A stretch of 64,000 nucleotides of DNA, taken from assembly GCA_964017185.1 (NCBI GenBank), contig OZ024874.1, forward strand, positions 50,496,856-50,560,855. Direction: 5' to 3'. Positions within the stretch are counted from its first letter, which is position 1; each line of letters begins with the position of its first letter. This document shows positions 1 to 64,000 of this stretch, one piece after another. A model generated the notes under the pieces. The model saw only the letters and a list, made by a program, of their open reading frames with translations, did no database searches and was not told the DNA's origin. This stretch comes from Rugalucina vietnamica. Its lineage: Eukaryota > Mollusca > Bivalvia > Lucinida > Lucinidae. Position numbers and translations under genes: made by a program.

Positions 1-2869
1 GGTATATGATATATGAATGTATGTGTCAAGTCTTATTAGGATTGAAAGAGGATGAGGAGGGAAGCCAGGCCCCCCAACGCCTCTAGGGTCATATTTTCCT
101 GTACAGAATTGGCTATTTTCGACACTTTTAGGTCTACTGCTCCGAAACTAGCTCTTGTGCCAGGAAGCCGCTAGTACTGTGATAAATGTATATGTTATAT
201 ACAAGTATGTGGCAAGTCTCATCAGGATTGAAAGAGGATGAGATGGGTAGCCCGGGCTCCCAATGTCATGGGGTGTCAAAAATTCCATTTTCGAGAGTTT
301 TTGGTTTCCTGCTCCCAAACTAGCTCTTGTGCCAGGAAGCCGCTAGTACTACGACATAGATGTATAGTATATACACATATGTGGCAATTCTCATCAGGAT
401 TAAAAGAGGATGAGATGGGTAGCCAGGGCCCCAAATGTCATGGGGGGTGTCAAAAAATTCCATTTTCGATAGTTTTCGGTCTCCTGCTCCCAAACTAGCT
501 CTTGTGCCAGGAAGCCGCTAGTACTACGACATAGATGTATAGTATATACAAGTATGTGGCAAGTCTCATCAGGATTGAAAGAGGATGAGATGGGTAGCCA
601 GGGCCCCAAATGTCATGGGGGTGTCAAAAAATTCAATTTTCGATAGTTTTCGGTTTCCTGCTCCCAAACTAGCTCTTGTGCCAGGAAGCCGCTAGTACTA
701 CGACATAGATGTATAGTATATACAAGTATGTGGCAAGTCTCATCAGGATTGAAAGAGGATGAGATGGGTAGCCAGGGCCCCCAATGTCATGGGGGTGTCA
801 AAAAATTTCATTTTCGATAGTTTTCGGTCTCTTGCTCCCAAACTAGCTCTTGTGCCAGGAAGCCGCTAGTACTACGACATAGATGTATAGTATATACAAG
901 TATGTGGCAAGTCTCATCAGGATTGAAAGAGGATGAGATGGGTAGCCAGGGCCCCCAATGTCATGGGGGGTGTCAAAAAATTCCATTTTCGATAGTTTTC
1001 GGTCTCCTGCTCCCAAACCAGCTATTGTGCCAGGAAGCCGCTAGTGCTACGACATAGATGCATAGTATATACAAGTATGTGGCAAGTCTCATCAGGATTG
1101 AAAGAGGATGAGATGGGTAGCCAGGGCCCCCAATGTCATGGGGGGTGATAAAAAATCCATTTTCGAGAGTTTTCGGTCTCCTGCTCCCAAACTAGCTCTT
1201 GTGCCAGGAAGCCGCTAGTACTACGACATAGATGTATAGTATATACAAGTATGTGGCAAGTCTCATCAGGATTGAAAGAGGATGAGATGGGTAGCCAGGG
1301 CCCCCAATGTCATGGGGGGGGTGTAAAAGAATTCTATTTTCGATAGTTTTCCGTCTCCTGCTCCCAAACTAGCTCTTGTGCCAGGAAGCCGCTAGTACTA
1401 CTACATAGATGTATAGTATATACAAGTATGTGGCAAGTCTCATCAGGATTGAAAGAGGATGAGATGGGAAGCCAGGGCCCCCAATGTCATGGGGGTGTCA
1501 AAAAATTCCATTTTCGATAGTTTCCGGTCTCCTGCTCCCAAACTAGCTCTTGTGCCAGGAAGCAGCTAGTACTACGACATAGATGTATAGTATATACAAG
1601 TATGTGGCAAGTCTCATCAGGATTGAAAGAGGATGAGATGGGTAGCCAGGGCCCCCAATGTCATGGGGGTGTCAAAAATTCCATTTTCGAGAGTTTTCGG
1701 TTTCCTGCTCCCAAACTAGCTCTTGTGCCAGGAAGCCGCTAGTACTACGACATAGATGTATAGTATATACAAGTATGTGGCAAGTCTCATCAGGATTGAA
1801 AGAGGATGAGATGGGTAGCCAGGGCCCCAAATGTCATGGGGGGTGTCAAAAAATTCCATTTTCGATAGTTTTCGGTCTCCTGCTCCCAAACTAGCTCTTG
1901 TTCCAGGAAGCCGCTAGTACTACGACATAGATGTATAGTATATACAAGTATGTGGCAAGTCTCATCAGGTTTGAAAGAGGATGAGATGGGTAGCCAGGGC
2001 CCCCAATGTCATGGGGGTGTCAAAAAATTCCATTTTCGATAGTTTTCGGTCTCCTGCTCCCAAACTAGCTCTTGTGCCAGGAAGCTGCTAGTACTACGAC
2101 ATAGATGTATAGTATATACAAGTATGTGGCAAGTCTCATCAGGATTGAAAGAGGATGAGATGGGTAGCCAGGGCCCCCAATGTCATGGGGGTGTCAAAAA
2201 ATTCCATTTTCGATAGTTTTCGGTCTCCTGCTCCCAAACTAGCTCTTGTGCCAGGAAGCCGCTAGTACTACGACATAGATGTATAGTATATACAAGTATG
2301 TGGCAAGTCTCATCAGGATTGAAAGAGGATGAGATGGGTAGCCAGGGCCCCCAATGTCATGGGGGGTGTCAAAAATTCCATTTTTGAGAGCTTTCGGTTT
2401 CCTGCTCCCAAACTAGCTCTTGTGCCAGGAAGCCGCTAGTACTACGACATAGATGTATAGTATATACAAGTATGTGGCAAGTCTCATCAGGATTGAAAGA
2501 GGATGAGATGGGTAGCCAGGGCCCCCAAATGTCATGGGGGGTGTCAAAAAATTCCATTTTCGATAGTTTTCGGTCTCCTGCTCCCAAACTAGCTCTTGTG
2601 CCAGGAAGCAGCTAGTACTACGACATAGATGTATAGTATATACAAGTATGTGGCAAGTCTCATCAGGACTGAAAGAGGATGAGATGGGTAGCCAGGGCCC
2701 CCAATGTCATGGGGGGGGGTCCAAAAATTCCATTTTCGAGAGTTTTCGGTTTCCTGCTCCCAAACTAGCTCTTGTGCCAGGAAGCCGCTAGTACTACGAC
2801 ATAGATGTATAGTATATACAAGTATGTGGCAAGTCTCATCAGGATTGAAAGAGGATGAGATGGGTAGCC

Positions 2870-3240
2870 AGACGCCCCACTATGTCAGAGGGGGGTGCAA
2901 AAAAAATATTTTCGATATTTCTCGGTATCTTGCTCCCAAACTAGCTCTTGTGCCAGAAAGCCGCTTATACTGCAATAAAGGTATATGATATATGAATGTA
3001 TGTGTCAAGTCTTATTAGGATTGAAAGAGGATGAGGAGGGAAGCCAGGCCCCCAACGCCTCTAGGGTCATATTTTCCTGTACAGAATTGGCTATTTTCGA
3101 CACTTCTAGGTCTACTGCTCCGAAACTAGCTCTTGTGCCAGGAAGCCGCTAGTACTGTGATAAATGTATATGTTATATACAAGTATGTGGCAAGTCTCAT
3201 CAGGATTGAAAGAGGATGAGATGGGTAGCCCGGGCTCCCA
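2870..3240 (+). repeat. Divergent marker-monomer pair that defines higher-order units
   Basis: Two neighbouring monomers differ strongly from the canonical type. The first has CTATGTCAGAGG, TCTCGGTATC and GCTTATACTGCAATAAAGG. The second has CTCTAGGGTCATATTTTCC, CTGTACAGAATTGGC and GTACTGTGATAAATG. The pair recurs as a block. Anchored on GTACAGAATT, forward copies lie at 101, 3079, 6232, 10950, 16880, 18807, 21432, 22662, 24579, 25809, 27042, 30545, 31777, 33010 and 35293. Inverted copies lie near 40058, 41119, 42350, 43580, 44638, 46043, 47102, 48856 and 50783. Spacings are close to whole multiples of the monomer (7, 11, 15, 17, 18, 20, 27 and 34 units in the forward arm). Confidence 0.93.
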
Positions 3241-5232
3241 ATGTCATGGGGGTGTCAAAAATTCCATTTTCGAGAGTTTTTGGTTTTCTGCTCCCAAACT
3301 AGCTCTTGTGCCAGGAAGCCGCTAGTACTACGACATAGATGTATAGTATATACACATATGTGGCAAGTCTCATCAGGATTAAAAGAGGATGAGATGGGTA
3401 GCCAGGGCCCCAAATGTCATGGAGGGTGTCAAAAAATTCCATTTTCGATAGTTTTCGGTCTCCTGCTCCCAAACTAGCTCTTGTGCCAGGAAGCCGCTAG
3501 TACTACGACATAGATGTATAGTATATACAAGTATGTGGCAAGTCTCATCAGGATTGAAAGAGGATGAGATGGGTAGCCAGGGCCCCCAATGTCATGGGGG
3601 TGTCAAAAAATTCCATTTTCGATAGTTTTCGGTCTCCTGCTCCCAAACTAGCTCTTGTGCCAGGAAGCCGCTAGTACTACGACATAGATGTATAGTATAT
3701 ACAAGTATGTGGCAAGTCTCATCAGGATTGAAAGAGGATGAGATGGGTAGCCAGGGCCCCCAATGTCATGGGGGTGTCAAAAAATTTCATTTTCGATAGT
3801 TTTCGGTCTCCTGCTCCCAAACTAGCTCTTGTGCCAGGAAGCCGCTAGTACTACGACATAGATGTATAGTATATACAAGTATGTGGCAAGTCTCATCAGG
3901 ATTGAAAGAGGATGAGATGGGTAGCCAGGGCCCCCAATGTCATGGGGGGTGTCAAAAAATTCCATTTTCGATAGTTTTCGGTCTCCTGCTCCCAAACCAG
4001 CTATTGTGCCAGGAAGCCGCTAGTGCTACGACATAGATGCATAGTATATACAAGTATGTGGCAAGTCTCATCAGGATTGAAAGAGGATGAGATGGGTAGC
4101 CAGGGCCCCCAATGTCATGGGGGGTGACAAAAAAATCCATTTTCGAGAGTTTTCGGTCTCCTGCTCCCAAACTAGCTCTTGTGCCAGGAAGCCGCTAGTA
4201 CTACGACATAGATGTATAGTATATACAAGTATGTGGCAAGTCTCATCAGGATTGAAAGAGGATGAGATGGGTAGCCAGGGCCCCCAATGTCATGGGGGGG
4301 TGTAAAAAAATTCTATTTTCGATAGTTTTCCGTCTCCTGCTCCCAAACTAGCTCTTGTGCCAGGAAACCGCTAGTACTACTACATAGATGTATAGTATAT
4401 ACAAGTATGTGGCAAGTCTCATCAGGATTGAAAGAGGATGAGATGGGTAGCCAGGGCCCCCAATGTCATGGGGGTGTCAAAAAATTCCATTTTCGATAGT
4501 TTCCGGTCTCCTGCTCCCAAACTAGCTCTTGTGCCAGGAAGCAGCTAGTACTACGACATAGATGTATAGTATATACAAGTATGTGGCAAGTCTCATCAGG
4601 ATTGAAAGAGGATGAGATGGGTAGCCAGGGCCCCCAATGTCATGGGTGTGTCAAAAATTCCATTTTCGAGAGTTTTCGGTTTCCTGCTCCCAAACTAGCT
4701 CTTGTGCCAGGAAGCCGCTAGTACTACGACATAGATGTATAGTATATACAAGTATGTGGCAAGTCTCATCAGGATTGAAAGAGGATGAGATGGGTAGCCA
4801 GGGCCCCCAATGTCATGGGGGGTGTCAAAAAATTCCATTTTCGATAGTTTTCCGTCTCCTGCTCCCAAACTAGCTCTTGTGCCAGGAAGCCGCTAGTACT
4901 ACGACATAGATGTATAGTATATACAAGTATGTGGCAAGTCTCATCAGGTTTGAAAGAGGATGAGATGGGTAGCCAGGGCCCCAAATGTCATGGGGGTGTC
5001 AAAAAATTCCATTTTCGATAGTTTTCGGTCTCCTGCTCCCAAACTAGCTCTTGTGCCAGGAAGCCGCTAGTACTACGACATAGATGTATAGTATATACAA
5101 GTATGTGGCAAGTCTCATCAGGTTTGAAAGAGGATGAGATGGGTAGCCAGGGCCCCCAATGTCATGGGGGTGTCAAAAAATTCCATTTTCGATAGTTTTC
5201 GGTCTCCTGCTCCCAAACTAGCTCTTGTGCCA

Positions 5233-8200
5233 GGAAGCCGCTAGTACTACGACATAGATGTATAGTATATACAAGTATGTGGCAAGTCTCATCAGGATTG
5301 AAAGAGGATGAGATGGGTAGCCAGGGCCCCCAATGTCATGGGGGTGTCAAAAAATTCCATTTTCGATAGTTTTCGGTCTCCTGCTCCCAAACTAGCTCTT
5401 GTGCCAGAAAGCCGCTAGTACTACGACATAGATGTATAGTATATACAAGTATGTGGCAAGTCTCATCAGGATTGAAAGAGGATGAGATGGGTAGCCAGGG
5501 CCCCCAATGTCATGGGGGGTGTCAAAAATTCCATTTTTGAGAGCTTTCGGTTACCTGCTCCCAAACTAGCTCTTGTGCCAGGAAGCCGCTAGTTCTACGA
5601 CATAGATGTATAGTATATACAAGTATGTGGCAAGTCTCATCAGGATTGAAAGAGGATGAGATGGGTAGCCAGGGCCCCCAAATGTCATGGGGGGGTCAAA
5701 AAATTCCATTTTCGATAGTTTTCGGTCTCCTGCTCCCAAACTAGCTCTTGTGCCAGGAAGCAGCTAGTACTACGACATAGATGTATAGTATATACAAGTA
5801 TGTGGCAAGTCTCATCAGGATTGAAAGAGGATGAGATGGGTAGCCAGGGCCCCCAATGTCATGGGGGGGGGTCCAAAAATTCCATTTTCGAGAGTTTTCG
5901 GTTTCCTGCTCCCAAACTAGCTCTTGTGCCAGGAAGCCGCTAGTACTACGACATAGATGTATAGTATATACAAGTATGTGGCAAGTCTCATCAGGATTGA
6001 AAGAGGATGAGATGGGTAGCCAGACGCCCCACTATGTCAGAGGGGGGTGCAAAAAAAATATTTTCGATATTTCTCGGTATCTTGCTCCCAAACCAGCTCT
6101 TGTGCCAGAAAGCCGCTTATACTGCAATAAAGGTATATGATATATCAATGTATGTGTCAAGTCTTATTAGGATTGAAAGAGGATGAGGAGGGAAGCCAGG
6201 CCCCCCAACGCCTCTAGGGTCATATTTTCCTGTACAGAATTGGCTATTTTCGACACTTCTAGGTCTACTGCTCCGAAACTAGCTCTTGTGCCAGGAAGCC
6301 GCTAGTACTGTGATAAATGTATATGTTATATACAAGTATGTGGCAAGTCTCATCAGGATTGAAAGAGGATGAGATGGGTAGCCCGGGCTCCCAATGTCAT
6401 GGGGGTGTCAAAAATTCCATTTTCGAGAGTTTTTGGTTTCCTGCTCCCAAACTAGCTCTTGTGCCAGGAAGCCGCTAGTACTACGACATAGATGTATAGT
6501 ATATACACATATGTGGCAAGTCTCATCAGGATTGAAAGAGGATGAGATGGGTAGCCAGGGCCCCAAATGTCATGGGGGGTGTCAAAAAATTCCATTTTCG
6601 ATAGTTTTCGGTCTCCTGCTCCCAAACTAGCTCTTGTGCCAGGAAGCCGCTAGTACTACGACATAGATGTATAGTATATACAAGTATGTGGCAAGTCTCA
6701 TCAGGATTGAAAGAGGATGAGATGGGTAGCCAGGGCCCCAAATGTCATGGGGGGTGTCAAAAAATTCAATTTTCGATAGTTTTCGGTCTCCTGCTCCCAA
6801 ACTAGCTCTTGTGCCAGGAAGCCGCTAGTACTACGACATAGATGTATAGTATATACAAGTATGTGGCAAGTCTCATCAGGATTGAAAGAGGATGAGATGG
6901 GTAGCCAGGGCCCCCAATGTCATGGGGGTGTCAAAAAATTCCATTTTCGATAGTTTTCGGTCTCCTGCTCCCAAACTAGCTCTTGTGCCAGGAAGCCGCT
7001 AGTACTACGACATAGATGTATAGTATATACAAGTATGTGGCAAGTCTCATCAGGATTGAAAGAGGATGAGATGGGTAGCCAGGGCCCCCAATGTCATGGG
7101 GGGTGTCAAAAATTCCATTTTCGATAGTTTTCGGTCTCCTGCTCCCAAACTAGCTCTTGTGCCAGGAAGCAGTTAGTACTACGACATAGATGTATAGTAT
7201 ATACAAGTATGTGGCAAGTCTCATCAGGATTGAAAGAGGATGAGATGGGTAGCCAGGGCCCCCAATGTCATGGGGGTGTCAAAAATTCCATTTTCGAGAG
7301 TTTTCGGTTTCCTGCTCCCAAACTAGCTCTTGTGCCAGGAAGCAGCTAGTACTACGACATAGATCTATAGTATATACAAGTATGTGGCAAGTCTCATCAG
7401 GATTGAAAGAGGATGAGATGGGTAGCCAGGGCCCCAAATGTCATGGGGGGGTGTCAAAAAGTTCCATTTTCGATAGTTTTCGGTCTCCTGCTCCCAAACT
7501 AGCTCTTGTGCCAGAAAGCCGCTAGTACTACGACATAGATGTATAGTATATACAAGTATGTGGCAAGTCTCATCAGGATTGAAAGAGGATAAGATGGGTA
7601 GCCAGGGCCCCCAATGTCATGGGGGTGTCAAAAAATTCCATTTTCGATAGTTTTCGGTCTCCTGCTCCCAAACTAGCTCTTGTGCTAGGAAGCCGCTAGT
7701 ACTACGACATAGATGTATAGTATATACAAGTATGTGGCAAGTCTCATCAGGATTGAAAGAGGATGAGATGGGTAGCCAGGGCCCCCAATGTCATGGGGGT
7801 GTCAAAAAATCCATTTTCGATAGTTTTCCGTCTCCTGCTCCCATACTAGCTCTTGTGCCAGGAAGCCGCTAGTACTACGACATAGATGTATAGTATATAC
7901 AAGTATGTGGCAAGTCTCATCAGGGTTGAAAGAGGATGAGATGGGTAGCCAGGGCCCCCAATGTCATGGGGGTGTCAAAATTACATTTTCGAGAGTTTTC
8001 GGTTTCCTGCTCCCAATCTAGCTCTTGTGCCAGGAAGCCGCTAGTACTACGACATAGATGTATAGTATATACAAGTATGTGGCAAGTCTCATCAGGATTG
8101 AAAGAGGATGAGATGGGTAGCCAGGGCCCCCAATGTCATGGGGGTGTCAAAAAATTCCATTTTCGATAGTTTTCGGTCTCCTGCTCCCAAACTAGCTCTT

Positions 8201-9952
8201 GTGCCAGGAAGCCGCTAGTACTACGACATAGATGTATAGTATATACAAGTATGTGGCAAGTCTCATCAGGATTGAAAGAGGATGAGATGGGTAGCCAGGG
8301 CCCCCAATGTCATGGGGGGTGTCAAAAATTCCATTTTCGATAGTTTTCGGTCTCCTGCTCCCAAACTAGCTCTTGTGCCAGGAAGCAGCTAGTACTACCA
8401 CATAGATGTATAGTATATACAAGTATGTGGCAAGTCTCATCAGGATTGAAAGAGGATGAGATGGGTAGCCAGGGCCCCCAATGTCATGGGGGTGTCAAAA
8501 ATTCCATTTTCGAGAGTTTTCGGTCTCCTGCTCCCAAACTAGCTCTTGTGCCAGGAAGCCGCTAGTACTACGACATAGATGTATAGTATATACAAGTATG
8601 TGGCAAGTCTCATCAGGATTGAAAGAGGATGAGATGGGTAGCCAGGGCCCCCAATGTCATGGGGGGTGTCAAAAAATTCCATTTTCGATAGTTTTCGGTC
8701 TCCTGCTCCCAAACTAGCTCTTGTGCCAGGAAGCAGCTAGTACTACGACATAGATGTATAGTATATACAAGTATGTGGCAAGTCTCATCAGGATTGAAAG
8801 AGGATGAGATGGGTAGCCAGGGCCCCCAATGTCATGGGGGTGTCAAAAATTCCATTTTCGAGAGTTTTCGGTTTCCTGCTCCCAAACTAGCTCTTGTGCC
8901 AGGAAGCAGCTAGTACTACGACATAGATCTATAGTATATACAAGTATGTGGCAAGTCTCATCAGGATTGAAAGAGGATGAGATGGGTAGCCAGGGCCCCA
9001 AATGTCATGGGGGGGTGTCAAAAAATTCCATTTTCGATAGTTTTCGGTCTCCTGCTCCCAAACTAGCTCTTGTGCCAGAAAGCCGCTAGTACTACGACAT
9101 AGATGTATAGTATATACAAGTATGTGGCAAGTCTCATCAGGATTGAAAGAGGATGAGATGGGTAGCCAGGGCCCCCAATGTCATGGGGGTGTCAAAAAAT
9201 TCCATTTTCGATAGTTTTCGGTCTCCTGCTCCCAAACTAGCTCTTGTGCCAGGAAGCCGCTAGTACTACGACATAGATGTATAGTATATACAAGTATGTG
9301 GCAAGTCTCATCAGGATTGAAAGAGGATGAGATGGGTAGCCAGGGCCCCCAATGTCATGGGGGTGTCAAAAAATTCCATTTTCGATAGTTTTCCGTCTCC
9401 TGCTCCCAAACTAGCTCTTGTGCCAGGAAGCCGCTAGTACTACGACATAGATGTATAGTATATACAAGTATGTGGCAAGTCTCATCAGGATTGAAAGAGG
9501 ATGAGATGGGTAGCCAGGGCCCCCAATGTCATGGGGGTGTCAAAAATTACATTTTCGAGAGTTTTCGGTTTCCTGCTCCCAATCTAGCTCTTGTGCCAGG
9601 AAGCCGCTAGTACTACGACATAGATGTATAGTATATACAAGTATGTGGCAAGTCTCATCAGGATTGAAAGAGGATGAGATGGGTAGCCAGGGCCCCCAAT
9701 GTCATGGGGGTGTCAAAAAATTCCATTTTCGATAGTTTTCGGTCTCCTGCTCCCAAACTAGCTCTTGTGCCAGGAAGCCGCTAGTACTACGACATAGATG
9801 TATAGTATATACAAGTATGTGGCAAGTCTCATTAGGATTGAAAGAGGATGAGATGGGTAGCCAGGGCCCCCAATGTCATGGGGGGTGTCAAAAAATTCCA
9901 TTTTCGATAGTTTTCGGTCTCCTGCTCCCAAACTAGCTCTTGTGCCAGGAAG
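5233..9952 (+). repeat. 4.72-kb tandem duplication within D1, copy A
   Basis: This block aligns with 9,953-14,672 at an offset of 4,715-4,720 bp, the drift coming from G-run and A-run length changes. Private variants occur at matching places, such as CCAGAAAGCC near 5404 and 10119, the marker pair at 6232 and 10950, GAGCTTTCGG, AGATCTATAG and CTCATTAGG. It spans about 27 monomers. Confidence 0.85.
5245..5418 (+). repeat. Representative 174-bp canonical satellite monomer
   Basis: This is a typical unit, starting at TACTACGACATAGATG. In order it holds an AT-rich ATAGTATATAC block, GTGGCAAGTCTCATCAGG, the purine-rich TTGAAAGAGGATGAGATGGG, a C-run/G-run hairpin (CCCCCAATGTCATGGGGG), an A-run, two TTTTCG motifs ten bases apart, and CTCCCAAACTAGCTCTTGTG. 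Two common subtypes differ at linked sites. One has GATAG, six A's and TCTCCTGC; the other has GAGAG, five A's and TTTCCTGC. Confidence 0.95.
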
Positions 9953-12900
9953 CCGCTAGTACTACGACATAGATGTATAGTATATACAAGTATGTGGCAA
10001 GTCTCATCAGGATTGAAAGAGGATGAGATGGGTAGCCAGGGCCCCCAATGTCATGGGGGTGTCAAAAAATTCCATTTTCGATAGTTTTCGGTCTCCTGCT
10101 CCCAAACTAGCTCTTGTGCCAGAAAGCCGCTAGTACTACGACATAGATGTATAGTATATACAAGTATGTGGCAAGTCTCATCAGGATTGAAAGAGGATGA
10201 GATGGGCAGCCAGGGCCCCCAATGTCATGGGGGGTGTCAAAAATTCCATTTTTGAGAGCTTTCGGTTTCCTGCTCCCAAACTAGCTCTTGTGCCAGGAAG
10301 CCGCTAGTTCTACGACATAGATGTATAGTATATACAAGTATGTGGCAAGTCTCATCAGGATTGAAAGAGGATGAGATGGGTAGCCAGGGCCCCCAAATGT
10401 CATGGGGGGGGGTCAAAAAATTCCATTTTCGATAGTTTTCGGTCTCCTGCTCCCAAACTAGCTCTTGTGCCAGGAAGCAGCTAGTACTACGACATAGATG
10501 TATAGTATATACAAGTATGTGGCAAGTCTCATCAGGATTGAAAGAGGATGAGATGGGTAGCCAGGGCCCCCAATGTCATGGGGGGGGGGTCCAAAAATTC
10601 CATTTTCGAGAGTTTTCGGTTTCCTGCTCCCAAACTAGCTCTTGTGCCAGGAAGCCGCTAGTACTACGACATAGATGTATAGTATATACAAGTATGTGGC
10701 AAGTCTCATCAGGATTGAAAGAGGATGAGATGGGTAGCCAGACGCCCCACTATGTCAGAGGGGGGTGCAAAAAAAATATTTTCGATATTTCTCGGTATCT
10801 TGCTCCCAAACCAGCTCTTGTGCCAGAAAGCCGCTTATACTGCAATAAAGGTATATGATATATGAATGTATGTGTCAAGTCTTATTAGGATTGAAAGAGG
10901 ATGAGGAGGGAAGCCAGGCCCCCCAACGCCTCTAGGGTCATATTTTCCTGTACAGAATTGGCTATTTTCGACACTTCTAGGTCTACTGCTCCGAAACTAG
11001 CTCTTGTGCCAGGAAGCCGCTAGTACTGTGATAAATGTATATGTTATATACAAGTATGTGGCAAGTCTCATCAGGATTGAAAGAGGATGAGATGGGTAGC
11101 CCGGGCTCCCAATGTCATGGGGGTGTCAAAAATTCCATTTTCGAGAGTTTTTGGTTTCCTGCTCCCAAACTAGCTCTTGTGCCAGGAAGCCGCTAGTACT
11201 ACGACATAGATGTATAGTATATACACATATGTGGCAAGTCTCATCAGGATTGAAAGAGGATGAGATGGGTAGCCAGGGCCCCAAATGTCATGGGGGGTGT
11301 CAAAAAATTCCATTTTCGATAGTTTTCGGTCTCCTGCTCCCAAACTAGCTCTTGTGCCAGGAAGCCGCTAGTACTACGACATAGATGTATAGTATATACA
11401 AGTATGTGGCAAGTCTCATCAGGATTGAAAGAGGATGAGATGGGTAGCCAGGGCCCCAAATGTCATGGGGGGTGTCAAAAAATTCAATTTTCGATAGTTT
11501 TCGGTCTCCTGCTCCCAAACTAGCTCTTGTGCCAGGAAGCCGCTAGTACTACGACATAGATGTATAGTATATACAAGTATGTGGCAAGTCTCATCAGGAT
11601 TGAAAGAGGATGAGATGGGTAGCCAGGGCCCCCAATGTCATGGGGGTGTCAAAAAATTCCATTTTCGATAGTTTTCGGTCTCCTGCTCCCAAACTAGCTC
11701 TTGTGCCAGGAAGCCGCTAGTACTACGACATAGATGTATAGTATATACAAGTATGTGGCAAGTCTCATCAGGATTGAAAGAGGATGAGATGGGTAGCCAG
11801 GGCCCCCAATGTCATGGGGGGTGTCAAAAATTCCATTTTCGATAGTTTTCGGTCTCCTGCTCCCAAACTAGCTCTTGTGCCAGGAAGCAGTTAGTACTAC
11901 GACATAGATGTATAGTATATACAAGTATGTGGCAAGTCTCATCAGGATTGAAAGAGGATGAGATGGGTAGCCAGGGCCCCCAATGTCATGGGGGTGTCAA
12001 AAATTCCATTTTCGAGAGTTTTCGGTTTCCTGCTCCCAAACTAGCTCTTGTGCCAGGAAGCAGCTAGTACTACGACATAGATCTATAGTATATACAAGTA
12101 TGTGGCAAGTCTCATCAGGATTGAAAGAGGATGAGATGGGTAGCCAGGGCCCCAAATGTCATGGGGGGGTGTCAAAAAATTCCATTTTCGATAGTTTTCG
12201 GTCTCCTGCTCCCAAACTAGCTCTTGTGCCAGAAAGCCGCTAGTACTACGACATAGATGTATAGTATATACAAGTATGTGGCAAGTCTCATCAGGATTGA
12301 AAGAGGATAAGATGGGTAGCCAGGGCCCCCAATGTCATGGGGGTGTCAAAAAATTCCATTTTCGATAGTTTTCGGTCTCCTGCTCCCAAACTAGCTCTTG
12401 TGCTAGGAAGCCGCTAGTACTACGACATAGATGTATAGTATATACAAGTATGTGGCAAGTCTCATCAGGATTGAAAGAGGATGAGATGGGTAGCCAGGGC
12501 CCCCAATGTCATGGGGGTGTCAAAAAAATCCATTTTCGATAGTTTTCCGTCTCCTGCTCCCAAACTAGCTCTTGTGCCAGGAAGCCGCTAGTACTACGAC
12601 ATAGATGTATAGTATATACAAGTATGTGGCAAGTCTCATCAGGGTTGAAAGAGGATGAGATGGGTAGCCAGGGCCCCCAATGTCATGGGGGTGTCAAAAA
12701 TTACATTTTCGAGAGTTTTCGGTTTCCTGCTCCCAATCTAGCTCTTGTGCCAGGAAGCCGCTAGTACTACGACATAGATGTATAGTATATACAAGTATGT
12801 GGCAAGTCTCATCAGGATTGAAAGAGGATGAGATGGGTAGCCAGGGCCCCCAATGTCATGGGGGTGTCAAAAAATTCCATTTTCGATAGTTTTCGGTCTC

Positions 12901-14672
12901 CTGCTCCCAAATTAGCTCTTGTGCCAGGAAGCCGCTAGTACTACGACATAGATGTATAGTATATACAAGTATGTGGCAAGTCTCATCAGGATTGAAAGAG
13001 GATGAGATGGGTAGCCAGGGCCCCCAATGTCATGGGGGGTGTCAAAAATTCCATTTTCGATAGTTTTCGGTCTCCTGCTCCCAAACTAGCTCTTGTGCCA
13101 GGAAGCAGCTAGTACTACCACATAGATGTATAGTATATACAAGTATGTGGCAAGTCTCATCAGGATTGAAAGAGGATGAGATGGGTAGCCAGGGCCCCCA
13201 ATGTCATGGGGGTGTCAAAAATTCCATTTTCGAGAGTTTTCGGTCTCCTGCTCCCAAACTAGCTCTTGTGCCAGGAAGCCGCTAGTACTACGACATAGAT
13301 TTATAGTATATACAAGTATGTGGCAAGTCTCATCAGGATTGAAAGAGGATGAGATGGGTAGCCAGGGCCCCCAATGTCATGGGGGGTGTCAAAAAATTCC
13401 ATTTTCGATAGTTTTCGGTCTCCTGCTCCCAAACTAGCTCTTGTGCCAGGAAGCAGCTAGTACTACGACATAGATGTATAGTATATACAAGTATGTGGCA
13501 AGTCTCATCAGGATTGAAAGAGGATGAGATGGGTAGCCAGGGCCCCCAATGTCATGGGGGTGTCAAAAATTCCATTTTCGAGAGTTTTCGGTTTCCTGCT
13601 CCCAAACTAGCTCTTGTGCCAGGAAGCAGCTAGTACTACGACATAGATCTATAGTATATACAAGTATGTGGCAAGTCTCATCAGGATTGAAAGAGGATGA
13701 GATGGGTAGCCAGGGCCCCAAATGTCATGGGGGGGTGTCAAAAAATTCCATTTTCGATAGTTTTCGGTCTCCTGCTCCCAAACTAGCTCTTGTGCCAGAA
13801 AGCCGCTAGTACTACGACATAGATGTATAGTATATACAAGTATGTGGCAAGTCTCATCAGGATTGAAAGAGGATGAGATGGGTAGCCAGGGCCCCCAATG
13901 TCATGGGGGTGTCAAAAAATTCCATTTTCGATAGTTTTCGGTCTCCTGCTCCCAAACTAGCTCTTGTGCCAGGAAGCCGCTAGTACTACGACATAGATGT
14001 ATAGTATATACAAGTATGTGGCAAGTCTCATCAGGATTGAAAGAGGATGAGATGGGTAGCCAGGGCCCCCAATGTCATGGGGGTGTCAAAAAATTCCATT
14101 TTCGATAGTTTTCCGTCTCCTGCTCCCAAACTAGCTCTTGTGCCAGGAAGCCGCTAGTACTACGACATAGATGTATAGTATATACAAGTATGTGGCAAGT
14201 CTCATCAGGATTGAAAGAGGATGAGATGGGTAGCCAGGGCCCCCAATGTCATGGGGGTGTCAAAAATTACATTTTCGAGAGTTTTCGGTTTCCTGCTCCC
14301 AATCTAGCTCTTGTGCCAGGAAGCCGCTAGTACTACGACATAGATGTATAGTATATACAAGTATGTGGCAAGTCTCATCAGGATTGAAAGAGGATGAGAT
14401 GGGTAGCCAGGGCCCCCAATGTCATGGGGGTGTCAAAAAATTCCATTTTCGATAGTTTTCGGTCTCCTGCTCCCAAACTAGCTCTTGTGCCAGGAAGCCG
14501 CTAGTACTACGACATAGATGTATAGTATATACAAGTATGTGGCAAGTCTCATTAGGATTGAAAGAGGATGAGATGGGTAGCCAGGGCCCCCAATGTCATG
14601 GGGGGTGTCAAAAAATTCCATTTTCGATAGTTTTCGGTCTCCTGCTCCCAAACTAGCTCTTGTGCCAGGAAG
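9953..14672 (+). repeat. 4.72-kb tandem duplication within D1, copy B
   Basis: Second copy of the block at 5,233-9,952. Similarity stops at about 14,673, where copy B reads AGCAGCTAGTACTACCACAT and the sequence following copy A reads AGCCGCTAGTACTACGACAT. This breakpoint falls inside the conserved monomer segment, as unequal crossing-over between out-of-register monomers would produce. Confidence 0.85.
10580..10589 (+). repeat. Expanded G10 run in the monomer hairpin
   Basis: The G-run following CAATGTCAT is usually 5-6 bases but reaches 10 here. The corresponding site in the duplicate unit near 5,864 has 9. Such runs vary among neighbours and shift any reading frame through the array. Confidence 0.9.
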
Positions 14673-17600
14673 CAGCTAGTACTACCACATAGATGTATAG
14701 TATATACAAGTATGTGGCAAGTCTCATCAGGATTGAAAGAGGATGAGATGGGTAGCCAGGGCCCCCAATGTCATGGGGGTGTCAAAAATTCCATTTTCGA
14801 GAGTTTTCGGTTTCCTGCTCCCAAACTAGCTCTTGTGCCAGGAAGCAGCTAGTACTACGACATAGATCTATAGTATATACAAGTATGTGGCAAGTCTAAT
14901 CAGGATTGAAAGAGGATGAGATGGGTAGCCAGGGCCCCAAATGTCATGGGGGGTGTCAAAAATTCCATTTTCGATAGTTTTCGGTCTCCTGCTCCCAAAC
15001 TAGCTCTTGTGCCAGGAAGCCGCTAGTACTACGACATAGATGTATAGTATATACAAGTATGTGGCAAGTCTCATCAGGATTGAAAGAGGATGAGATGGGT
15101 AGCCAGGGCCCCCAATGTCATGGGGGTGTCAAAAAATTCCATTTTCGATAGTTTTCGGTCTACTGCTCCCAAACTAGCTCTTGTGCCAGGAAGCCGCTAG
15201 TACTACGACATAGATGTATAGTATATACAAGTATGTGGCAAGTCTCATCAGGATTGAAAGAGGATGAGATGGGTAGCCAGGGCCCCCAATGTCATGGGGG
15301 TGTCAAAAAATTTCATTTTCGATAGTTTTCGGTCTCCTGCTCCCAAACTAGCTCTTGTGCCAGGAAGCCGCTAGTACTACGACATAGATGTATAGTATAT
15401 ACAAGTATGTGGCAAGTCTCATCAGGATTGAAAGAGGATGAGATGGGTAGCCAGGGCCCCCAATGTCATGGGGGTGTCAAAAATTACATTTTCGAGAGTT
15501 TTCGGTTTCCTGCTCCCAATCTAGCTCTTGTGCCAGGAAGCCGCTAGTACTACGACATAGATGTATAGTATATACAAGTATGTGGCAAGTCTCATCAGGA
15601 TTGAAAGAGGATGAGATGGGTAGCCAGGGCCCCCAATGTCATGGGGGGTGTCAAAAAATTCCATTTTCGATAGTTTTCGGTCTCCTGCTCCCAAACTAGC
15701 TCTTGTGCCAGGAAGCCGCTAGTACTACGACATAGATGTATAGTATATACAAGTATGTGGCAAGTCTCATCAGGATTGAAAGAGGATGAGATGGGTAGCC
15801 AGGGCCCCCAATGTCATGGGGGTGTCAAAAAATTCCATTTTCGATAGTTTTCGGTCTCCTGCTCCCAAACTAGCTCTTGTGCCAGGAAGCCGCTAGTACT
15901 ACGACATAGATGTATAGTATATACAAGTATGTGGCAAGTCTCATCAGGATTGAAAGAGGATGAGATGGGTAGCCAGGGCCCCCAATGTCATGGGGGTGTC
16001 AAAAATTCCATTTTCGATAGTTTTCCGTCTCCTGCTCCCAAACTAGCTCTTGTGCCAGGAAGCCGCTAGTACTACGATATAGATGTATAGTATATACAAG
16101 TATGTGGCAAGTCTCATCAGGATTGAAAGAGGATGAGATGGGTAGCCAGGGCCCCCAATGTCATGGGGGTGTCAAAAATTCCATTTTTGAGAGTTTTCGG
16201 TTTCCTGCTCCCAAACTAGCTCTTGTGCCAGGAAGCCGCTAGTACTACGACATAGATGTATAGTATATACAAGTATGTGGCAAGTCTCATCAGGATTGAA
16301 AGAGGATGAGATGGGTAGCCAGGGTCCCCAATGTCATGGGGGGTGTCAAAAAATTCCATTTTCGATAGTTTTCGGTCTCCTGCTCCCAAACTAGCTCTTG
16401 TGCCAGAAAGCAACTAGTACTACGACATAGATGTATAGTATATACAAGTATGTGGCAAGTCTCATCAGGATTGAAAGAGGATGAGATGGGTAGCCAGGGC
16501 CCCCAATGTCATGGGGGGTGTCAAAAATTCCATTTTCGATAGTTTTCGGTTTCCTGCTCCCAAACTAGCTCTTGTGCCAGGAAGCCGCTAGTACTACGAC
16601 ATAGATGTATAGCATATACAAGTATGTGGCAAGTCTCATCAGGATTGAAAGAGGATGAGATGGGTAGCCAGACCCCCCACTATGTCAGAGGGGGGTGCAA
16701 AAAAAATATTTTCGATATTTCTCGGTATCTTGCTCCCAAACTAGCTCTTGTGCCAGAAAGCCGCTTATACTGCAATAAAGGTATATGATATATGAATGTA
16801 TGTGTCAAGTCTCATTAGGATTGAAAGAGGATGAGGAGGGAAGCCAGGCCCCCCAACGCATCTAGGGTCATATTTTCCTGTACAGAATTGGCTATTTTCG
16901 ACACTTCTAGGTCTACTGCTCCGAAACTAGCTCTTGTGCCAGGAAGCCGCTAGTACTGTGATAAATGTATATGTTATATACAAGTATGTGGCAAGTCTCA
17001 TCAGGATTGAAAGAGGATGAGATGGGTAGCCCGGGCTCCCAATGTCATGGGGGTGTCAAAAATTCCATTTTTGAGAGTTTTAGGTCTCCTGCTCCCAAAC
17101 TAGCTCTTGTGCCAGGAAGCCGCTAGTACTACGACATAGATGTATAGTATATACAAGTATGTGGCAAGTCTCATCAGGATTGAAAGAAGATGAGATGTGT
17201 AGCCAGGGCCCCAAATGTCATGGGGGTGTCAAAAAATTCCATTTTCGATAGTTTTCGGTCTCCTGCTCCCAAACTAGCTCTTGTGCCAGGAAGCCGCTAG
17301 TACTACGACATAGATGTATAGTATATACAAGTATGTGGCAATTCTCATCAGGATTGAAAGAGGATGAGATGGGTAGCCAGGGCCCCCAATGTCATGGGGT
17401 GTCAAAAAATTCCATTTTCGATAGTTTTCGGTCTCCTGCTCCCAAACTAGCTCTTGTGCCAGGAAGCCGCTAGTACTACGACATAGATGTATAGTATATA
17501 CAAGTATGTGGCAAGTCTCATCAGGATTGAAAGAGGATGAGGTGGGTAGCCAGGGCCCCCAATGTCATGGGGGGTGTCAAAAAATTCCATTTTCGATAGT

Positions 17601-20600
17601 TTTCCGTCTCCTGCTCCCAAACTATCTCTTGTGTCAGGAAGCCGCTAGTACTACGACATAGATGTATAGTATATACAAGTATGTGGCAAGTCTCATCAGG
17701 ATTGAAAGAGGATGAGATGGGTAGCCAGGGCCCCCAATGTCATGGGGGGTGTCAAAAAATTCCATTTTCGATAGTTTTCGGTTTCCTGCTCCCATACTAG
17801 CTCTTGTGCCAGGAAGCCGCTAGTACTACGACATAGATGTACAGTATATACAAGTATGTGGCAAGTCTCATTAGGATTGAAAGAGGATGAGATGGGTAGC
17901 CAGGGCCCCCAATGTCATGGGGGTGTCAAAAAATTCCATTTTCGATAGTTTTCCGTCTCCTGCTCCCAAACTAGCTCTTGTGCCAGGAAGCCGCTAGTAC
18001 TACGCCATAGATGTATAGTATATACAAGTATGTGGCAAGTCTCATCAGGATTGAAAGAGGATGAGATGGGTAGCCAGGGCCCCCAATGTCATGGGGGGTG
18101 TCAAAAATTCCATTTTCGAGAGTTTTCGGTTTCCTGCTCCCAAACTAGCTCTTGTGCCAGGAAGCCGCTAGTACTACGACATAGATGTATAGTATATACA
18201 AGTATGTGGCAAGTCTCATCAGGATTGAAAGAGGATGAGATGGGTAGCCAGGGCCCCCAATGTCATGGTGGGTGTCAAAAAAATCCATTTTCGATAGTTT
18301 TCGGTCTCCTGCTCCCAAACTAGCTCTTGCGCCAGGAAGCAGCTAGTACTACGACATAGATGTATAGTATATACAAGTATGTGGCAAGTCTCATCAGGAT
18401 TGAAAGAGGATGAGATGGGTAGCCAGGGCCCCCAATGTCATGGGGGGTGTCAAAAATTCCATTTTCGAGAGTTTTCGGTTTCCTGCTCCCAAACTAGCTC
18501 TTGTGCCAGGAAGCCGTTAGTACTACGACATAGATGTATAGTATATACAAGTATGTGGCAAGTCTCATCAGGATTGAAAGAGGATGAGATGGGTAGCCAG
18601 ACCCCCACTATGTCAGAGGGGGGTGCAAAAAAATATTTTCGATATTTCTCGGTATCTTGCTCCCAAACTAGCTCTTGTGCCAGAAAGCCGCTTATACTTC
18701 AATACAGGTATATGATATATGAATGTATGTGTCAAGTCTCATTAGGATTGAAAGAGGATGAGGAGGGAAGCCAGGCCCCCCAACGCCTCTAGGGTCATAT
18801 TTTCCTGTACAGAATTGGCTATTTTCGACACTTCTAGGTCTACTGCTCCGAAACTAGCTCTTGTGCCAGGAAGCCGCTAGTACTGTGATAAATGTATATG
18901 TTATATACAAGTATGTGGCAAGTCTCATCAGGATTGAAAGAGGATGAGATGGGTAGCTTAGGCTCCCAATGTCATGGGGGGTTTCAAAAATTCCATTTTC
19001 GAGACTTTTTGGTTTCCTGCTCCCAAACTAGCTCTTGTGCCAGGAAGCCGCTAGTACTACGACATAGATGTATAGTATATACAAGTATGTGGCAAGTCTC
19101 ATCAGGATTGAAAGAGGATGAGATGGGCAGCCAGGGCCCCAAATGTCATGGGGGTGTTAAAAAATTACATTTTCGATAGTTTTCTGTCTCCTGCTCCCAA
19201 ACTAGCTCTTGTGCCAGGAAGCCGCTAGTACTACGACATAGATGTATAGTATATACAAGTATGTGGCAAGTCTCATCAGGATTGAAAGAGGATGAGATGG
19301 GTAGCCAGGGACCCAATGTCATGGGGGTGTCAAAAAATTCCATTTTCGAGAGTTTTCGGTTTCCTGCTCCCAAACTAGCTCTTGTGCCAGGAAGCCGCTA
19401 GTACTACGACATAGATGTATAGTAAATACAAGTATGTGGCAAGTCTCATCAGGATTGAAAGAGGATGAGATGGGTAGCCAGGGCCCCCAATGTCATGGGG
19501 GGTGTCAAAAAATTCCATTTTCGATAGTTTTCCGTCTCCTGCTCCCAAACTAGCTCTTGTGCCAGGAAGCCGCTAGTACTACGACATAGATGTACAGTAT
19601 ATACAAGTATGTGGCAAGTCTCATCAGGATTGAAAGAGGATGAGATGGGTAGCCAGGGCCCCCAATGTCATGGGGGATGTCAAAAATTCCATTTTCGATA
19701 GTTTTCGGTCTCCTGCTCCCAAACTAGCTCTTGTGCCAGGAAGCCGCTAGTACTACGACATAGATGTATAGTATATACAAGTATGTGGCAAGTCTCATCA
19801 GGATTGAAAGAGGATGAGATGGGTAGCCAGGGCCCCCAATGTCATGGGGGATGTCAAAAATTCCATTTTCGAGAGTTTTCCGTCTCCTGCTCCCAAACTA
19901 GCTCTTGTGCCAGGAAGCCGCTAGTACTACGCCATAGATGTATAGTATATACAAGTATGTGGCAAGTCTCATCAGGATTGAAAGAGGATGAGATGGGTAG
20001 CCAGGGCCCCCAATGTCATGGGGGGTGTCAAAAATTCCATTTTCGAGAGTTTTCGGTTTCCTGCTCCCAAACTAGCTCTTGTGCCAGGAAGCCGCTAGTA
20101 CTACGACATAGATGTATAGTATATACAAGTATGTGGCAAGTCTCATCAGGATTGAAAGAGGATGAGATGGGTAGCCAGGGCCCCCAATGTCATGGTGGGT
20201 GTCAAAAAAATCCATTTTCGATAGTTTTCGGTCTCCTGCTCCCAAACTAGCTCTTGCGCCAGGAAGCAGCTAGTACTACGACATAGATGTATAGTATATA
20301 CAAGTATGTGGCAAGTCTCATCAGGATTGAAAGAGGATGAGATGGGTAGCCAGGGCCCCCAATGTCATGGGGGGTGTCAAAAATTCCATTTTCGAGAGTT
20401 TTCGGTTTCCTGCTCCCAAACTAGCTCTTGTGCCAGGAAGCCGCTAGTACTACGACATAGATGTATAGTATATACAAGTATGTGGCAAGTCTCATCAGGA
20501 TTGAAAGAGGATGAGATGGGTAGCCAGGGCCCCCAATGTCATGGGGGTGTCAAAAAATTCCATTTTCGATAGTTTTCCGTCTCCTGCTCCCAAACTAGCT

Positions 20601-23240
20601 CTTGTGCCAGGAAGCCGCTAGTACTACGCCATAGATGTATAGTATATACAAGTATGTGGCAAGTCTCATCAGGATTGAAAGAGGATGAGATGGGTAGCCA
20701 GGGCCCCCAATGTCATGGGGGGTGTCAAAAATTCCATTTTCGAGAGTTTTCGGTTTCCTGCTCCCAAACTAGCTCTTGTGCCAGGAAGCCGCTAGTACTA
20801 CGACATAGATGTATAGTATATACAAGTATGTGGCAAGTCTCATCAGGATTGAAAGAGGATGAGATGGGTAGCCAGGGCCCCCAATGTCATGGGGGATGTC
20901 AAAAAAATCCATTTTCGATAGTTTTCGGTCTCCTGCTCCCAAACTAGCTCTTGCGCCAGGAAGCAGCTAGTACTACGACATAGATGTATAGTATATACAA
21001 GTATGTGGCAAGTCTCATCAGGATTGAAAGAGGATGAGATGGGTAGCCAGGGCCCCCAATGTCATGGGGGGTGTCAAAAATTCCATTTTCGAGAGTTTTC
21101 GGTTTCCTGCTCCCAAACTAGCTCTTGTGCCAGGAAGCCGTTAGTACTACGACATAGATGTATAGTATATACAAGTATGTGGCAAGTCTCATCAGGATTG
21201 AAAGAGGATGAGATGGGTAGCCAGACCCCCACTATGTCAGAGGGGGGTGCAAAAAAAATATTTTCGATATTTCTCGGTATCTTGATCCCAAACTAGCTCT
21301 TGTGCCAGAAAGCCGCTTATACTGCAATAAAGGTATATGATATATGAATGTATGTGTCAAGTCTCATCAGGATTGAAAGAGGATGAGGAGGGTAGCCAGG
21401 CCCCCCAACGGCTCTAGGGTCATATTTTCCTGTACAGAATTGGCTATTTTCGACACTTCTAGGTCTACTGCTCCGAAACTAGCTTTTGTGCCAGTAAGCC
21501 GCTAGTACTGTGATAAATGTATATGTTATATACAAGTATGTGGCAAGTCTCATCAGGATTGAAAGAGGATGAGATGGGTAGCCCGGGCTCCCAATGTCAT
21601 GGGGGGTGTCAAAAATTCCATTTTCGATAGTTTTCCGTCTCCTGCTCCCAAACTAGCTCTTGTGCCAGGAAGCCGCTAGTACTACGACATAGATGTATAG
21701 TATATACAAGTATGTGGCAAGTCTCATCAGGATTGAAAGAGGATCAGATGGGTAGCCAGGGCCCCCAATGTCATGGGGGGTGTCAAAAAATTCCATTTTC
21801 GATAGTTTTTCGTCTCCTGCTCCCAAACTAGCTATTGTGCCAGGAAGCCGCTAGTACTACGACATAGATGTATAGTATATACAAGTATGTGGCAAGTCTC
21901 ATCAGGATTGAAAGAGGATGAGATGGGTAGCCAGGGCCCCCAATGTCATGGGGGGTGTCAAAAAATCCATTTTCGAGAGTTTTCGGTTTCCTGCTCCCAA
22001 ACTAGCTCTTGTGCCAGGAAGCCGCTAGTACTACGACATAGATGTATAGTATATACAAGTATGTGGCAAGTCTCATCAGGATTGAAAGAGGATGAGATGG
22101 GTAGCCAGGGCCCCCAATGTCATGGGGGTGTCAAAAAATTCCATTTTCGATAGTTTTCCGTCTCCTGCTCCCAAACTAGCTCTTGTGCCAGGAAGCAGCT
22201 GGTACTACGACATAGATGTATAGTATATACAAGTATGTGGCAAGTCTCATCAGGATTGAAAGAGGGTGAGATGGGTAGCCAGGGCCCCCAATGTCATGGG
22301 GGGTGTCAAAAATTCCATTTTCGAGAGTTTTCGGTTTCCTGCTCCCAAACTAGCTCTTGTGCCAGGAAGCCATTAGTACTACGACATAGATGTATAGTAT
22401 ATACAAGTATGTGGCAAGTCTCATCAGGATTGAAAGAGGATGAGATGGGTAGCCAGACCCCCACTATGTCAGAGGGGGGTGCAAAAAATATTTTCGATAT
22501 TTCTCGGTATCTTGCTCCCAAACTAGCTCTTGTGCCAGAAAGCCGCTTATACTGCAATACAGGTATATGACATATGAATGTATGTGTCAAGTCTCATTAG
22601 GATTGAAAGAGGATGAGGAGGGAAGCCAGGCCCCCCAACGCCTTTAGGGTCATATTTTCCTGTACAGAATTGGCTATTTTCGACACTTCTAGGTCTAGTG
22701 CTCCGAAACTAGCTCTTGTGCCAGGAAGCCGCTAGTACTGTGATAAATGTATATGTTACATACAAGTATGTGGCAAGTCTCATCAGGATTGAAAGAGGAT
22801 GAGATGGGTAGCTTGGGCTCCCAATGTCATGGGGGGTGTCAAAAATTCCATTTTCGAGAGTTTTTGGTTTCCTGCTACCAAACTAGCTCTTGTGCCAGGA
22901 AGCCGCTAGTACTACGACATAGATGTATAGTATATACAAGTATGTGGCAAGTCTCATCAGGATTGAAAGAGGATGAGATGGGTAGCCAGGACCCCAAATG
23001 TCATGGGGGTGTTAAAAAATTCCATTTTCGATAGTTTTCTGTCTCCTGCTCCCAAACTAGCTCTTGTGCCAGGAAGCCGCTAGTACTACGACATAGATGT
23101 ATAGTATGTGGCAAGTCTCATCAGGATTGAAAGAGGATGAGATGGGTAGCCAGGGCCCCCATTGTCATGGGGGTGTCAAAAAATTCCATTTTCGATAGTT
23201 TTCGGTCTCCTGCTCCCAAACTAGCTCTTGTGCCAGGAAG

Positions 23241-26200
23241 CAGCTAGTACTACGACATAGATGTATAGTATATACAAGTATGTGGCAAGTCTCATCAGGA
23301 TTGAAAGAGGATGAGATGGGTAGCCAGGGCCCCCAATGTCATGGGGGTGTCAAAAATTCCATTTTCGAGAGTTTTCGGTTTCCTGCTCCCAAACTAGCTC
23401 TTGTGCCAGGAAGCCGCTAGTACTACGACATAGATGTATAGTATATACAAGTATGTGGCAAGTCTCATCAGGATTGAAAGAGGATGAGGTGGGTAGCCAG
23501 GGCCCCCAATGTCATGGGGGTCTGAAAAAATTCCATTTTCGATAGTTTTCGGTCTCCTGCTCCCAAACTAGCTCTTGTGCCAGGAAGCAGCTAGTACTAC
23601 GACATAGATGTATAGTATATACAAGTATGTGGCAAGTCTCATCAGGATTGAAAGAGGATGAGATGGGTAGCCAGGGCCCCCAATGTCATGGGGGTGTCAA
23701 AAATTCCATTTTCGAGAATTTTCGGTTTCCTGCTCCCAAACTAGCTCTTGTGCCAGGAAGCCGCTAGTACTACGACATAGATGTATAGTATATACAAGTA
23801 TGTGGCAAGTCTCATCAGGATTGAAAGAGGATGAGATGGGTAGCCAGGGCCCCAAATGTCATGGGGGGTGTCAAAAAATTCCATTTTCGATAGTTTTCGG
23901 TCTCCTGCTCCCAAACTAGCTCTTGTGCCAGGAAGCCGCTAGTACTACGACATAGATGTATAGTATATACAAGTATGTGGCAAGTCTCATCAGGATTGAA
24001 AGAGGATGAGATGGGTAGCCAGGGCCCCCAATGTCATGGGGGATGTCAAAAATTCCATTTTCGAGAGTTTTCGGTTTCCTGCTCCCAAACTAGCTCTTGT
24101 GCCAGGAAGCCGCTAGTACTACGACATAGATGTATAGTATATACAAGTGTGTGGCAAGTCTCATTAGGATTGAAAGAGGATGAGGTGGGTAGCCAGGGCC
24201 CCCAATGTCATGGGGGATGTCAAAAATTCCATTTTCGAGAGTTTTCGGTTTCCTGCTCCCAAACTAGCTCTTGTGCCAGGAAGCCGCTAGTACTACGACA
24301 TAGATGTATAGTATATACAAGTATGTGGCAAGTCTCATCAGGATTGAAAGAGGATGAGATGGGTAGCCAGACCCCCAACTATGTCAGAGGGGGGTGCAAA
24401 AAAATTATTTACGATCTTTCTCGGTCTCTTGCTCCCACACTAGCTCTTGTGCCAGGAAGCCGCTTATACTGCAATAAAGGTATATGATATATAAATGTAT
24501 GTGGCAAGTCTCATTAGGATTGAAAGAGGATGAGGAGGGTAGCCAGGCCCCCCAACGGCTCTAGGGTCATATTTTCCTGTACAGAATTGGCTATTTTCGA
24601 CACTTCTAGGTCTACTGCTCCGAAACTAGCTCTTGTGCCAGGAAGCCGCTAGTACTGTGATAAATGTATATGTTATATAAAAGTATGTGGCAAGTCATCA
24701 GGATTGAAAGAGGATGAGATGGGTAGCCAGGGCCCCCAATATCATGGTGGGTGTCAAAAAATTCCATTTTCGATAGTTTTCGGTCTCCTGCTCCCAAACT
24801 AGCTGTTGTGCCAGGAAGCCGCAAGTACTACGACATAGATGTATAGTATATACAAGTATGTGGCAAGTCTCATCAGGATTGAAAGAGGATGAGATGGGTA
24901 GCCAGGGCCCCCAATGTCATGGGGGATGTCACAAATTCCATTTTCGAGAGTTTTCGGTTTCCTGCTCCCAAACTAGCTCTTGTGCCAGGAAGCAGCTAGT
25001 ACTGTGATAAATGTATATGTTATATAAAAGTATGTGGCAAGTCTCATCAGGATTGAAAGAGGATGAGATGGGTAGCCAGGGCCCCCAATATCATGGGGGT
25101 GTCAAAAAATTCCATTTTCGATAGTTTTCGGTCTCCTGCTCCCAAACTAGCTCTTGTGCCAGGAAGCCGCAAGTACTACGACATAGATGTATAGTATATA
25201 CAAGTATGTGGCAAGTCTCATCAGGATTGAAAGAGGATGAGATGGGTAGCCAGGGCCCCCAATGTCATGGGGGATGTCAAAAATTCCATTTTCGAGAGTT
25301 TTCGGTTTCCTGCTCCCAAACTAGCTCTTGTGCCAGGAAGCCGCTAGTACTACGACATAGATGTATAGTATATACAAGTATGTGACAAGTCTCATCAGGA
25401 TTGAAAGAGGATGAGATGGGTAGCCAGGGCCCCCAATGTCATGGGGGATGTCAAAAATTCAATATTTCGAGAGTTTTCGGTTTCCTGCTCTCAAACTAGC
25501 TCTTGTGCCAGGAAGCCGCTAGTACTACGACATAGATGTATAGTATGTACAAGTACGTGGCAAGTCTCATCAGGATTGAAAGAGGATGAGATGGGTAGCC
25601 AGACCCCCACTATGTCAGAGGGGGGTGCAAAAAATTATTTACGATCTTTCTCGGTCTCTTGCTCCCAAACTAGCTCTTGTGCCAGGAAGCCGCTTATACT
25701 GCAATAAAGGTATATGATATATAAATGTATGTGGCAAGTCTCATTAGGATTGAAAGAGGATGAGGAGGGTAGCCAGGCCCCCCAACGGCTCTAGGGTCAT
25801 ATTTTCCTGTACAGAATTGGCTATTTTCGACACTTCTAGGTCTACTGCTCCGAAACTAGCTCTTGTGCCAGGAAGCCGCTAGTACTGTGATAAATGTATA
25901 TGTTATATAAAAGTATGTGGCAAGTCTCATCAGGATTAAAAGAGGATGAGATGGGTAGCCAGGGCCCCCAATATCATGGGGGGTGTCAAAAAATTCCATT
26001 TTCGATAGTTTTCGGTCTCCTGCTCCCAAACTAGCTCTTGTGCCAGGAAGCCGCAAGTACTACGACATAGATGTATAGTATATACAAGTATGTGGTAAGT
26101 CTCATCAGGATTGAAAGAGGATGAGATGGGTAGCCAGGGCCCCCAATGTCATGGGGGATGTCAAAAAATCCATTTTCGAGAGTTTTCGGTTTCCTGCTCC

Positions 26201-29200
26201 CAAACTAGCTCTTGTGCCAGGAAGCCGCTAGTACTGTGATAAATGTATATATTATATAAAAGTATGTGGCAAGTCTCATCAGGATTGAAAGAGGATGAGA
26301 TGGGTAGCCAGGGCCCCCAATATCATGGGGGGTGTCAAAAAATTCCATTTTCGATAATTTTCGGTCTCCTGCTCCCAAACTAGCTCTTGTGCCAGGAAGC
26401 CGCTAGTACTACGACATAGATGTATAGTATATACAAGTATGTGGCAAGTCTCATCAGGATTGAAAGAGGATGAGATGGGTAGCCAGGGCCCCCAATGTCA
26501 TGGGGGATGTCAAAAATTCCATTTTCGAGAGTTTTCGGTTTCCTGCTCCCAAACAAGCTCTTGTGCCAGGAAGCCGCTAGTACTACGACATAGATGTATA
26601 GTATATACATGTGTGTGGCAAGTCTCATCAGGATTGAAAGACGATGAGATGGGTAGCCAGGGCCCCCAATGTCATGGGGGATGTCAAAAATTCCATTTTC
26701 GAGAGTTTTCGGTTTCCTGCTCCCAAACTAGCTCTTGTGCCAGGAAGCCGCTAGTACTACGACATAGATGTATAGTATATACAAGTATGTGGCAAGTCTC
26801 ATCAGGATTGAAAGAGGATGAGATGGGTAGCCAGACCCCCCACTATGTCAGAGGGGGGTGCAAAAAATTATTTACGATCTTTCTCGGTCTCTTGCTCCCA
26901 AACTAGCTCTTGTGCCAGGAAGCCGCTTATACTGCAATAAAGGTATATGATATATAAATGTATGTGGCAAGTCTCATTAGGATTGAAAGAGGATGAGGAG
27001 GGTAGCCAGGCCCCCCAACGGCTCTAGGGTCATATTTTCCTGTACAGAATTGGCTATTTTCGACACTTCTAGGTCTACTGCTCCGAAACTAGCTCTTGTG
27101 CCAGGAAGCCGCTAGTACTGTGATAAATGTATATGTTATATAAAAGTATGTGGCAAGTCTCATCAGGATTGAAAGAGGATGAGATGGGTAGCCAGGGCCC
27201 CCAATATCATGGTGGGTGTCAAAAATTCCATTTTCGATAGTTTTCGGTCTCCTGCTCCCAAACTAGCTCTTGTGCCAGGAAGCCGCAAGTACTACGACAT
27301 AGATGTATAGTATATACAAGTATGTGGCAAGTCTCATCAGGATTGAAAGAGGATGAGATGGGTAGCCAGGGCCCCCAATGTCATGGGGGATGTCAAAAAT
27401 TCCATTTTCGAGAGTTTTCGGTTTCCTGCTCCCAAACTAGCTCTTGTGCCAGGAAGCCGCTAGTACTGTGATAAATGTATATGTTATATAAAAGTATGTG
27501 GCAAGTCTCATCAGGATTGAAAGAGGATGAGATGGGTAGCCAGGGCCCCCAATATCATGGGGGGTGTCAAAAAATTCCATTTTCGATAGTTTTCGGTCTC
27601 CTGCTCCCAAACTAGCTCTTGTGCCAGGAAGCCGCAAGTACTACGACATAGATGTATAGCATATACAAGTATGTGGCAAGTCTCATCATGATTGAAAGAG
27701 GATGAGATGGGTAGCCAGGGCCCCCAATGTCATGGGGGATGTCAAAAATTCCATTTTCGAGAGTTTTCGGTTTCCTTCTCCCAAACTAGCTCTTGTGCCA
27801 GGAAGCCGCTAGTACTGTGATAAATGTATATGTTATATAAAAGTATGTGGCAAGTCTCATCAGGATTGAAAGAGGATGAGATGGGTAGCCAGGGCCCCCA
27901 ATATCATGGGGGGTGTCAAAAAATTCCATTTTCGATAGTTTTCGGTCTCCTGCTCCCAAACTAGCTCTTGTGCCAGAAAGCCGCTAGTACTACGACATAG
28001 ATGTATAGTATATACAAGTATGTGGCAAGTCTCATCAGGATTGAAAGAGGATGAGATGGGTAGCCAGGGCCCCCAATGTCATGGGGGATGTCAAAAATTC
28101 CATTTTCGAGAGTTTTCGGTTTCCTGCTCCCAAACTAGCTCTTGTGCCAGGAAGCCGCTAGTACTGTGATAAATGTATATGTTATATAAAAGTATGTGGC
28201 AAGTCTCATCAGGATTGAAAGAGGATGAGATGGGTAGCCAGGGCCCCCAATATCATGGGGGTGTCAAAAAATTCCATTTTCGATAGTTTTCGGTCTCCTG
28301 CTCCCAAACTAGCTCTTGTGCCAGGAAGCCGCTAGTACTACGACATAGATGTATAGTATATACAAGTATGTGGCAAGTCTCATCTGGATTAAAAGACGAT
28401 GAGATGGGTAGCCAAGGCCCCCAATGTCATGGGGGATGTCAAAAATTCCATTTTCGAGAGTTTTCGGTTTCCTGCTCCCAAACTAGCTCTTGTGCCAGGA
28501 AGCCGCTAGTACTACGACATAGATGTATAGTATATACAAGTATGTGGCAAGTCTCATCAGGATTGAAAGAGGATGAGATGGGTAGCCAGGGCCCCCAATG
28601 TCATGGGGGATGTCAAAAATTCCATTTTCGAGAGTTTTCGGTTTCCTGCTCCCAAACTAGCTCTTGTGCCAGGAAGCCGCTAGTACTGTGATAAATGTAT
28701 ATGTTATATAAAAGTATGTGGCAAGTCTCATCAGGATTGAAAGAGGATGAGATGGGTAGCCAGGGCCCCCAATATCATGGGGGGTGTCAAAAAATTCCAT
28801 TTTCGATAGTTTTCGGTCTCCTGCTCCCAAACTAGCTCTTGTGCCAGGAAGCCGCTTGTACTACGACATAGATGTATAGTATATACAAGTATGTGGCAAG
28901 TCTCATCAGGATTAAAAGAGGATGAGATGGGTAGCCAAGGCCCCCAATGTCATGGGGGATGTCAAAAATTCCATTTTCGAGAGTTTTCGGTTTCCTGCTC
29001 CCAAACTAGCTCTTGTGCCAGGAAGCCGCTAGTACTACGACATAGATGTATAGTATATACAAGTATGTGGCAAGTCTCATCAGGATTGAAAGAGGATGAG
29101 ATGGGTAGCCAGACCCCCCCCCCCCACTATGTCAGAGGGGGGTGCAAAAAAATTATTTACGATCTTTCTCGGTCTCTTGCTCCCAAACTAGCTCTTGTGC

Positions 29201-29207
29201 CAGGAAG
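23241..29207 (+). repeat. 5.97-kb tandem duplication within D2, copy A
   Basis: This block matches 29,208-35,175 almost base for base at offsets of 5,967-5,968. By eye I counted roughly a dozen differences (for example at 23,97x, 24,36x, 24,69x, 24,99x, 26,63x, 28,38x and the C-run at 29,114). It contains three marker pairs (24579, 25809, 27042) with the D2-specific TTATTTACGATC. Between 24.6 and 28.9 kb monomers alternate strictly between two types: one with CAATATCATGG, GATAG and TACTACGACATAG, the other with CATGGGGGATGTC, GAGAG, ACTGTGATAAATG and TATATAAAAG. This gives a dimeric period of ~349 bp (27,468, 27,817, 28,166). Confidence 0.93.
29114..29125 (+). repeat. C12 homopolymer inside a marker monomer
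   Basis: The C-run before ACTATGTCAGAGG, usually 5-6 bases, is 12 here and 10 in the duplicated copy at 35,082-35,091. This is one of the few differences between the two 5.97-kb copies and points to slippage since duplication, or to a base-calling error. Confidence 0.9.
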
Positions 29208-32200
29208 CAGCTAGTACTACGACATAGATGTATAGTATATACAAGTATGTGGCAAGTCTCATCAGGATTGAAAGAGGATGAGATGGGTAGCCAGGGCCCC
29301 CAATGTCATGGGGGTGTCAAAAATTCCATTTTCGAGAGTTTTCGGTTTCCTGCTCCCAAACTAGCTCTTGTGCCAGGAAGCCGCTAGTACTACGACATAG
29401 ATGTATAGTATATACAAGTATGTGGCAAGTCTCATCAGGATTGAAAGAGGATGAGGTGGGTAGCCAGGGCCCCCAATGTCATGGGGGTCTGAAAAAATTC
29501 CATTTTCGATAGTTTTCGGTCTCCTGCTCCCAAACTAGCTCTTGTGCCAGGAAGCAGCTAGTACTACGACATAGATGTATAGTATATACAAGTATGTGGC
29601 AAGTCTCATCAGGATTGAAAGAGGATGAGATGGGTAGCCAGGGCCCCCAATGTCATGGGGGTGTCAAAAATTCCATTTTCGAGAATTTTCGGTTTCCTGC
29701 TCCCAAACTAGCTCTTGTGCCAGGAAGCCGCTAGTACTACGACATAGATGTATAGTATATACAAGTATGTGGCAAGTCTCATCAGGATTGAAAGAGGATG
29801 AGATGGGTAGCCAGGGCCCCAAATGTCATGGGGGGTGTCAAAAAATTCCATTTTCGATAGTTTTCGGTCTCCTGCTCCCAAACTAGCTCTTGTGCCAGGA
29901 AGCCGCTAGTACTACGACATAGATGTATAGTATAAACAAGTATGTGGCAAGTCTCATCAGGATTGAAAGAGGATGAGATGGGTAGCCAGGGCCCCCAATG
30001 TCATGGGGGATGTCAAAAATTCCATTTTCGAGAGTTTTCGGTTTCCTGCTCCCAAACTAGCTCTTGTGCCAGGAAGCCGCTAGTACTACGACATAGATGT
30101 ATAGTATATACAAGTGTGTGGCAAGTCTCATTAGGATTGAAAGAGGATGAGGTGGGTAGCCAGGGCCCCCAATGTCATGGGGGATGTCAAAAATTCCATT
30201 TTCGAGAGTTTTCGGTTTCCTGCTCCCAAACTAGCTCTTGTGCCAGGAAGCCGCTAGTACTACGACATAGATGTATAGTATATACAAGTATGTGGCAAGT
30301 CTCATCAGGATTGAAAGAGGATGAGATGGGTAGCCAGACCCCCCACTATGTCAGAGGGGGGTGCAAAAAATTATTTACGATCTTTCTCGGTCTCTTGCTC
30401 CCACACTAGCTCTTGTGCCAGGAAGCCGCTTATACTGCAATAAAGGTATATGATATATAAATGTATGTGGCAAGTCTCATTAGGATTGAAAGAGGATGAG
30501 GAGGGTAGCCAGGCCCCCCAACGGCTCTAGGGTCATATTTTCCTGTACAGAATTGGCTATTTTCGACACTTCTAGGTCTACTGCTCCGAAACTAGCTCTT
30601 GTGCCAGGAAGCCGCTAGTACTGTGATAAATGTATATGTTATATAAAAGTATGTGGCAAGTCTCATCAGGATTGAAAGAGGATGAGATGGGTAGCCAGGG
30701 CCCCCAATATCATGGTGGGTGTCAAAAAATTCCATTTTCGATAGTTTTCGGTCTCCTGCTCCCAAACTAGCTGTTGTGCCAGGAAGCCGCAAGTACTACG
30801 ACATAGATGTATAGTATATACAAGTATGTGGCAAGTCTCATCAGGATTGAAAGAGGATGAGATGGGTAGCCAGGGCCCCCAATGTCATGGGGGATGTCAC
30901 AAATTCCATTTTCGAGAGTTTTCGGTTTCCTGCTCCCAAACTAGCTCTTGTGCCAGGAAGCCGCTAGTACTGTGATAAATGTATATGTTATATAAAAGTA
31001 TGTGGCAAGTCTCATCAGGATTGAAAGAGGATGAGATGGGTAGCCAGGGCCCCCAATATCATGGGGGTGTCAAAAAATTCCATTTTCGATAGTTTTCGGT
31101 CTCCTGCTCCCAAACTAGCTCTTGTGCCAGGAAGCCGCAAGTACTACGACATAGATGTATAGTATATACAAGTATGTGGCAAGTCTCATCAGGATTGAAA
31201 GAGGATGAGATGGGTAGCCAGGGCCCCCAATGTCATGGGGGATGTCAAAAATTCCATTTTCGAGAGTTTTCGGTTTCCTGCTCCCAAACTAGCTCTTGTG
31301 CCAGGAAGCCGCTAGTACTACGACATAGATGTATAGTATATACAAGTATGTGACAAGTCTCATCAGGATTGAAAGAGGATGAGATGGGTAGCCAGGGCCC
31401 CCAATGTCATGGGGGATGTCAAAAATTCAATATTTCGAGAGTTTTCGGTTTCCTGCTCTCAAACTAGCTCTTGTGCCAGGAAGCCGCTAGTACTACGACA
31501 TAGATGTATAGTATGTACAAGTACGTGGCAAGTCTCATCAGGATTGAAAGAGGATGAGATGGGTAGCCAGACCCCCACTATGTCAGAGGGGGGTGCAAAA
31601 AATTATTTACGATCTTTCTCGGTCTCTTGCTCCCAAACTAGCTCTTGTGCCAGGAAGCCGCTTATACTGCAATAAAGGTATATGATATATAAATGTATGT
31701 GGCAAGTCTCATTAGGATTGAAAGAGGATGAGGAGGGTAGCCAGGCCCCCCAACGGCTCTAGGGTCATATTTTCCTGTACAGAATTGGCTATTTTCGACA
31801 CTTCTAGGTCTACTGCTCCGAAACTAGCTCTTGTGCCAGGAAGCCGCTAGTACTGTGATAAATGTATATGTTATATAAAAGTATGTGGCAAGTCTCATCA
31901 GGATTAAAAGAGGATGAGATGGGTAGCCAGGGCCCCCAATATCATGGGGGGTGTCAAAAAATTCCATTTTCGATAGTTTTCGGTCTCCTGCTCCCAAACT
32001 AGCTCTTGTGCCAGGAAGCCGCAAGTACTACGACATAGATGTATAGTATATACAAGTATGTGGTAAGTCTCATCAGGATTGAAAGAGGATGAGATGGGTA
32101 GCCAGGGCCCCCAATGTCATGGGGGATGTCAAAAAATCCATTTTCGAGAGTTTTCGGTTTCCTGCTCCCAAACTAGCTCTTGTGCCAGGAAGCCGCTAGT

Positions 32201-35175
32201 ACTGTGATAAATGTATATATTATATAAAAGTATGTGGCAAGTCTCATCAGGATTGAAAGAGGATGAGATGGGTAGCCAGGGCCCCCAATATCATGGGGGG
32301 TGTCAAAAAATTCCATTTTCGATAATTTTCGGTCTCCTGCTCCCAAACTAGCTCTTGTGCCAGGAAGCCGCTAGTACTACGACATAGATGTATAGTATAT
32401 ACAAGTATGTGGCAAGTCTCATCAGGATTGAAAGAGGATGAGATGGGTAGCCAGGGTCCCCAATGTCATGGGGGATGTCAAAAATTCCATTTTCGAGAGT
32501 TTTCGGTTTCCTGCTCCCAAACAAGCTCTTGTGCCAGGAAGCCGCTAGTACTACGACATAGATGTATAGTATATACATGTGTGTGGCAAGTCTCATCAGG
32601 ATTGAAAGAGGATGAGATGGGTAGCCAGGGCCCCCAATGTCATGGGGGATGTCAAAAATTCCATTTTCGAGAGTTTTCGGTTTCCTGCTCCCAAACTAGC
32701 TCTTGTGCCAGGAAGCCGCTAGTACTACGACATAGATGTATAGTATATACAAGTATGTGGCAAGTCTCATCAGGATTGAAAGAGGATGAGATGGGTAGCC
32801 AGACCCCCCACTATGTCAGAGGGGGGTGCAAAAAATTATTTACGATCTTTCTCGGTCTCTTGCTCCCAAACTAGCTCTTGTGCCAGGAAGCCGCTTATAC
32901 TGCAATAAAGGTATATGATATATAAATGTATGTGGCAAGTCTCATTAGGATTGAAAGAGGATGAGGAGGGTAGCCAGGCCCCCCAACGGCTCTAGGGTCA
33001 TATTTTCCTGTACAGAATTGGCTATTTTCGACACTTCTAGGTCTACTGCTCCGAAACTAGCTCTTGTGCCAGGAAGCCGCTAGTACTGTGATAAATGTAT
33101 ATGTTATATAAAAGTATGTGGCAAGTCTCATCAGGATTGAAAGAGGATGAGATGGGTAGCCAGGGCCCCCAATATCATGGTGGGTGTCAAAAATTCCATT
33201 TTCGATAGTTTTCGGTCTCCTGCTCCCAAACTAGCTCTTGTGCCAGGAAGCCGCAAGTACTACGACATAGATGTATAGTATATACAAGTATGTGGCAAGT
33301 CTCATCAGGATTGAAAGAGGATGAGATGGGTAGCCAGGGCCCCCAATGTCATGGGGGATGTCAAAAATTCCATTTTCGAGAGTTTTCGGTTTCCTGCTCC
33401 CAAACTAGCTCTTGTGCCAGGAAGCCGCTAGTACTGTGATAAATGTATATGTTATATAAAAGTATGTGGCAAGTCTCATCAGGATTGAAAGAGGATGAGA
33501 TGGGTAGCCAGGGCCCCCAATATCATGGGGGGTGTCAAAAAATTCCATTTTCGATAGTTTTCGGTCTCCTGCTCCCAAACTAGCTCTTGTGCCAGGAAGC
33601 CGCAAGTACTACGACATAGATGTATAGCATATACAAGTATGTGGCAAGTCTCATCATGATTGAAAGAGGATGAGATGGGTAGCCAGGGCCCCCAATGTCA
33701 TGGGGGATGTCAAAAATTCCATTTTCGAGAGTTTTCGGTTTCCTTCTCCCAAACTAGCTCTTGTGCCATGAAGCCGCTAGTACTGTGATAAATGTATATG
33801 TTATATAAAAGTATGTGGCAAGTCTCATCAGGATTGAAAGAGGATGAGATGGGTAGCCAGGGCCCCCAATATCATGGGGGGTGTCAAAAAATTCCATTTT
33901 CGATAGTTTTCGGTCTCCTGCTCCCAAACTAGCTCTTGTGCCAGAAAGCCGCTAGTACTACGACATAGATGTATAGTATATACAAGTATGTGGCAAGTCT
34001 CATCAGGATTGAAAGAGGATGAGATGGGTAGCCAGGGCCCCCAATGTCATGGGGGATGTCAAAAATTCCATTTTCGAGAGTTTTCGGTTTCCTGCTCCCA
34101 AACTAGCTCTTGTGCCAGGAAGCCGCTAGTACTGTGATAAATGTATATGTTATATAAAAGTATGTGGCAAGTCTCATCAGGATTGAAAGAGGATGAGATG
34201 GGTAGCCAGGGCCCCCAATATCATGGGGGTGTCAAAAAATTCCATTTTCGATAGTTTTCGGTCTCCTGCTCCCAAACTAGCTCTTGTGCCAGGAAGCCGC
34301 TAGTACTACGACATAGATGTATAGTATATACAAGTATGTGGCAAGTCTCATCAGGATTAAAAGAGGATGAGATGGGTAGCCAAGGCCCCCAATGTCATGG
34401 GGGATGTCAAAAATTCCATTTTCGAGAGTTTTCGGTTTCCTGCTCCCAAACTAGCTCTTGTGCCAGGAAGCCGCTAGTACTACGACATAGATGTATAGTA
34501 TATACAAGTATGTGGCAAGTCTCATCAGGATTGAAAGAGGATGAGATGGGTAGCCAGGGCCCCCAATGTCATGGGGGATGTCAAAAATTCCATTTTCGAG
34601 AGTTTTCGGTTTCCTGCTCCCAAACTAGCTCTTGTGCCAGGAAGCCGCTAGTACTGTGATAAATGTATATGTTATATAAAAGTATGTGGCAAGTCTCATC
34701 AGGATTGAAAGAGGATGAGATGGGTAGCCAGGGCCCCCAATATCATGGGGGGTGTCAAAAAATTCCATTTTCGATAGTTTTCGGTTTCCTGCTCCCAAAC
34801 TAGCTCTTGTGCCAGGAAGCCGCTTGTACTACGACATAGATGTATAGTATATACAAGTATGTGGCAAGTCTCATCAGGATTAAAAGAGGATGAGATGGGT
34901 AGCCAAGGCCCCCAATGTCATGGGGGATGTCAAAAATTCCATTTTCGAGAGTTTTCGGTTTCCTGCTCCCAAACTAGCTCTTGTGCCAGGAAGCCGCTAG
35001 TACTACGACATAGATGTATAGTATATACAAGTATGTGGCAAGTCTCATCAGGATTGAAAGAGGATGAGATGGGTAGCCAGACCCCCCCCCCACTATGTCA
35101 GAGGGGGGTGCAAAAAAATTATTTACGATCTTTCTCGGTCTCTTGCTCCCAAACTAGCTCTTGTGCCAGGAAGCC
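29208..35175 (+). repeat. 5.97-kb tandem duplication within D2, copy B
   Basis: Second, nearly identical copy. The join at ~29,207 fuses a D2 marker monomer (TTATTTACGATC type) to a canonical monomer within the shared CTAGCTCTTGTGCCAGGAAG. The sequence switches to AGCAGCTAG exactly as at 23,241. At the right end, 35,175, the original continuation AAGCCGCTTATACTGC is retained. The structure fits one unequal exchange 34 monomers out of register. Confidence 0.93.
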
Positions 35176-35399
35176 GCTTATACTGCAATAAAGGTATATG
35201 ACATATAAATGTATGTGGCAAGTCTCATTAGGATTGAAAGAGGATGAGGAGGGTAGCCAGGCCCCCCAACGGCTCTAGGGTCATATTTTCCTGTACAGAA
35301 TTGGCTATTTTCGACACTTCTAGGTCTACTGCTCCGAAACTAGCTCTTGTGCCAGGAAGCCGCTAGTACTGTGATAAATGTATATGTTATATAAAAGTA

Positions 35400-36240
35400 T
35401 GTGGCAAGTCTCATCAGGATTGAAAGAGGATGAGATGGGTAGCCAGGGCCCCCAATGTCATGGGGGTGTCAAAAATTCCATTTTTGAGAGTTTTCGGTTT
35501 CCTGCTCCCAAACTAGCTCTTGTGCCAGGAAGCCGCTAGTATACGACATAGATGTATAGTATATACAAGTATGTGGCAAGTCTCATCAGGATTGAAAGAG
35601 GATGAGATGGGTAGCCAGGGACCCGAATGTCATGGGGTGTGTAAAAAATATTATTTTCGAGAGTTTTCGGTTTCCTGTTCCGAAACTAGCTCTTGTGCCA
35701 GGAAGCCGCTAGCACTACGACATAGATGTATAGTATATACAAGTATGTGGCAAGTCTCATCAGGATTGAAAGAGGATGAGATGGATAGCCAGACCCCCAA
35801 CTATGTACTAGCGGCTTCCTGGCACAAAAACTAGTTTGGGAGCAGGGGACCGAAAACTATCGAAAATAGAATTTTTTTACACCCCCATGACATTGGGGGC
35901 CCTGGCTACCCATCTCATCCTCTTTCAATCCTGATGAGACTTGCCACATACTCGTATATACTATACATCTATGTCGTAGTACTAGCGGCTTCCTGGCACA
36001 AGGGCTAGTTTGGGAGCAGGAGACTGAAAACTATGGAAATGGGAAATTTTTTGACACCCCCCATGACATTGGATGCCCTGGCTACCCATCTCATCCTCTT
36101 TCAGTCCTGATAAGACTTGCCACATACTTGTATATACCATGTATATATGTCTTGGTACTAGCGGCGTCCTGGCACAAGAGCTAGTTTGGGAGCAGGAAAC
36201 CGAAAACTATCGAAAATGGATTTTTTGACACCCCCATGAC
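35400..36240. repeat. Strand-switch zone with decayed monomers
   Basis: Forward monomers end at 35,806 (AACTATGT) and inverted ones begin at once with ACTAGCGGCTTCC. The two bases GT at the join could belong to either side. Monomers on both sides carry many private changes: GGGACCCGAATGTC and CACTACGACATAG on the left, and CATACTCGTATATAC, GGGCTAGTTTGG, TATGGAAATGGG and TATATGTCTTGGTAC on the right. No spacer or foreign DNA separates the arms. Confidence 0.92.
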
Positions 36241-36402
36241 ATTGGGGGCCCTGGCTAACCATCTCATCCTCTTTCAATCCTGATGAGACTTGCCACATAC
36301 TTGTATATTCTATACATCTATGTCGTAGTATTAGCGGCTTCCTGGCACAAGAGCTAGTTTGGGAGCAGGGGATCGAAAACTATCGAAAATGGAATTTTTT
36401 GA

Positions 36403-37798
36403 CACCCATGACATTGGGGGCCCTGGCTACCCATCTCATCCCCTTTCAATCCTGATGAGACTTGCCACATACTTGTATATACTATACATCTATGTCGTAG
36501 TACTAGCGGCTTCCTGGCACAAGAGCTAGTTTGGGAGCCGGATACCGAAAATTATCGAAAATGGATTTTTTTGACACCCCCATGATATTTGGGGCCCTGG
36601 CTACCCATCTCATCCTCTTTCAATCCTGATGAGACTTGCCACATACTTGTATATACTATACATCTATGTCGTAGTACTAGCGGCTTCCTGGCACAAGAGC
36701 TAGTTTGGGAGCAGGAGACGGAAAACTATCGAAAATGGAATTTTTGACACCCCCATGATATTGGGGGCCCTGGCTACCCATCTCATCCTCTTTCAATCCT
36801 GATGAGACTTGCCACATACTTGTATATACTATACATCTATGTCGTAGTACTAGCGGCTTCCTGGCACAAGAGCTAGTTTGGGAGCAGGAAACCGAAAACT
36901 CTCGAAAATGGAATTTTTGACACCCCCATGACATTGGGGGCCCTGGCTACCCATCTCATCCTCTTTCAATCCTGATGAGACTTGCCACATACTTGTATAT
37001 TCTATACATCTATGTCGTAGTACTAGCTGCTTCCTGGCACAAGAGCTAGTTTGGGAGCAGGAGACCGAAAACTATCGAAAATGGAATTTTTTGACACCCC
37101 CATGACATTGGGGGCCCTGGCTACCCATCTCATCCTCTTTCAATCCTGATGAGACTTGCCACATACTTGTATATACTATACATCTATGTCGTAGTACTAG
37201 CGGCTTCCTGGCACAAGAGCTAGTTTGGGAACAGGAGACGGAAAACTATCGAAAATGGAATTTTTTGACACCCCCCATGACATTGGGGGCCCTGGCTACC
37301 CATCTGATCCTCTTTCAATCCTGATGAGACTTGGCATATACTTGTATATACTATACATCTATGTCGTAGTACTAGCGGCTTCCTGGCACAAGAGCTAGTT
37401 TGGGAGCAGGAGACCGAAAACTATCGAAAATGGAATTTTTTGACACCCCCATGACATTGGGGGCCCTGGCTACCCATCTCATCCTCTTTCAATCCTGATG
37501 AGACTTGCCACATACTGACTTGTATTTACTATACATCTATGTCGTAGTACTAGCGGCTTCCTGGCACAAGAGCTAGTTTGGGAGCAGGAGACCGAAAACT
37601 ATCGAAAATGGAATTTTTTGACACCCCCATGACATTGGGGGCCCTAGCTACCCATCTCATCCTCTTTCAATCCTGATGAGACTTGCCACATACTTGTATA
37701 TACTATACATCTATGTCGTAGTACTAGCTGCTTCCTGGCACAAGAGCTAGTTTGGGACCAGGAGAACGAAAACTATCGAAAATGGAATTTTTTGACAC
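36403..37798 (-). repeat. 1.4-kb (8-monomer) tandem duplication in D3, copy A
   Basis: Aligns with 37,799-39,193 at an offset of ~1,396 bp. Shared rare variants are GAGCCGGATACCG (36,534 and 37,930), ATGATATTTGGGGCC, the four-base insertion in CATACTGACTTGTATTTAC (near 37,511 and 38,908) and GGGACCAGGAGAACG (37,754 and 39,149). Confidence 0.85.
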
Positions 37799-39193
37799 CC
37801 CCCATGACATTGGGGGCCCTGGCTACCCATCTCATCCCCTTTCAATCCTGATGAGACTTGCCACATACTTGTATATACTATACATCTATGTCGTAGTACT
37901 AGCGGCTTCCTGGCACAAGAGCTAGTTTGGGAGCCGGATACCGAAAATTATCGAAAATGGATTTTTTTGACACCCCCATGATATTTGGGGCCTGGCTACC
38001 CATCTCATCCTCTTTCAATCCTGATGAGACTTGCCACATACTTGTATATACTATACATCTATGTCGTAGTACTAGCGGCTTCCTGGCACAAGAGCTAGTT
38101 TGGGAGCAGGAGACGGAAAACTATCGAAAATGGAATTTTTGACACCCCCATGATATTGGGGGCCCTGGCTACCCATCTCATCCTCTTTCAATCCTGATGA
38201 GACTTGCCACATACTTGTATATACTATACATCTATGTCGTAGTACTAGCGGCTTTCTGGCACAAGAGCTAGTTTGGGAGCAGGAAACCGAAAACTCTCGA
38301 AAATGGAATTTTTGACACCCCCATGACATTGGGGGCCCTGGCTACCCATCTCATCCTCTTTCAATCCTGATGAGACTTGCCACATACTTGTATATTCTAT
38401 ACATCTATGTCGTAGTACTAGCTGCTTCCTGGCACAAGAGCTAGTTTGGGAGCAGGAGACCGAAAACTATCGAAAATGGAATTTTTTGACACCCCCATGA
38501 CATTGGGGGCCCTGGCTACCCATCTCATCCTCTTTCAATCCTGATGAGACTTGCCACATACTTGTATATACTATACATCTATGTCGTAGTACTAGCGGCT
38601 TCCTGGTACAAGAGCTAGTTTGGGAGCAGGAGACGGAAAACTATCGAAAATGGAATTTTTTGACACCCCCATGACATTGGGGGCCCTGGCTACCCATCTG
38701 ATCCTCTTTCAATCCTGATGAGACTTGCCATATACTTGTATATACTATACATCTATGTCGTAGTACTAGCGGCTTCCTGGCACAAGAGCTAGTTTGGGAG
38801 CAGGAGACCGAAAACTATCGAAAATGGAATTTTTTGACACCCCCATGACATTGGGGGGCCCTGGCTACCCATCTCATCCTCTTTCAATCCTGATGAGACT
38901 TGCCACATACTGACTTGTATTTACTATACATCTATGTCGTAGTACTAGCGGCTTCCTGGCACAAGAGCTAGTTTGGGAGCAGGAGACCGAAAACTATCGA
39001 AAATGGAATTTTTTGACACCCCCATGACATTGGGGGCCCTGGCTACCCATCTCATCCTCTTTCAATCCTGATGAGACTTGCCACATACTTGTATATACTA
39101 TACATCTATGTCGTAGTACTAGCTGCTTCCTGGCACAAGAGCTAGTTTGGGACCAGGAGAACGAAAACTATCGAAAATGGAATTTTTTGACAC
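37799..39193 (-). repeat. 1.4-kb (8-monomer) tandem duplication in D3, copy B
   Basis: Second copy of 36,403-37,798. It differs by scattered substitutions and one- to two-base changes, so it is older than the 5.97-kb event in D2. Boundaries are approximate because the breakpoints fall in sequence common to all monomers. Confidence 0.83.
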
Positions 39194-42100
39194 CCCCCAT
39201 GACATTGGGGGCCCTGGCTACCCATCTCATCCTCTTTCAATCCTGATGAGACTTGCCACATACTTGTATATACTATACATCTATGTCGTAGTACTAGCGG
39301 CTTCCTGGCACAAGAGCTAGTTTGGGAGCAGGAGACGGAAAACTATCGAAAATGGAATTTTTTGACACCCCCATGACATTGGGGGCCCTGGCTACCCATC
39401 TCATCCTCTTTCAATCCTGATGAGACTTGCCACATACTTGTATATACTATACATCTATGTCGTAGTACTAGCGGCTTCCTGGCACAAGAGCTAGTTTGGG
39501 AGCAGGAGACCGAAAACTATCGAAAATGGATTTTTTTGATACCCCCATGACATTGGGGGCCCTGGCTACCCATCTCATCCTCTTTCAATCCTGATGAGAC
39601 TTGCCACATACTTGTATTTACTATACATCTATGTCGTAGTACTAGCGGCTTCCTGGCACAAGAGCTAGTTTGGGAGCAGGAGACCGAAAACTATCGAAAA
39701 TGGATTTTTGACACCCCCCATGACATTTAGGGCCCTGTCTACCCATCTCATCCTCTTTCAATCCTGATGAGACTTGTCACATACTTGTATATACTATACA
39801 TCTATGTCGTAGTACTAGCGGCTTCCTGGCACAAGAGCTAGTTTGGGAGCAGGAAACCAAAAACTCTCGAAAATGGAATTTTTGACACCCCCCATGACAT
39901 TGGGAGCCCGGGCTACCCATCTCATCCTCTTTCAATCCTGATGAGACTTGCCACATACTTGTATATAACATATACATTTATCACAGTACTAGCGGCTTCC
40001 TGGCACAAGAGCTAGTTTCGGAGCAGTAGACCTAGAAGTGTCGAAAATAGGCAATTCTGTACAGGAAAATATGTCCCTAGAGGCGTTGGGGGCCTGGCTT
40101 CCCTCCTCATCCTCTTTCAATCCTAATGAGACTTGACACATACATTCACATATCATATACCTTTATTGCAGTATAAGCGGCTTTCTGGCACAAGAGCTAG
40201 TTTGGGAGCAAGATACCGAGAAATATCGAAAATATGTTTTTTGGCACCCCACTCTGACATAGTGGGGGGTCTGGCTACCCATCTCATCCTCTTTCAATCC
40301 TGATGAGACTTGCCACATACTTGTATATACTATACATCTATGTCGTAGTACTAGCGGCTTCCTGGCACAAGAGCTAGTTTGGGAGCAGGAAACCGAAAAC
40401 TCTCGAAAATGGAATTTTTGACACCCCCATGATATTGGGGGCCCTGGCTACCCATCTCATCCTCTTTCAATCCTGATGAGACTTGCCACATACTTGTATA
40501 TACTATACATCTATGTCGAAGTACTAGCTGCTTCCTGGCACAAGAGCTAGTTTGGGAGCAGGAGACCGAAAACTATCGAAAATGGAATTTTTTGACACCC
40601 CCCATGACATTTGGGGCCCTGGCTACCCATCTCATCCTCTTTCAATCCTGATGAGACTTGCCACATACTTGTATATACTATACATCTATGTCGTAGTACT
40701 AGCGGCTTCCTGGCACAAGAGCTAGTTTGGGAGCAGGAGACGGAAAACTATCGAAAATGGAATTTTTTGACACCCCCCCTTGACATTGGGGGCCCTGGCT
40801 ACCCATCTGATCCTCTTTCAATCCTGATGAGACTTGCCACATACTTGTATTTACTATACATCTATGTCGTAGTACTAGCGGCTTCCTGGCACAAGAGCTA
40901 GTTTGGTAGCAGGAAACCAAAAACTCTCGAAAATGGAATTTTTGACACCCCCCATGACATTGGGAGCCCGGGCTACCCATCTCATCCTCTTTCAATCCTG
41001 ATGAGACTTGCCACATACTTGTATATAACATATACATTTATCACAGTACTAGCGGCTTCCTGGCACAAGAGCTAGTTTCGGATCAGTAGACCTAGAAGTG
41101 TCGAAAATAGCCAATTCTGTACAGGAAAATATGACCCTAGAGCCGTTGGGGGGCCTGGCTACCCTCCTCATCCTCTTTCAATCATAATGAGACTTGACAC
41201 ATACATTCATATATCATATACCTTTATTGCAGTATAAGCGGCTTTCTGGCACAAGAGCTAGTTTGGGATCAAGATACCGAGAAATATCGAAAATATTTTT
41301 TTGCACCCCCCTCTGACATAGTGGGGGGTCTGGCTACCCATCTCATCCTCTTTCAATCCTGATGACACTTGCCACATACTTGTATATACTATACATCCAT
41401 GTCGTAGTACTAGCGGCTTCCTGGCACAAGAGCTAGTTTGGGAGCAGGAAACCGAAAACTCTCGAAAATGGAATTTTTGACAGCCCCCATGACATTGGGG
41501 GCCCTGGCTACCCATCTCATCCTCTTTCAATCCTGATGAGACTTGCCACATACTTGTATATACTATACATCTATGTCGTAGTACTAGCTGCTTCCTGGCA
41601 CAAGAGCTAGTTTGGGAGCAGGAGACGGAAAACTATCGAAAATGGAATTTTTTGACACCCCCATGACATTGGGGGCCCTGGCTACCCATCTCATCCTCTT
41701 TCAATCCTGATGAGACTTGCCACATACTTGTATTTACTATACATCTATGTCGTGGTACTAGCGGCTTCCTGGCACAAGAGCTAGTTTGGGAGCAGGAGAC
41801 CGAAAACTATCGAAAATGGAATTTTTTGACACCCCCATGACATTGGGGGCCCTGGCTACCCATCTCATCCTCTTTCAATCCTGATGAGACTTGCCACATA
41901 CTTGTATATACTATACATCTATGTCGTAGTACTAGCGGCTTCCTGGCACAAGAGCTAGTTTGGGAGCAAGAGACAGAAAACTATCGAAAATGGAATTTTT
42001 TAACACCCCCATGACATTTGGGGCCCTAGCTACCCATCTCATCCTCTTTCAATCCTGATGAGACTTGCCACATACTTGTACATACTATACATCTATGTCG

Positions 42101-43269
42101 TAGTACTAGCGGCTTCCTGGCACAAGAGCTAGTTTGGGAGCAGGAAACCAAAAACTCTCGAAAATGGAATTTTTGACACCCCCCATGACATTGGGAGCCC
42201 GGGCTACCCATCTCATCCTCTTTAAATCCTGATGAGACTTGCCACATACTTGTATATAATATATACATTTATCACAGTACTAGCGGCTTCCTGGCACAAG
42301 AGCTAGTTTCGGAGCAGTAGACCTAGAAGTGTCGAAAATAGCCAATTCTGTACAGGAAAATATGACCCTAAAGGCGTTGGGGGCCTGGCTTCCCTCCTCA
42401 TCCTCTTTCAATCCTAATGAGACTTGACACATACATTCATATATCATATACCTGTATTGCAGTATAAGCGGCTTTCTGGCACAAGAGCTAGTTTGGGAGC
42501 AAGATACCGAGAAATATCGAAAATATTTTTTTTGCACCCCTCTCTGACATAGTGGGGGTCTGGCTACCCATCTCACCCTCTTTCAATCCTGATGAGACTT
42601 GCCACATACTTTAATATACTATACATCTATGTCGTAGTACTAACGGCTTCCTGGCAGAAGAGCTAGTTTGGGAGCAGGAAACCGAAAACTCTCGAAAATG
42701 GAATTTTTGACACCCCCCATGACATTGGGGGCCCTGGCTACCCATCTCACCCTCTTTCAATCCTGATGAGACTTGCCACATACTTGTATATACTATACAT
42801 CTATGTCGTAGTACTAGCTGCTTCCTGGCACAAGAGCTAGTTTGGGAGCAGGAGACCGAAAACTATCGAAAATGGAATTTTTTGACACCCCCATGACATT
42901 GGGGGCCCTGGCTACCCATCTCATCCTCTTTCAATCCTGATGAGACTTGCCACATACTTGTATATACTATACATCTATGTCGTAGTACTAGCGGCTTCCT
43001 GACACAAGAGCTAGTTTGGGAGCAGGAAACCGAAAACTCTCGAAAATGGAATTTTTGACACCCCCCATGACATTGGGGGCCCTGGCTACCCATCTCATCC
43101 TCTTTCAATCCTGATGAGACTTGCCACATACTTGTATATACTATACATCTATGTCGTAGTACTAGCGGCTTCCTGGCACAAGAGCTAGTTTGGGAGCAGG
43201 AGACGGAAAACTATCGAAAATGGAATTTTTTGACACCCCCCATGACATTGGGGGCCCTGGCTACCCATC

Positions 43270-45731
43270 TGATCCTCTTTCAATCCTGATGAGACTTGCC
43301 ACATACTTGTATATACTATACATCTATGTCGTAGTACTAGCGGCTTCCTGGCACAAGAGCTAGTTTGGGAGCGGGAAACCAAAAACTCTCGAAAATGAAA
43401 TTTTTGACACCCCCCATGACATTGGGAGCCCGGGCTACCCATCTCATCCTCTTTCAATCCTGATGAGACTTGCCACATACTTGTATATAACATATACATC
43501 TATCACAGTACTAGCGGCTTCCTGGCACAAGAGCTAGTTTCGGATCAGTAGACCTAGAAGTGTCGAAAATAGCCAATTCTGTACAGGAAAATATGACCCT
43601 AGAGCCGTTGGGGGGCCTGGCTACCCTCCTCATCCTCTTTCAATCCTGATGAGACTGGACACATACATTCATATATCATATACCTTTATTGCAGTAGAAG
43701 CGGCTTTCTGGCACAAGAGCTAGTTTGGGATCAAGATACCGAGAAATATCGAAAATATTTTTTTGCACCCCCCTCTGACATAGTGGGGGGTCTGGCTACC
43801 CATCTCATCCTCTTTCAATCCTGATGACACTTGCCACATACTTGTATATACTATACATCTATGTCGTAGTACTAGCGGCTTCCTGGCACAAGAGCTAGTT
43901 TGGGAGCAGGAAACCGAAAACTCTCGAAAATGGAATTTTTGACACCCCCATGACATTGGGGGCCCTGGCTACCCATCTCATCCTCTTTCAATCCTGATGA
44001 GACTTGCCACATACTTGTATATACCATACATCTATGTCGTAGTACTAGCGGCTTCCTGGCACAAGAGCTAGTTTGGGAGCAGGAGACCGAAAACTATCGA
44101 AAATGGAATTATTTGACACCCCCCATGACATTGGGGGCCCTGGCTACCCATCTCATCCTCTTTCAATCCTGATGAGACTTGCCACATACTTGTATATACT
44201 ATACATCTATGTCGTAGTACTAGCGGCTTCCTGGCACAAGAGCTAGTTTGGGAGCAGGAGACAGAAAACTATCGAAAATGGAATTTTTTAACACCCCCAT
44301 GACATTTGGGGCCCTGGCTACCCATCTCATCCTCTTTCAATCCTAATGAGACTTGCCACATACTTGTATATACTATACATCTATGTCGTAGTACTAGCGG
44401 CTTCCTGGCACAAGAGCTAGTTTGGGAGCAGGAAACCAAAAACTCTCGAAAATGGAATTTTAGACACCCCCCATGACATTGGGAGCCCAAGCTACCCATC
44501 TCATCCTCTTTCAATCCTGATGAGACTTGCCACATACTTGTATATAACATATACATTTATCACAGTACTAGCGGCTTCCTGGCACAAGAGCTAGTTTCGG
44601 AGCAGTAGACCTAGAAGTGTCGAAAATAGCCAATTCTGTACAGGAAAATATGACCCTAGAGGCTTTGGGGGGCCTGGCTTCCCTCCTCATCCTCTTTCAA
44701 TCCTAATGAGACTTGACACATACTTTCATATATCATATACCTGTATTGAAGTATAAGCGACTTTCTGGCACAAGAGCTAGTTTGGGAGCAAGATACCGAG
44801 AAATATCGAAAATATTTTTTTTGCACCCCCCTCTGACATAGTGGGGGTCTGGCTACCCATCTCATTCTCTTTAAATCCTGATGAGACTTGCCACATACTT
44901 GTATATACTATACATCTATGTCGTAGTACTAACGGCTTCCTGGCACAAGAGCTAGTTTGGGAGCAGGAAACCGAAAACTCTCGAAAATGGAATTTTTGAC
45001 ACCGTCCATGACATTGGGGGCCCTGGCTACCCATCTCATCCTCTTTCAATCCTGATGAGACTTGCCACATACTTGTATATACTATACATCTATGTCGTAG
45101 TACTAGCTGCTTCCTGGCACAAGAGCTAGTTTGGGAGCAGGAGACCAAAAACTATCGAAAATGGAATTTTTTGACACCCCCCATGACATTGGGGGCCCTG
45201 GCTACCCATCTCATCCTCTTTCAATCCTGATGAGACTTGCCACATACTTGTATATACTATACATCTATGTCGTAGTACTAGCGGCTTCCTGGCACAAGAG
45301 CTAGTTTGGGAGCAGGAAACCGAAAACTCTCGAAAATGGAATTTTTGACACCCCCCATGACATTGGGGGCCCTGGCTACCCATCTCATCCTCTTTCAATC
45401 CTGATGAGACTTGCCACATACTTGTATATACTATACATCTATGTCGTAGTACTAGCGGCTTCCTGGCACAAGAGCTAGTTTGGGAGCAGGAGACCGAAAA
45501 CTATCGAAAATGGAATTTTTTGACACCCCCATGACATTGGGGGCCCTGGCTACCCATCTCATCCTCTTTCAATCCTGATGAGACTTGCCACATACTTGTA
45601 TATACTGTACATCTATGTCGTAGTACTAGCGGCTTCCTGGCACAAGAGCTAGTTTGGGAGCAGGAGACCGAAAACTATCGAAAATGGAATTTTTTGACAC
45701 CCCCATGTCATTGGGGGCCCTGGCTACCCAT
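43270..45731 (-). repeat. ~2.46-kb higher-order unit in D3, copy A
   Basis: Aligns with 45,732-48,196 at offsets of 2,462-2,465 bp. Shared private variants include GAGCGGGAAACC (43,370 and 45,833), GGAATTATTTGACACC, GGAGCCCAAGCTACC, CTTTGGGGGGCC and CCCCCATGTCATTGG (45,703 and 48,168). Each copy carries two marker pairs. Confidence 0.8.
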
Positions 45732-48196
45732 CTCATCCTCTTTCAATCCTGATGAGACTTGCCACATACTTGTATATACTATACATCTATGTCGTAGTAC
45801 TAGCGGCTTCCTGGCACAAGAGCTAGTTTGGGAGCGGGAAACCAAAAACTCTCGAAAATGAAATTTTTGACACCCCCCATGACATTGGGAGCCAGGGCTA
45901 CCCATCTCATCCTCTTTCAATCCTGATGAGACTTGCCACATACTTGTATATAACATATACATCTATCACAGTACTAGCGGCTTCCTGGCACAAGAGCTAG
46001 TTTCGGATCAGTAGACCTAGAAGTGTCGAAAATAGCTAATTCTGTACAGGAAAATATGACCCTAGAGCCGTTGGGGGGCCTGGCTACCCTCCTCATCCTC
46101 TTTCAATCCTGATGAGACTTGACACATACATTCATATATCATATACCTTTATTGCAGTATAAGCGGCTTTCTGGCACAAGAGCTAGTTTGGGATCAAGAT
46201 ACCGAGAAATATCGAAAATATTTTTTTTGCACCCCCCTCTGACATAGTGGGGGGTCTGGCTACCCATCTCATCCTCTTTCAATCCTGATGACACTTGCCA
46301 CATACTTGTATATACTATACATCTATGTCGTAGTACTAGCGGCTTCCTGGCACAAGAGCTAGTTTGGGAGCAGGAAACCGAAAACTCTCGAAAATGGAAT
46401 TTTTGACACCCCCCATGACATTGGGGGCCCTGGCTACCCATCTCATCCTCTTTCAATCCTGATGAGACTTGCCACATACTTGTATATACCATACATCTAC
46501 GTCGTAGTACTAGCTGCTTCCTGGCACAAGAGCTAGTTTGGGAGCAGGAGACCGAAAACTATCGAAAATGGAATTATTTGACACCCCCCATGACATTGGG
46601 GGCCCTGGCTACCCATCTCATCCTCTTTCAATCCTGATGAGACTTGCCACATACTTGTATATACTATACATCTATGTCGTAGTACTAGCGGCTTCCTGGC
46701 ACAAGAGCTAGTTTGGGAGCAGGAGACAGAAAACTATCGAAAATGGAATTTTTTAACACCCCCATGACATTTGGGGCCCTGGCTACCCATCTCATCCTCT
46801 TTCAATCCTGATGAGACTTGCCACATACTTGTATATACTATACATCTATGTCGTAGTACTAGCGGCTTCCTGGCACAAGACCTAGTTTGGGAGCAGGAAA
46901 CCAAAAACTCTCGAAAATGGAATTTTAGACACCCCCCATGACATTGGGAGCCCAAGCTACCCATCTCATCCTCTTTCAATCCTGATGAGACTTGCCACAT
47001 ACTTGTATATAACATATACATTTATCACAGTACTAGCGGCTTCCTGGCACAAGAGCTAGTTTCGGAGCAGTAGACCTAGAAGTGTCGAAAATAGCCAATT
47101 CTGTACAGGAAAATATGACCCTAGAGGCTTTGGGGGGCCTGGCTTCCCTCCTCATCCTCTTTCAATCCTAATGAGACTTGACACATACATTCATATATCA
47201 TATACCTGTATTGAAGTATAAGCGACTTTCTGGCACAATAGCTAGTTTGGGAGCAAGATACCGAGAAATATCGAAACTATTTTTTTTGCACCCCCCTCTG
47301 ACATAGTGGGGGTCTGGCTACCCATCTCATCCTCTTTCAATCCTGATGAGACTTGCCACATACTTGTATATACTATACATCTATGTCGTAGTACTAACGG
47401 CTTCCTGGCACAAGAGCTAGTTTGGGAGCAGGAAACCGAAAACTCTCGAAAATGGAATTTTTGACACCCCCATGACATTGGGGGCCCTGGCTACCCATCT
47501 CATCCTCTTTCAATCCTGATGAGACTTGCCACATACTTGTATATACTATACATCTATGTCGTAGTACTAGCTGCTTCCTGGCACAAGAGCTAGTTTGGGA
47601 GCAGGAGACCAAAAACTATCGAAAATGGAATTTTTTGACACCCCCCATGACATTGGGGGCCCTGGCTACCCATCTCATCCTCTTTCAATCCTGATGAGAC
47701 TTGCCACATACTTGTATATACTATACATCTATGTCGTAGTACTAGCGGCTTCCTGGCACAAGAGCTAGTTTGGGAGCAGGAAACCGAAAACTCTCGAAAA
47801 TGGAATTTTTGACACCCCCCATGACATTGGGGGCCCTGGCTACCCATCTCATCCTCTTTCAATCCTGATGAGACTTGCCACATACTTGTATATACTATAC
47901 ATCTATGTCGTAGTACTAGCGGCTTCCTGGCACAAGAGCTAGTTTGGGAGCAGGAGACCGAAAACTATCGAAAATGGAATTTTTTGACACCCCCATGACA
48001 TTGGGGGCCCTGGCTACCCATCTCATCCTCTTTCAATCCTGATGAGACTTGCCACATACTTGTATATACTATACATCTATGTCGTAGTACTAGCGGCTTC
48101 CTGGCACAAGAGCTAGTTTGGGAGCAGGAGACCGAAAACTATCGAAAATGGAATTTTTTGACACCCCCATGTCATTGGGGGCCCTGGCTACCCATC
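45732..48196 (-). repeat. ~2.46-kb higher-order unit in D3, copy B
   Basis: Second copy of the 14-monomer block at 43,270-45,731. Divergence is visibly greater than between the 5.97-kb copies. End points are estimated to within about one monomer. Confidence 0.8.
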
Positions 48197-51100
48197 TCAT
48201 CCTCTTTCAATCCTGATGAGACTTGCCACATACTTGTATTTACTATACATCTATGTCGTAGTACTAGCGGCTTCCTGGCACAAGAGCTAGTTTGGGAGCA
48301 GGAGACCGAAAACTATCGAAAATGGAATTTTTTGACACCCCCATGACATTGGGGGCCCTGGCTACCCATCTCATCCTCTTTCAATCCTGATGAGACTTGC
48401 CACATACTTGTATATGCTATACATCTATGTCGTAGTACTAGCGGCTTCCTGGCACAAGAGCTGGTTTGGGAGCAGGAGACCGAAAACTATCGAAAATGGA
48501 ATTTTTTGACACCCCCCATGACATTTGGGGCCCTGGCTACCCATCTCATCCTCTTTCAATCCTGATGAGACTTGCCACATACTTGTATATACTATACATC
48601 TATGTCGTAGTACTAGCGGCTTCCTGGCACAAGAGCTAGTTTGGGAGCAGGAAACCAAAAACTCTCGAAAATGGAATTTTTGACATCCCCATGACATTGG
48701 GAGCCCGGGCTACCCATCTCATCCTCTTTCAATCCTGATGAGACTTGCCACATACTTGTATATAACATATACATTTATCACAGTACTAGCGGCTTCCTGG
48801 CACAAGAGCTAGTTTCGGAGCAGTAGACCTAGAAGTGTCGAAAATAGCCAATTATGTACAGGACAATATGACCCTAGAGGCGTTGGGGGGCCTGGCTTCC
48901 CTCCTCATCCTCTTTCAATCCTAATGAGACTTGACACATACATTCATATATCATATACCTTTATTGCAGTATAAGCGGCTTTCTGGCACAAGAGCTAGTT
49001 TGGGAGCAAGATACCGAGACATATCGAAAATATTTTTTGCACCCCCCTCTGACATAGTGGGGGGTCTGGCTACCCATCTCATCCTCTTTCAATCCTGATG
49101 AGACTTGCCACATACTTGTATACTATACATCTATGTCGTAGTACTAGCGGCTTCCTGGCACAAGAGCTAGTTTGGGAGCAGGAAACCGAAAACTCTCGAA
49201 AATGGAATTTTTGACACCCCCCATGACATTGGGGGCCCTGGCTACCCATCTCATCCTCTTTCAATCCTGATGAGACTTGCCACATACTTGTATACATGTA
49301 TACTATACATCTATGTCGTAGTACTAGCGGCTTCCTGGCACAAGAGCTAGTTTGGGAGCAGGAGACGGAAAACTATCGAAAATGGAATTTTTTGACACCC
49401 CCATGACATTGGGGGCCCTGGCTACCCATCTCATCCTCTTTCAATCCTGATGAGACTTGCCACATACTTGTATATACTATACATCTATGTCGTAGTACTA
49501 GCGGCTTCCTGGCACAAGAGCTAGTTTGGGAGCAGGAGACCGAAAACTATCGAAAATGGAAATTTTGACACCCCCATGACATTGGGGGCCCTGGCTACCC
49601 ATCTCATCCTCTTTCAATCCTGATGAGACTTGCCACATACTTGTATATACTATACATCTATGTCGTAGTACTAGCTGCTTCCTGGCACAAGAGCTAGTTT
49701 GGAGCAGGAGACCGAAAACTATCGAAAATGGAATGTTTTGACACCCCCCATGACATTGGGGGCCCTGGCTACCCATCTCATCCTCTTTCAATCCTGATGA
49801 GACTTGCCACATACTTGTATATACTATACATCTATGTCGTAGTACTAGCGGCTTCCTGGCACAAGAGCTAGTTTGGGAGCAGGAAACCGAAAACTATCGA
49901 AAATGGAATTTTTGACACCCCCATGACATTGGGGGCCCTGGCTACCCATCTCATCCTCTTTCAATCCTGATGAGACTTGCCACATGCTTGTATATACTAT
50001 ACATCTATGTCGTAGTACTAGCGGCTTCCTGGCACAAGAGCTAGTTTGGGAGCAGGAGACGGAAAACTATCGAAAATGGAATTTTTTGACACCCCCATGA
50101 CATTGGGGGCCCTGGCTACCCATCTCATCCTCTTTCAATCCTGATGAGACTTGCCACATACTTGTATATACTATACATCTATGTCGTAGTACTAGCGGCT
50201 TCCTGGCACAAGAGCTAGTTTGGGAGCAGGAGACCGAAAACTATCGAAAATGGAATTTTTTGACACCCCCATGACATTGGGGGCCCTGGCTACCCATCTC
50301 ATCCTCTTTCAATCCTGATGAGACTTGCCACATACTTGTATATACTATACATCTATGTCGTAGTACTAGCTGCTTCCTGGCACAAGAGCTAGTTTGGGAG
50401 CAGGAGACCGAAAACTATCGAAAATGGAATTTTTTGACACCCACCATGACATTGGGGGCCCTGGCTACCCATCTCATCCTCTTTCAATCCTGATGAGACT
50501 TGCCACATACTTGTATATACTATACATCTATGTCGTAGTACTAGCGGCTTCCTGGCACAAGAGCTAGTTTGGGAGCAGGAAACCAAAAACTCTCGAAAAT
50601 GGAATTTTTGACACCCCCATGACAGTGGGAGCCCGGGCTACCCATCTCATCCTCTTTCAATCCTGATGAGACTTGCCACATACTTGTATATAACATATAC
50701 ATTTATCACAGTACTAGCGGCTTCCTGGCACAAGAGCTAGTTTCGGAGCAGTAGACATAGAAGTGTCGAAAATAGCCAATTCTGTACAGGAAAATATGAC
50801 CCTAGAGGCGTTGGGGGGCCTGGCTTCCCTCCTCATCCTCTTTCAATCCTAATGAGACTTGACACATACATTCATATATCATATACCTTTATTGCAGTAT
50901 AAGCGGCTTTCTGGCACAAGAGCTAGTTTGGGAGCAAGATACCGAGAAATATCGAAAATATTTTTTTTGCACCCCCCTCTGACATAGTGGGGGGGCTGGC
51001 TACCCATCTCATCCTCTTTCAATCCTGATGAGACTTGCCACATACTTGTATATACTATACATCTATGTCGTAGTACTAGCGGCTTCCTGGCACAAGAGCT

Positions 51101-52599
51101 AGTTTGGGAGCAGGAAACCGAAAACTCTCGAAAATGGAATTTTTGACACCCCCCATGACATTGGGGGCCCTGGCTACCCATCTCATCCTCTTTCAATCCT
51201 GATGAGACTTGCCACATACTTGTATATACTATACATCTATGTCGTAGTACTAGCTGCTTCCTGGCACAAGAGCTAGTTTGGGAGCAGGAGACCGAAAACT
51301 ATCGAAAATGGAATTTTTTGACACCCCCCATGACATTGGGGGCCCTGGCTACCCATCTCATCCTCTTTCAATCCTAATGAGACTTGCCACATACTTGTAT
51401 ATACTATACATCTATGTCGTAGTACTAGCGGCTTCCTGGCACAAGAGCTAGTTTGGGAGCAGGAAACCGAAAACTCTCAAAAATGGAATTTTTGACACCC
51501 CCCATGACATTGGGGGCCCTGGCTACCCATCTCATCCTCTTTCAATCCTGATGAGACTTGCCACATACTTGTATATACTATACATCTATGTCGTAGTACT
51601 AGCGGCTTCCTGGCACAAGTGCTAGTTTGGGAGCAGGAGACCGAAAACTATCGAAAATGGAATTTTTTGACACCCCCATGACATTGGGGGCCCTGGCTAC
51701 CCATCTCATCCTCTTTCAATCCTGATGAGACTTGCCACATACTTGTATATACTATACATCTATGTCGTAGTACTAGCGGCTTCCTGGCAAAAGAGCTAGT
51801 TTGGGAGCAGTAGACCGAAAACTATCGAAAATGGAATTTTTTGACACCCCCCATGACATTTGGGGCCCTGGCTACCCATCTCATCCTCTTTCAATCCTAA
51901 TGAGACTTGCCACATACTTGTATATACTATACATCTATGTCGTAGTACTAGCGGCTTCCTGGCACAAGAGCTAGTTTGGGAGCAGGAAACCGAAAACTCT
52001 CGAAAATGGAATTTTTGACACCCCCATGACATTGGGGGCCCTGGCTACCCATCTCATCCTCTTTCAATCCTGATGAGACTTGCCACATACTTGTATATAC
52101 TATACATCTATGTCGTAGTACTAGCTGCTTCCTGGCATAAGAGCTAGTTTGGGAGCAGGAGACCGAAAACTATCGAAAATGGAATTTTTTGACACCCCCC
52201 ATGACATTGGGGGCCCTGGCTATCCATCTCATCCTCTTTCAATCCTGATGAGACTTGCCACATACTTGTATATACTATACATCTATGTCGTAGTACTAGC
52301 GGCTTCCTGGCACAAGAGCTAGTTTGGGAGCAGGAGACCGAAAACTCTCGAAAATGGATTTTTTGTCACCCCCCATGACATTGGGGTCCCTGGCTACCCA
52401 TCTCATCCTCTTTCAATCCTGATGAGACTTGCCACATACTTGTATATACTATGCATCTATGTCGTAGCACTATCGGCTTCCTGGCACAAGAGCTAGTTTG
52501 GTAGCAGTAGACCAAAAACTATCGAAAATGGAATTTTTTGACACCCCCCATGACATTTGGGGCCCTGGCTACCCATCTCATCCTCTTTCAATCCTGATG

Positions 52600-52985
52600 A
52601 GACTTGACACAAAACTTCATAGGACATATATCTATATTCAAGCATAAGCGGCTTGCTGGCACAAGAGCTGGTTTGGGAGCAGGAGACCGAGGAATATAAA
52701 AAACCGCATTTTAGACACCCCCTCTGACTTTTGGCGCCCTGACTACCCTTCGGATCCTCTTTCAATCCTGATGAAACTTGCCACAAACCTTCATAGAACA
52801 TTTATCTATATCGCAGTATAAGCGGCTTGCTGGCACAAGAGCTGGATTCGGAACAGAATCTCGAGAAATATGGAAAGAAGCATTTTTGACACACCCCCCC
52901 CCCTCTGACTTTTGGCGCCCTGACTACTGAGACTTACCACAAACCTTCATACAACATGTATCTATATTGCAGTATAAGCTGCTTG
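52600..52985 (-). repeat. Decayed terminal monomers at the right edge of the satellite
   Basis: The last two to three units are recognisable but heavily diverged. CTTTCAATCCTGATGA and AAGCGGCTTGCTGGCAC remain, while the central part has changed to ATATAAAAAACCGCATTTTAG and CTGACTTTTGGCGCCCTGAC, and the final unit has lost part of its length. The last traceable piece is AGTATAAGCTGCTTGCC near 52,971-52,987. Confidence 0.88.
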
Positions 52986-53052
52986 CCTAAACAAGAACTA
53001 GTACGGGAACAGGAGTTGTTTTGACATGAACCACTTTTACTGGGCAGGTCCA

Positions 53053-53121
53053 GATGAAATTTTCATCCAACTTTTTTTTTCTTCTGCTAGATGAAATTTT
53101 CACCGGATGAAATTTTCATCC
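53053..53121. repeat. Three copies of a short palindrome at the satellite border
   Basis: GATGAAATTTTCATC occurs complete at 53,053 and 53,106 and partly at 53,090 (GATGAAATTTTCAC). It is a near-perfect palindrome with seven-base arms. The cluster lies within 70 bp of the end of the array. No gene or known element is evident here. Confidence 0.75.
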
Positions 53122-54080
53122 AACTTGACGCCGGTCCGAACAACTAACTAAATCGGGACTAAATGTCTTCTGAGCAAATTGATGCTTTTTACCAAACTTA
53201 CACTGAACCCCTTCCCCCCACGACCATAAAGTTAATACCTATAAATTTGTACAGTTTAAACAATTTTGACAGCAAACATGCCCATTCGCACTCAAAGGGC
53301 TGTCAGACCAACTCAAATGAACATCTACAACTCATAGTCTTCTTCCAACTATCTTTTTGTGTAAGTTTGGTTAAAATCCATTCATTTATCCAGAAGATAT
53401 TGCGTCAGAAAAGCTAATTTTGACAGTTTTCACGGGCTGGTCACCTTGAAAAATAGGTCAAGGTCACCAAAAGCTAATAAACTCTTTCCCCTCTCCCAGC
53501 CATGTATCTAAGACGGTTACGGTGTCTTCCGTAGAAAGAAACTTCATGTCAGAAGGTAACTACCCTTCAATTACTTTACGGTTGGGGGAGAGGGGCATAG
53601 TTTTCCTCAGAAAACACTGTTACAGTAGTTTTAATTTATATTTAAAGAGCATCACTCAGATTCATCTGCATTATATATTCATTATTAGTTATTGGATTTA
53701 CATTAATATTTTCAACAACAACAACAAAAAGCATGTGCGCAACATTGGGTATTGTATGCCCAATATTGAACATCAAGTGTACAACAGAGCATGTTCTTAA
53801 ATAAAGTGAAAGTTTGCTGAATACATGAAATGTTCTACCAGATTATGATTATAAATTCCCAACATTGTGAATGTGTTTGAAATACATGTACAGCTCAGGA
53901 AATGGCTCAATGGAACAGCTGTTTAACAGGTTCCCTTCAATAAATGAGCCGCCTCGTGGGGAAAACCAACAATTTGGTTTCCGAACAGGTCCGACACAAA
54001 CCGACCTGAACAAGCACAGAAAAGCTAGAAGTTTAAAATTTCGGATTCAAGTAGAAGAGGAATTGTACTATCCGAGTAGC
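53122..54080. other. Intergenic stretch, no convincing gene
   Basis: Open frames here (53,163-53,417 and 53,522-53,800) lack recognisable domains and have AT-rich, low-complexity composition, so I do not call them genes. The part at about 53,340-53,470 resembles a dispersed bivalve-type repeat and contains AGGTCAAGGTCACC. A short CAACAACAACAACAAAAAG tract lies near 53,715. Confidence 0.6.
53340..53475 (+). repeat. Dispersed repeat fragment with AAGGTCA motif
   Basis: The run from GTAAGTTTGGTTAAAATCC through CAGAAGATATTGCG to AGGTCAAGGTCACC has the style of a high-copy dispersed bivalve repeat. A related TGACCTTGACC occurs in the tandem repeat at 63.2 kb. The assignment rests on remembered pattern, not on a second full copy in this window. 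Confidence 0.45.
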
Positions 54081-54141
54081 GAAAACAAAGGCGCTGATCA
54101 GCTTCGCGGTTACCGCGAAGCTGATCTGCGTCTTTGTTTTC
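54081..54141. repeat. 61-bp fold-back palindrome
   Basis: GAAAACAAAGGCGCTGATC and GATCTGCGTCTTTGTTTTC face each other across CAGCTTCGCGGTTACCGCGAAGCT. The two 30-base arms pair with two mismatches around a single central base. The frame through it (53,871-54,170) reads SENKGADQLRGYREADLRL, a stretch I associate with repeat-derived predicted proteins in molluscs rather than a real gene. Confidence 0.9.
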
Positions 54142-54577
54142 GTCTATACAGATTGTTGGTTTTCCCATGAGATGGCTCAAATATTATAATATTATCTTTG
54201 GCAAGAGAAACCTTGTGCATCAGCAAATGACAAATTGCATGCACACAGAAACAGATCATCCTTCTCAATATTAACCTCATCTCCATATCACAAAATGAGA
54301 TTTCACATCTTCAGTATGATCATGGTGCAAAACTTGTCCAAGCACTCTATGTCAAATCTGGCATAGAAAAAAGTGTGAGAAATGGTTTCTCCAGATAAAG
54401 CTCTATCAAGCTTATCACTTCCAACATCTTAATTGTCAGAAATTGTTCATGAAGAGATGAAAGTAAGACAAAGCCAGGATATGACTTTCCCGTAAGTAGA
54501 GAAAACAAAAACATAAGGCAAGGTTTTGGCCTCATAGCAAAGTGTTCGGTAAAAAAGGTATATGTCGCTGTGTTTGA

Positions 54578-54810
54578 AAAGGTACAAGTAGGCAAAGATC
54601 AGGAAAAGGCGCAATCAGAAAAAATGTTACACTTCAAAAACCGAGATGGGAAAGAAACTTAATTAACAATCAGGCACTTAGAAAGAGATTCCCCACTCCA
54701 AAAACCGAGGTGGAAAAAAAAACAAATCAACAATCGGGCACTTAAACCATGAAAACATATAGTAAGCCGAATGAGCAGCTATTTTCCCAATAGGAGGCCC
54801 CTCGGTTACC
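54578..54810 (+). repeat. Dispersed repeat (family R2), copy 1, with internal duplication
   Basis: GGTACAAGTAGGCAAAGATC and AGGAAAAGGCGCAATCAGAA recur with small changes at 63,058-63,100. Inside this copy, a segment with CAAAAACCGAGATGG and ACAATCAGGCACTTA (from ~54,633) is followed about 64 bp later by a second version with CAAAAACCGAGGTGG and ACAATCGGGCACTTA. The family is not identified. Confidence 0.7.
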
Positions 54811-55252
54811 TAAAAATAACTAAAATATGAAACAAACAGCACAAAAATGTTTAACACAAGGACATGAAACAAAAAGAACCACCACAGAAGTATCGCATTG
54901 GAACGATCAGTAATATAAAATTACTGGCGGGCTTAAATCGATTTCACATGACCATAACGTGACCTCATCATCAGCTTCTGGAGTGGTTCATAACATTTAG
55001 TTAGTTCTTTGGTCCTCGTGGTGAATCTCTAACTAGTCAATGAATCATCAAGGACAAACAAATAATTCATAATAAACATCCTGATGAATCAAAAACGAGG
55101 AGTCAACAGATTATGTAAGCTGCCCGACGATGGAGACCCTGGGCGCCGAATAACTTACTGAATCCCGGAGCAAAAGAAAAACACCAGTTGGACTTCGGTG
55201 GGCCAAGCAACAGACAAGAAGCTCCGGTTCCAACCAACTAAAATGAATAGCT
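54811..55252. other. Noncoding stretch, probably decayed repeat
   Basis: No host gene is visible. On the minus strand a potential stem-loop (GAGGTCACGTTATGGTCATG followed by TGAAATCG, around 54,936-54,983) resembles the hairpins at the 3' ends of some non-LTR elements, but the similarity is only in style. The stretch lies just downstream, in minus orientation, of the open frame at 55,253-55,525 and may be its trailing noncoding part. Confidence 0.4.
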
Positions 55253-55525
55253 TTAAGTCGGGGCCATCATAGAGTCTGACGCCCGACCCACCGGCGTACA
55301 ATTAAAGAAGGCAGCATAGTTATCAACCATGATTGGGTTAAAAACTAAGCATGCAGACTGTCGCATATCATTCAAGTTATAACCTATTCGTCTGTAACGT
55401 GTAATGATGTTTCTGAACTGAAAAGAAAAATCATTCCTACCTGTAAGTTTCTTAAATTTGTAAATGAAGTCACCATAAAATTCTGGTTTCGAAAGGCCCT
55501 CACCTAGCGTCTTTAACCCAACATT
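55253..55525 (-). other. Orphan 90-codon open frame, C-terminal-like fragment of unknown protein
   Basis: On the minus strand a frame stays open for 90 codons and ends in TAA at 55,253. It has no ATG near its start; the first Met is at about residue 52. It reads as ordinary protein, with LSKPEFYGDFIYKFKKLTG near the start, then FRNIITRYRRIGYNLNDM, then CLVFNPIMVDNYAAFFNC and a PVGRASDSMMAPT end. Composition is balanced and unlike the repetitive frames nearby. I believe related tails recur in bivalve genomes as part of a mobile element, but I cannot name the family. It is either the last part of an element's coding region or a host exon. No partner exons are evident within this window. Confidence 0.5.
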
Positions 55526-55929
55526 TTATTTGGAAATCAATTCATAGTGTCTACGATAAAATATAGAACATGTATTTCGATCTAATACAATCTTTTAATT
55601 CGAATAGAAAATGTAGTCCGGACAACTATAAAAAATTGTGGAGAAACAGCTTGAACTGTTAGCCTATTTTTGCTATTTAACAAAAGTTTCAACTATCGCC
55701 TCACATGGCAACCAATTTCTTTTATCATGTATCATTCAGACATATTGTATGCGAAGTTGTATTTTCATTCAGACATGGTCAAAATAGGCAAAAATGCACT
55801 CCATCTCCTGTGTGAAACCATGACAAGGCTAAAAGAATGAATAAGATCATTGTTTTGGGATTTTAAAAATAAAACCTTGTGGCAGTTCAAACAATTAATA
55901 TACAAAAGCATTCTGACAACGTTCAATAA
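55526..55929. other. AT-rich stretch without recognisable feature
   Basis: I see no coding frame with recognisable content, no tandem repeat and no strong palindrome. The minus-strand frame that enters it from 56,106 is carried mainly by the repeat at 55,930-56,155. Confidence 0.5.
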
Positions 55930-56155
55930 AAATTCATATATTTGGTCCCATTTGGATAATACTAGTCGTTTTGTATCGACTGCCATATTGAAACAAGCAA
56001 AAATACAGTAATTCTCTCTGGCTTCCAGTTGCCTTGCCAACTCTGTAGGATCACTGAAGAGGCTTAAGTAGCCGAAACCGCGATATGGCCCACCCACCTT
56101 TGTCATTAATATGTTCTCTGCTCTTATAGGATCTCAGTTTTATTTTTATTCTGTA
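55930..56155 (+). repeat. Dispersed repeat (family R1), copy 1, upstream of the gene
   Basis: Shares TACAGTAATTCTCT, CACTGAAGAGGCTTAAGTAG, CCGAAACCGCG and CATTAATATGTT with copies at 62,345-62,690 and, partly, 62,735-63,010, all in the same orientation. Read on the minus strand it gives the phrase RGFGYLSLFSDPTELARQL, which I take as a repeat-derived frame rather than a gene. Confidence 0.8.
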
Positions 56156-56293
56156 AATGACATTCAGATTTCAATGCAACAAAAACGTAAAAATAGTAAA
56201 TCTACCATCCAACTTGTACGAACCCCTCAATATACTTGCATGCCCCTTCGTTGCTTAACTCATTTAATCCTGGCGTTCCTTTTATGGGACATA

Positions 56294-56363
56294 GGCAAAC
56301 AGAACAGCCCCAGATGTGACGCCGCGTTTTTGCGGCGTCCCATCTGGGGCTATTCTGTTTGCT
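56294..56363. repeat. 70-bp fold-back hairpin
   Basis: Arms of 32 bases, GGCAAACAGAACAGCCCCAG... and ...CTGGGGCTATTCTGTTTGCT, pair with three mismatches around GTTTTT. The GC-rich inner stem is GACGCCGC/GCGGCGTC. The structure lies 359 bp upstream of the glycosyltransferase start codon. It is probably a small fold-back mobile element. A transcription-linked role is possible but nothing shows it. Confidence 0.9.
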
Positions 56364-56699
56364 TAGAGGAAATTCAACAAAAATGAGATAAAATCAAAAA
56401 TCACTCCTAACACCCCTAAAAATGAATGTGGACTCATCCAATTGATAATGATGGGAAAATCCATTCGTCAAATATGGGTTAAGGGATCATTGGAAGCAGG
56501 GTTTTATGGATATCTTTGTATACTTTTTAAATTATTGTTTATGAACAGAATAAATCGTAGTCACGGCTGACGATGCATGGAGCAGAAAGGCATGAGCACT
56601 ACTGTTCTTAAGGAATATTTGATTTCTAGACCAGTGTAACGCAGCACATTTAAGTTTTCCAAGCATACATGTATTACTACATGTACTTATTATTTGCAG
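56364..56699 (+). other. Upstream flank ending in a splice acceptor
   Basis: No gene is visible. The stretch ends in a pyrimidine-containing tract and TTATTATTTGCAG at 56,687-56,699, a good 3' splice site directly before the first coding exon. This suggests one or more noncoding 5' exons further upstream that I could not place. I found no convincing TATA box or initiator. Confidence 0.55.
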
Positions 56700-56721
56700 G
56701 GGTACCGTTTCTCGTCATCAT
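56700..56721 (+). other. 5' UTR portion of the first coding exon
   Basis: Twenty-two bases lie between the predicted acceptor (AG at 56,698-56,699) and the ATG at 56,722. No in-frame stop occurs in them, so the start codon choice rests on the signal-anchor sequence that follows immediately. Confidence 0.6.
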
Positions 56722-57719
56722 ATGATCAAAAAGTGTGCCATATCATTACTTATTCTTCAAATACTCTTATTGTTGTTGGTCAGAGTTCATGTGTTTGTGA
56801 AAAATTCTGAACGAACTCAACAAAGAAACAACGGAATACACGAATATCTTACAGTGCTTAAAGAGGAAACAGCAAGATATAAACAGGGGTATCTTGAGCA
56901 CTTCGAAGAGAAGCAGAACAGAATTGTCACCGACAGTGATTCTTATCTCTTTGCTAAGAAACATTCTGTGACAATAAGAAATAAGAATTATACAAATGTT
57001 TTGGAAGACAGATATAACAATATTACCTGTAAGAGTGGCCTCTACTTCAGTTTCAAGAAAACCAGTACCGAGTTAGGGGATCACTACAGTAGGCCAACGC
57101 CGATGGTAAAGAGTCACATTGACAAGACGATCAAAGTGTTCTTCCTTTATCGCAATTATTGTAAGCTTATTATAGATGGAGATAAGACAGAAATAGCTAA
57201 AGCTTCCAATTTTGGTAAAATAAGCCGTGGGGAAAACATAGCTGATGTCGATTTTAAAAGACTTACACAAAATTGTTCAAACTTTATACAAAGAAATGGC
57301 TATATAATGAATGGGCTGACGCAAGAAGAATCAGACTTTCCAATTGCTTATAGTATCATGATGTATAAAGATGTAGAACAAGTGGAACGCCTATTACGTT
57401 TGATATACAGACCACAAAATATATATTGTATCCATGTAGACAAGAAATCAAACGCTTCCATCTACAATGCAATGAAAAGCATAGCCACATGTTTTGATAA
57501 TGTGTTTATGAGCACTAGAAGAGTCAGCGTGTCTTGGGGAAACTTTGAAGTATTAGAAGCAGATTTAATATGTATGGAAGAGCTTCTTCAACGCAGCAAA
57601 TCATGGAAGTATTTCATAAATCCGACAGGACAGGAACTTCCTCTGCGTACAAATTATGAACTCGTGAAAATTTTCAAGGCATATAACGGGGCAAATGACA
57701 TAGAGGGAACAATTAAAAG
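56722..57719 (+). CDS. GCNT: GCNT-like gene, coding exon 1 (residues 1-332 plus two bases)
   Basis: Encodes the signal anchor (MIKKCAISLLILQILLLLLV), the stem and the first half of the Branch domain up to NGANDIEGTIK. The donor is AATTAAAAG|GTAACA at 57,719/57,720. The exon ends two bases into a codon (AG), completed by A at 58,371 to give Arg333. Without splicing the frame would stop at once (AGG TAA), in agreement with an intron here. Confidence 0.92.
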
Positions 57720-60700
57720 GTAACATATCCCCCACCTTTCTATTACAGCTGATGAATCTTTACACCTTAACATCCCATTTTTATAACTTAAAAGACGTTG
57801 TGTTCGCATATACATGTAGGTGTGCATTTTTTATTTGATAATAAGCAACATTCTAGAAGTTAACAAAGACAACTGTACAAATACTACATGTTTCTTGTAC
57901 TATTGTAGACTGATATTTAGATAGACATGAAGTGTTTTTAAACAGCTGTGTCCATTCTGGCCAACGCAAAGCGGAGGACAATATGTTCAATAACGCTGCA
58001 TGTACATGTATAGCACATACATCGAAACATACACACAATGACTGTTGCTGAAAGAACTATAAACACCTCTTCTTTCACAAGCTACAGGATGTTGAATTTT
58101 ATGTGCAGTTGTTCACTTATCGTGACTGCCATGTTTCACTCGTCTTATTAAAATAAATTATGCTTAAGGAAAGAAATGCACAAATAATTTGAACTATTTC
58201 AGACATGAAAATCACTGACAATGCAGATCAGCCGTGCGACATTTTGACGTCACGTCCGCCCGCAAAATCATGCGTTGTGAATCTTTGTCAAATGCACAAG
58301 ACCGCCCTTAGAACCAATGAAATTCATGTTATTAATAGATCATGAAGGAATTTATTTTAATTCCCCACAGAGCTCAGCCTAACCGATGGAGTCATCTACC
58401 ACCACCTCCACACAATATTCGACCTTTGAAAGGTAATGTACACATTGCAGCCAGCCGCCAATTCGTGGAATATGTTCTATTCAATGAGACCGCCAAAGAT
58501 CTATTACGATGGGTAAAGGAGGTCAAAATACCAGATGAATGTTACTTTGCCACTTTGAATCATAACCCCAGCCTGAAGATTAAAGGATCATATTTAGGTA
58601 TGAAAACCAGGTCCCGAGGTTATAAAACTTTTTTCAAAGCTCAGCTCATCTGAGCCTAAAATTTACCTGCTCATAAATGCTAAAATGCCAACAAATGCCA
58701 ACAATTGATGGCATTTTAACATTTATCAGCCGGATAAGTTACAGGCTTTGGCAATCTGAACCTGAAATTGCAACTAAATATGGTTATTTCAATAATTATG
58801 AGCAGTTTAAATCTCATGCTCTTTTGAGTTGAGTATGAAAAAAGTTTAATAACCATGGGGCCAGGAGCACGGGACAATGCAGATCACGTTGAGGAGTCAT
58901 GTAAACATTTAAAGGTGGTACTATTTAAAAGTGTTTGGATTTATCGACAAAAATATTTGGAGAAATTTTAAAAGTAAACAAATATTTAAAAGAAACGTTT
59001 TGTTCAGTGCGAATGCCGTTTTACCTTGGTTTAATATTATTTAAAAGAGCTTCTAAATGTTTGCTAGGTAGCATCAATTCTTCTATATTTAGCGTTTGTT
59101 TTCCATTTTAGCTCACCTGAGCCGAAGGCTCACAGGTGAGCTTATAGTATAGTAGTCGAGCCGGCGTCTGTGCGTCCGTCCGTGCGTGCGTGCGTACGTC
59201 CGTTCACATTTTCATACTTGAGTATCTATAAGACAACAAGGCCAATCGCGATCAAATTTTATCTAAAGCATCACTGAGGAGGGGGAAAGGTTGCGTAAGG
59301 TTTTGGGCCAGGTCGGATCAGAACTCTGGTTTCCATGGCAACAGATAGCTCCCATTGAGTTATAAAGGGGAAACTGTTGTGGCCACTATAGCAACTTCAT
59401 TTTGACGGGATCTTCTTCATTCTTGGGAATAACAAGGAAAACCATAACATCTAGGATGAGTTTGAATTTCGGCTAGGTTCGACCTCAGATTGCGGAGTAA
59501 GCTGCCCTTTAGCGTCTGGAAAAATCCCCATAGGCTTATAATGGGAAAAATGTTGTAGCCACTCTAGCGCTATTATTTTTCAGTGGGTCATCTTCATTCT
59601 TGTAGGTAACAAGGACAACTATAATATCTCGGATTGGCTCGAATTTCAGCTAGATCCTACCTCTGACTGTGGAGTTAGCTGCCCTTGAGTCTTTGAAAAA
59701 TCGTTATTTTATGTTGTGGCCACTCTAGCGCCTTCAATTTTGTTCGGATCTTCTTCATACTTGGCAGTAACAAGGATAGCCATAACATCTCGGATTGGTT
59801 CGAATTTGAGCCAGATTCGATTCTTGACTGCAGAGTTATCTGTCCTTGATTGAAAAATCAATATTTAGTGTTGTGGCTACTCTAGCGCCTTCTTTTTTAT
59901 TCGGATATTCTTTATTCTTTAAAGTAACAAAGCCATCAATAACTCTTGGAAGAGTTCGACTTTCGACCAGACCCGCCCTCTGACTGCGGAGTTATCTGCC
60001 CTTGAGTATTTGAAAAATCATTATTTTGTGTTGTGGCCACTCTAGCGCCTTCAATTTTGATCGGATCTTCTTCATACTTAAAAGTAACAAGGATAACCAT
60101 AACATCTCGGTTGAGTTCGAATTTCATTCAGATCCGACCCTTGACTACAGAGTTATGTGCCCTTGACTGTGTGAAAAATCAATATTTAGTGTTGTGGCCA
60201 CTCTAGCGCCTTCAGTTTTATTTGGATCTTCTTTATTCTTAGAAGTAACAAAGACATCCATAATATCTCGGATGAGTTCGAATTTCGACCCAACCGACCT
60301 CTTACTGCAGATTTATCTGCCCTTGAGTGTTTGAAAAATCATTATTTTGTGTTGTGGCAACTCTAGCATCTTTGTTTTTCAGGTAACAAGGATAACTACA
60401 ATATCTCGGATGAGTTAGAATTTAGACCAGATCCGACCTCTGACTGCGGAGTGTTTGAAAAATCAACTGCCCTTGAGTGTTTGAAAAATCAATATTTTGT
60501 GTTGTGGCCACTCTAGCACCTTGTTTTTCAGTGGATCTTCTTCAATCTTGCAGGAAACGAGAATAACTACAATATCTCGGATGAGTTCAAATTTCGGCCA
60601 GATCCGACCTCTGACTGCGGAGTTAGCTGCCCTTTAGTGTTTGAAAAATCAATATTTTGCATTGTGGCCACTCTAGCGCCTTCAATTTTAATTGGATCTT

Positions 60701-61838
60701 CTTCATTCTTGGAAGAAACAAGGATAACTATAACATCTTGGATGAGTTCGAATTTTAGGCAGATTCGACCCTGGACTGTGGAGTTACCTGCCCTTGAATG
60801 TTTGAAAAATTAATTTTTAGTGTGCCACACCAGCATCTTCAAACTTTATCAAATTAGAAAAAAAATGTCTATTGTCTGTACTTGTTGACTCTCAGGTGAG
60901 CGATCGCTGCCCTTGGGCTACTTGTTAGCATTCAGTTTTGTATTCACGTGACTCCGTATTGATCAGGTATGAACGCTTTGACAGTGCATGTGTGTCCGTG
61001 CAAATCTTAACTGTGTACGAGACAATTAAATAGGTATTTGGGAAGCGTAGTAGTTGCACTACAACAAAGTTCCTTTGTCACATCTGCTGTCTGGGTTCGA
61101 ATCCATTCGTGTCATGGCAAGTGGCAGGGAAATGGTCACCTGTCCAAGGTCGGTTGTCTTTCCCGGTGTCTCACTTCTCAATACAGGATACCGAATCTGC
61201 GCCTTCACGATCGCCTTAATAATTTCCTTTTCTGTGTCATTCAAGACCTCGTCATATATAAGCGAAAATCTCTCGCCGCTGACTTACATGTACGTTTAAA
61301 AATAGTTTTGTTTTTATGATTTGTCGCTTCACGTCCCAGTCAACAGCTATGGTCATGTCGAAACGTGAGCTTTTTCAAGGGCGTAAAGCAATAAATCAAA
61401 GAAACAACAATCCTTTTCACAATTAAACACAAGTCTGCGTAGAGGGATTTTCGGTTATTTGTGACGAGGCCTAAAGGTACAATTATCACGATTTCTTTGA
61501 CAGGTATCCCGGAGTCGGGTAACCACACATCGGATCTAGACAAGCCTTACCTCGCTCACTTTGTTAATTGGCGCCCTCGTCCTCATCACATAAACAGTTG
61601 GCCTTGCCATGGAAAACGGGTCCGCCAGGTGTGTGTATTTGGACCCGGGGATCTCCAACTGCTGGCTTCGGTACCACACCTGTTTGCAAACAAGTTTCAC
61701 TGGGATTATCAGAGATATGCCTGGGAATGCATGGAAGAACTGATTTATAACAGAACCAGGGATGAATATCTAGGAAAGCTTTATTTTGATGACAGATATT
61801 ACAAGAGACTGGGTTTTGTCCACAATAAGGTTGATTAA
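56722..61838 (+). CDS. GCNT: GCNT-family beta-1,6-N-acetylglucosaminyltransferase, join of three exons, 519 aa
   Basis: The coding sequence is 56722-57719, 58371-58597 and 61504-61838, in total 1,560 bp. The family adds GlcNAc in beta-1,6 linkage from UDP-GlcNAc to galactose or GalNAc branches of O-glycans in the Golgi (core 2, core 4 or I antigen). The N-terminus is a type II signal anchor (about residues 6-26) followed by a long stem to ~145. The Branch domain starts around 185 (NCSNFIQRNGYI) with DFPIAYS at 205-211, IYCIHVDKKS at 234-243 and FINPTGQELPLRTN at 298-311. PDE at 387-389 holds the probable catalytic Glu389, by analogy with Glu320 of mouse core 2 enzyme. VRQVCVFGPGDL and HLFANKF hold R449 and K472, the likely UDP-phosphate contacts. 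The eight disulfide cysteines of vertebrate GCNT1 have counterparts; its free Cys (INLCG) is replaced by INPTG. At least seven N-X-S/T sites occur. It is longer than vertebrate GCNT1 (428 aa) because of the stem. Which GCNT subgroup it belongs to cannot be decided by eye. Confidence 0.92.
57720..58370 (+). other. Intron 1 of the GCNT-like gene
   Basis: A 651-bp GT-AG intron with acceptor TTAATTCCCCACAG at 58,357-58,370. It holds no large repeat. A full palindromic TGACGTCA (CREB-type site) lies at 58,245-58,252, which may be chance. Confidence 0.88.
58371..58597 (+). CDS. GCNT: GCNT-like gene, coding exon 2 (Arg333 to Gly409)
   Basis: Follows the acceptor CCCCACAG. Encodes AQPNRWSHLPPPPHN, then KGNVHIAASRQFVEYVL, matching the SGSAYFVVSREYVGYVL part of vertebrate GCNT1, and IPDECYFATLNHNPSL with the catalytic PDE. 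The donor is TATTTAG|GTATGA at 58,597/58,598. The exon leaves one base (G) that joins GT at 61,504 to make Gly409. An open frame runs on to 58,653 but is not homologous to the family, so the splice is preferred. Confidence 0.91.
58607..58865. mobile_element. Palindromic MITE-like element, ~259 bp
   Basis: The two ends are inverted copies: GGTTATAAAACTTTTTTCA at 58,618 and, on the other strand, GGTTATTAAACTTTTTTCA ending at 58,854. The similarity continues inward through CTCAGCTC/CTCAACTC to CTGCTCATAA (58,668) and TTATGAGCAG (58,796-58,805). Total arms are ~70 bp with mismatches. There is no coding capacity. An internal hairpin pairs ATAAATGCTAAAATGCCA (58,673) with TGGCATTTTAACATTTAT (58,709) across an 18-base loop. 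Target-site duplications are not clear. Confidence 0.78.
59110..59142. repeat. Left terminal hairpin of the intron-2 element
   Basis: AGCTCACCTGAGCC pairs with GGCTCACAGGTGAGCT around GAA, with a two-base bulge. A partial inverted match (CTCAGGTGAGC) stands near the right end at 60,891. Confidence 0.85.
59166..59204 (+). repeat. GTCC/GTGC simple repeat
   Basis: A short imperfect tetranucleotide tract (TGCGTCCGTCCGTGCGTGCG and following bases) immediately inside the left end of the intron-2 element, a regular part of this element type. Confidence 0.85.
59370..60835 (+). repeat. Nine ~160-bp core repeats of the intron-2 element
   Basis: The phrase GTTGTGGCCACTCTAGCG (with variants) recurs at 59,376, 59,552, 59,713, 59,870, 60,030, 60,191, 60,351, 60,501 and ~60,659, at spacings of 150-176 bp. 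Each unit also has GATCTTCTTCATTCTT, AACAAGGATAAC, ATCTCGGATGAGTTCGAATT, GACCTCTGACTGCGGAG and GCCCTTGAGTGTTTGAAAAA. Copies differ by perhaps 15-25% and by small deletions, so the core is old or unconstrained. Confidence 0.88.
61038..61300 (+). mobile_element. tRNA-derived SINE
   Basis: A perfect RNA polymerase III B box, GGTTCGAATCC, lies at 61,094-61,104. An A-box-like GGAAGCGTAGTAGTTG lies about 45 bp upstream at 61,041. The following part, GGTCACCTGTCCAAGGTCGG and TTTCCCGGTGTCTCACTTCTC, is in the style of the shared central domains of mollusc SINEs. There is no clean poly(A) tail. The open frames through it are incidental. Confidence 0.65.
61504..61838 (+). CDS. GCNT: GCNT-like gene, coding exon 3 (Ile410 to stop)
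   Basis: Follows the acceptor TTTCTTTGACAG at 61,503. Encodes the C-terminal part of the Branch domain: LAHFVNWRP, SWPCHGKRVRQVCVFGPGDL, HLFANKFHWDYQ and AWECMEELIYNRT, ending FVHNKVD and TAA at 61,836-61,838. C443, C452 and C484 match the last three conserved cysteines of vertebrate GCNT1. R449 and K472 match the UDP-contact residues known from the mouse core 2 enzyme. The C-terminal ~30 residues extend past the usual family end. Confidence 0.92.
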
Positions 61839-61913
61839 CAAACAGTGTAAGAATTTATGGGTGCCACACACTGCAGAAGTTTTATTTCATGACGAAAGCA
61901 TTATGCCCTCTAA

Positions 61914-61919
61914 AATAAA
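61914..61919 (+). promoter_or_regulatory. Polyadenylation signal AATAAA
   Basis: A canonical AATAAA (in TCTAAAATAAAATGC) lies 76 bases past the stop codon. This implies a very short 3' UTR, ending probably near 61,930-61,945. Confidence 0.6.
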
Positions 61920-62344
61920 ATGCTCAAAACTTCAAAATTGACAAATTTTGGTACAAAGATCTTTAGACATTTAGATATTTTATTGCAAGATAGCCGGTAT
62001 GTCATTCTTTGCAATTTTTGCTCGCCAAATGACTTCGCACGTGTAGCCATAAGCCAAAAGACATTACCATTTCGGTCTGTTTAGCGCCTTGTGCGCTTAG
62101 AATTTCAAAGTGGGCTTTCAAAATTATCAACATTAGGAACACGCGGCAATGCAATATACAGAGATTTTTTAATTTGTAAAAATGGAAAAATTTTAGTGGA
62201 CATTTTTTTTTATTGTTTTCACTCAAAACATTGATTGTTGGTACATATTAGAACGAGTACCCACACTCTATGTTTTGGAGCAAAAATAAGTAAAAAAGGT
62301 ATACCCCTACAAACCCCAGTTTTTCTATAATATATGATAAACAT
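61920..62344. other. Downstream flank, nothing recognised
   Basis: AT-rich sequence with no gene, no strong palindrome and no repeat that I could match elsewhere in the window. Confidence 0.5.
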
Positions 62345-63010
62345 CATTCATAGTGCAGATTATATTTTCCTTTTGGTCCTTTGAGATCAGCGATGGTATT
62401 CTGAGAAATCAGAAAATTATCAATTATCGGTTTAAATTCATTTTCTAAACTACGTTTAATAGATTTGGCCCCATGGCCCCATTTGAATTATACTAGTCTT
62501 TGAATTGACTACCCTGATAAAAGATGCAAAATTACAGTAATTCTCTTTGGCTCTATATTGCCAAATCTTATAGGGTCACTGAAGAGGCTTAAGTAGCCGA
62601 AACCGCGGTATGACGCATCCCCTTTCTCATTAATATGTTTGCTGCTCTTTAAGGATCTCATATTTATTTTAATTTGGTATTACAGCAGCTGGTGTTGTGC
62701 CATGTGGCGGCCCTAAAAAGTCTCGTCCGAACATCATCCATAGTGCAGATTATATTTTCTTTTCGATCCTTTGAGATCAACGAGGGTATTCTGAGAAATC
62801 AGAAAATTATTATTCAATTATCGCTTTAAATTCATTTTCGAAACTATGTTTAATAGATTTTGCCCCATTTGAATTATAATAGTCTCTGATAAAAGATGCA
62901 AAATTACAGTAATTCTCTTTGACTCCATTTTGCCAAATCTTATAGTGTCACTGAAGAGGCTTAAGTTTACTGCCTCATTTAAGTCTCATTTTTATTTTTA
63001 TTCGATGGTG
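62345..63010 (+). repeat. Dispersed repeat R1, two tandem copies (~390-bp offset)
   Basis: Copy 2 begins at CATTCATAGTGCAGATTATA (~62,347) and copy 3 at ~62,737, an offset of 390 bp. Both carry CTTTGAGATCA, GGTATTCTGAGAAATCAG, TTTAAATTCATTTTC, TACAGTAATTCTCTTTG and CACTGAAGAGGCTTAAG. Copy 3 departs from the others after GGCTTAAG. The second half matches the repeat upstream of the gene at 55,930-56,155. Confidence 0.85.
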
Positions 63011-63053
63011 TATATTTCCTGATGACTAAGATTTCATTCTAATTAGTGCCTAC

Positions 63054-63116
63054 TGAAAAGGTACAAATAGGCAATGATCAGGAAAAGGCGCAATCAGAAA
63101 GAAATTCTCACTCCAA
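63054..63116 (+). repeat. Dispersed repeat R2, copy 2 (partial)
   Basis: GAAAAGGTACAAATAGGCAA and AGGAAAAGGCGCAATCAGAA match 54,575-54,620 in the same orientation. The match is lost where the telomere-like tract begins. Confidence 0.75.
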
Positions 63117-63149
63117 AACCCTAACCCTAACCTAATCCTAGCCTAACCG
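63117..63149 (-). repeat. Short telomere-like CCCTAA tract
   Basis: The sequence AACCCTAACCCTAACC is followed by the decayed units TAATCC, TAGCC and TAACCG. The TTAGGG type is the usual metazoan telomere repeat. Only about two exact units are present, so this is an interstitial remnant, not a telomere. Confidence 0.6.
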
Positions 63150-64000
63150 TAAAAAATCTTCTCCTCCAGAACCGTTGAACCGATTTCAAGGAAACTTGGC
63201 ATGAAGTATCGATGACTACAGTACTACAATGTGTATAAAAATCATGACCCTGTGATGACCTTGACCTATTTTACGGCAAGGTCAACATAGGTCGCCAATG
63301 CATTTGAATGGGAAAAACTTTTAAAATGTCATTTAAAGTAAAAGTCTTGCAGGAAATGGGCAGTAGGACTGAATATTAATGATTCTGAAAAAAAAGGACC
63401 TGTGACCCCGGGGCAATATACGTGAATTACTCCATAATATTCCAGCATCTTCTCCTCTGAAACCACTTGGCCAATCAAAGCCAAATTTTATATGAAGCAT
63501 TTATAGGAAGGGGGAATCAATGTATATATAAATAATTCAGGTCGCATGACCAAGATGGCCGCCATGCCCATATATGGTAAAAACCCTTCAAAAATCTTCT
63601 TCTCCGGAACCGGTGAACTGATTTCAATCAAACTTGGCATCGATGACTCAAGTAGTACAATGTGTATATGAATCATGACCCTGCAATAACCTTGACCTAT
63701 TTAACGGCAAGGTCAACATAGGTTGCCAATGCATTTGAATGGGGAAAACTTTTAAAATGTCATTTAAAGTGAAAGTCTTGCTGGAAATGTGCAGTAGGAC
63801 TAAATATTAATGATACTGAAAAAAAACACTGGACCCCAGGAGCTCAATATAACCCCCACCCCGGGGCAGTATACATGCATATTTCCATAATATTCAAACA
63901 TCTTCTCCTCTGAAACCACTTGGCCAATCAAAGCCAAATTTTATGTGATGGGTTAACCAATGTGTATATAAATAATTCAGGCCACATGACCAAGATGGCC
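63150..64000 (+). repeat. ~440-bp tandem repeat, two copies, continuing past the window
   Basis: ATCTTCTCCTCCAGAACCG at 63,156 is matched by ATCTTCTTCTCCGGAACCG at 63,594. GGCAAGGTCAACATAGG, GCCAATGCATTTGAATGGG and AATAATTCAGG...CATGACCAAGATGGCC also recur (63,534 and 63,973). Within each unit a second, related half starts at CATCTTCTCCTCTGAAACC (63,448 and 63,899), so the unit is itself an old duplication. TGACCTTGACC lies at 63,256. No gene is present; the frame on the minus strand at 63,488-63,676 is incidental. Confidence 0.85.

Follow-up and report, generated by a model that had tools for sequence, protein, structure and literature searches.

Structure of the array and its termini

The window (i.e., the whole stretch of 64,000 nucleotides that was analysed, located at C6:50,496,856-50,560,855) contains an array of 174-bp tandem repeats. 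Decomposition with a monomer profile resolved 303 monomers between positions 2 and 52,974, with 205 monomers in + orientation followed by 98 in - orientation, a single strand switch, and gaps of ≤12 bp between all monomers; by its length and homogeneity this is a satellite array. Tandem Repeats Finder returned the identical two arrays (115-35,800 and 35,805-52,843). At the breakpoint (...CCCCCAACTATGTACTAGCGG...), the source monomers overlap by 2 bp (GT, as judged by eye), and the initial annotation, which had described one sharp switch without a spacer and with at most two bases of ambiguity, was therefore correct on this point.

Both edges of the array are formed by one sequence of approximately 120 bp, present in inverted orientation at 53,135 in the window and 2,251 bp before the window begins. 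Directly after the right end comes CCGAACAAC, and a perfect match to these 9 bp is found immediately to the left of the left end; the two form a target-site duplication (TSD). The element delimited in this way has a total length of 55,386 bp (Table 1). The same terminus was found at both edges of a short 6.6-kb copy on C10 as well as at one edge each of a C6 and a C9 copy. The sequence common to these ends stops at ACCGGCG..., and the sequence outside differs except for short dispersed repeats (six flanks compared). Two of the eight array edges compared, i.e., the right edge of the copy on C1 and a fragment on C13, were rejected as element ends. A common non-satellite flank was also considered as the mobile unit and rejected, as the region 52,860-56,860 matches other loci mainly through a dispersed repeat (Table 1). 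The terminus contains three copies of the palindrome GATGAAAATTTCATC, one of them with a mismatch (read by eye); judged from their sequence, these are possible candidates for transposase-binding sites.

Pieces of a gene similar to those encoding Core-2/I-branching enzymes are located approximately 3.5 kb beyond the right end, and the element thus adjoins a gene or a gene relic. A second tandem repeat lies further to the right, with a monomer length similar to that of the satellites borne by Helitrons in oysters. No match to an RNA family at gathering score was found in the window.

Table 1. Features of the window (positions in the window unless preceded by a contig name) and of the element that extends beyond its left edge.
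Feature	Position	Strand	Remarks
Left arm, 174-bp monomers	1-35804, continuing 2,251 bp left of the window	+	38,056 bp in total; left terminus at C6:50494605
Two members of a recurring variant triplet, not decayed	35000-35364	+	near-identical copies elsewhere
Central core, private monomers	35366-36503	.	inner ±400 bp mostly in register among J1 copies
Strand switch, very probably the element centre; junction type J1, 2-bp overlap GT	35805-35806	.	14 copies in the genome
Right arm, monomers in - orientation	35807-53015	-	17,330 bp including the terminus
Divergent outer part of the right arm (last three monomers)	52,474-52,974	-
Right terminus, non-satellite, reading inward ACCGGCGTCAAGTTGG...	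53016-53135	-	first 50 bases: 173 copies in the genome
9-bp target-site duplication, CCGAACAAC	53136-53144	.	identical to the 9 bp at C6:50494596-50494604 (locus L025)
Dispersed repeat, ~0.9 kb	~54674-55580		39 other copies with 88-90% identity among 40 candidates scored
Core-2/I-branching enzyme-like gene pieces	56623-57723 and 58339-58653	+	PF02485, E = 6.4e-30 and 1.7e-8
Second tandem repeat, ~161 bp	59551-60823		copies matching at 77-84%

Copies of the terminus and of the junction in the genome

All results were obtained from one genome (G000, 1.09 Gb), in which 17 large contigs represent 1.088 of 1.090 Gb. A search with the terminal 50-mer, allowing ≤3 mismatches, yielded 173 matches (92 forward and 81 reverse) and none for the reversed pattern used as a control. 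The set of ends used for pairing comprised 110 listed ends, namely 100 of these 173 matches and 10 ends from a search in which 40 of 240 candidates were scored; because the 100 ends listed are all exact matches, the pairs derived from them are not a random sample. When ends in forward-reverse order within 150 kb were paired, 76 of the 110 listed ends formed 38 inverted pairs on 14 contigs, and adjacent listed ends <150 kb apart were found in any other order in only five instances. These 38 listed pairs span 6,570 to 102,700 bp (median 40.7 kb; 1.52 Mb in sum). A 9-bp direct repeat flanks 28 of the pairs exactly, four with one mismatch, and one with two mismatches, and the five other pairs presented three to eight mismatches; among mismatched left-right combinations used as controls (n = 1,406), none presented zero or one mismatch and three presented two. 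The five pairs without a recognisable 9-bp duplication may include some false pairs or recombined copies. The largest listed element (G000:C6:2208037-2310736; 102.7 kb) presented a J1 centre, i.e., the junction of the window, 55.6 and 47.1 kb from its two ends; the two 9-bp flanks of this element differ at one base.

In the genome search, the region around the junction was matched over its whole length on other chromosomes. A 31-base breakpoint pattern, searched with ≤3 mismatches, produced 14 matches (six forward and eight reverse) on 11 chromosomes, i.e., on C1, C2, C4, C5, C6 (three), C7, C9, C10, C13 (two), C14, and C17; the reversed-pattern control produced none. The breakpoint is identical in all thirteen J1 copies compared, which over ±440 bp showed a mean identity of 92.4% (range 87.0-98.4%), with the highest value for the window and the copy on C1. 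A locus on C15 carries a junction that is related to J1 yet different. Five of the 14 J1 copies are located inside a listed pair, seven are accompanied by a single listed end in the correct orientation, at a distance of no more than 43 kb, and two (C4 and C14) have no suitably placed end among the 110 listed. The view that the switch does not represent a recent false join, which had previously been argued from the divergence of the adjoining monomers, was confirmed on other grounds, since the same breakpoint was found at 14 sites on 11 chromosomes; the flanks also differ at the sites for which both ends were read.

Junction sequences other than J1 were identified at two further switches (C7:12.35 and C6:50.646 Mb) and in elements at C3:8.18, C10:52.95, and C9:32.4 Mb; in the sequence read, each of these five presented one switch with polarity + then -. 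This polarity is common to all 19 switches seen (the window, 12 other J1 copies, the C15 locus, and the five others). Among the three other junctions that were searched for, those on C3 and C7 are unique in the genome and that on C9 is present in four copies. The smallest unpaired loop between the arms measures 3, 11, 45, 69, 95 (window), 105, and 113 bp in the seven junction types measured and is thus always shorter than one monomer, i.e., the centres are near-palindromes. Folded as single-stranded DNA, the centre in the window forms an extended hairpin (-137.6 kcal/mol, z = -21.7), as expected of any inverted arms. Loops shorter than one monomer fit a scenario in which centres would be re-formed by small deletions or template switches across the palindrome. 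In one of the regions with another junction (C7:12.331-12.365 Mb; parts in L022 and L023), the left half of the query is matched every 1,944 bp (approximately 11 monomers) on the + side of the switch, and a spacing of 3,178 bp is present on both sides; these intervals suggest a higher-order repeat.

Divergence and register of monomers around the switch

Monomers for several hundred bases on each side of the switch had initially been described as clearly more diverged than the others, as at the right outer edge. When distance from the consensus was used, a window of four monomers at 35,000 presented a value of 0.141, which compares to 0.138 at 48,615, 0.133 at 22,202, and 0.132 at a further place; the right edge of the array reached 0.193. 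This peak is not special, because a triplet of variant monomers (approximately 175, 184, and 172 bp; n = 23 for the 184-bp member) recurs throughout both arms. As it is confounded by this triplet, consensus divergence was dropped as a measure of decay and replaced by the distance of each monomer to its nearest neighbour. The monomers at 35,000-35,178 and 35,181-35,364, which had been regarded as decayed, are in fact triplet members with near-identical copies (nearest-neighbour distances of 0.017 and 0.005), and the initial description does not hold for them. It does hold closer to the switch: among 301 full-length monomers, six of the 11 most private ones by nearest-neighbour distance belong to the central core (Table 1) and three to the right outer edge. 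The mean nearest-neighbour distance was 0.067 at <350 bp from the switch (n = 3), 0.024 at 350-700 bp (n = 4), and 0.004-0.007 at >700 bp (right edge left out). A profile of divergence along the array, as had been suggested as a check, thus presents a real peak at the switch by nearest-neighbour distance and no special one by distance from the consensus. The proposed likeness of the switch to the right edge is superficial, as the outermost 162 bp are conserved between copies and the centre varies.

Aligning the monomers of 14 loci by their ordinal position relative to the switch produced noisy distances and was of little use; register was instead assessed with 31-mers unique within 10 kb in the 78 pairs of 13 J1 copies. 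Over the bins reported, 1,541 of the 1,800 words in register are located ≤400 bp from the switch, where 410 words are out of register, versus 183 words in register and 4,295 out of register at >800 bp. The window-C1 pair alone supplies 342 in-register words, and three of the 12 pairs shown individually supply none. Under a stricter definition of uniqueness (the whole element versus 30 kb of C1), register between the window and C1 is limited to the range of -0.3 to +0.8 kb, and common blocks outside this range are displaced by 3.5, 6.4 kb, and more. Words that are unique in the window element and >1.5 kb from its centre were found in the pieces of C1 at up to 201 per 10 kb and strand; 156 such words were also found in an element without J1 (L028), indicating that arm sequence does not track kinship of the centres closely.

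From the terminus inward, identity decreases from 98.5% over the outermost 162 bp (nine ends of seven elements) to 93.9% over the next 540 bp and 84.3% over the next 400 bp. The two arms of the window element are more similar to each other than this comparison of different ends (99.1% at 162-700 bp and 98.5% at 700-1,100 bp from the termini, as compared to 93.9% and 84.3%), while the two arms of the C10 copy differ in the same outer ranges (90.9% and 76.1%). Clear in-register identity between the arms of the window element is confined to approximately the outer 1 kb, with 483 of the 681 common arm-unique words at zero shift. An alignment of the outer 4 kb at 97-99.6% had been considered as evidence that the arms homogenise together; this was rejected, as these values are barely above those of any two canonical monomers.

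It had also been proposed that the two orientations homogenise separately. Near the switch this is supported by our data: for canonical monomers 0.7-5 kb on each side, the across-minus-within distance was 0.016 at the switch versus ≤0.008 at 126 pseudo-switch points, and the proportion of nearest neighbours on the same arm was 0.74 versus 0.56 with shuffled labels. Over whole arms, however, the proposal fails, as the mean distance between arms (0.041) is similar to those within arms (0.043 and 0.037; 222 canonical monomers) and one consensus describes both. The switch is thus a local barrier to homogenisation, and the idea of an internal array end that is shielded from homogenisation was borne out by the concentration of in-register words within 400 bp of the switch. 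The shape observed is one in which the centre and the outermost bases are kept and the arms are rewritten.

A very probable foldback transposon with satellite arms

The window element has long terminal inverted repeats that consist largely of tandem repeats, a target-site duplication of fixed length (9 bp), and dispersed copies at unrelated sites (173 termini and 38 listed pairs on 14 contigs), as do foldback transposons. The inverted termini, the 9-bp TSD, and the genome-wide pairs together argue that the "satellite" is a giant foldback transposon and that the switch is its centre. With a probability of approximately 0.92, we interpret the array in the window as one insertion of a non-autonomous, foldback-type DNA transposon with arms of 174-bp tandem repeats in inverted orientation and no spacer, and the strand switch as the centre of this transposon rather than as a flip inside an ordinary satellite. 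No account of this element was found in the open-access literature searched.

A mechanism consistent with these observations can be proposed. A transposase acting on the termini in trans would have moved a smaller J1-bearing element to many sites; a 6.6-kb J1 copy with an exact TSD is present on C10. At each site, the arms may then have grown, shrunk, and homogenised through unequal exchange and conversion among near-identical monomers. Monomers adjacent to the centre would escape homogenisation and retain private mutations, because they have same-orientation partners on one side only. From time to time, a deletion or a template switch across the palindrome would create the centre anew, and the new centre may then serve as a heritable tag of its lineage. 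Under this mechanism, the strand switch would record transposition history and not an inversion inside a centromeric satellite. We favour an order of events in which small forms jump and then grow into satellite arrays, because the 6.6-kb J1 copy has an exact TSD and the arms lose register. It is possible, yet in our judgement unlikely, that an array of 50-100 kb transposes from one chromosome to another as a single unit, such that the satellite would spread in this genome by transposition of whole arrays and the heritable centre of each would be a pedigree tag.

No transposase linked to the ends was found among the listed elements, of whose interiors the smaller part was read: of the 59 matches to PF10551 (MULE) in the genome, none falls inside one of the 38 pairs, and none comes closer than 20 kb to any of the 110 listed ends. 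Nor was a coding core found in three other elements, in which satellite occupies all of the 8.4 of 12.9, 10.5 of 17.2, and 10.7 of 17.4 kb read, except for gaps of approximately 0.2 kb. Target-site duplications of MULEs measure 8-11 bp, according to excerpts of PMC6446971; the 9-bp duplication identified here falls into this Mutator-like range and, by analogy, suggests a Mutator-type transposase.

An ordinary (e.g., centromeric) satellite array with an internal inversion, with orientations that homogenise apart from each other and a breakpoint functioning as an array end, is a good description of the switch itself, covering the single switch, the private monomers beside it, the local barrier, and the bias toward neighbours on the same arm. 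As a full account it is refuted by arrays bounded by inverted termini with 9-bp TSDs, and it also has to contend with the same breakpoint in 14 copies and with multiple bounded arrays per chromosome (e.g., five listed pairs on C9), which argue against centromeric satellite as the main identity; we consider it highly improbable. We give similarly little credence to a spread of the junction and the arrays in which chromosomes acquired them through segmental duplication or ectopic exchange instead of transposition. In its favour, five of the 38 end pairs lack the 9-bp duplication, and arm words unique within the window element were found at many other loci, with or without J1, indicating that elements do exchange sequence or share descent; however, the sequence outside the termini differs among copies except for short dispersed repeats (in the six flanks mentioned above), and a site-specific, exact 9-bp duplication flanks 28 of the 38 listed pairs. 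Large inverted repeats are prone to misassembly and a known cause of assembly errors, but an artefact, whether a false join or a palindromic read artefact, has next to no probability here, as one breakpoint combined with independent divergence in 13 copies (1.6-13% over ±440 bp, at different places) is a combination that artefacts would not produce. A Helitron or Helentron with a central tandem array, a common satellite-carrying transposon of bivalves, can likewise be dismissed almost entirely, since Helitrons have dissimilar ends and are not known to create a target duplication, whereas both ends of the element described here are the same sequence, inverted, and flanked by a 9-bp duplication. 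Oyster satellites of approximately 160-170 bp are often found within Helitrons, and those described in the available parts of two reports (Cg170/HindIII; PMC8268682, PMC12628747) resemble the foldback element of the window in monomer length and in their location inside a bivalve mobile element; they differ in forming short arrays (approximately six monomers on average), while the arrays here have inverted termini and a 9-bp TSD.

The closest precedent for this foldback element is Tetris, a foldback transposon that gave rise to the TIR-220 satellite of Drosophila virilis, as described in the portions of PMC4079207 consulted. Both elements are non-autonomous, with terminal inverted repeats in which an outer unique domain precedes the tandem repeats (approximately 220 bp in Tetris versus 174 bp here), both have TSDs of similar length (8-10 bp versus 9 bp) and repeats that expand into satellite arrays, and a transposase was found neither here nor, in those portions of the description, for Tetris, which its authors propose to assign to the Mutator superfamily on the basis of TSD length (PMC4079207). 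As given in the same portions, the inverted repeats of Tetris measure up to 1,735 bp and include a middle domain, the structurally complete copies number only three, and arrays that had grown long, to as many as 66 copies, were considered disruptive of the element (PMC4079207). The arrays identified here, in contrast, lie between TSD-flanked termini that are 6.6-103 kb apart, with zero to two TSD mismatches in 33 of the 38 listed pairs; no middle domain is present at the switches read, and centre junctions are common to several copies. New relative to Tetris are thus scale and integrity, i.e., arrays of up to approximately 100 kb between TSD-flanked termini, in tens of copies, with centres that mark lineages.

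Inverted arms with tandem repeats, and a length of these arms that varies among copies, are also found in FB of Drosophila melanogaster and in Galileo. Both have lengths of a few kb, and the duplications of Galileo measure 7 bp. Galileo is assigned to the P superfamily in the consulted part of PMC4079207, where FB is mentioned as well. Rehavkus resembles the element described here in its 9-bp TSD and in containing a minisatellite, but, as stated in excerpts of PMC6446971, encodes a transposase with a PHD finger and has one minisatellite, in front of the 3′ terminal inverted repeat; the element described here has an array in each arm, and the sequence read from it and its relatives yielded no coding part.

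How satellites spread between chromosomes, and how their arrays grow and are homogenised, are long-standing questions; they are difficult to address experimentally, as an array lacks fixed points of reference. An array of the type described here can have three such points, namely two termini, whose TSD marks the insertion as independent, and a centre junction, by which the lineage can be recognised. One genome offers dozens of arrays of 6.6 to 103 kb with a known insertion site, some of them of known kinship, in which growth, loss, and exchange between arms are directly measurable; the pattern of centre, arms, and outer ends reported above is already one such measurement.

Several further observations concern non-satellite sequence in J1 copies and the assembly. 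The right arm of the copy on C1, the closest J1 copy, contains a 4.1-kb insert (L009:9277-10000 and L032:1-3355) with reverse transcriptase (PF00078) and endonuclease (PF03372) domains, indicating a non-LTR retrotransposon that landed within the foldback arm. A 3-kb non-satellite stretch with no open frame of >120 residues is located in the left arm of a J1 copy on C7 (L016:527-3483; 27.65 Mb). The contig with COX1 (G000:C47) has a length of 30,680 bp, which is long for an animal mitochondrial genome.
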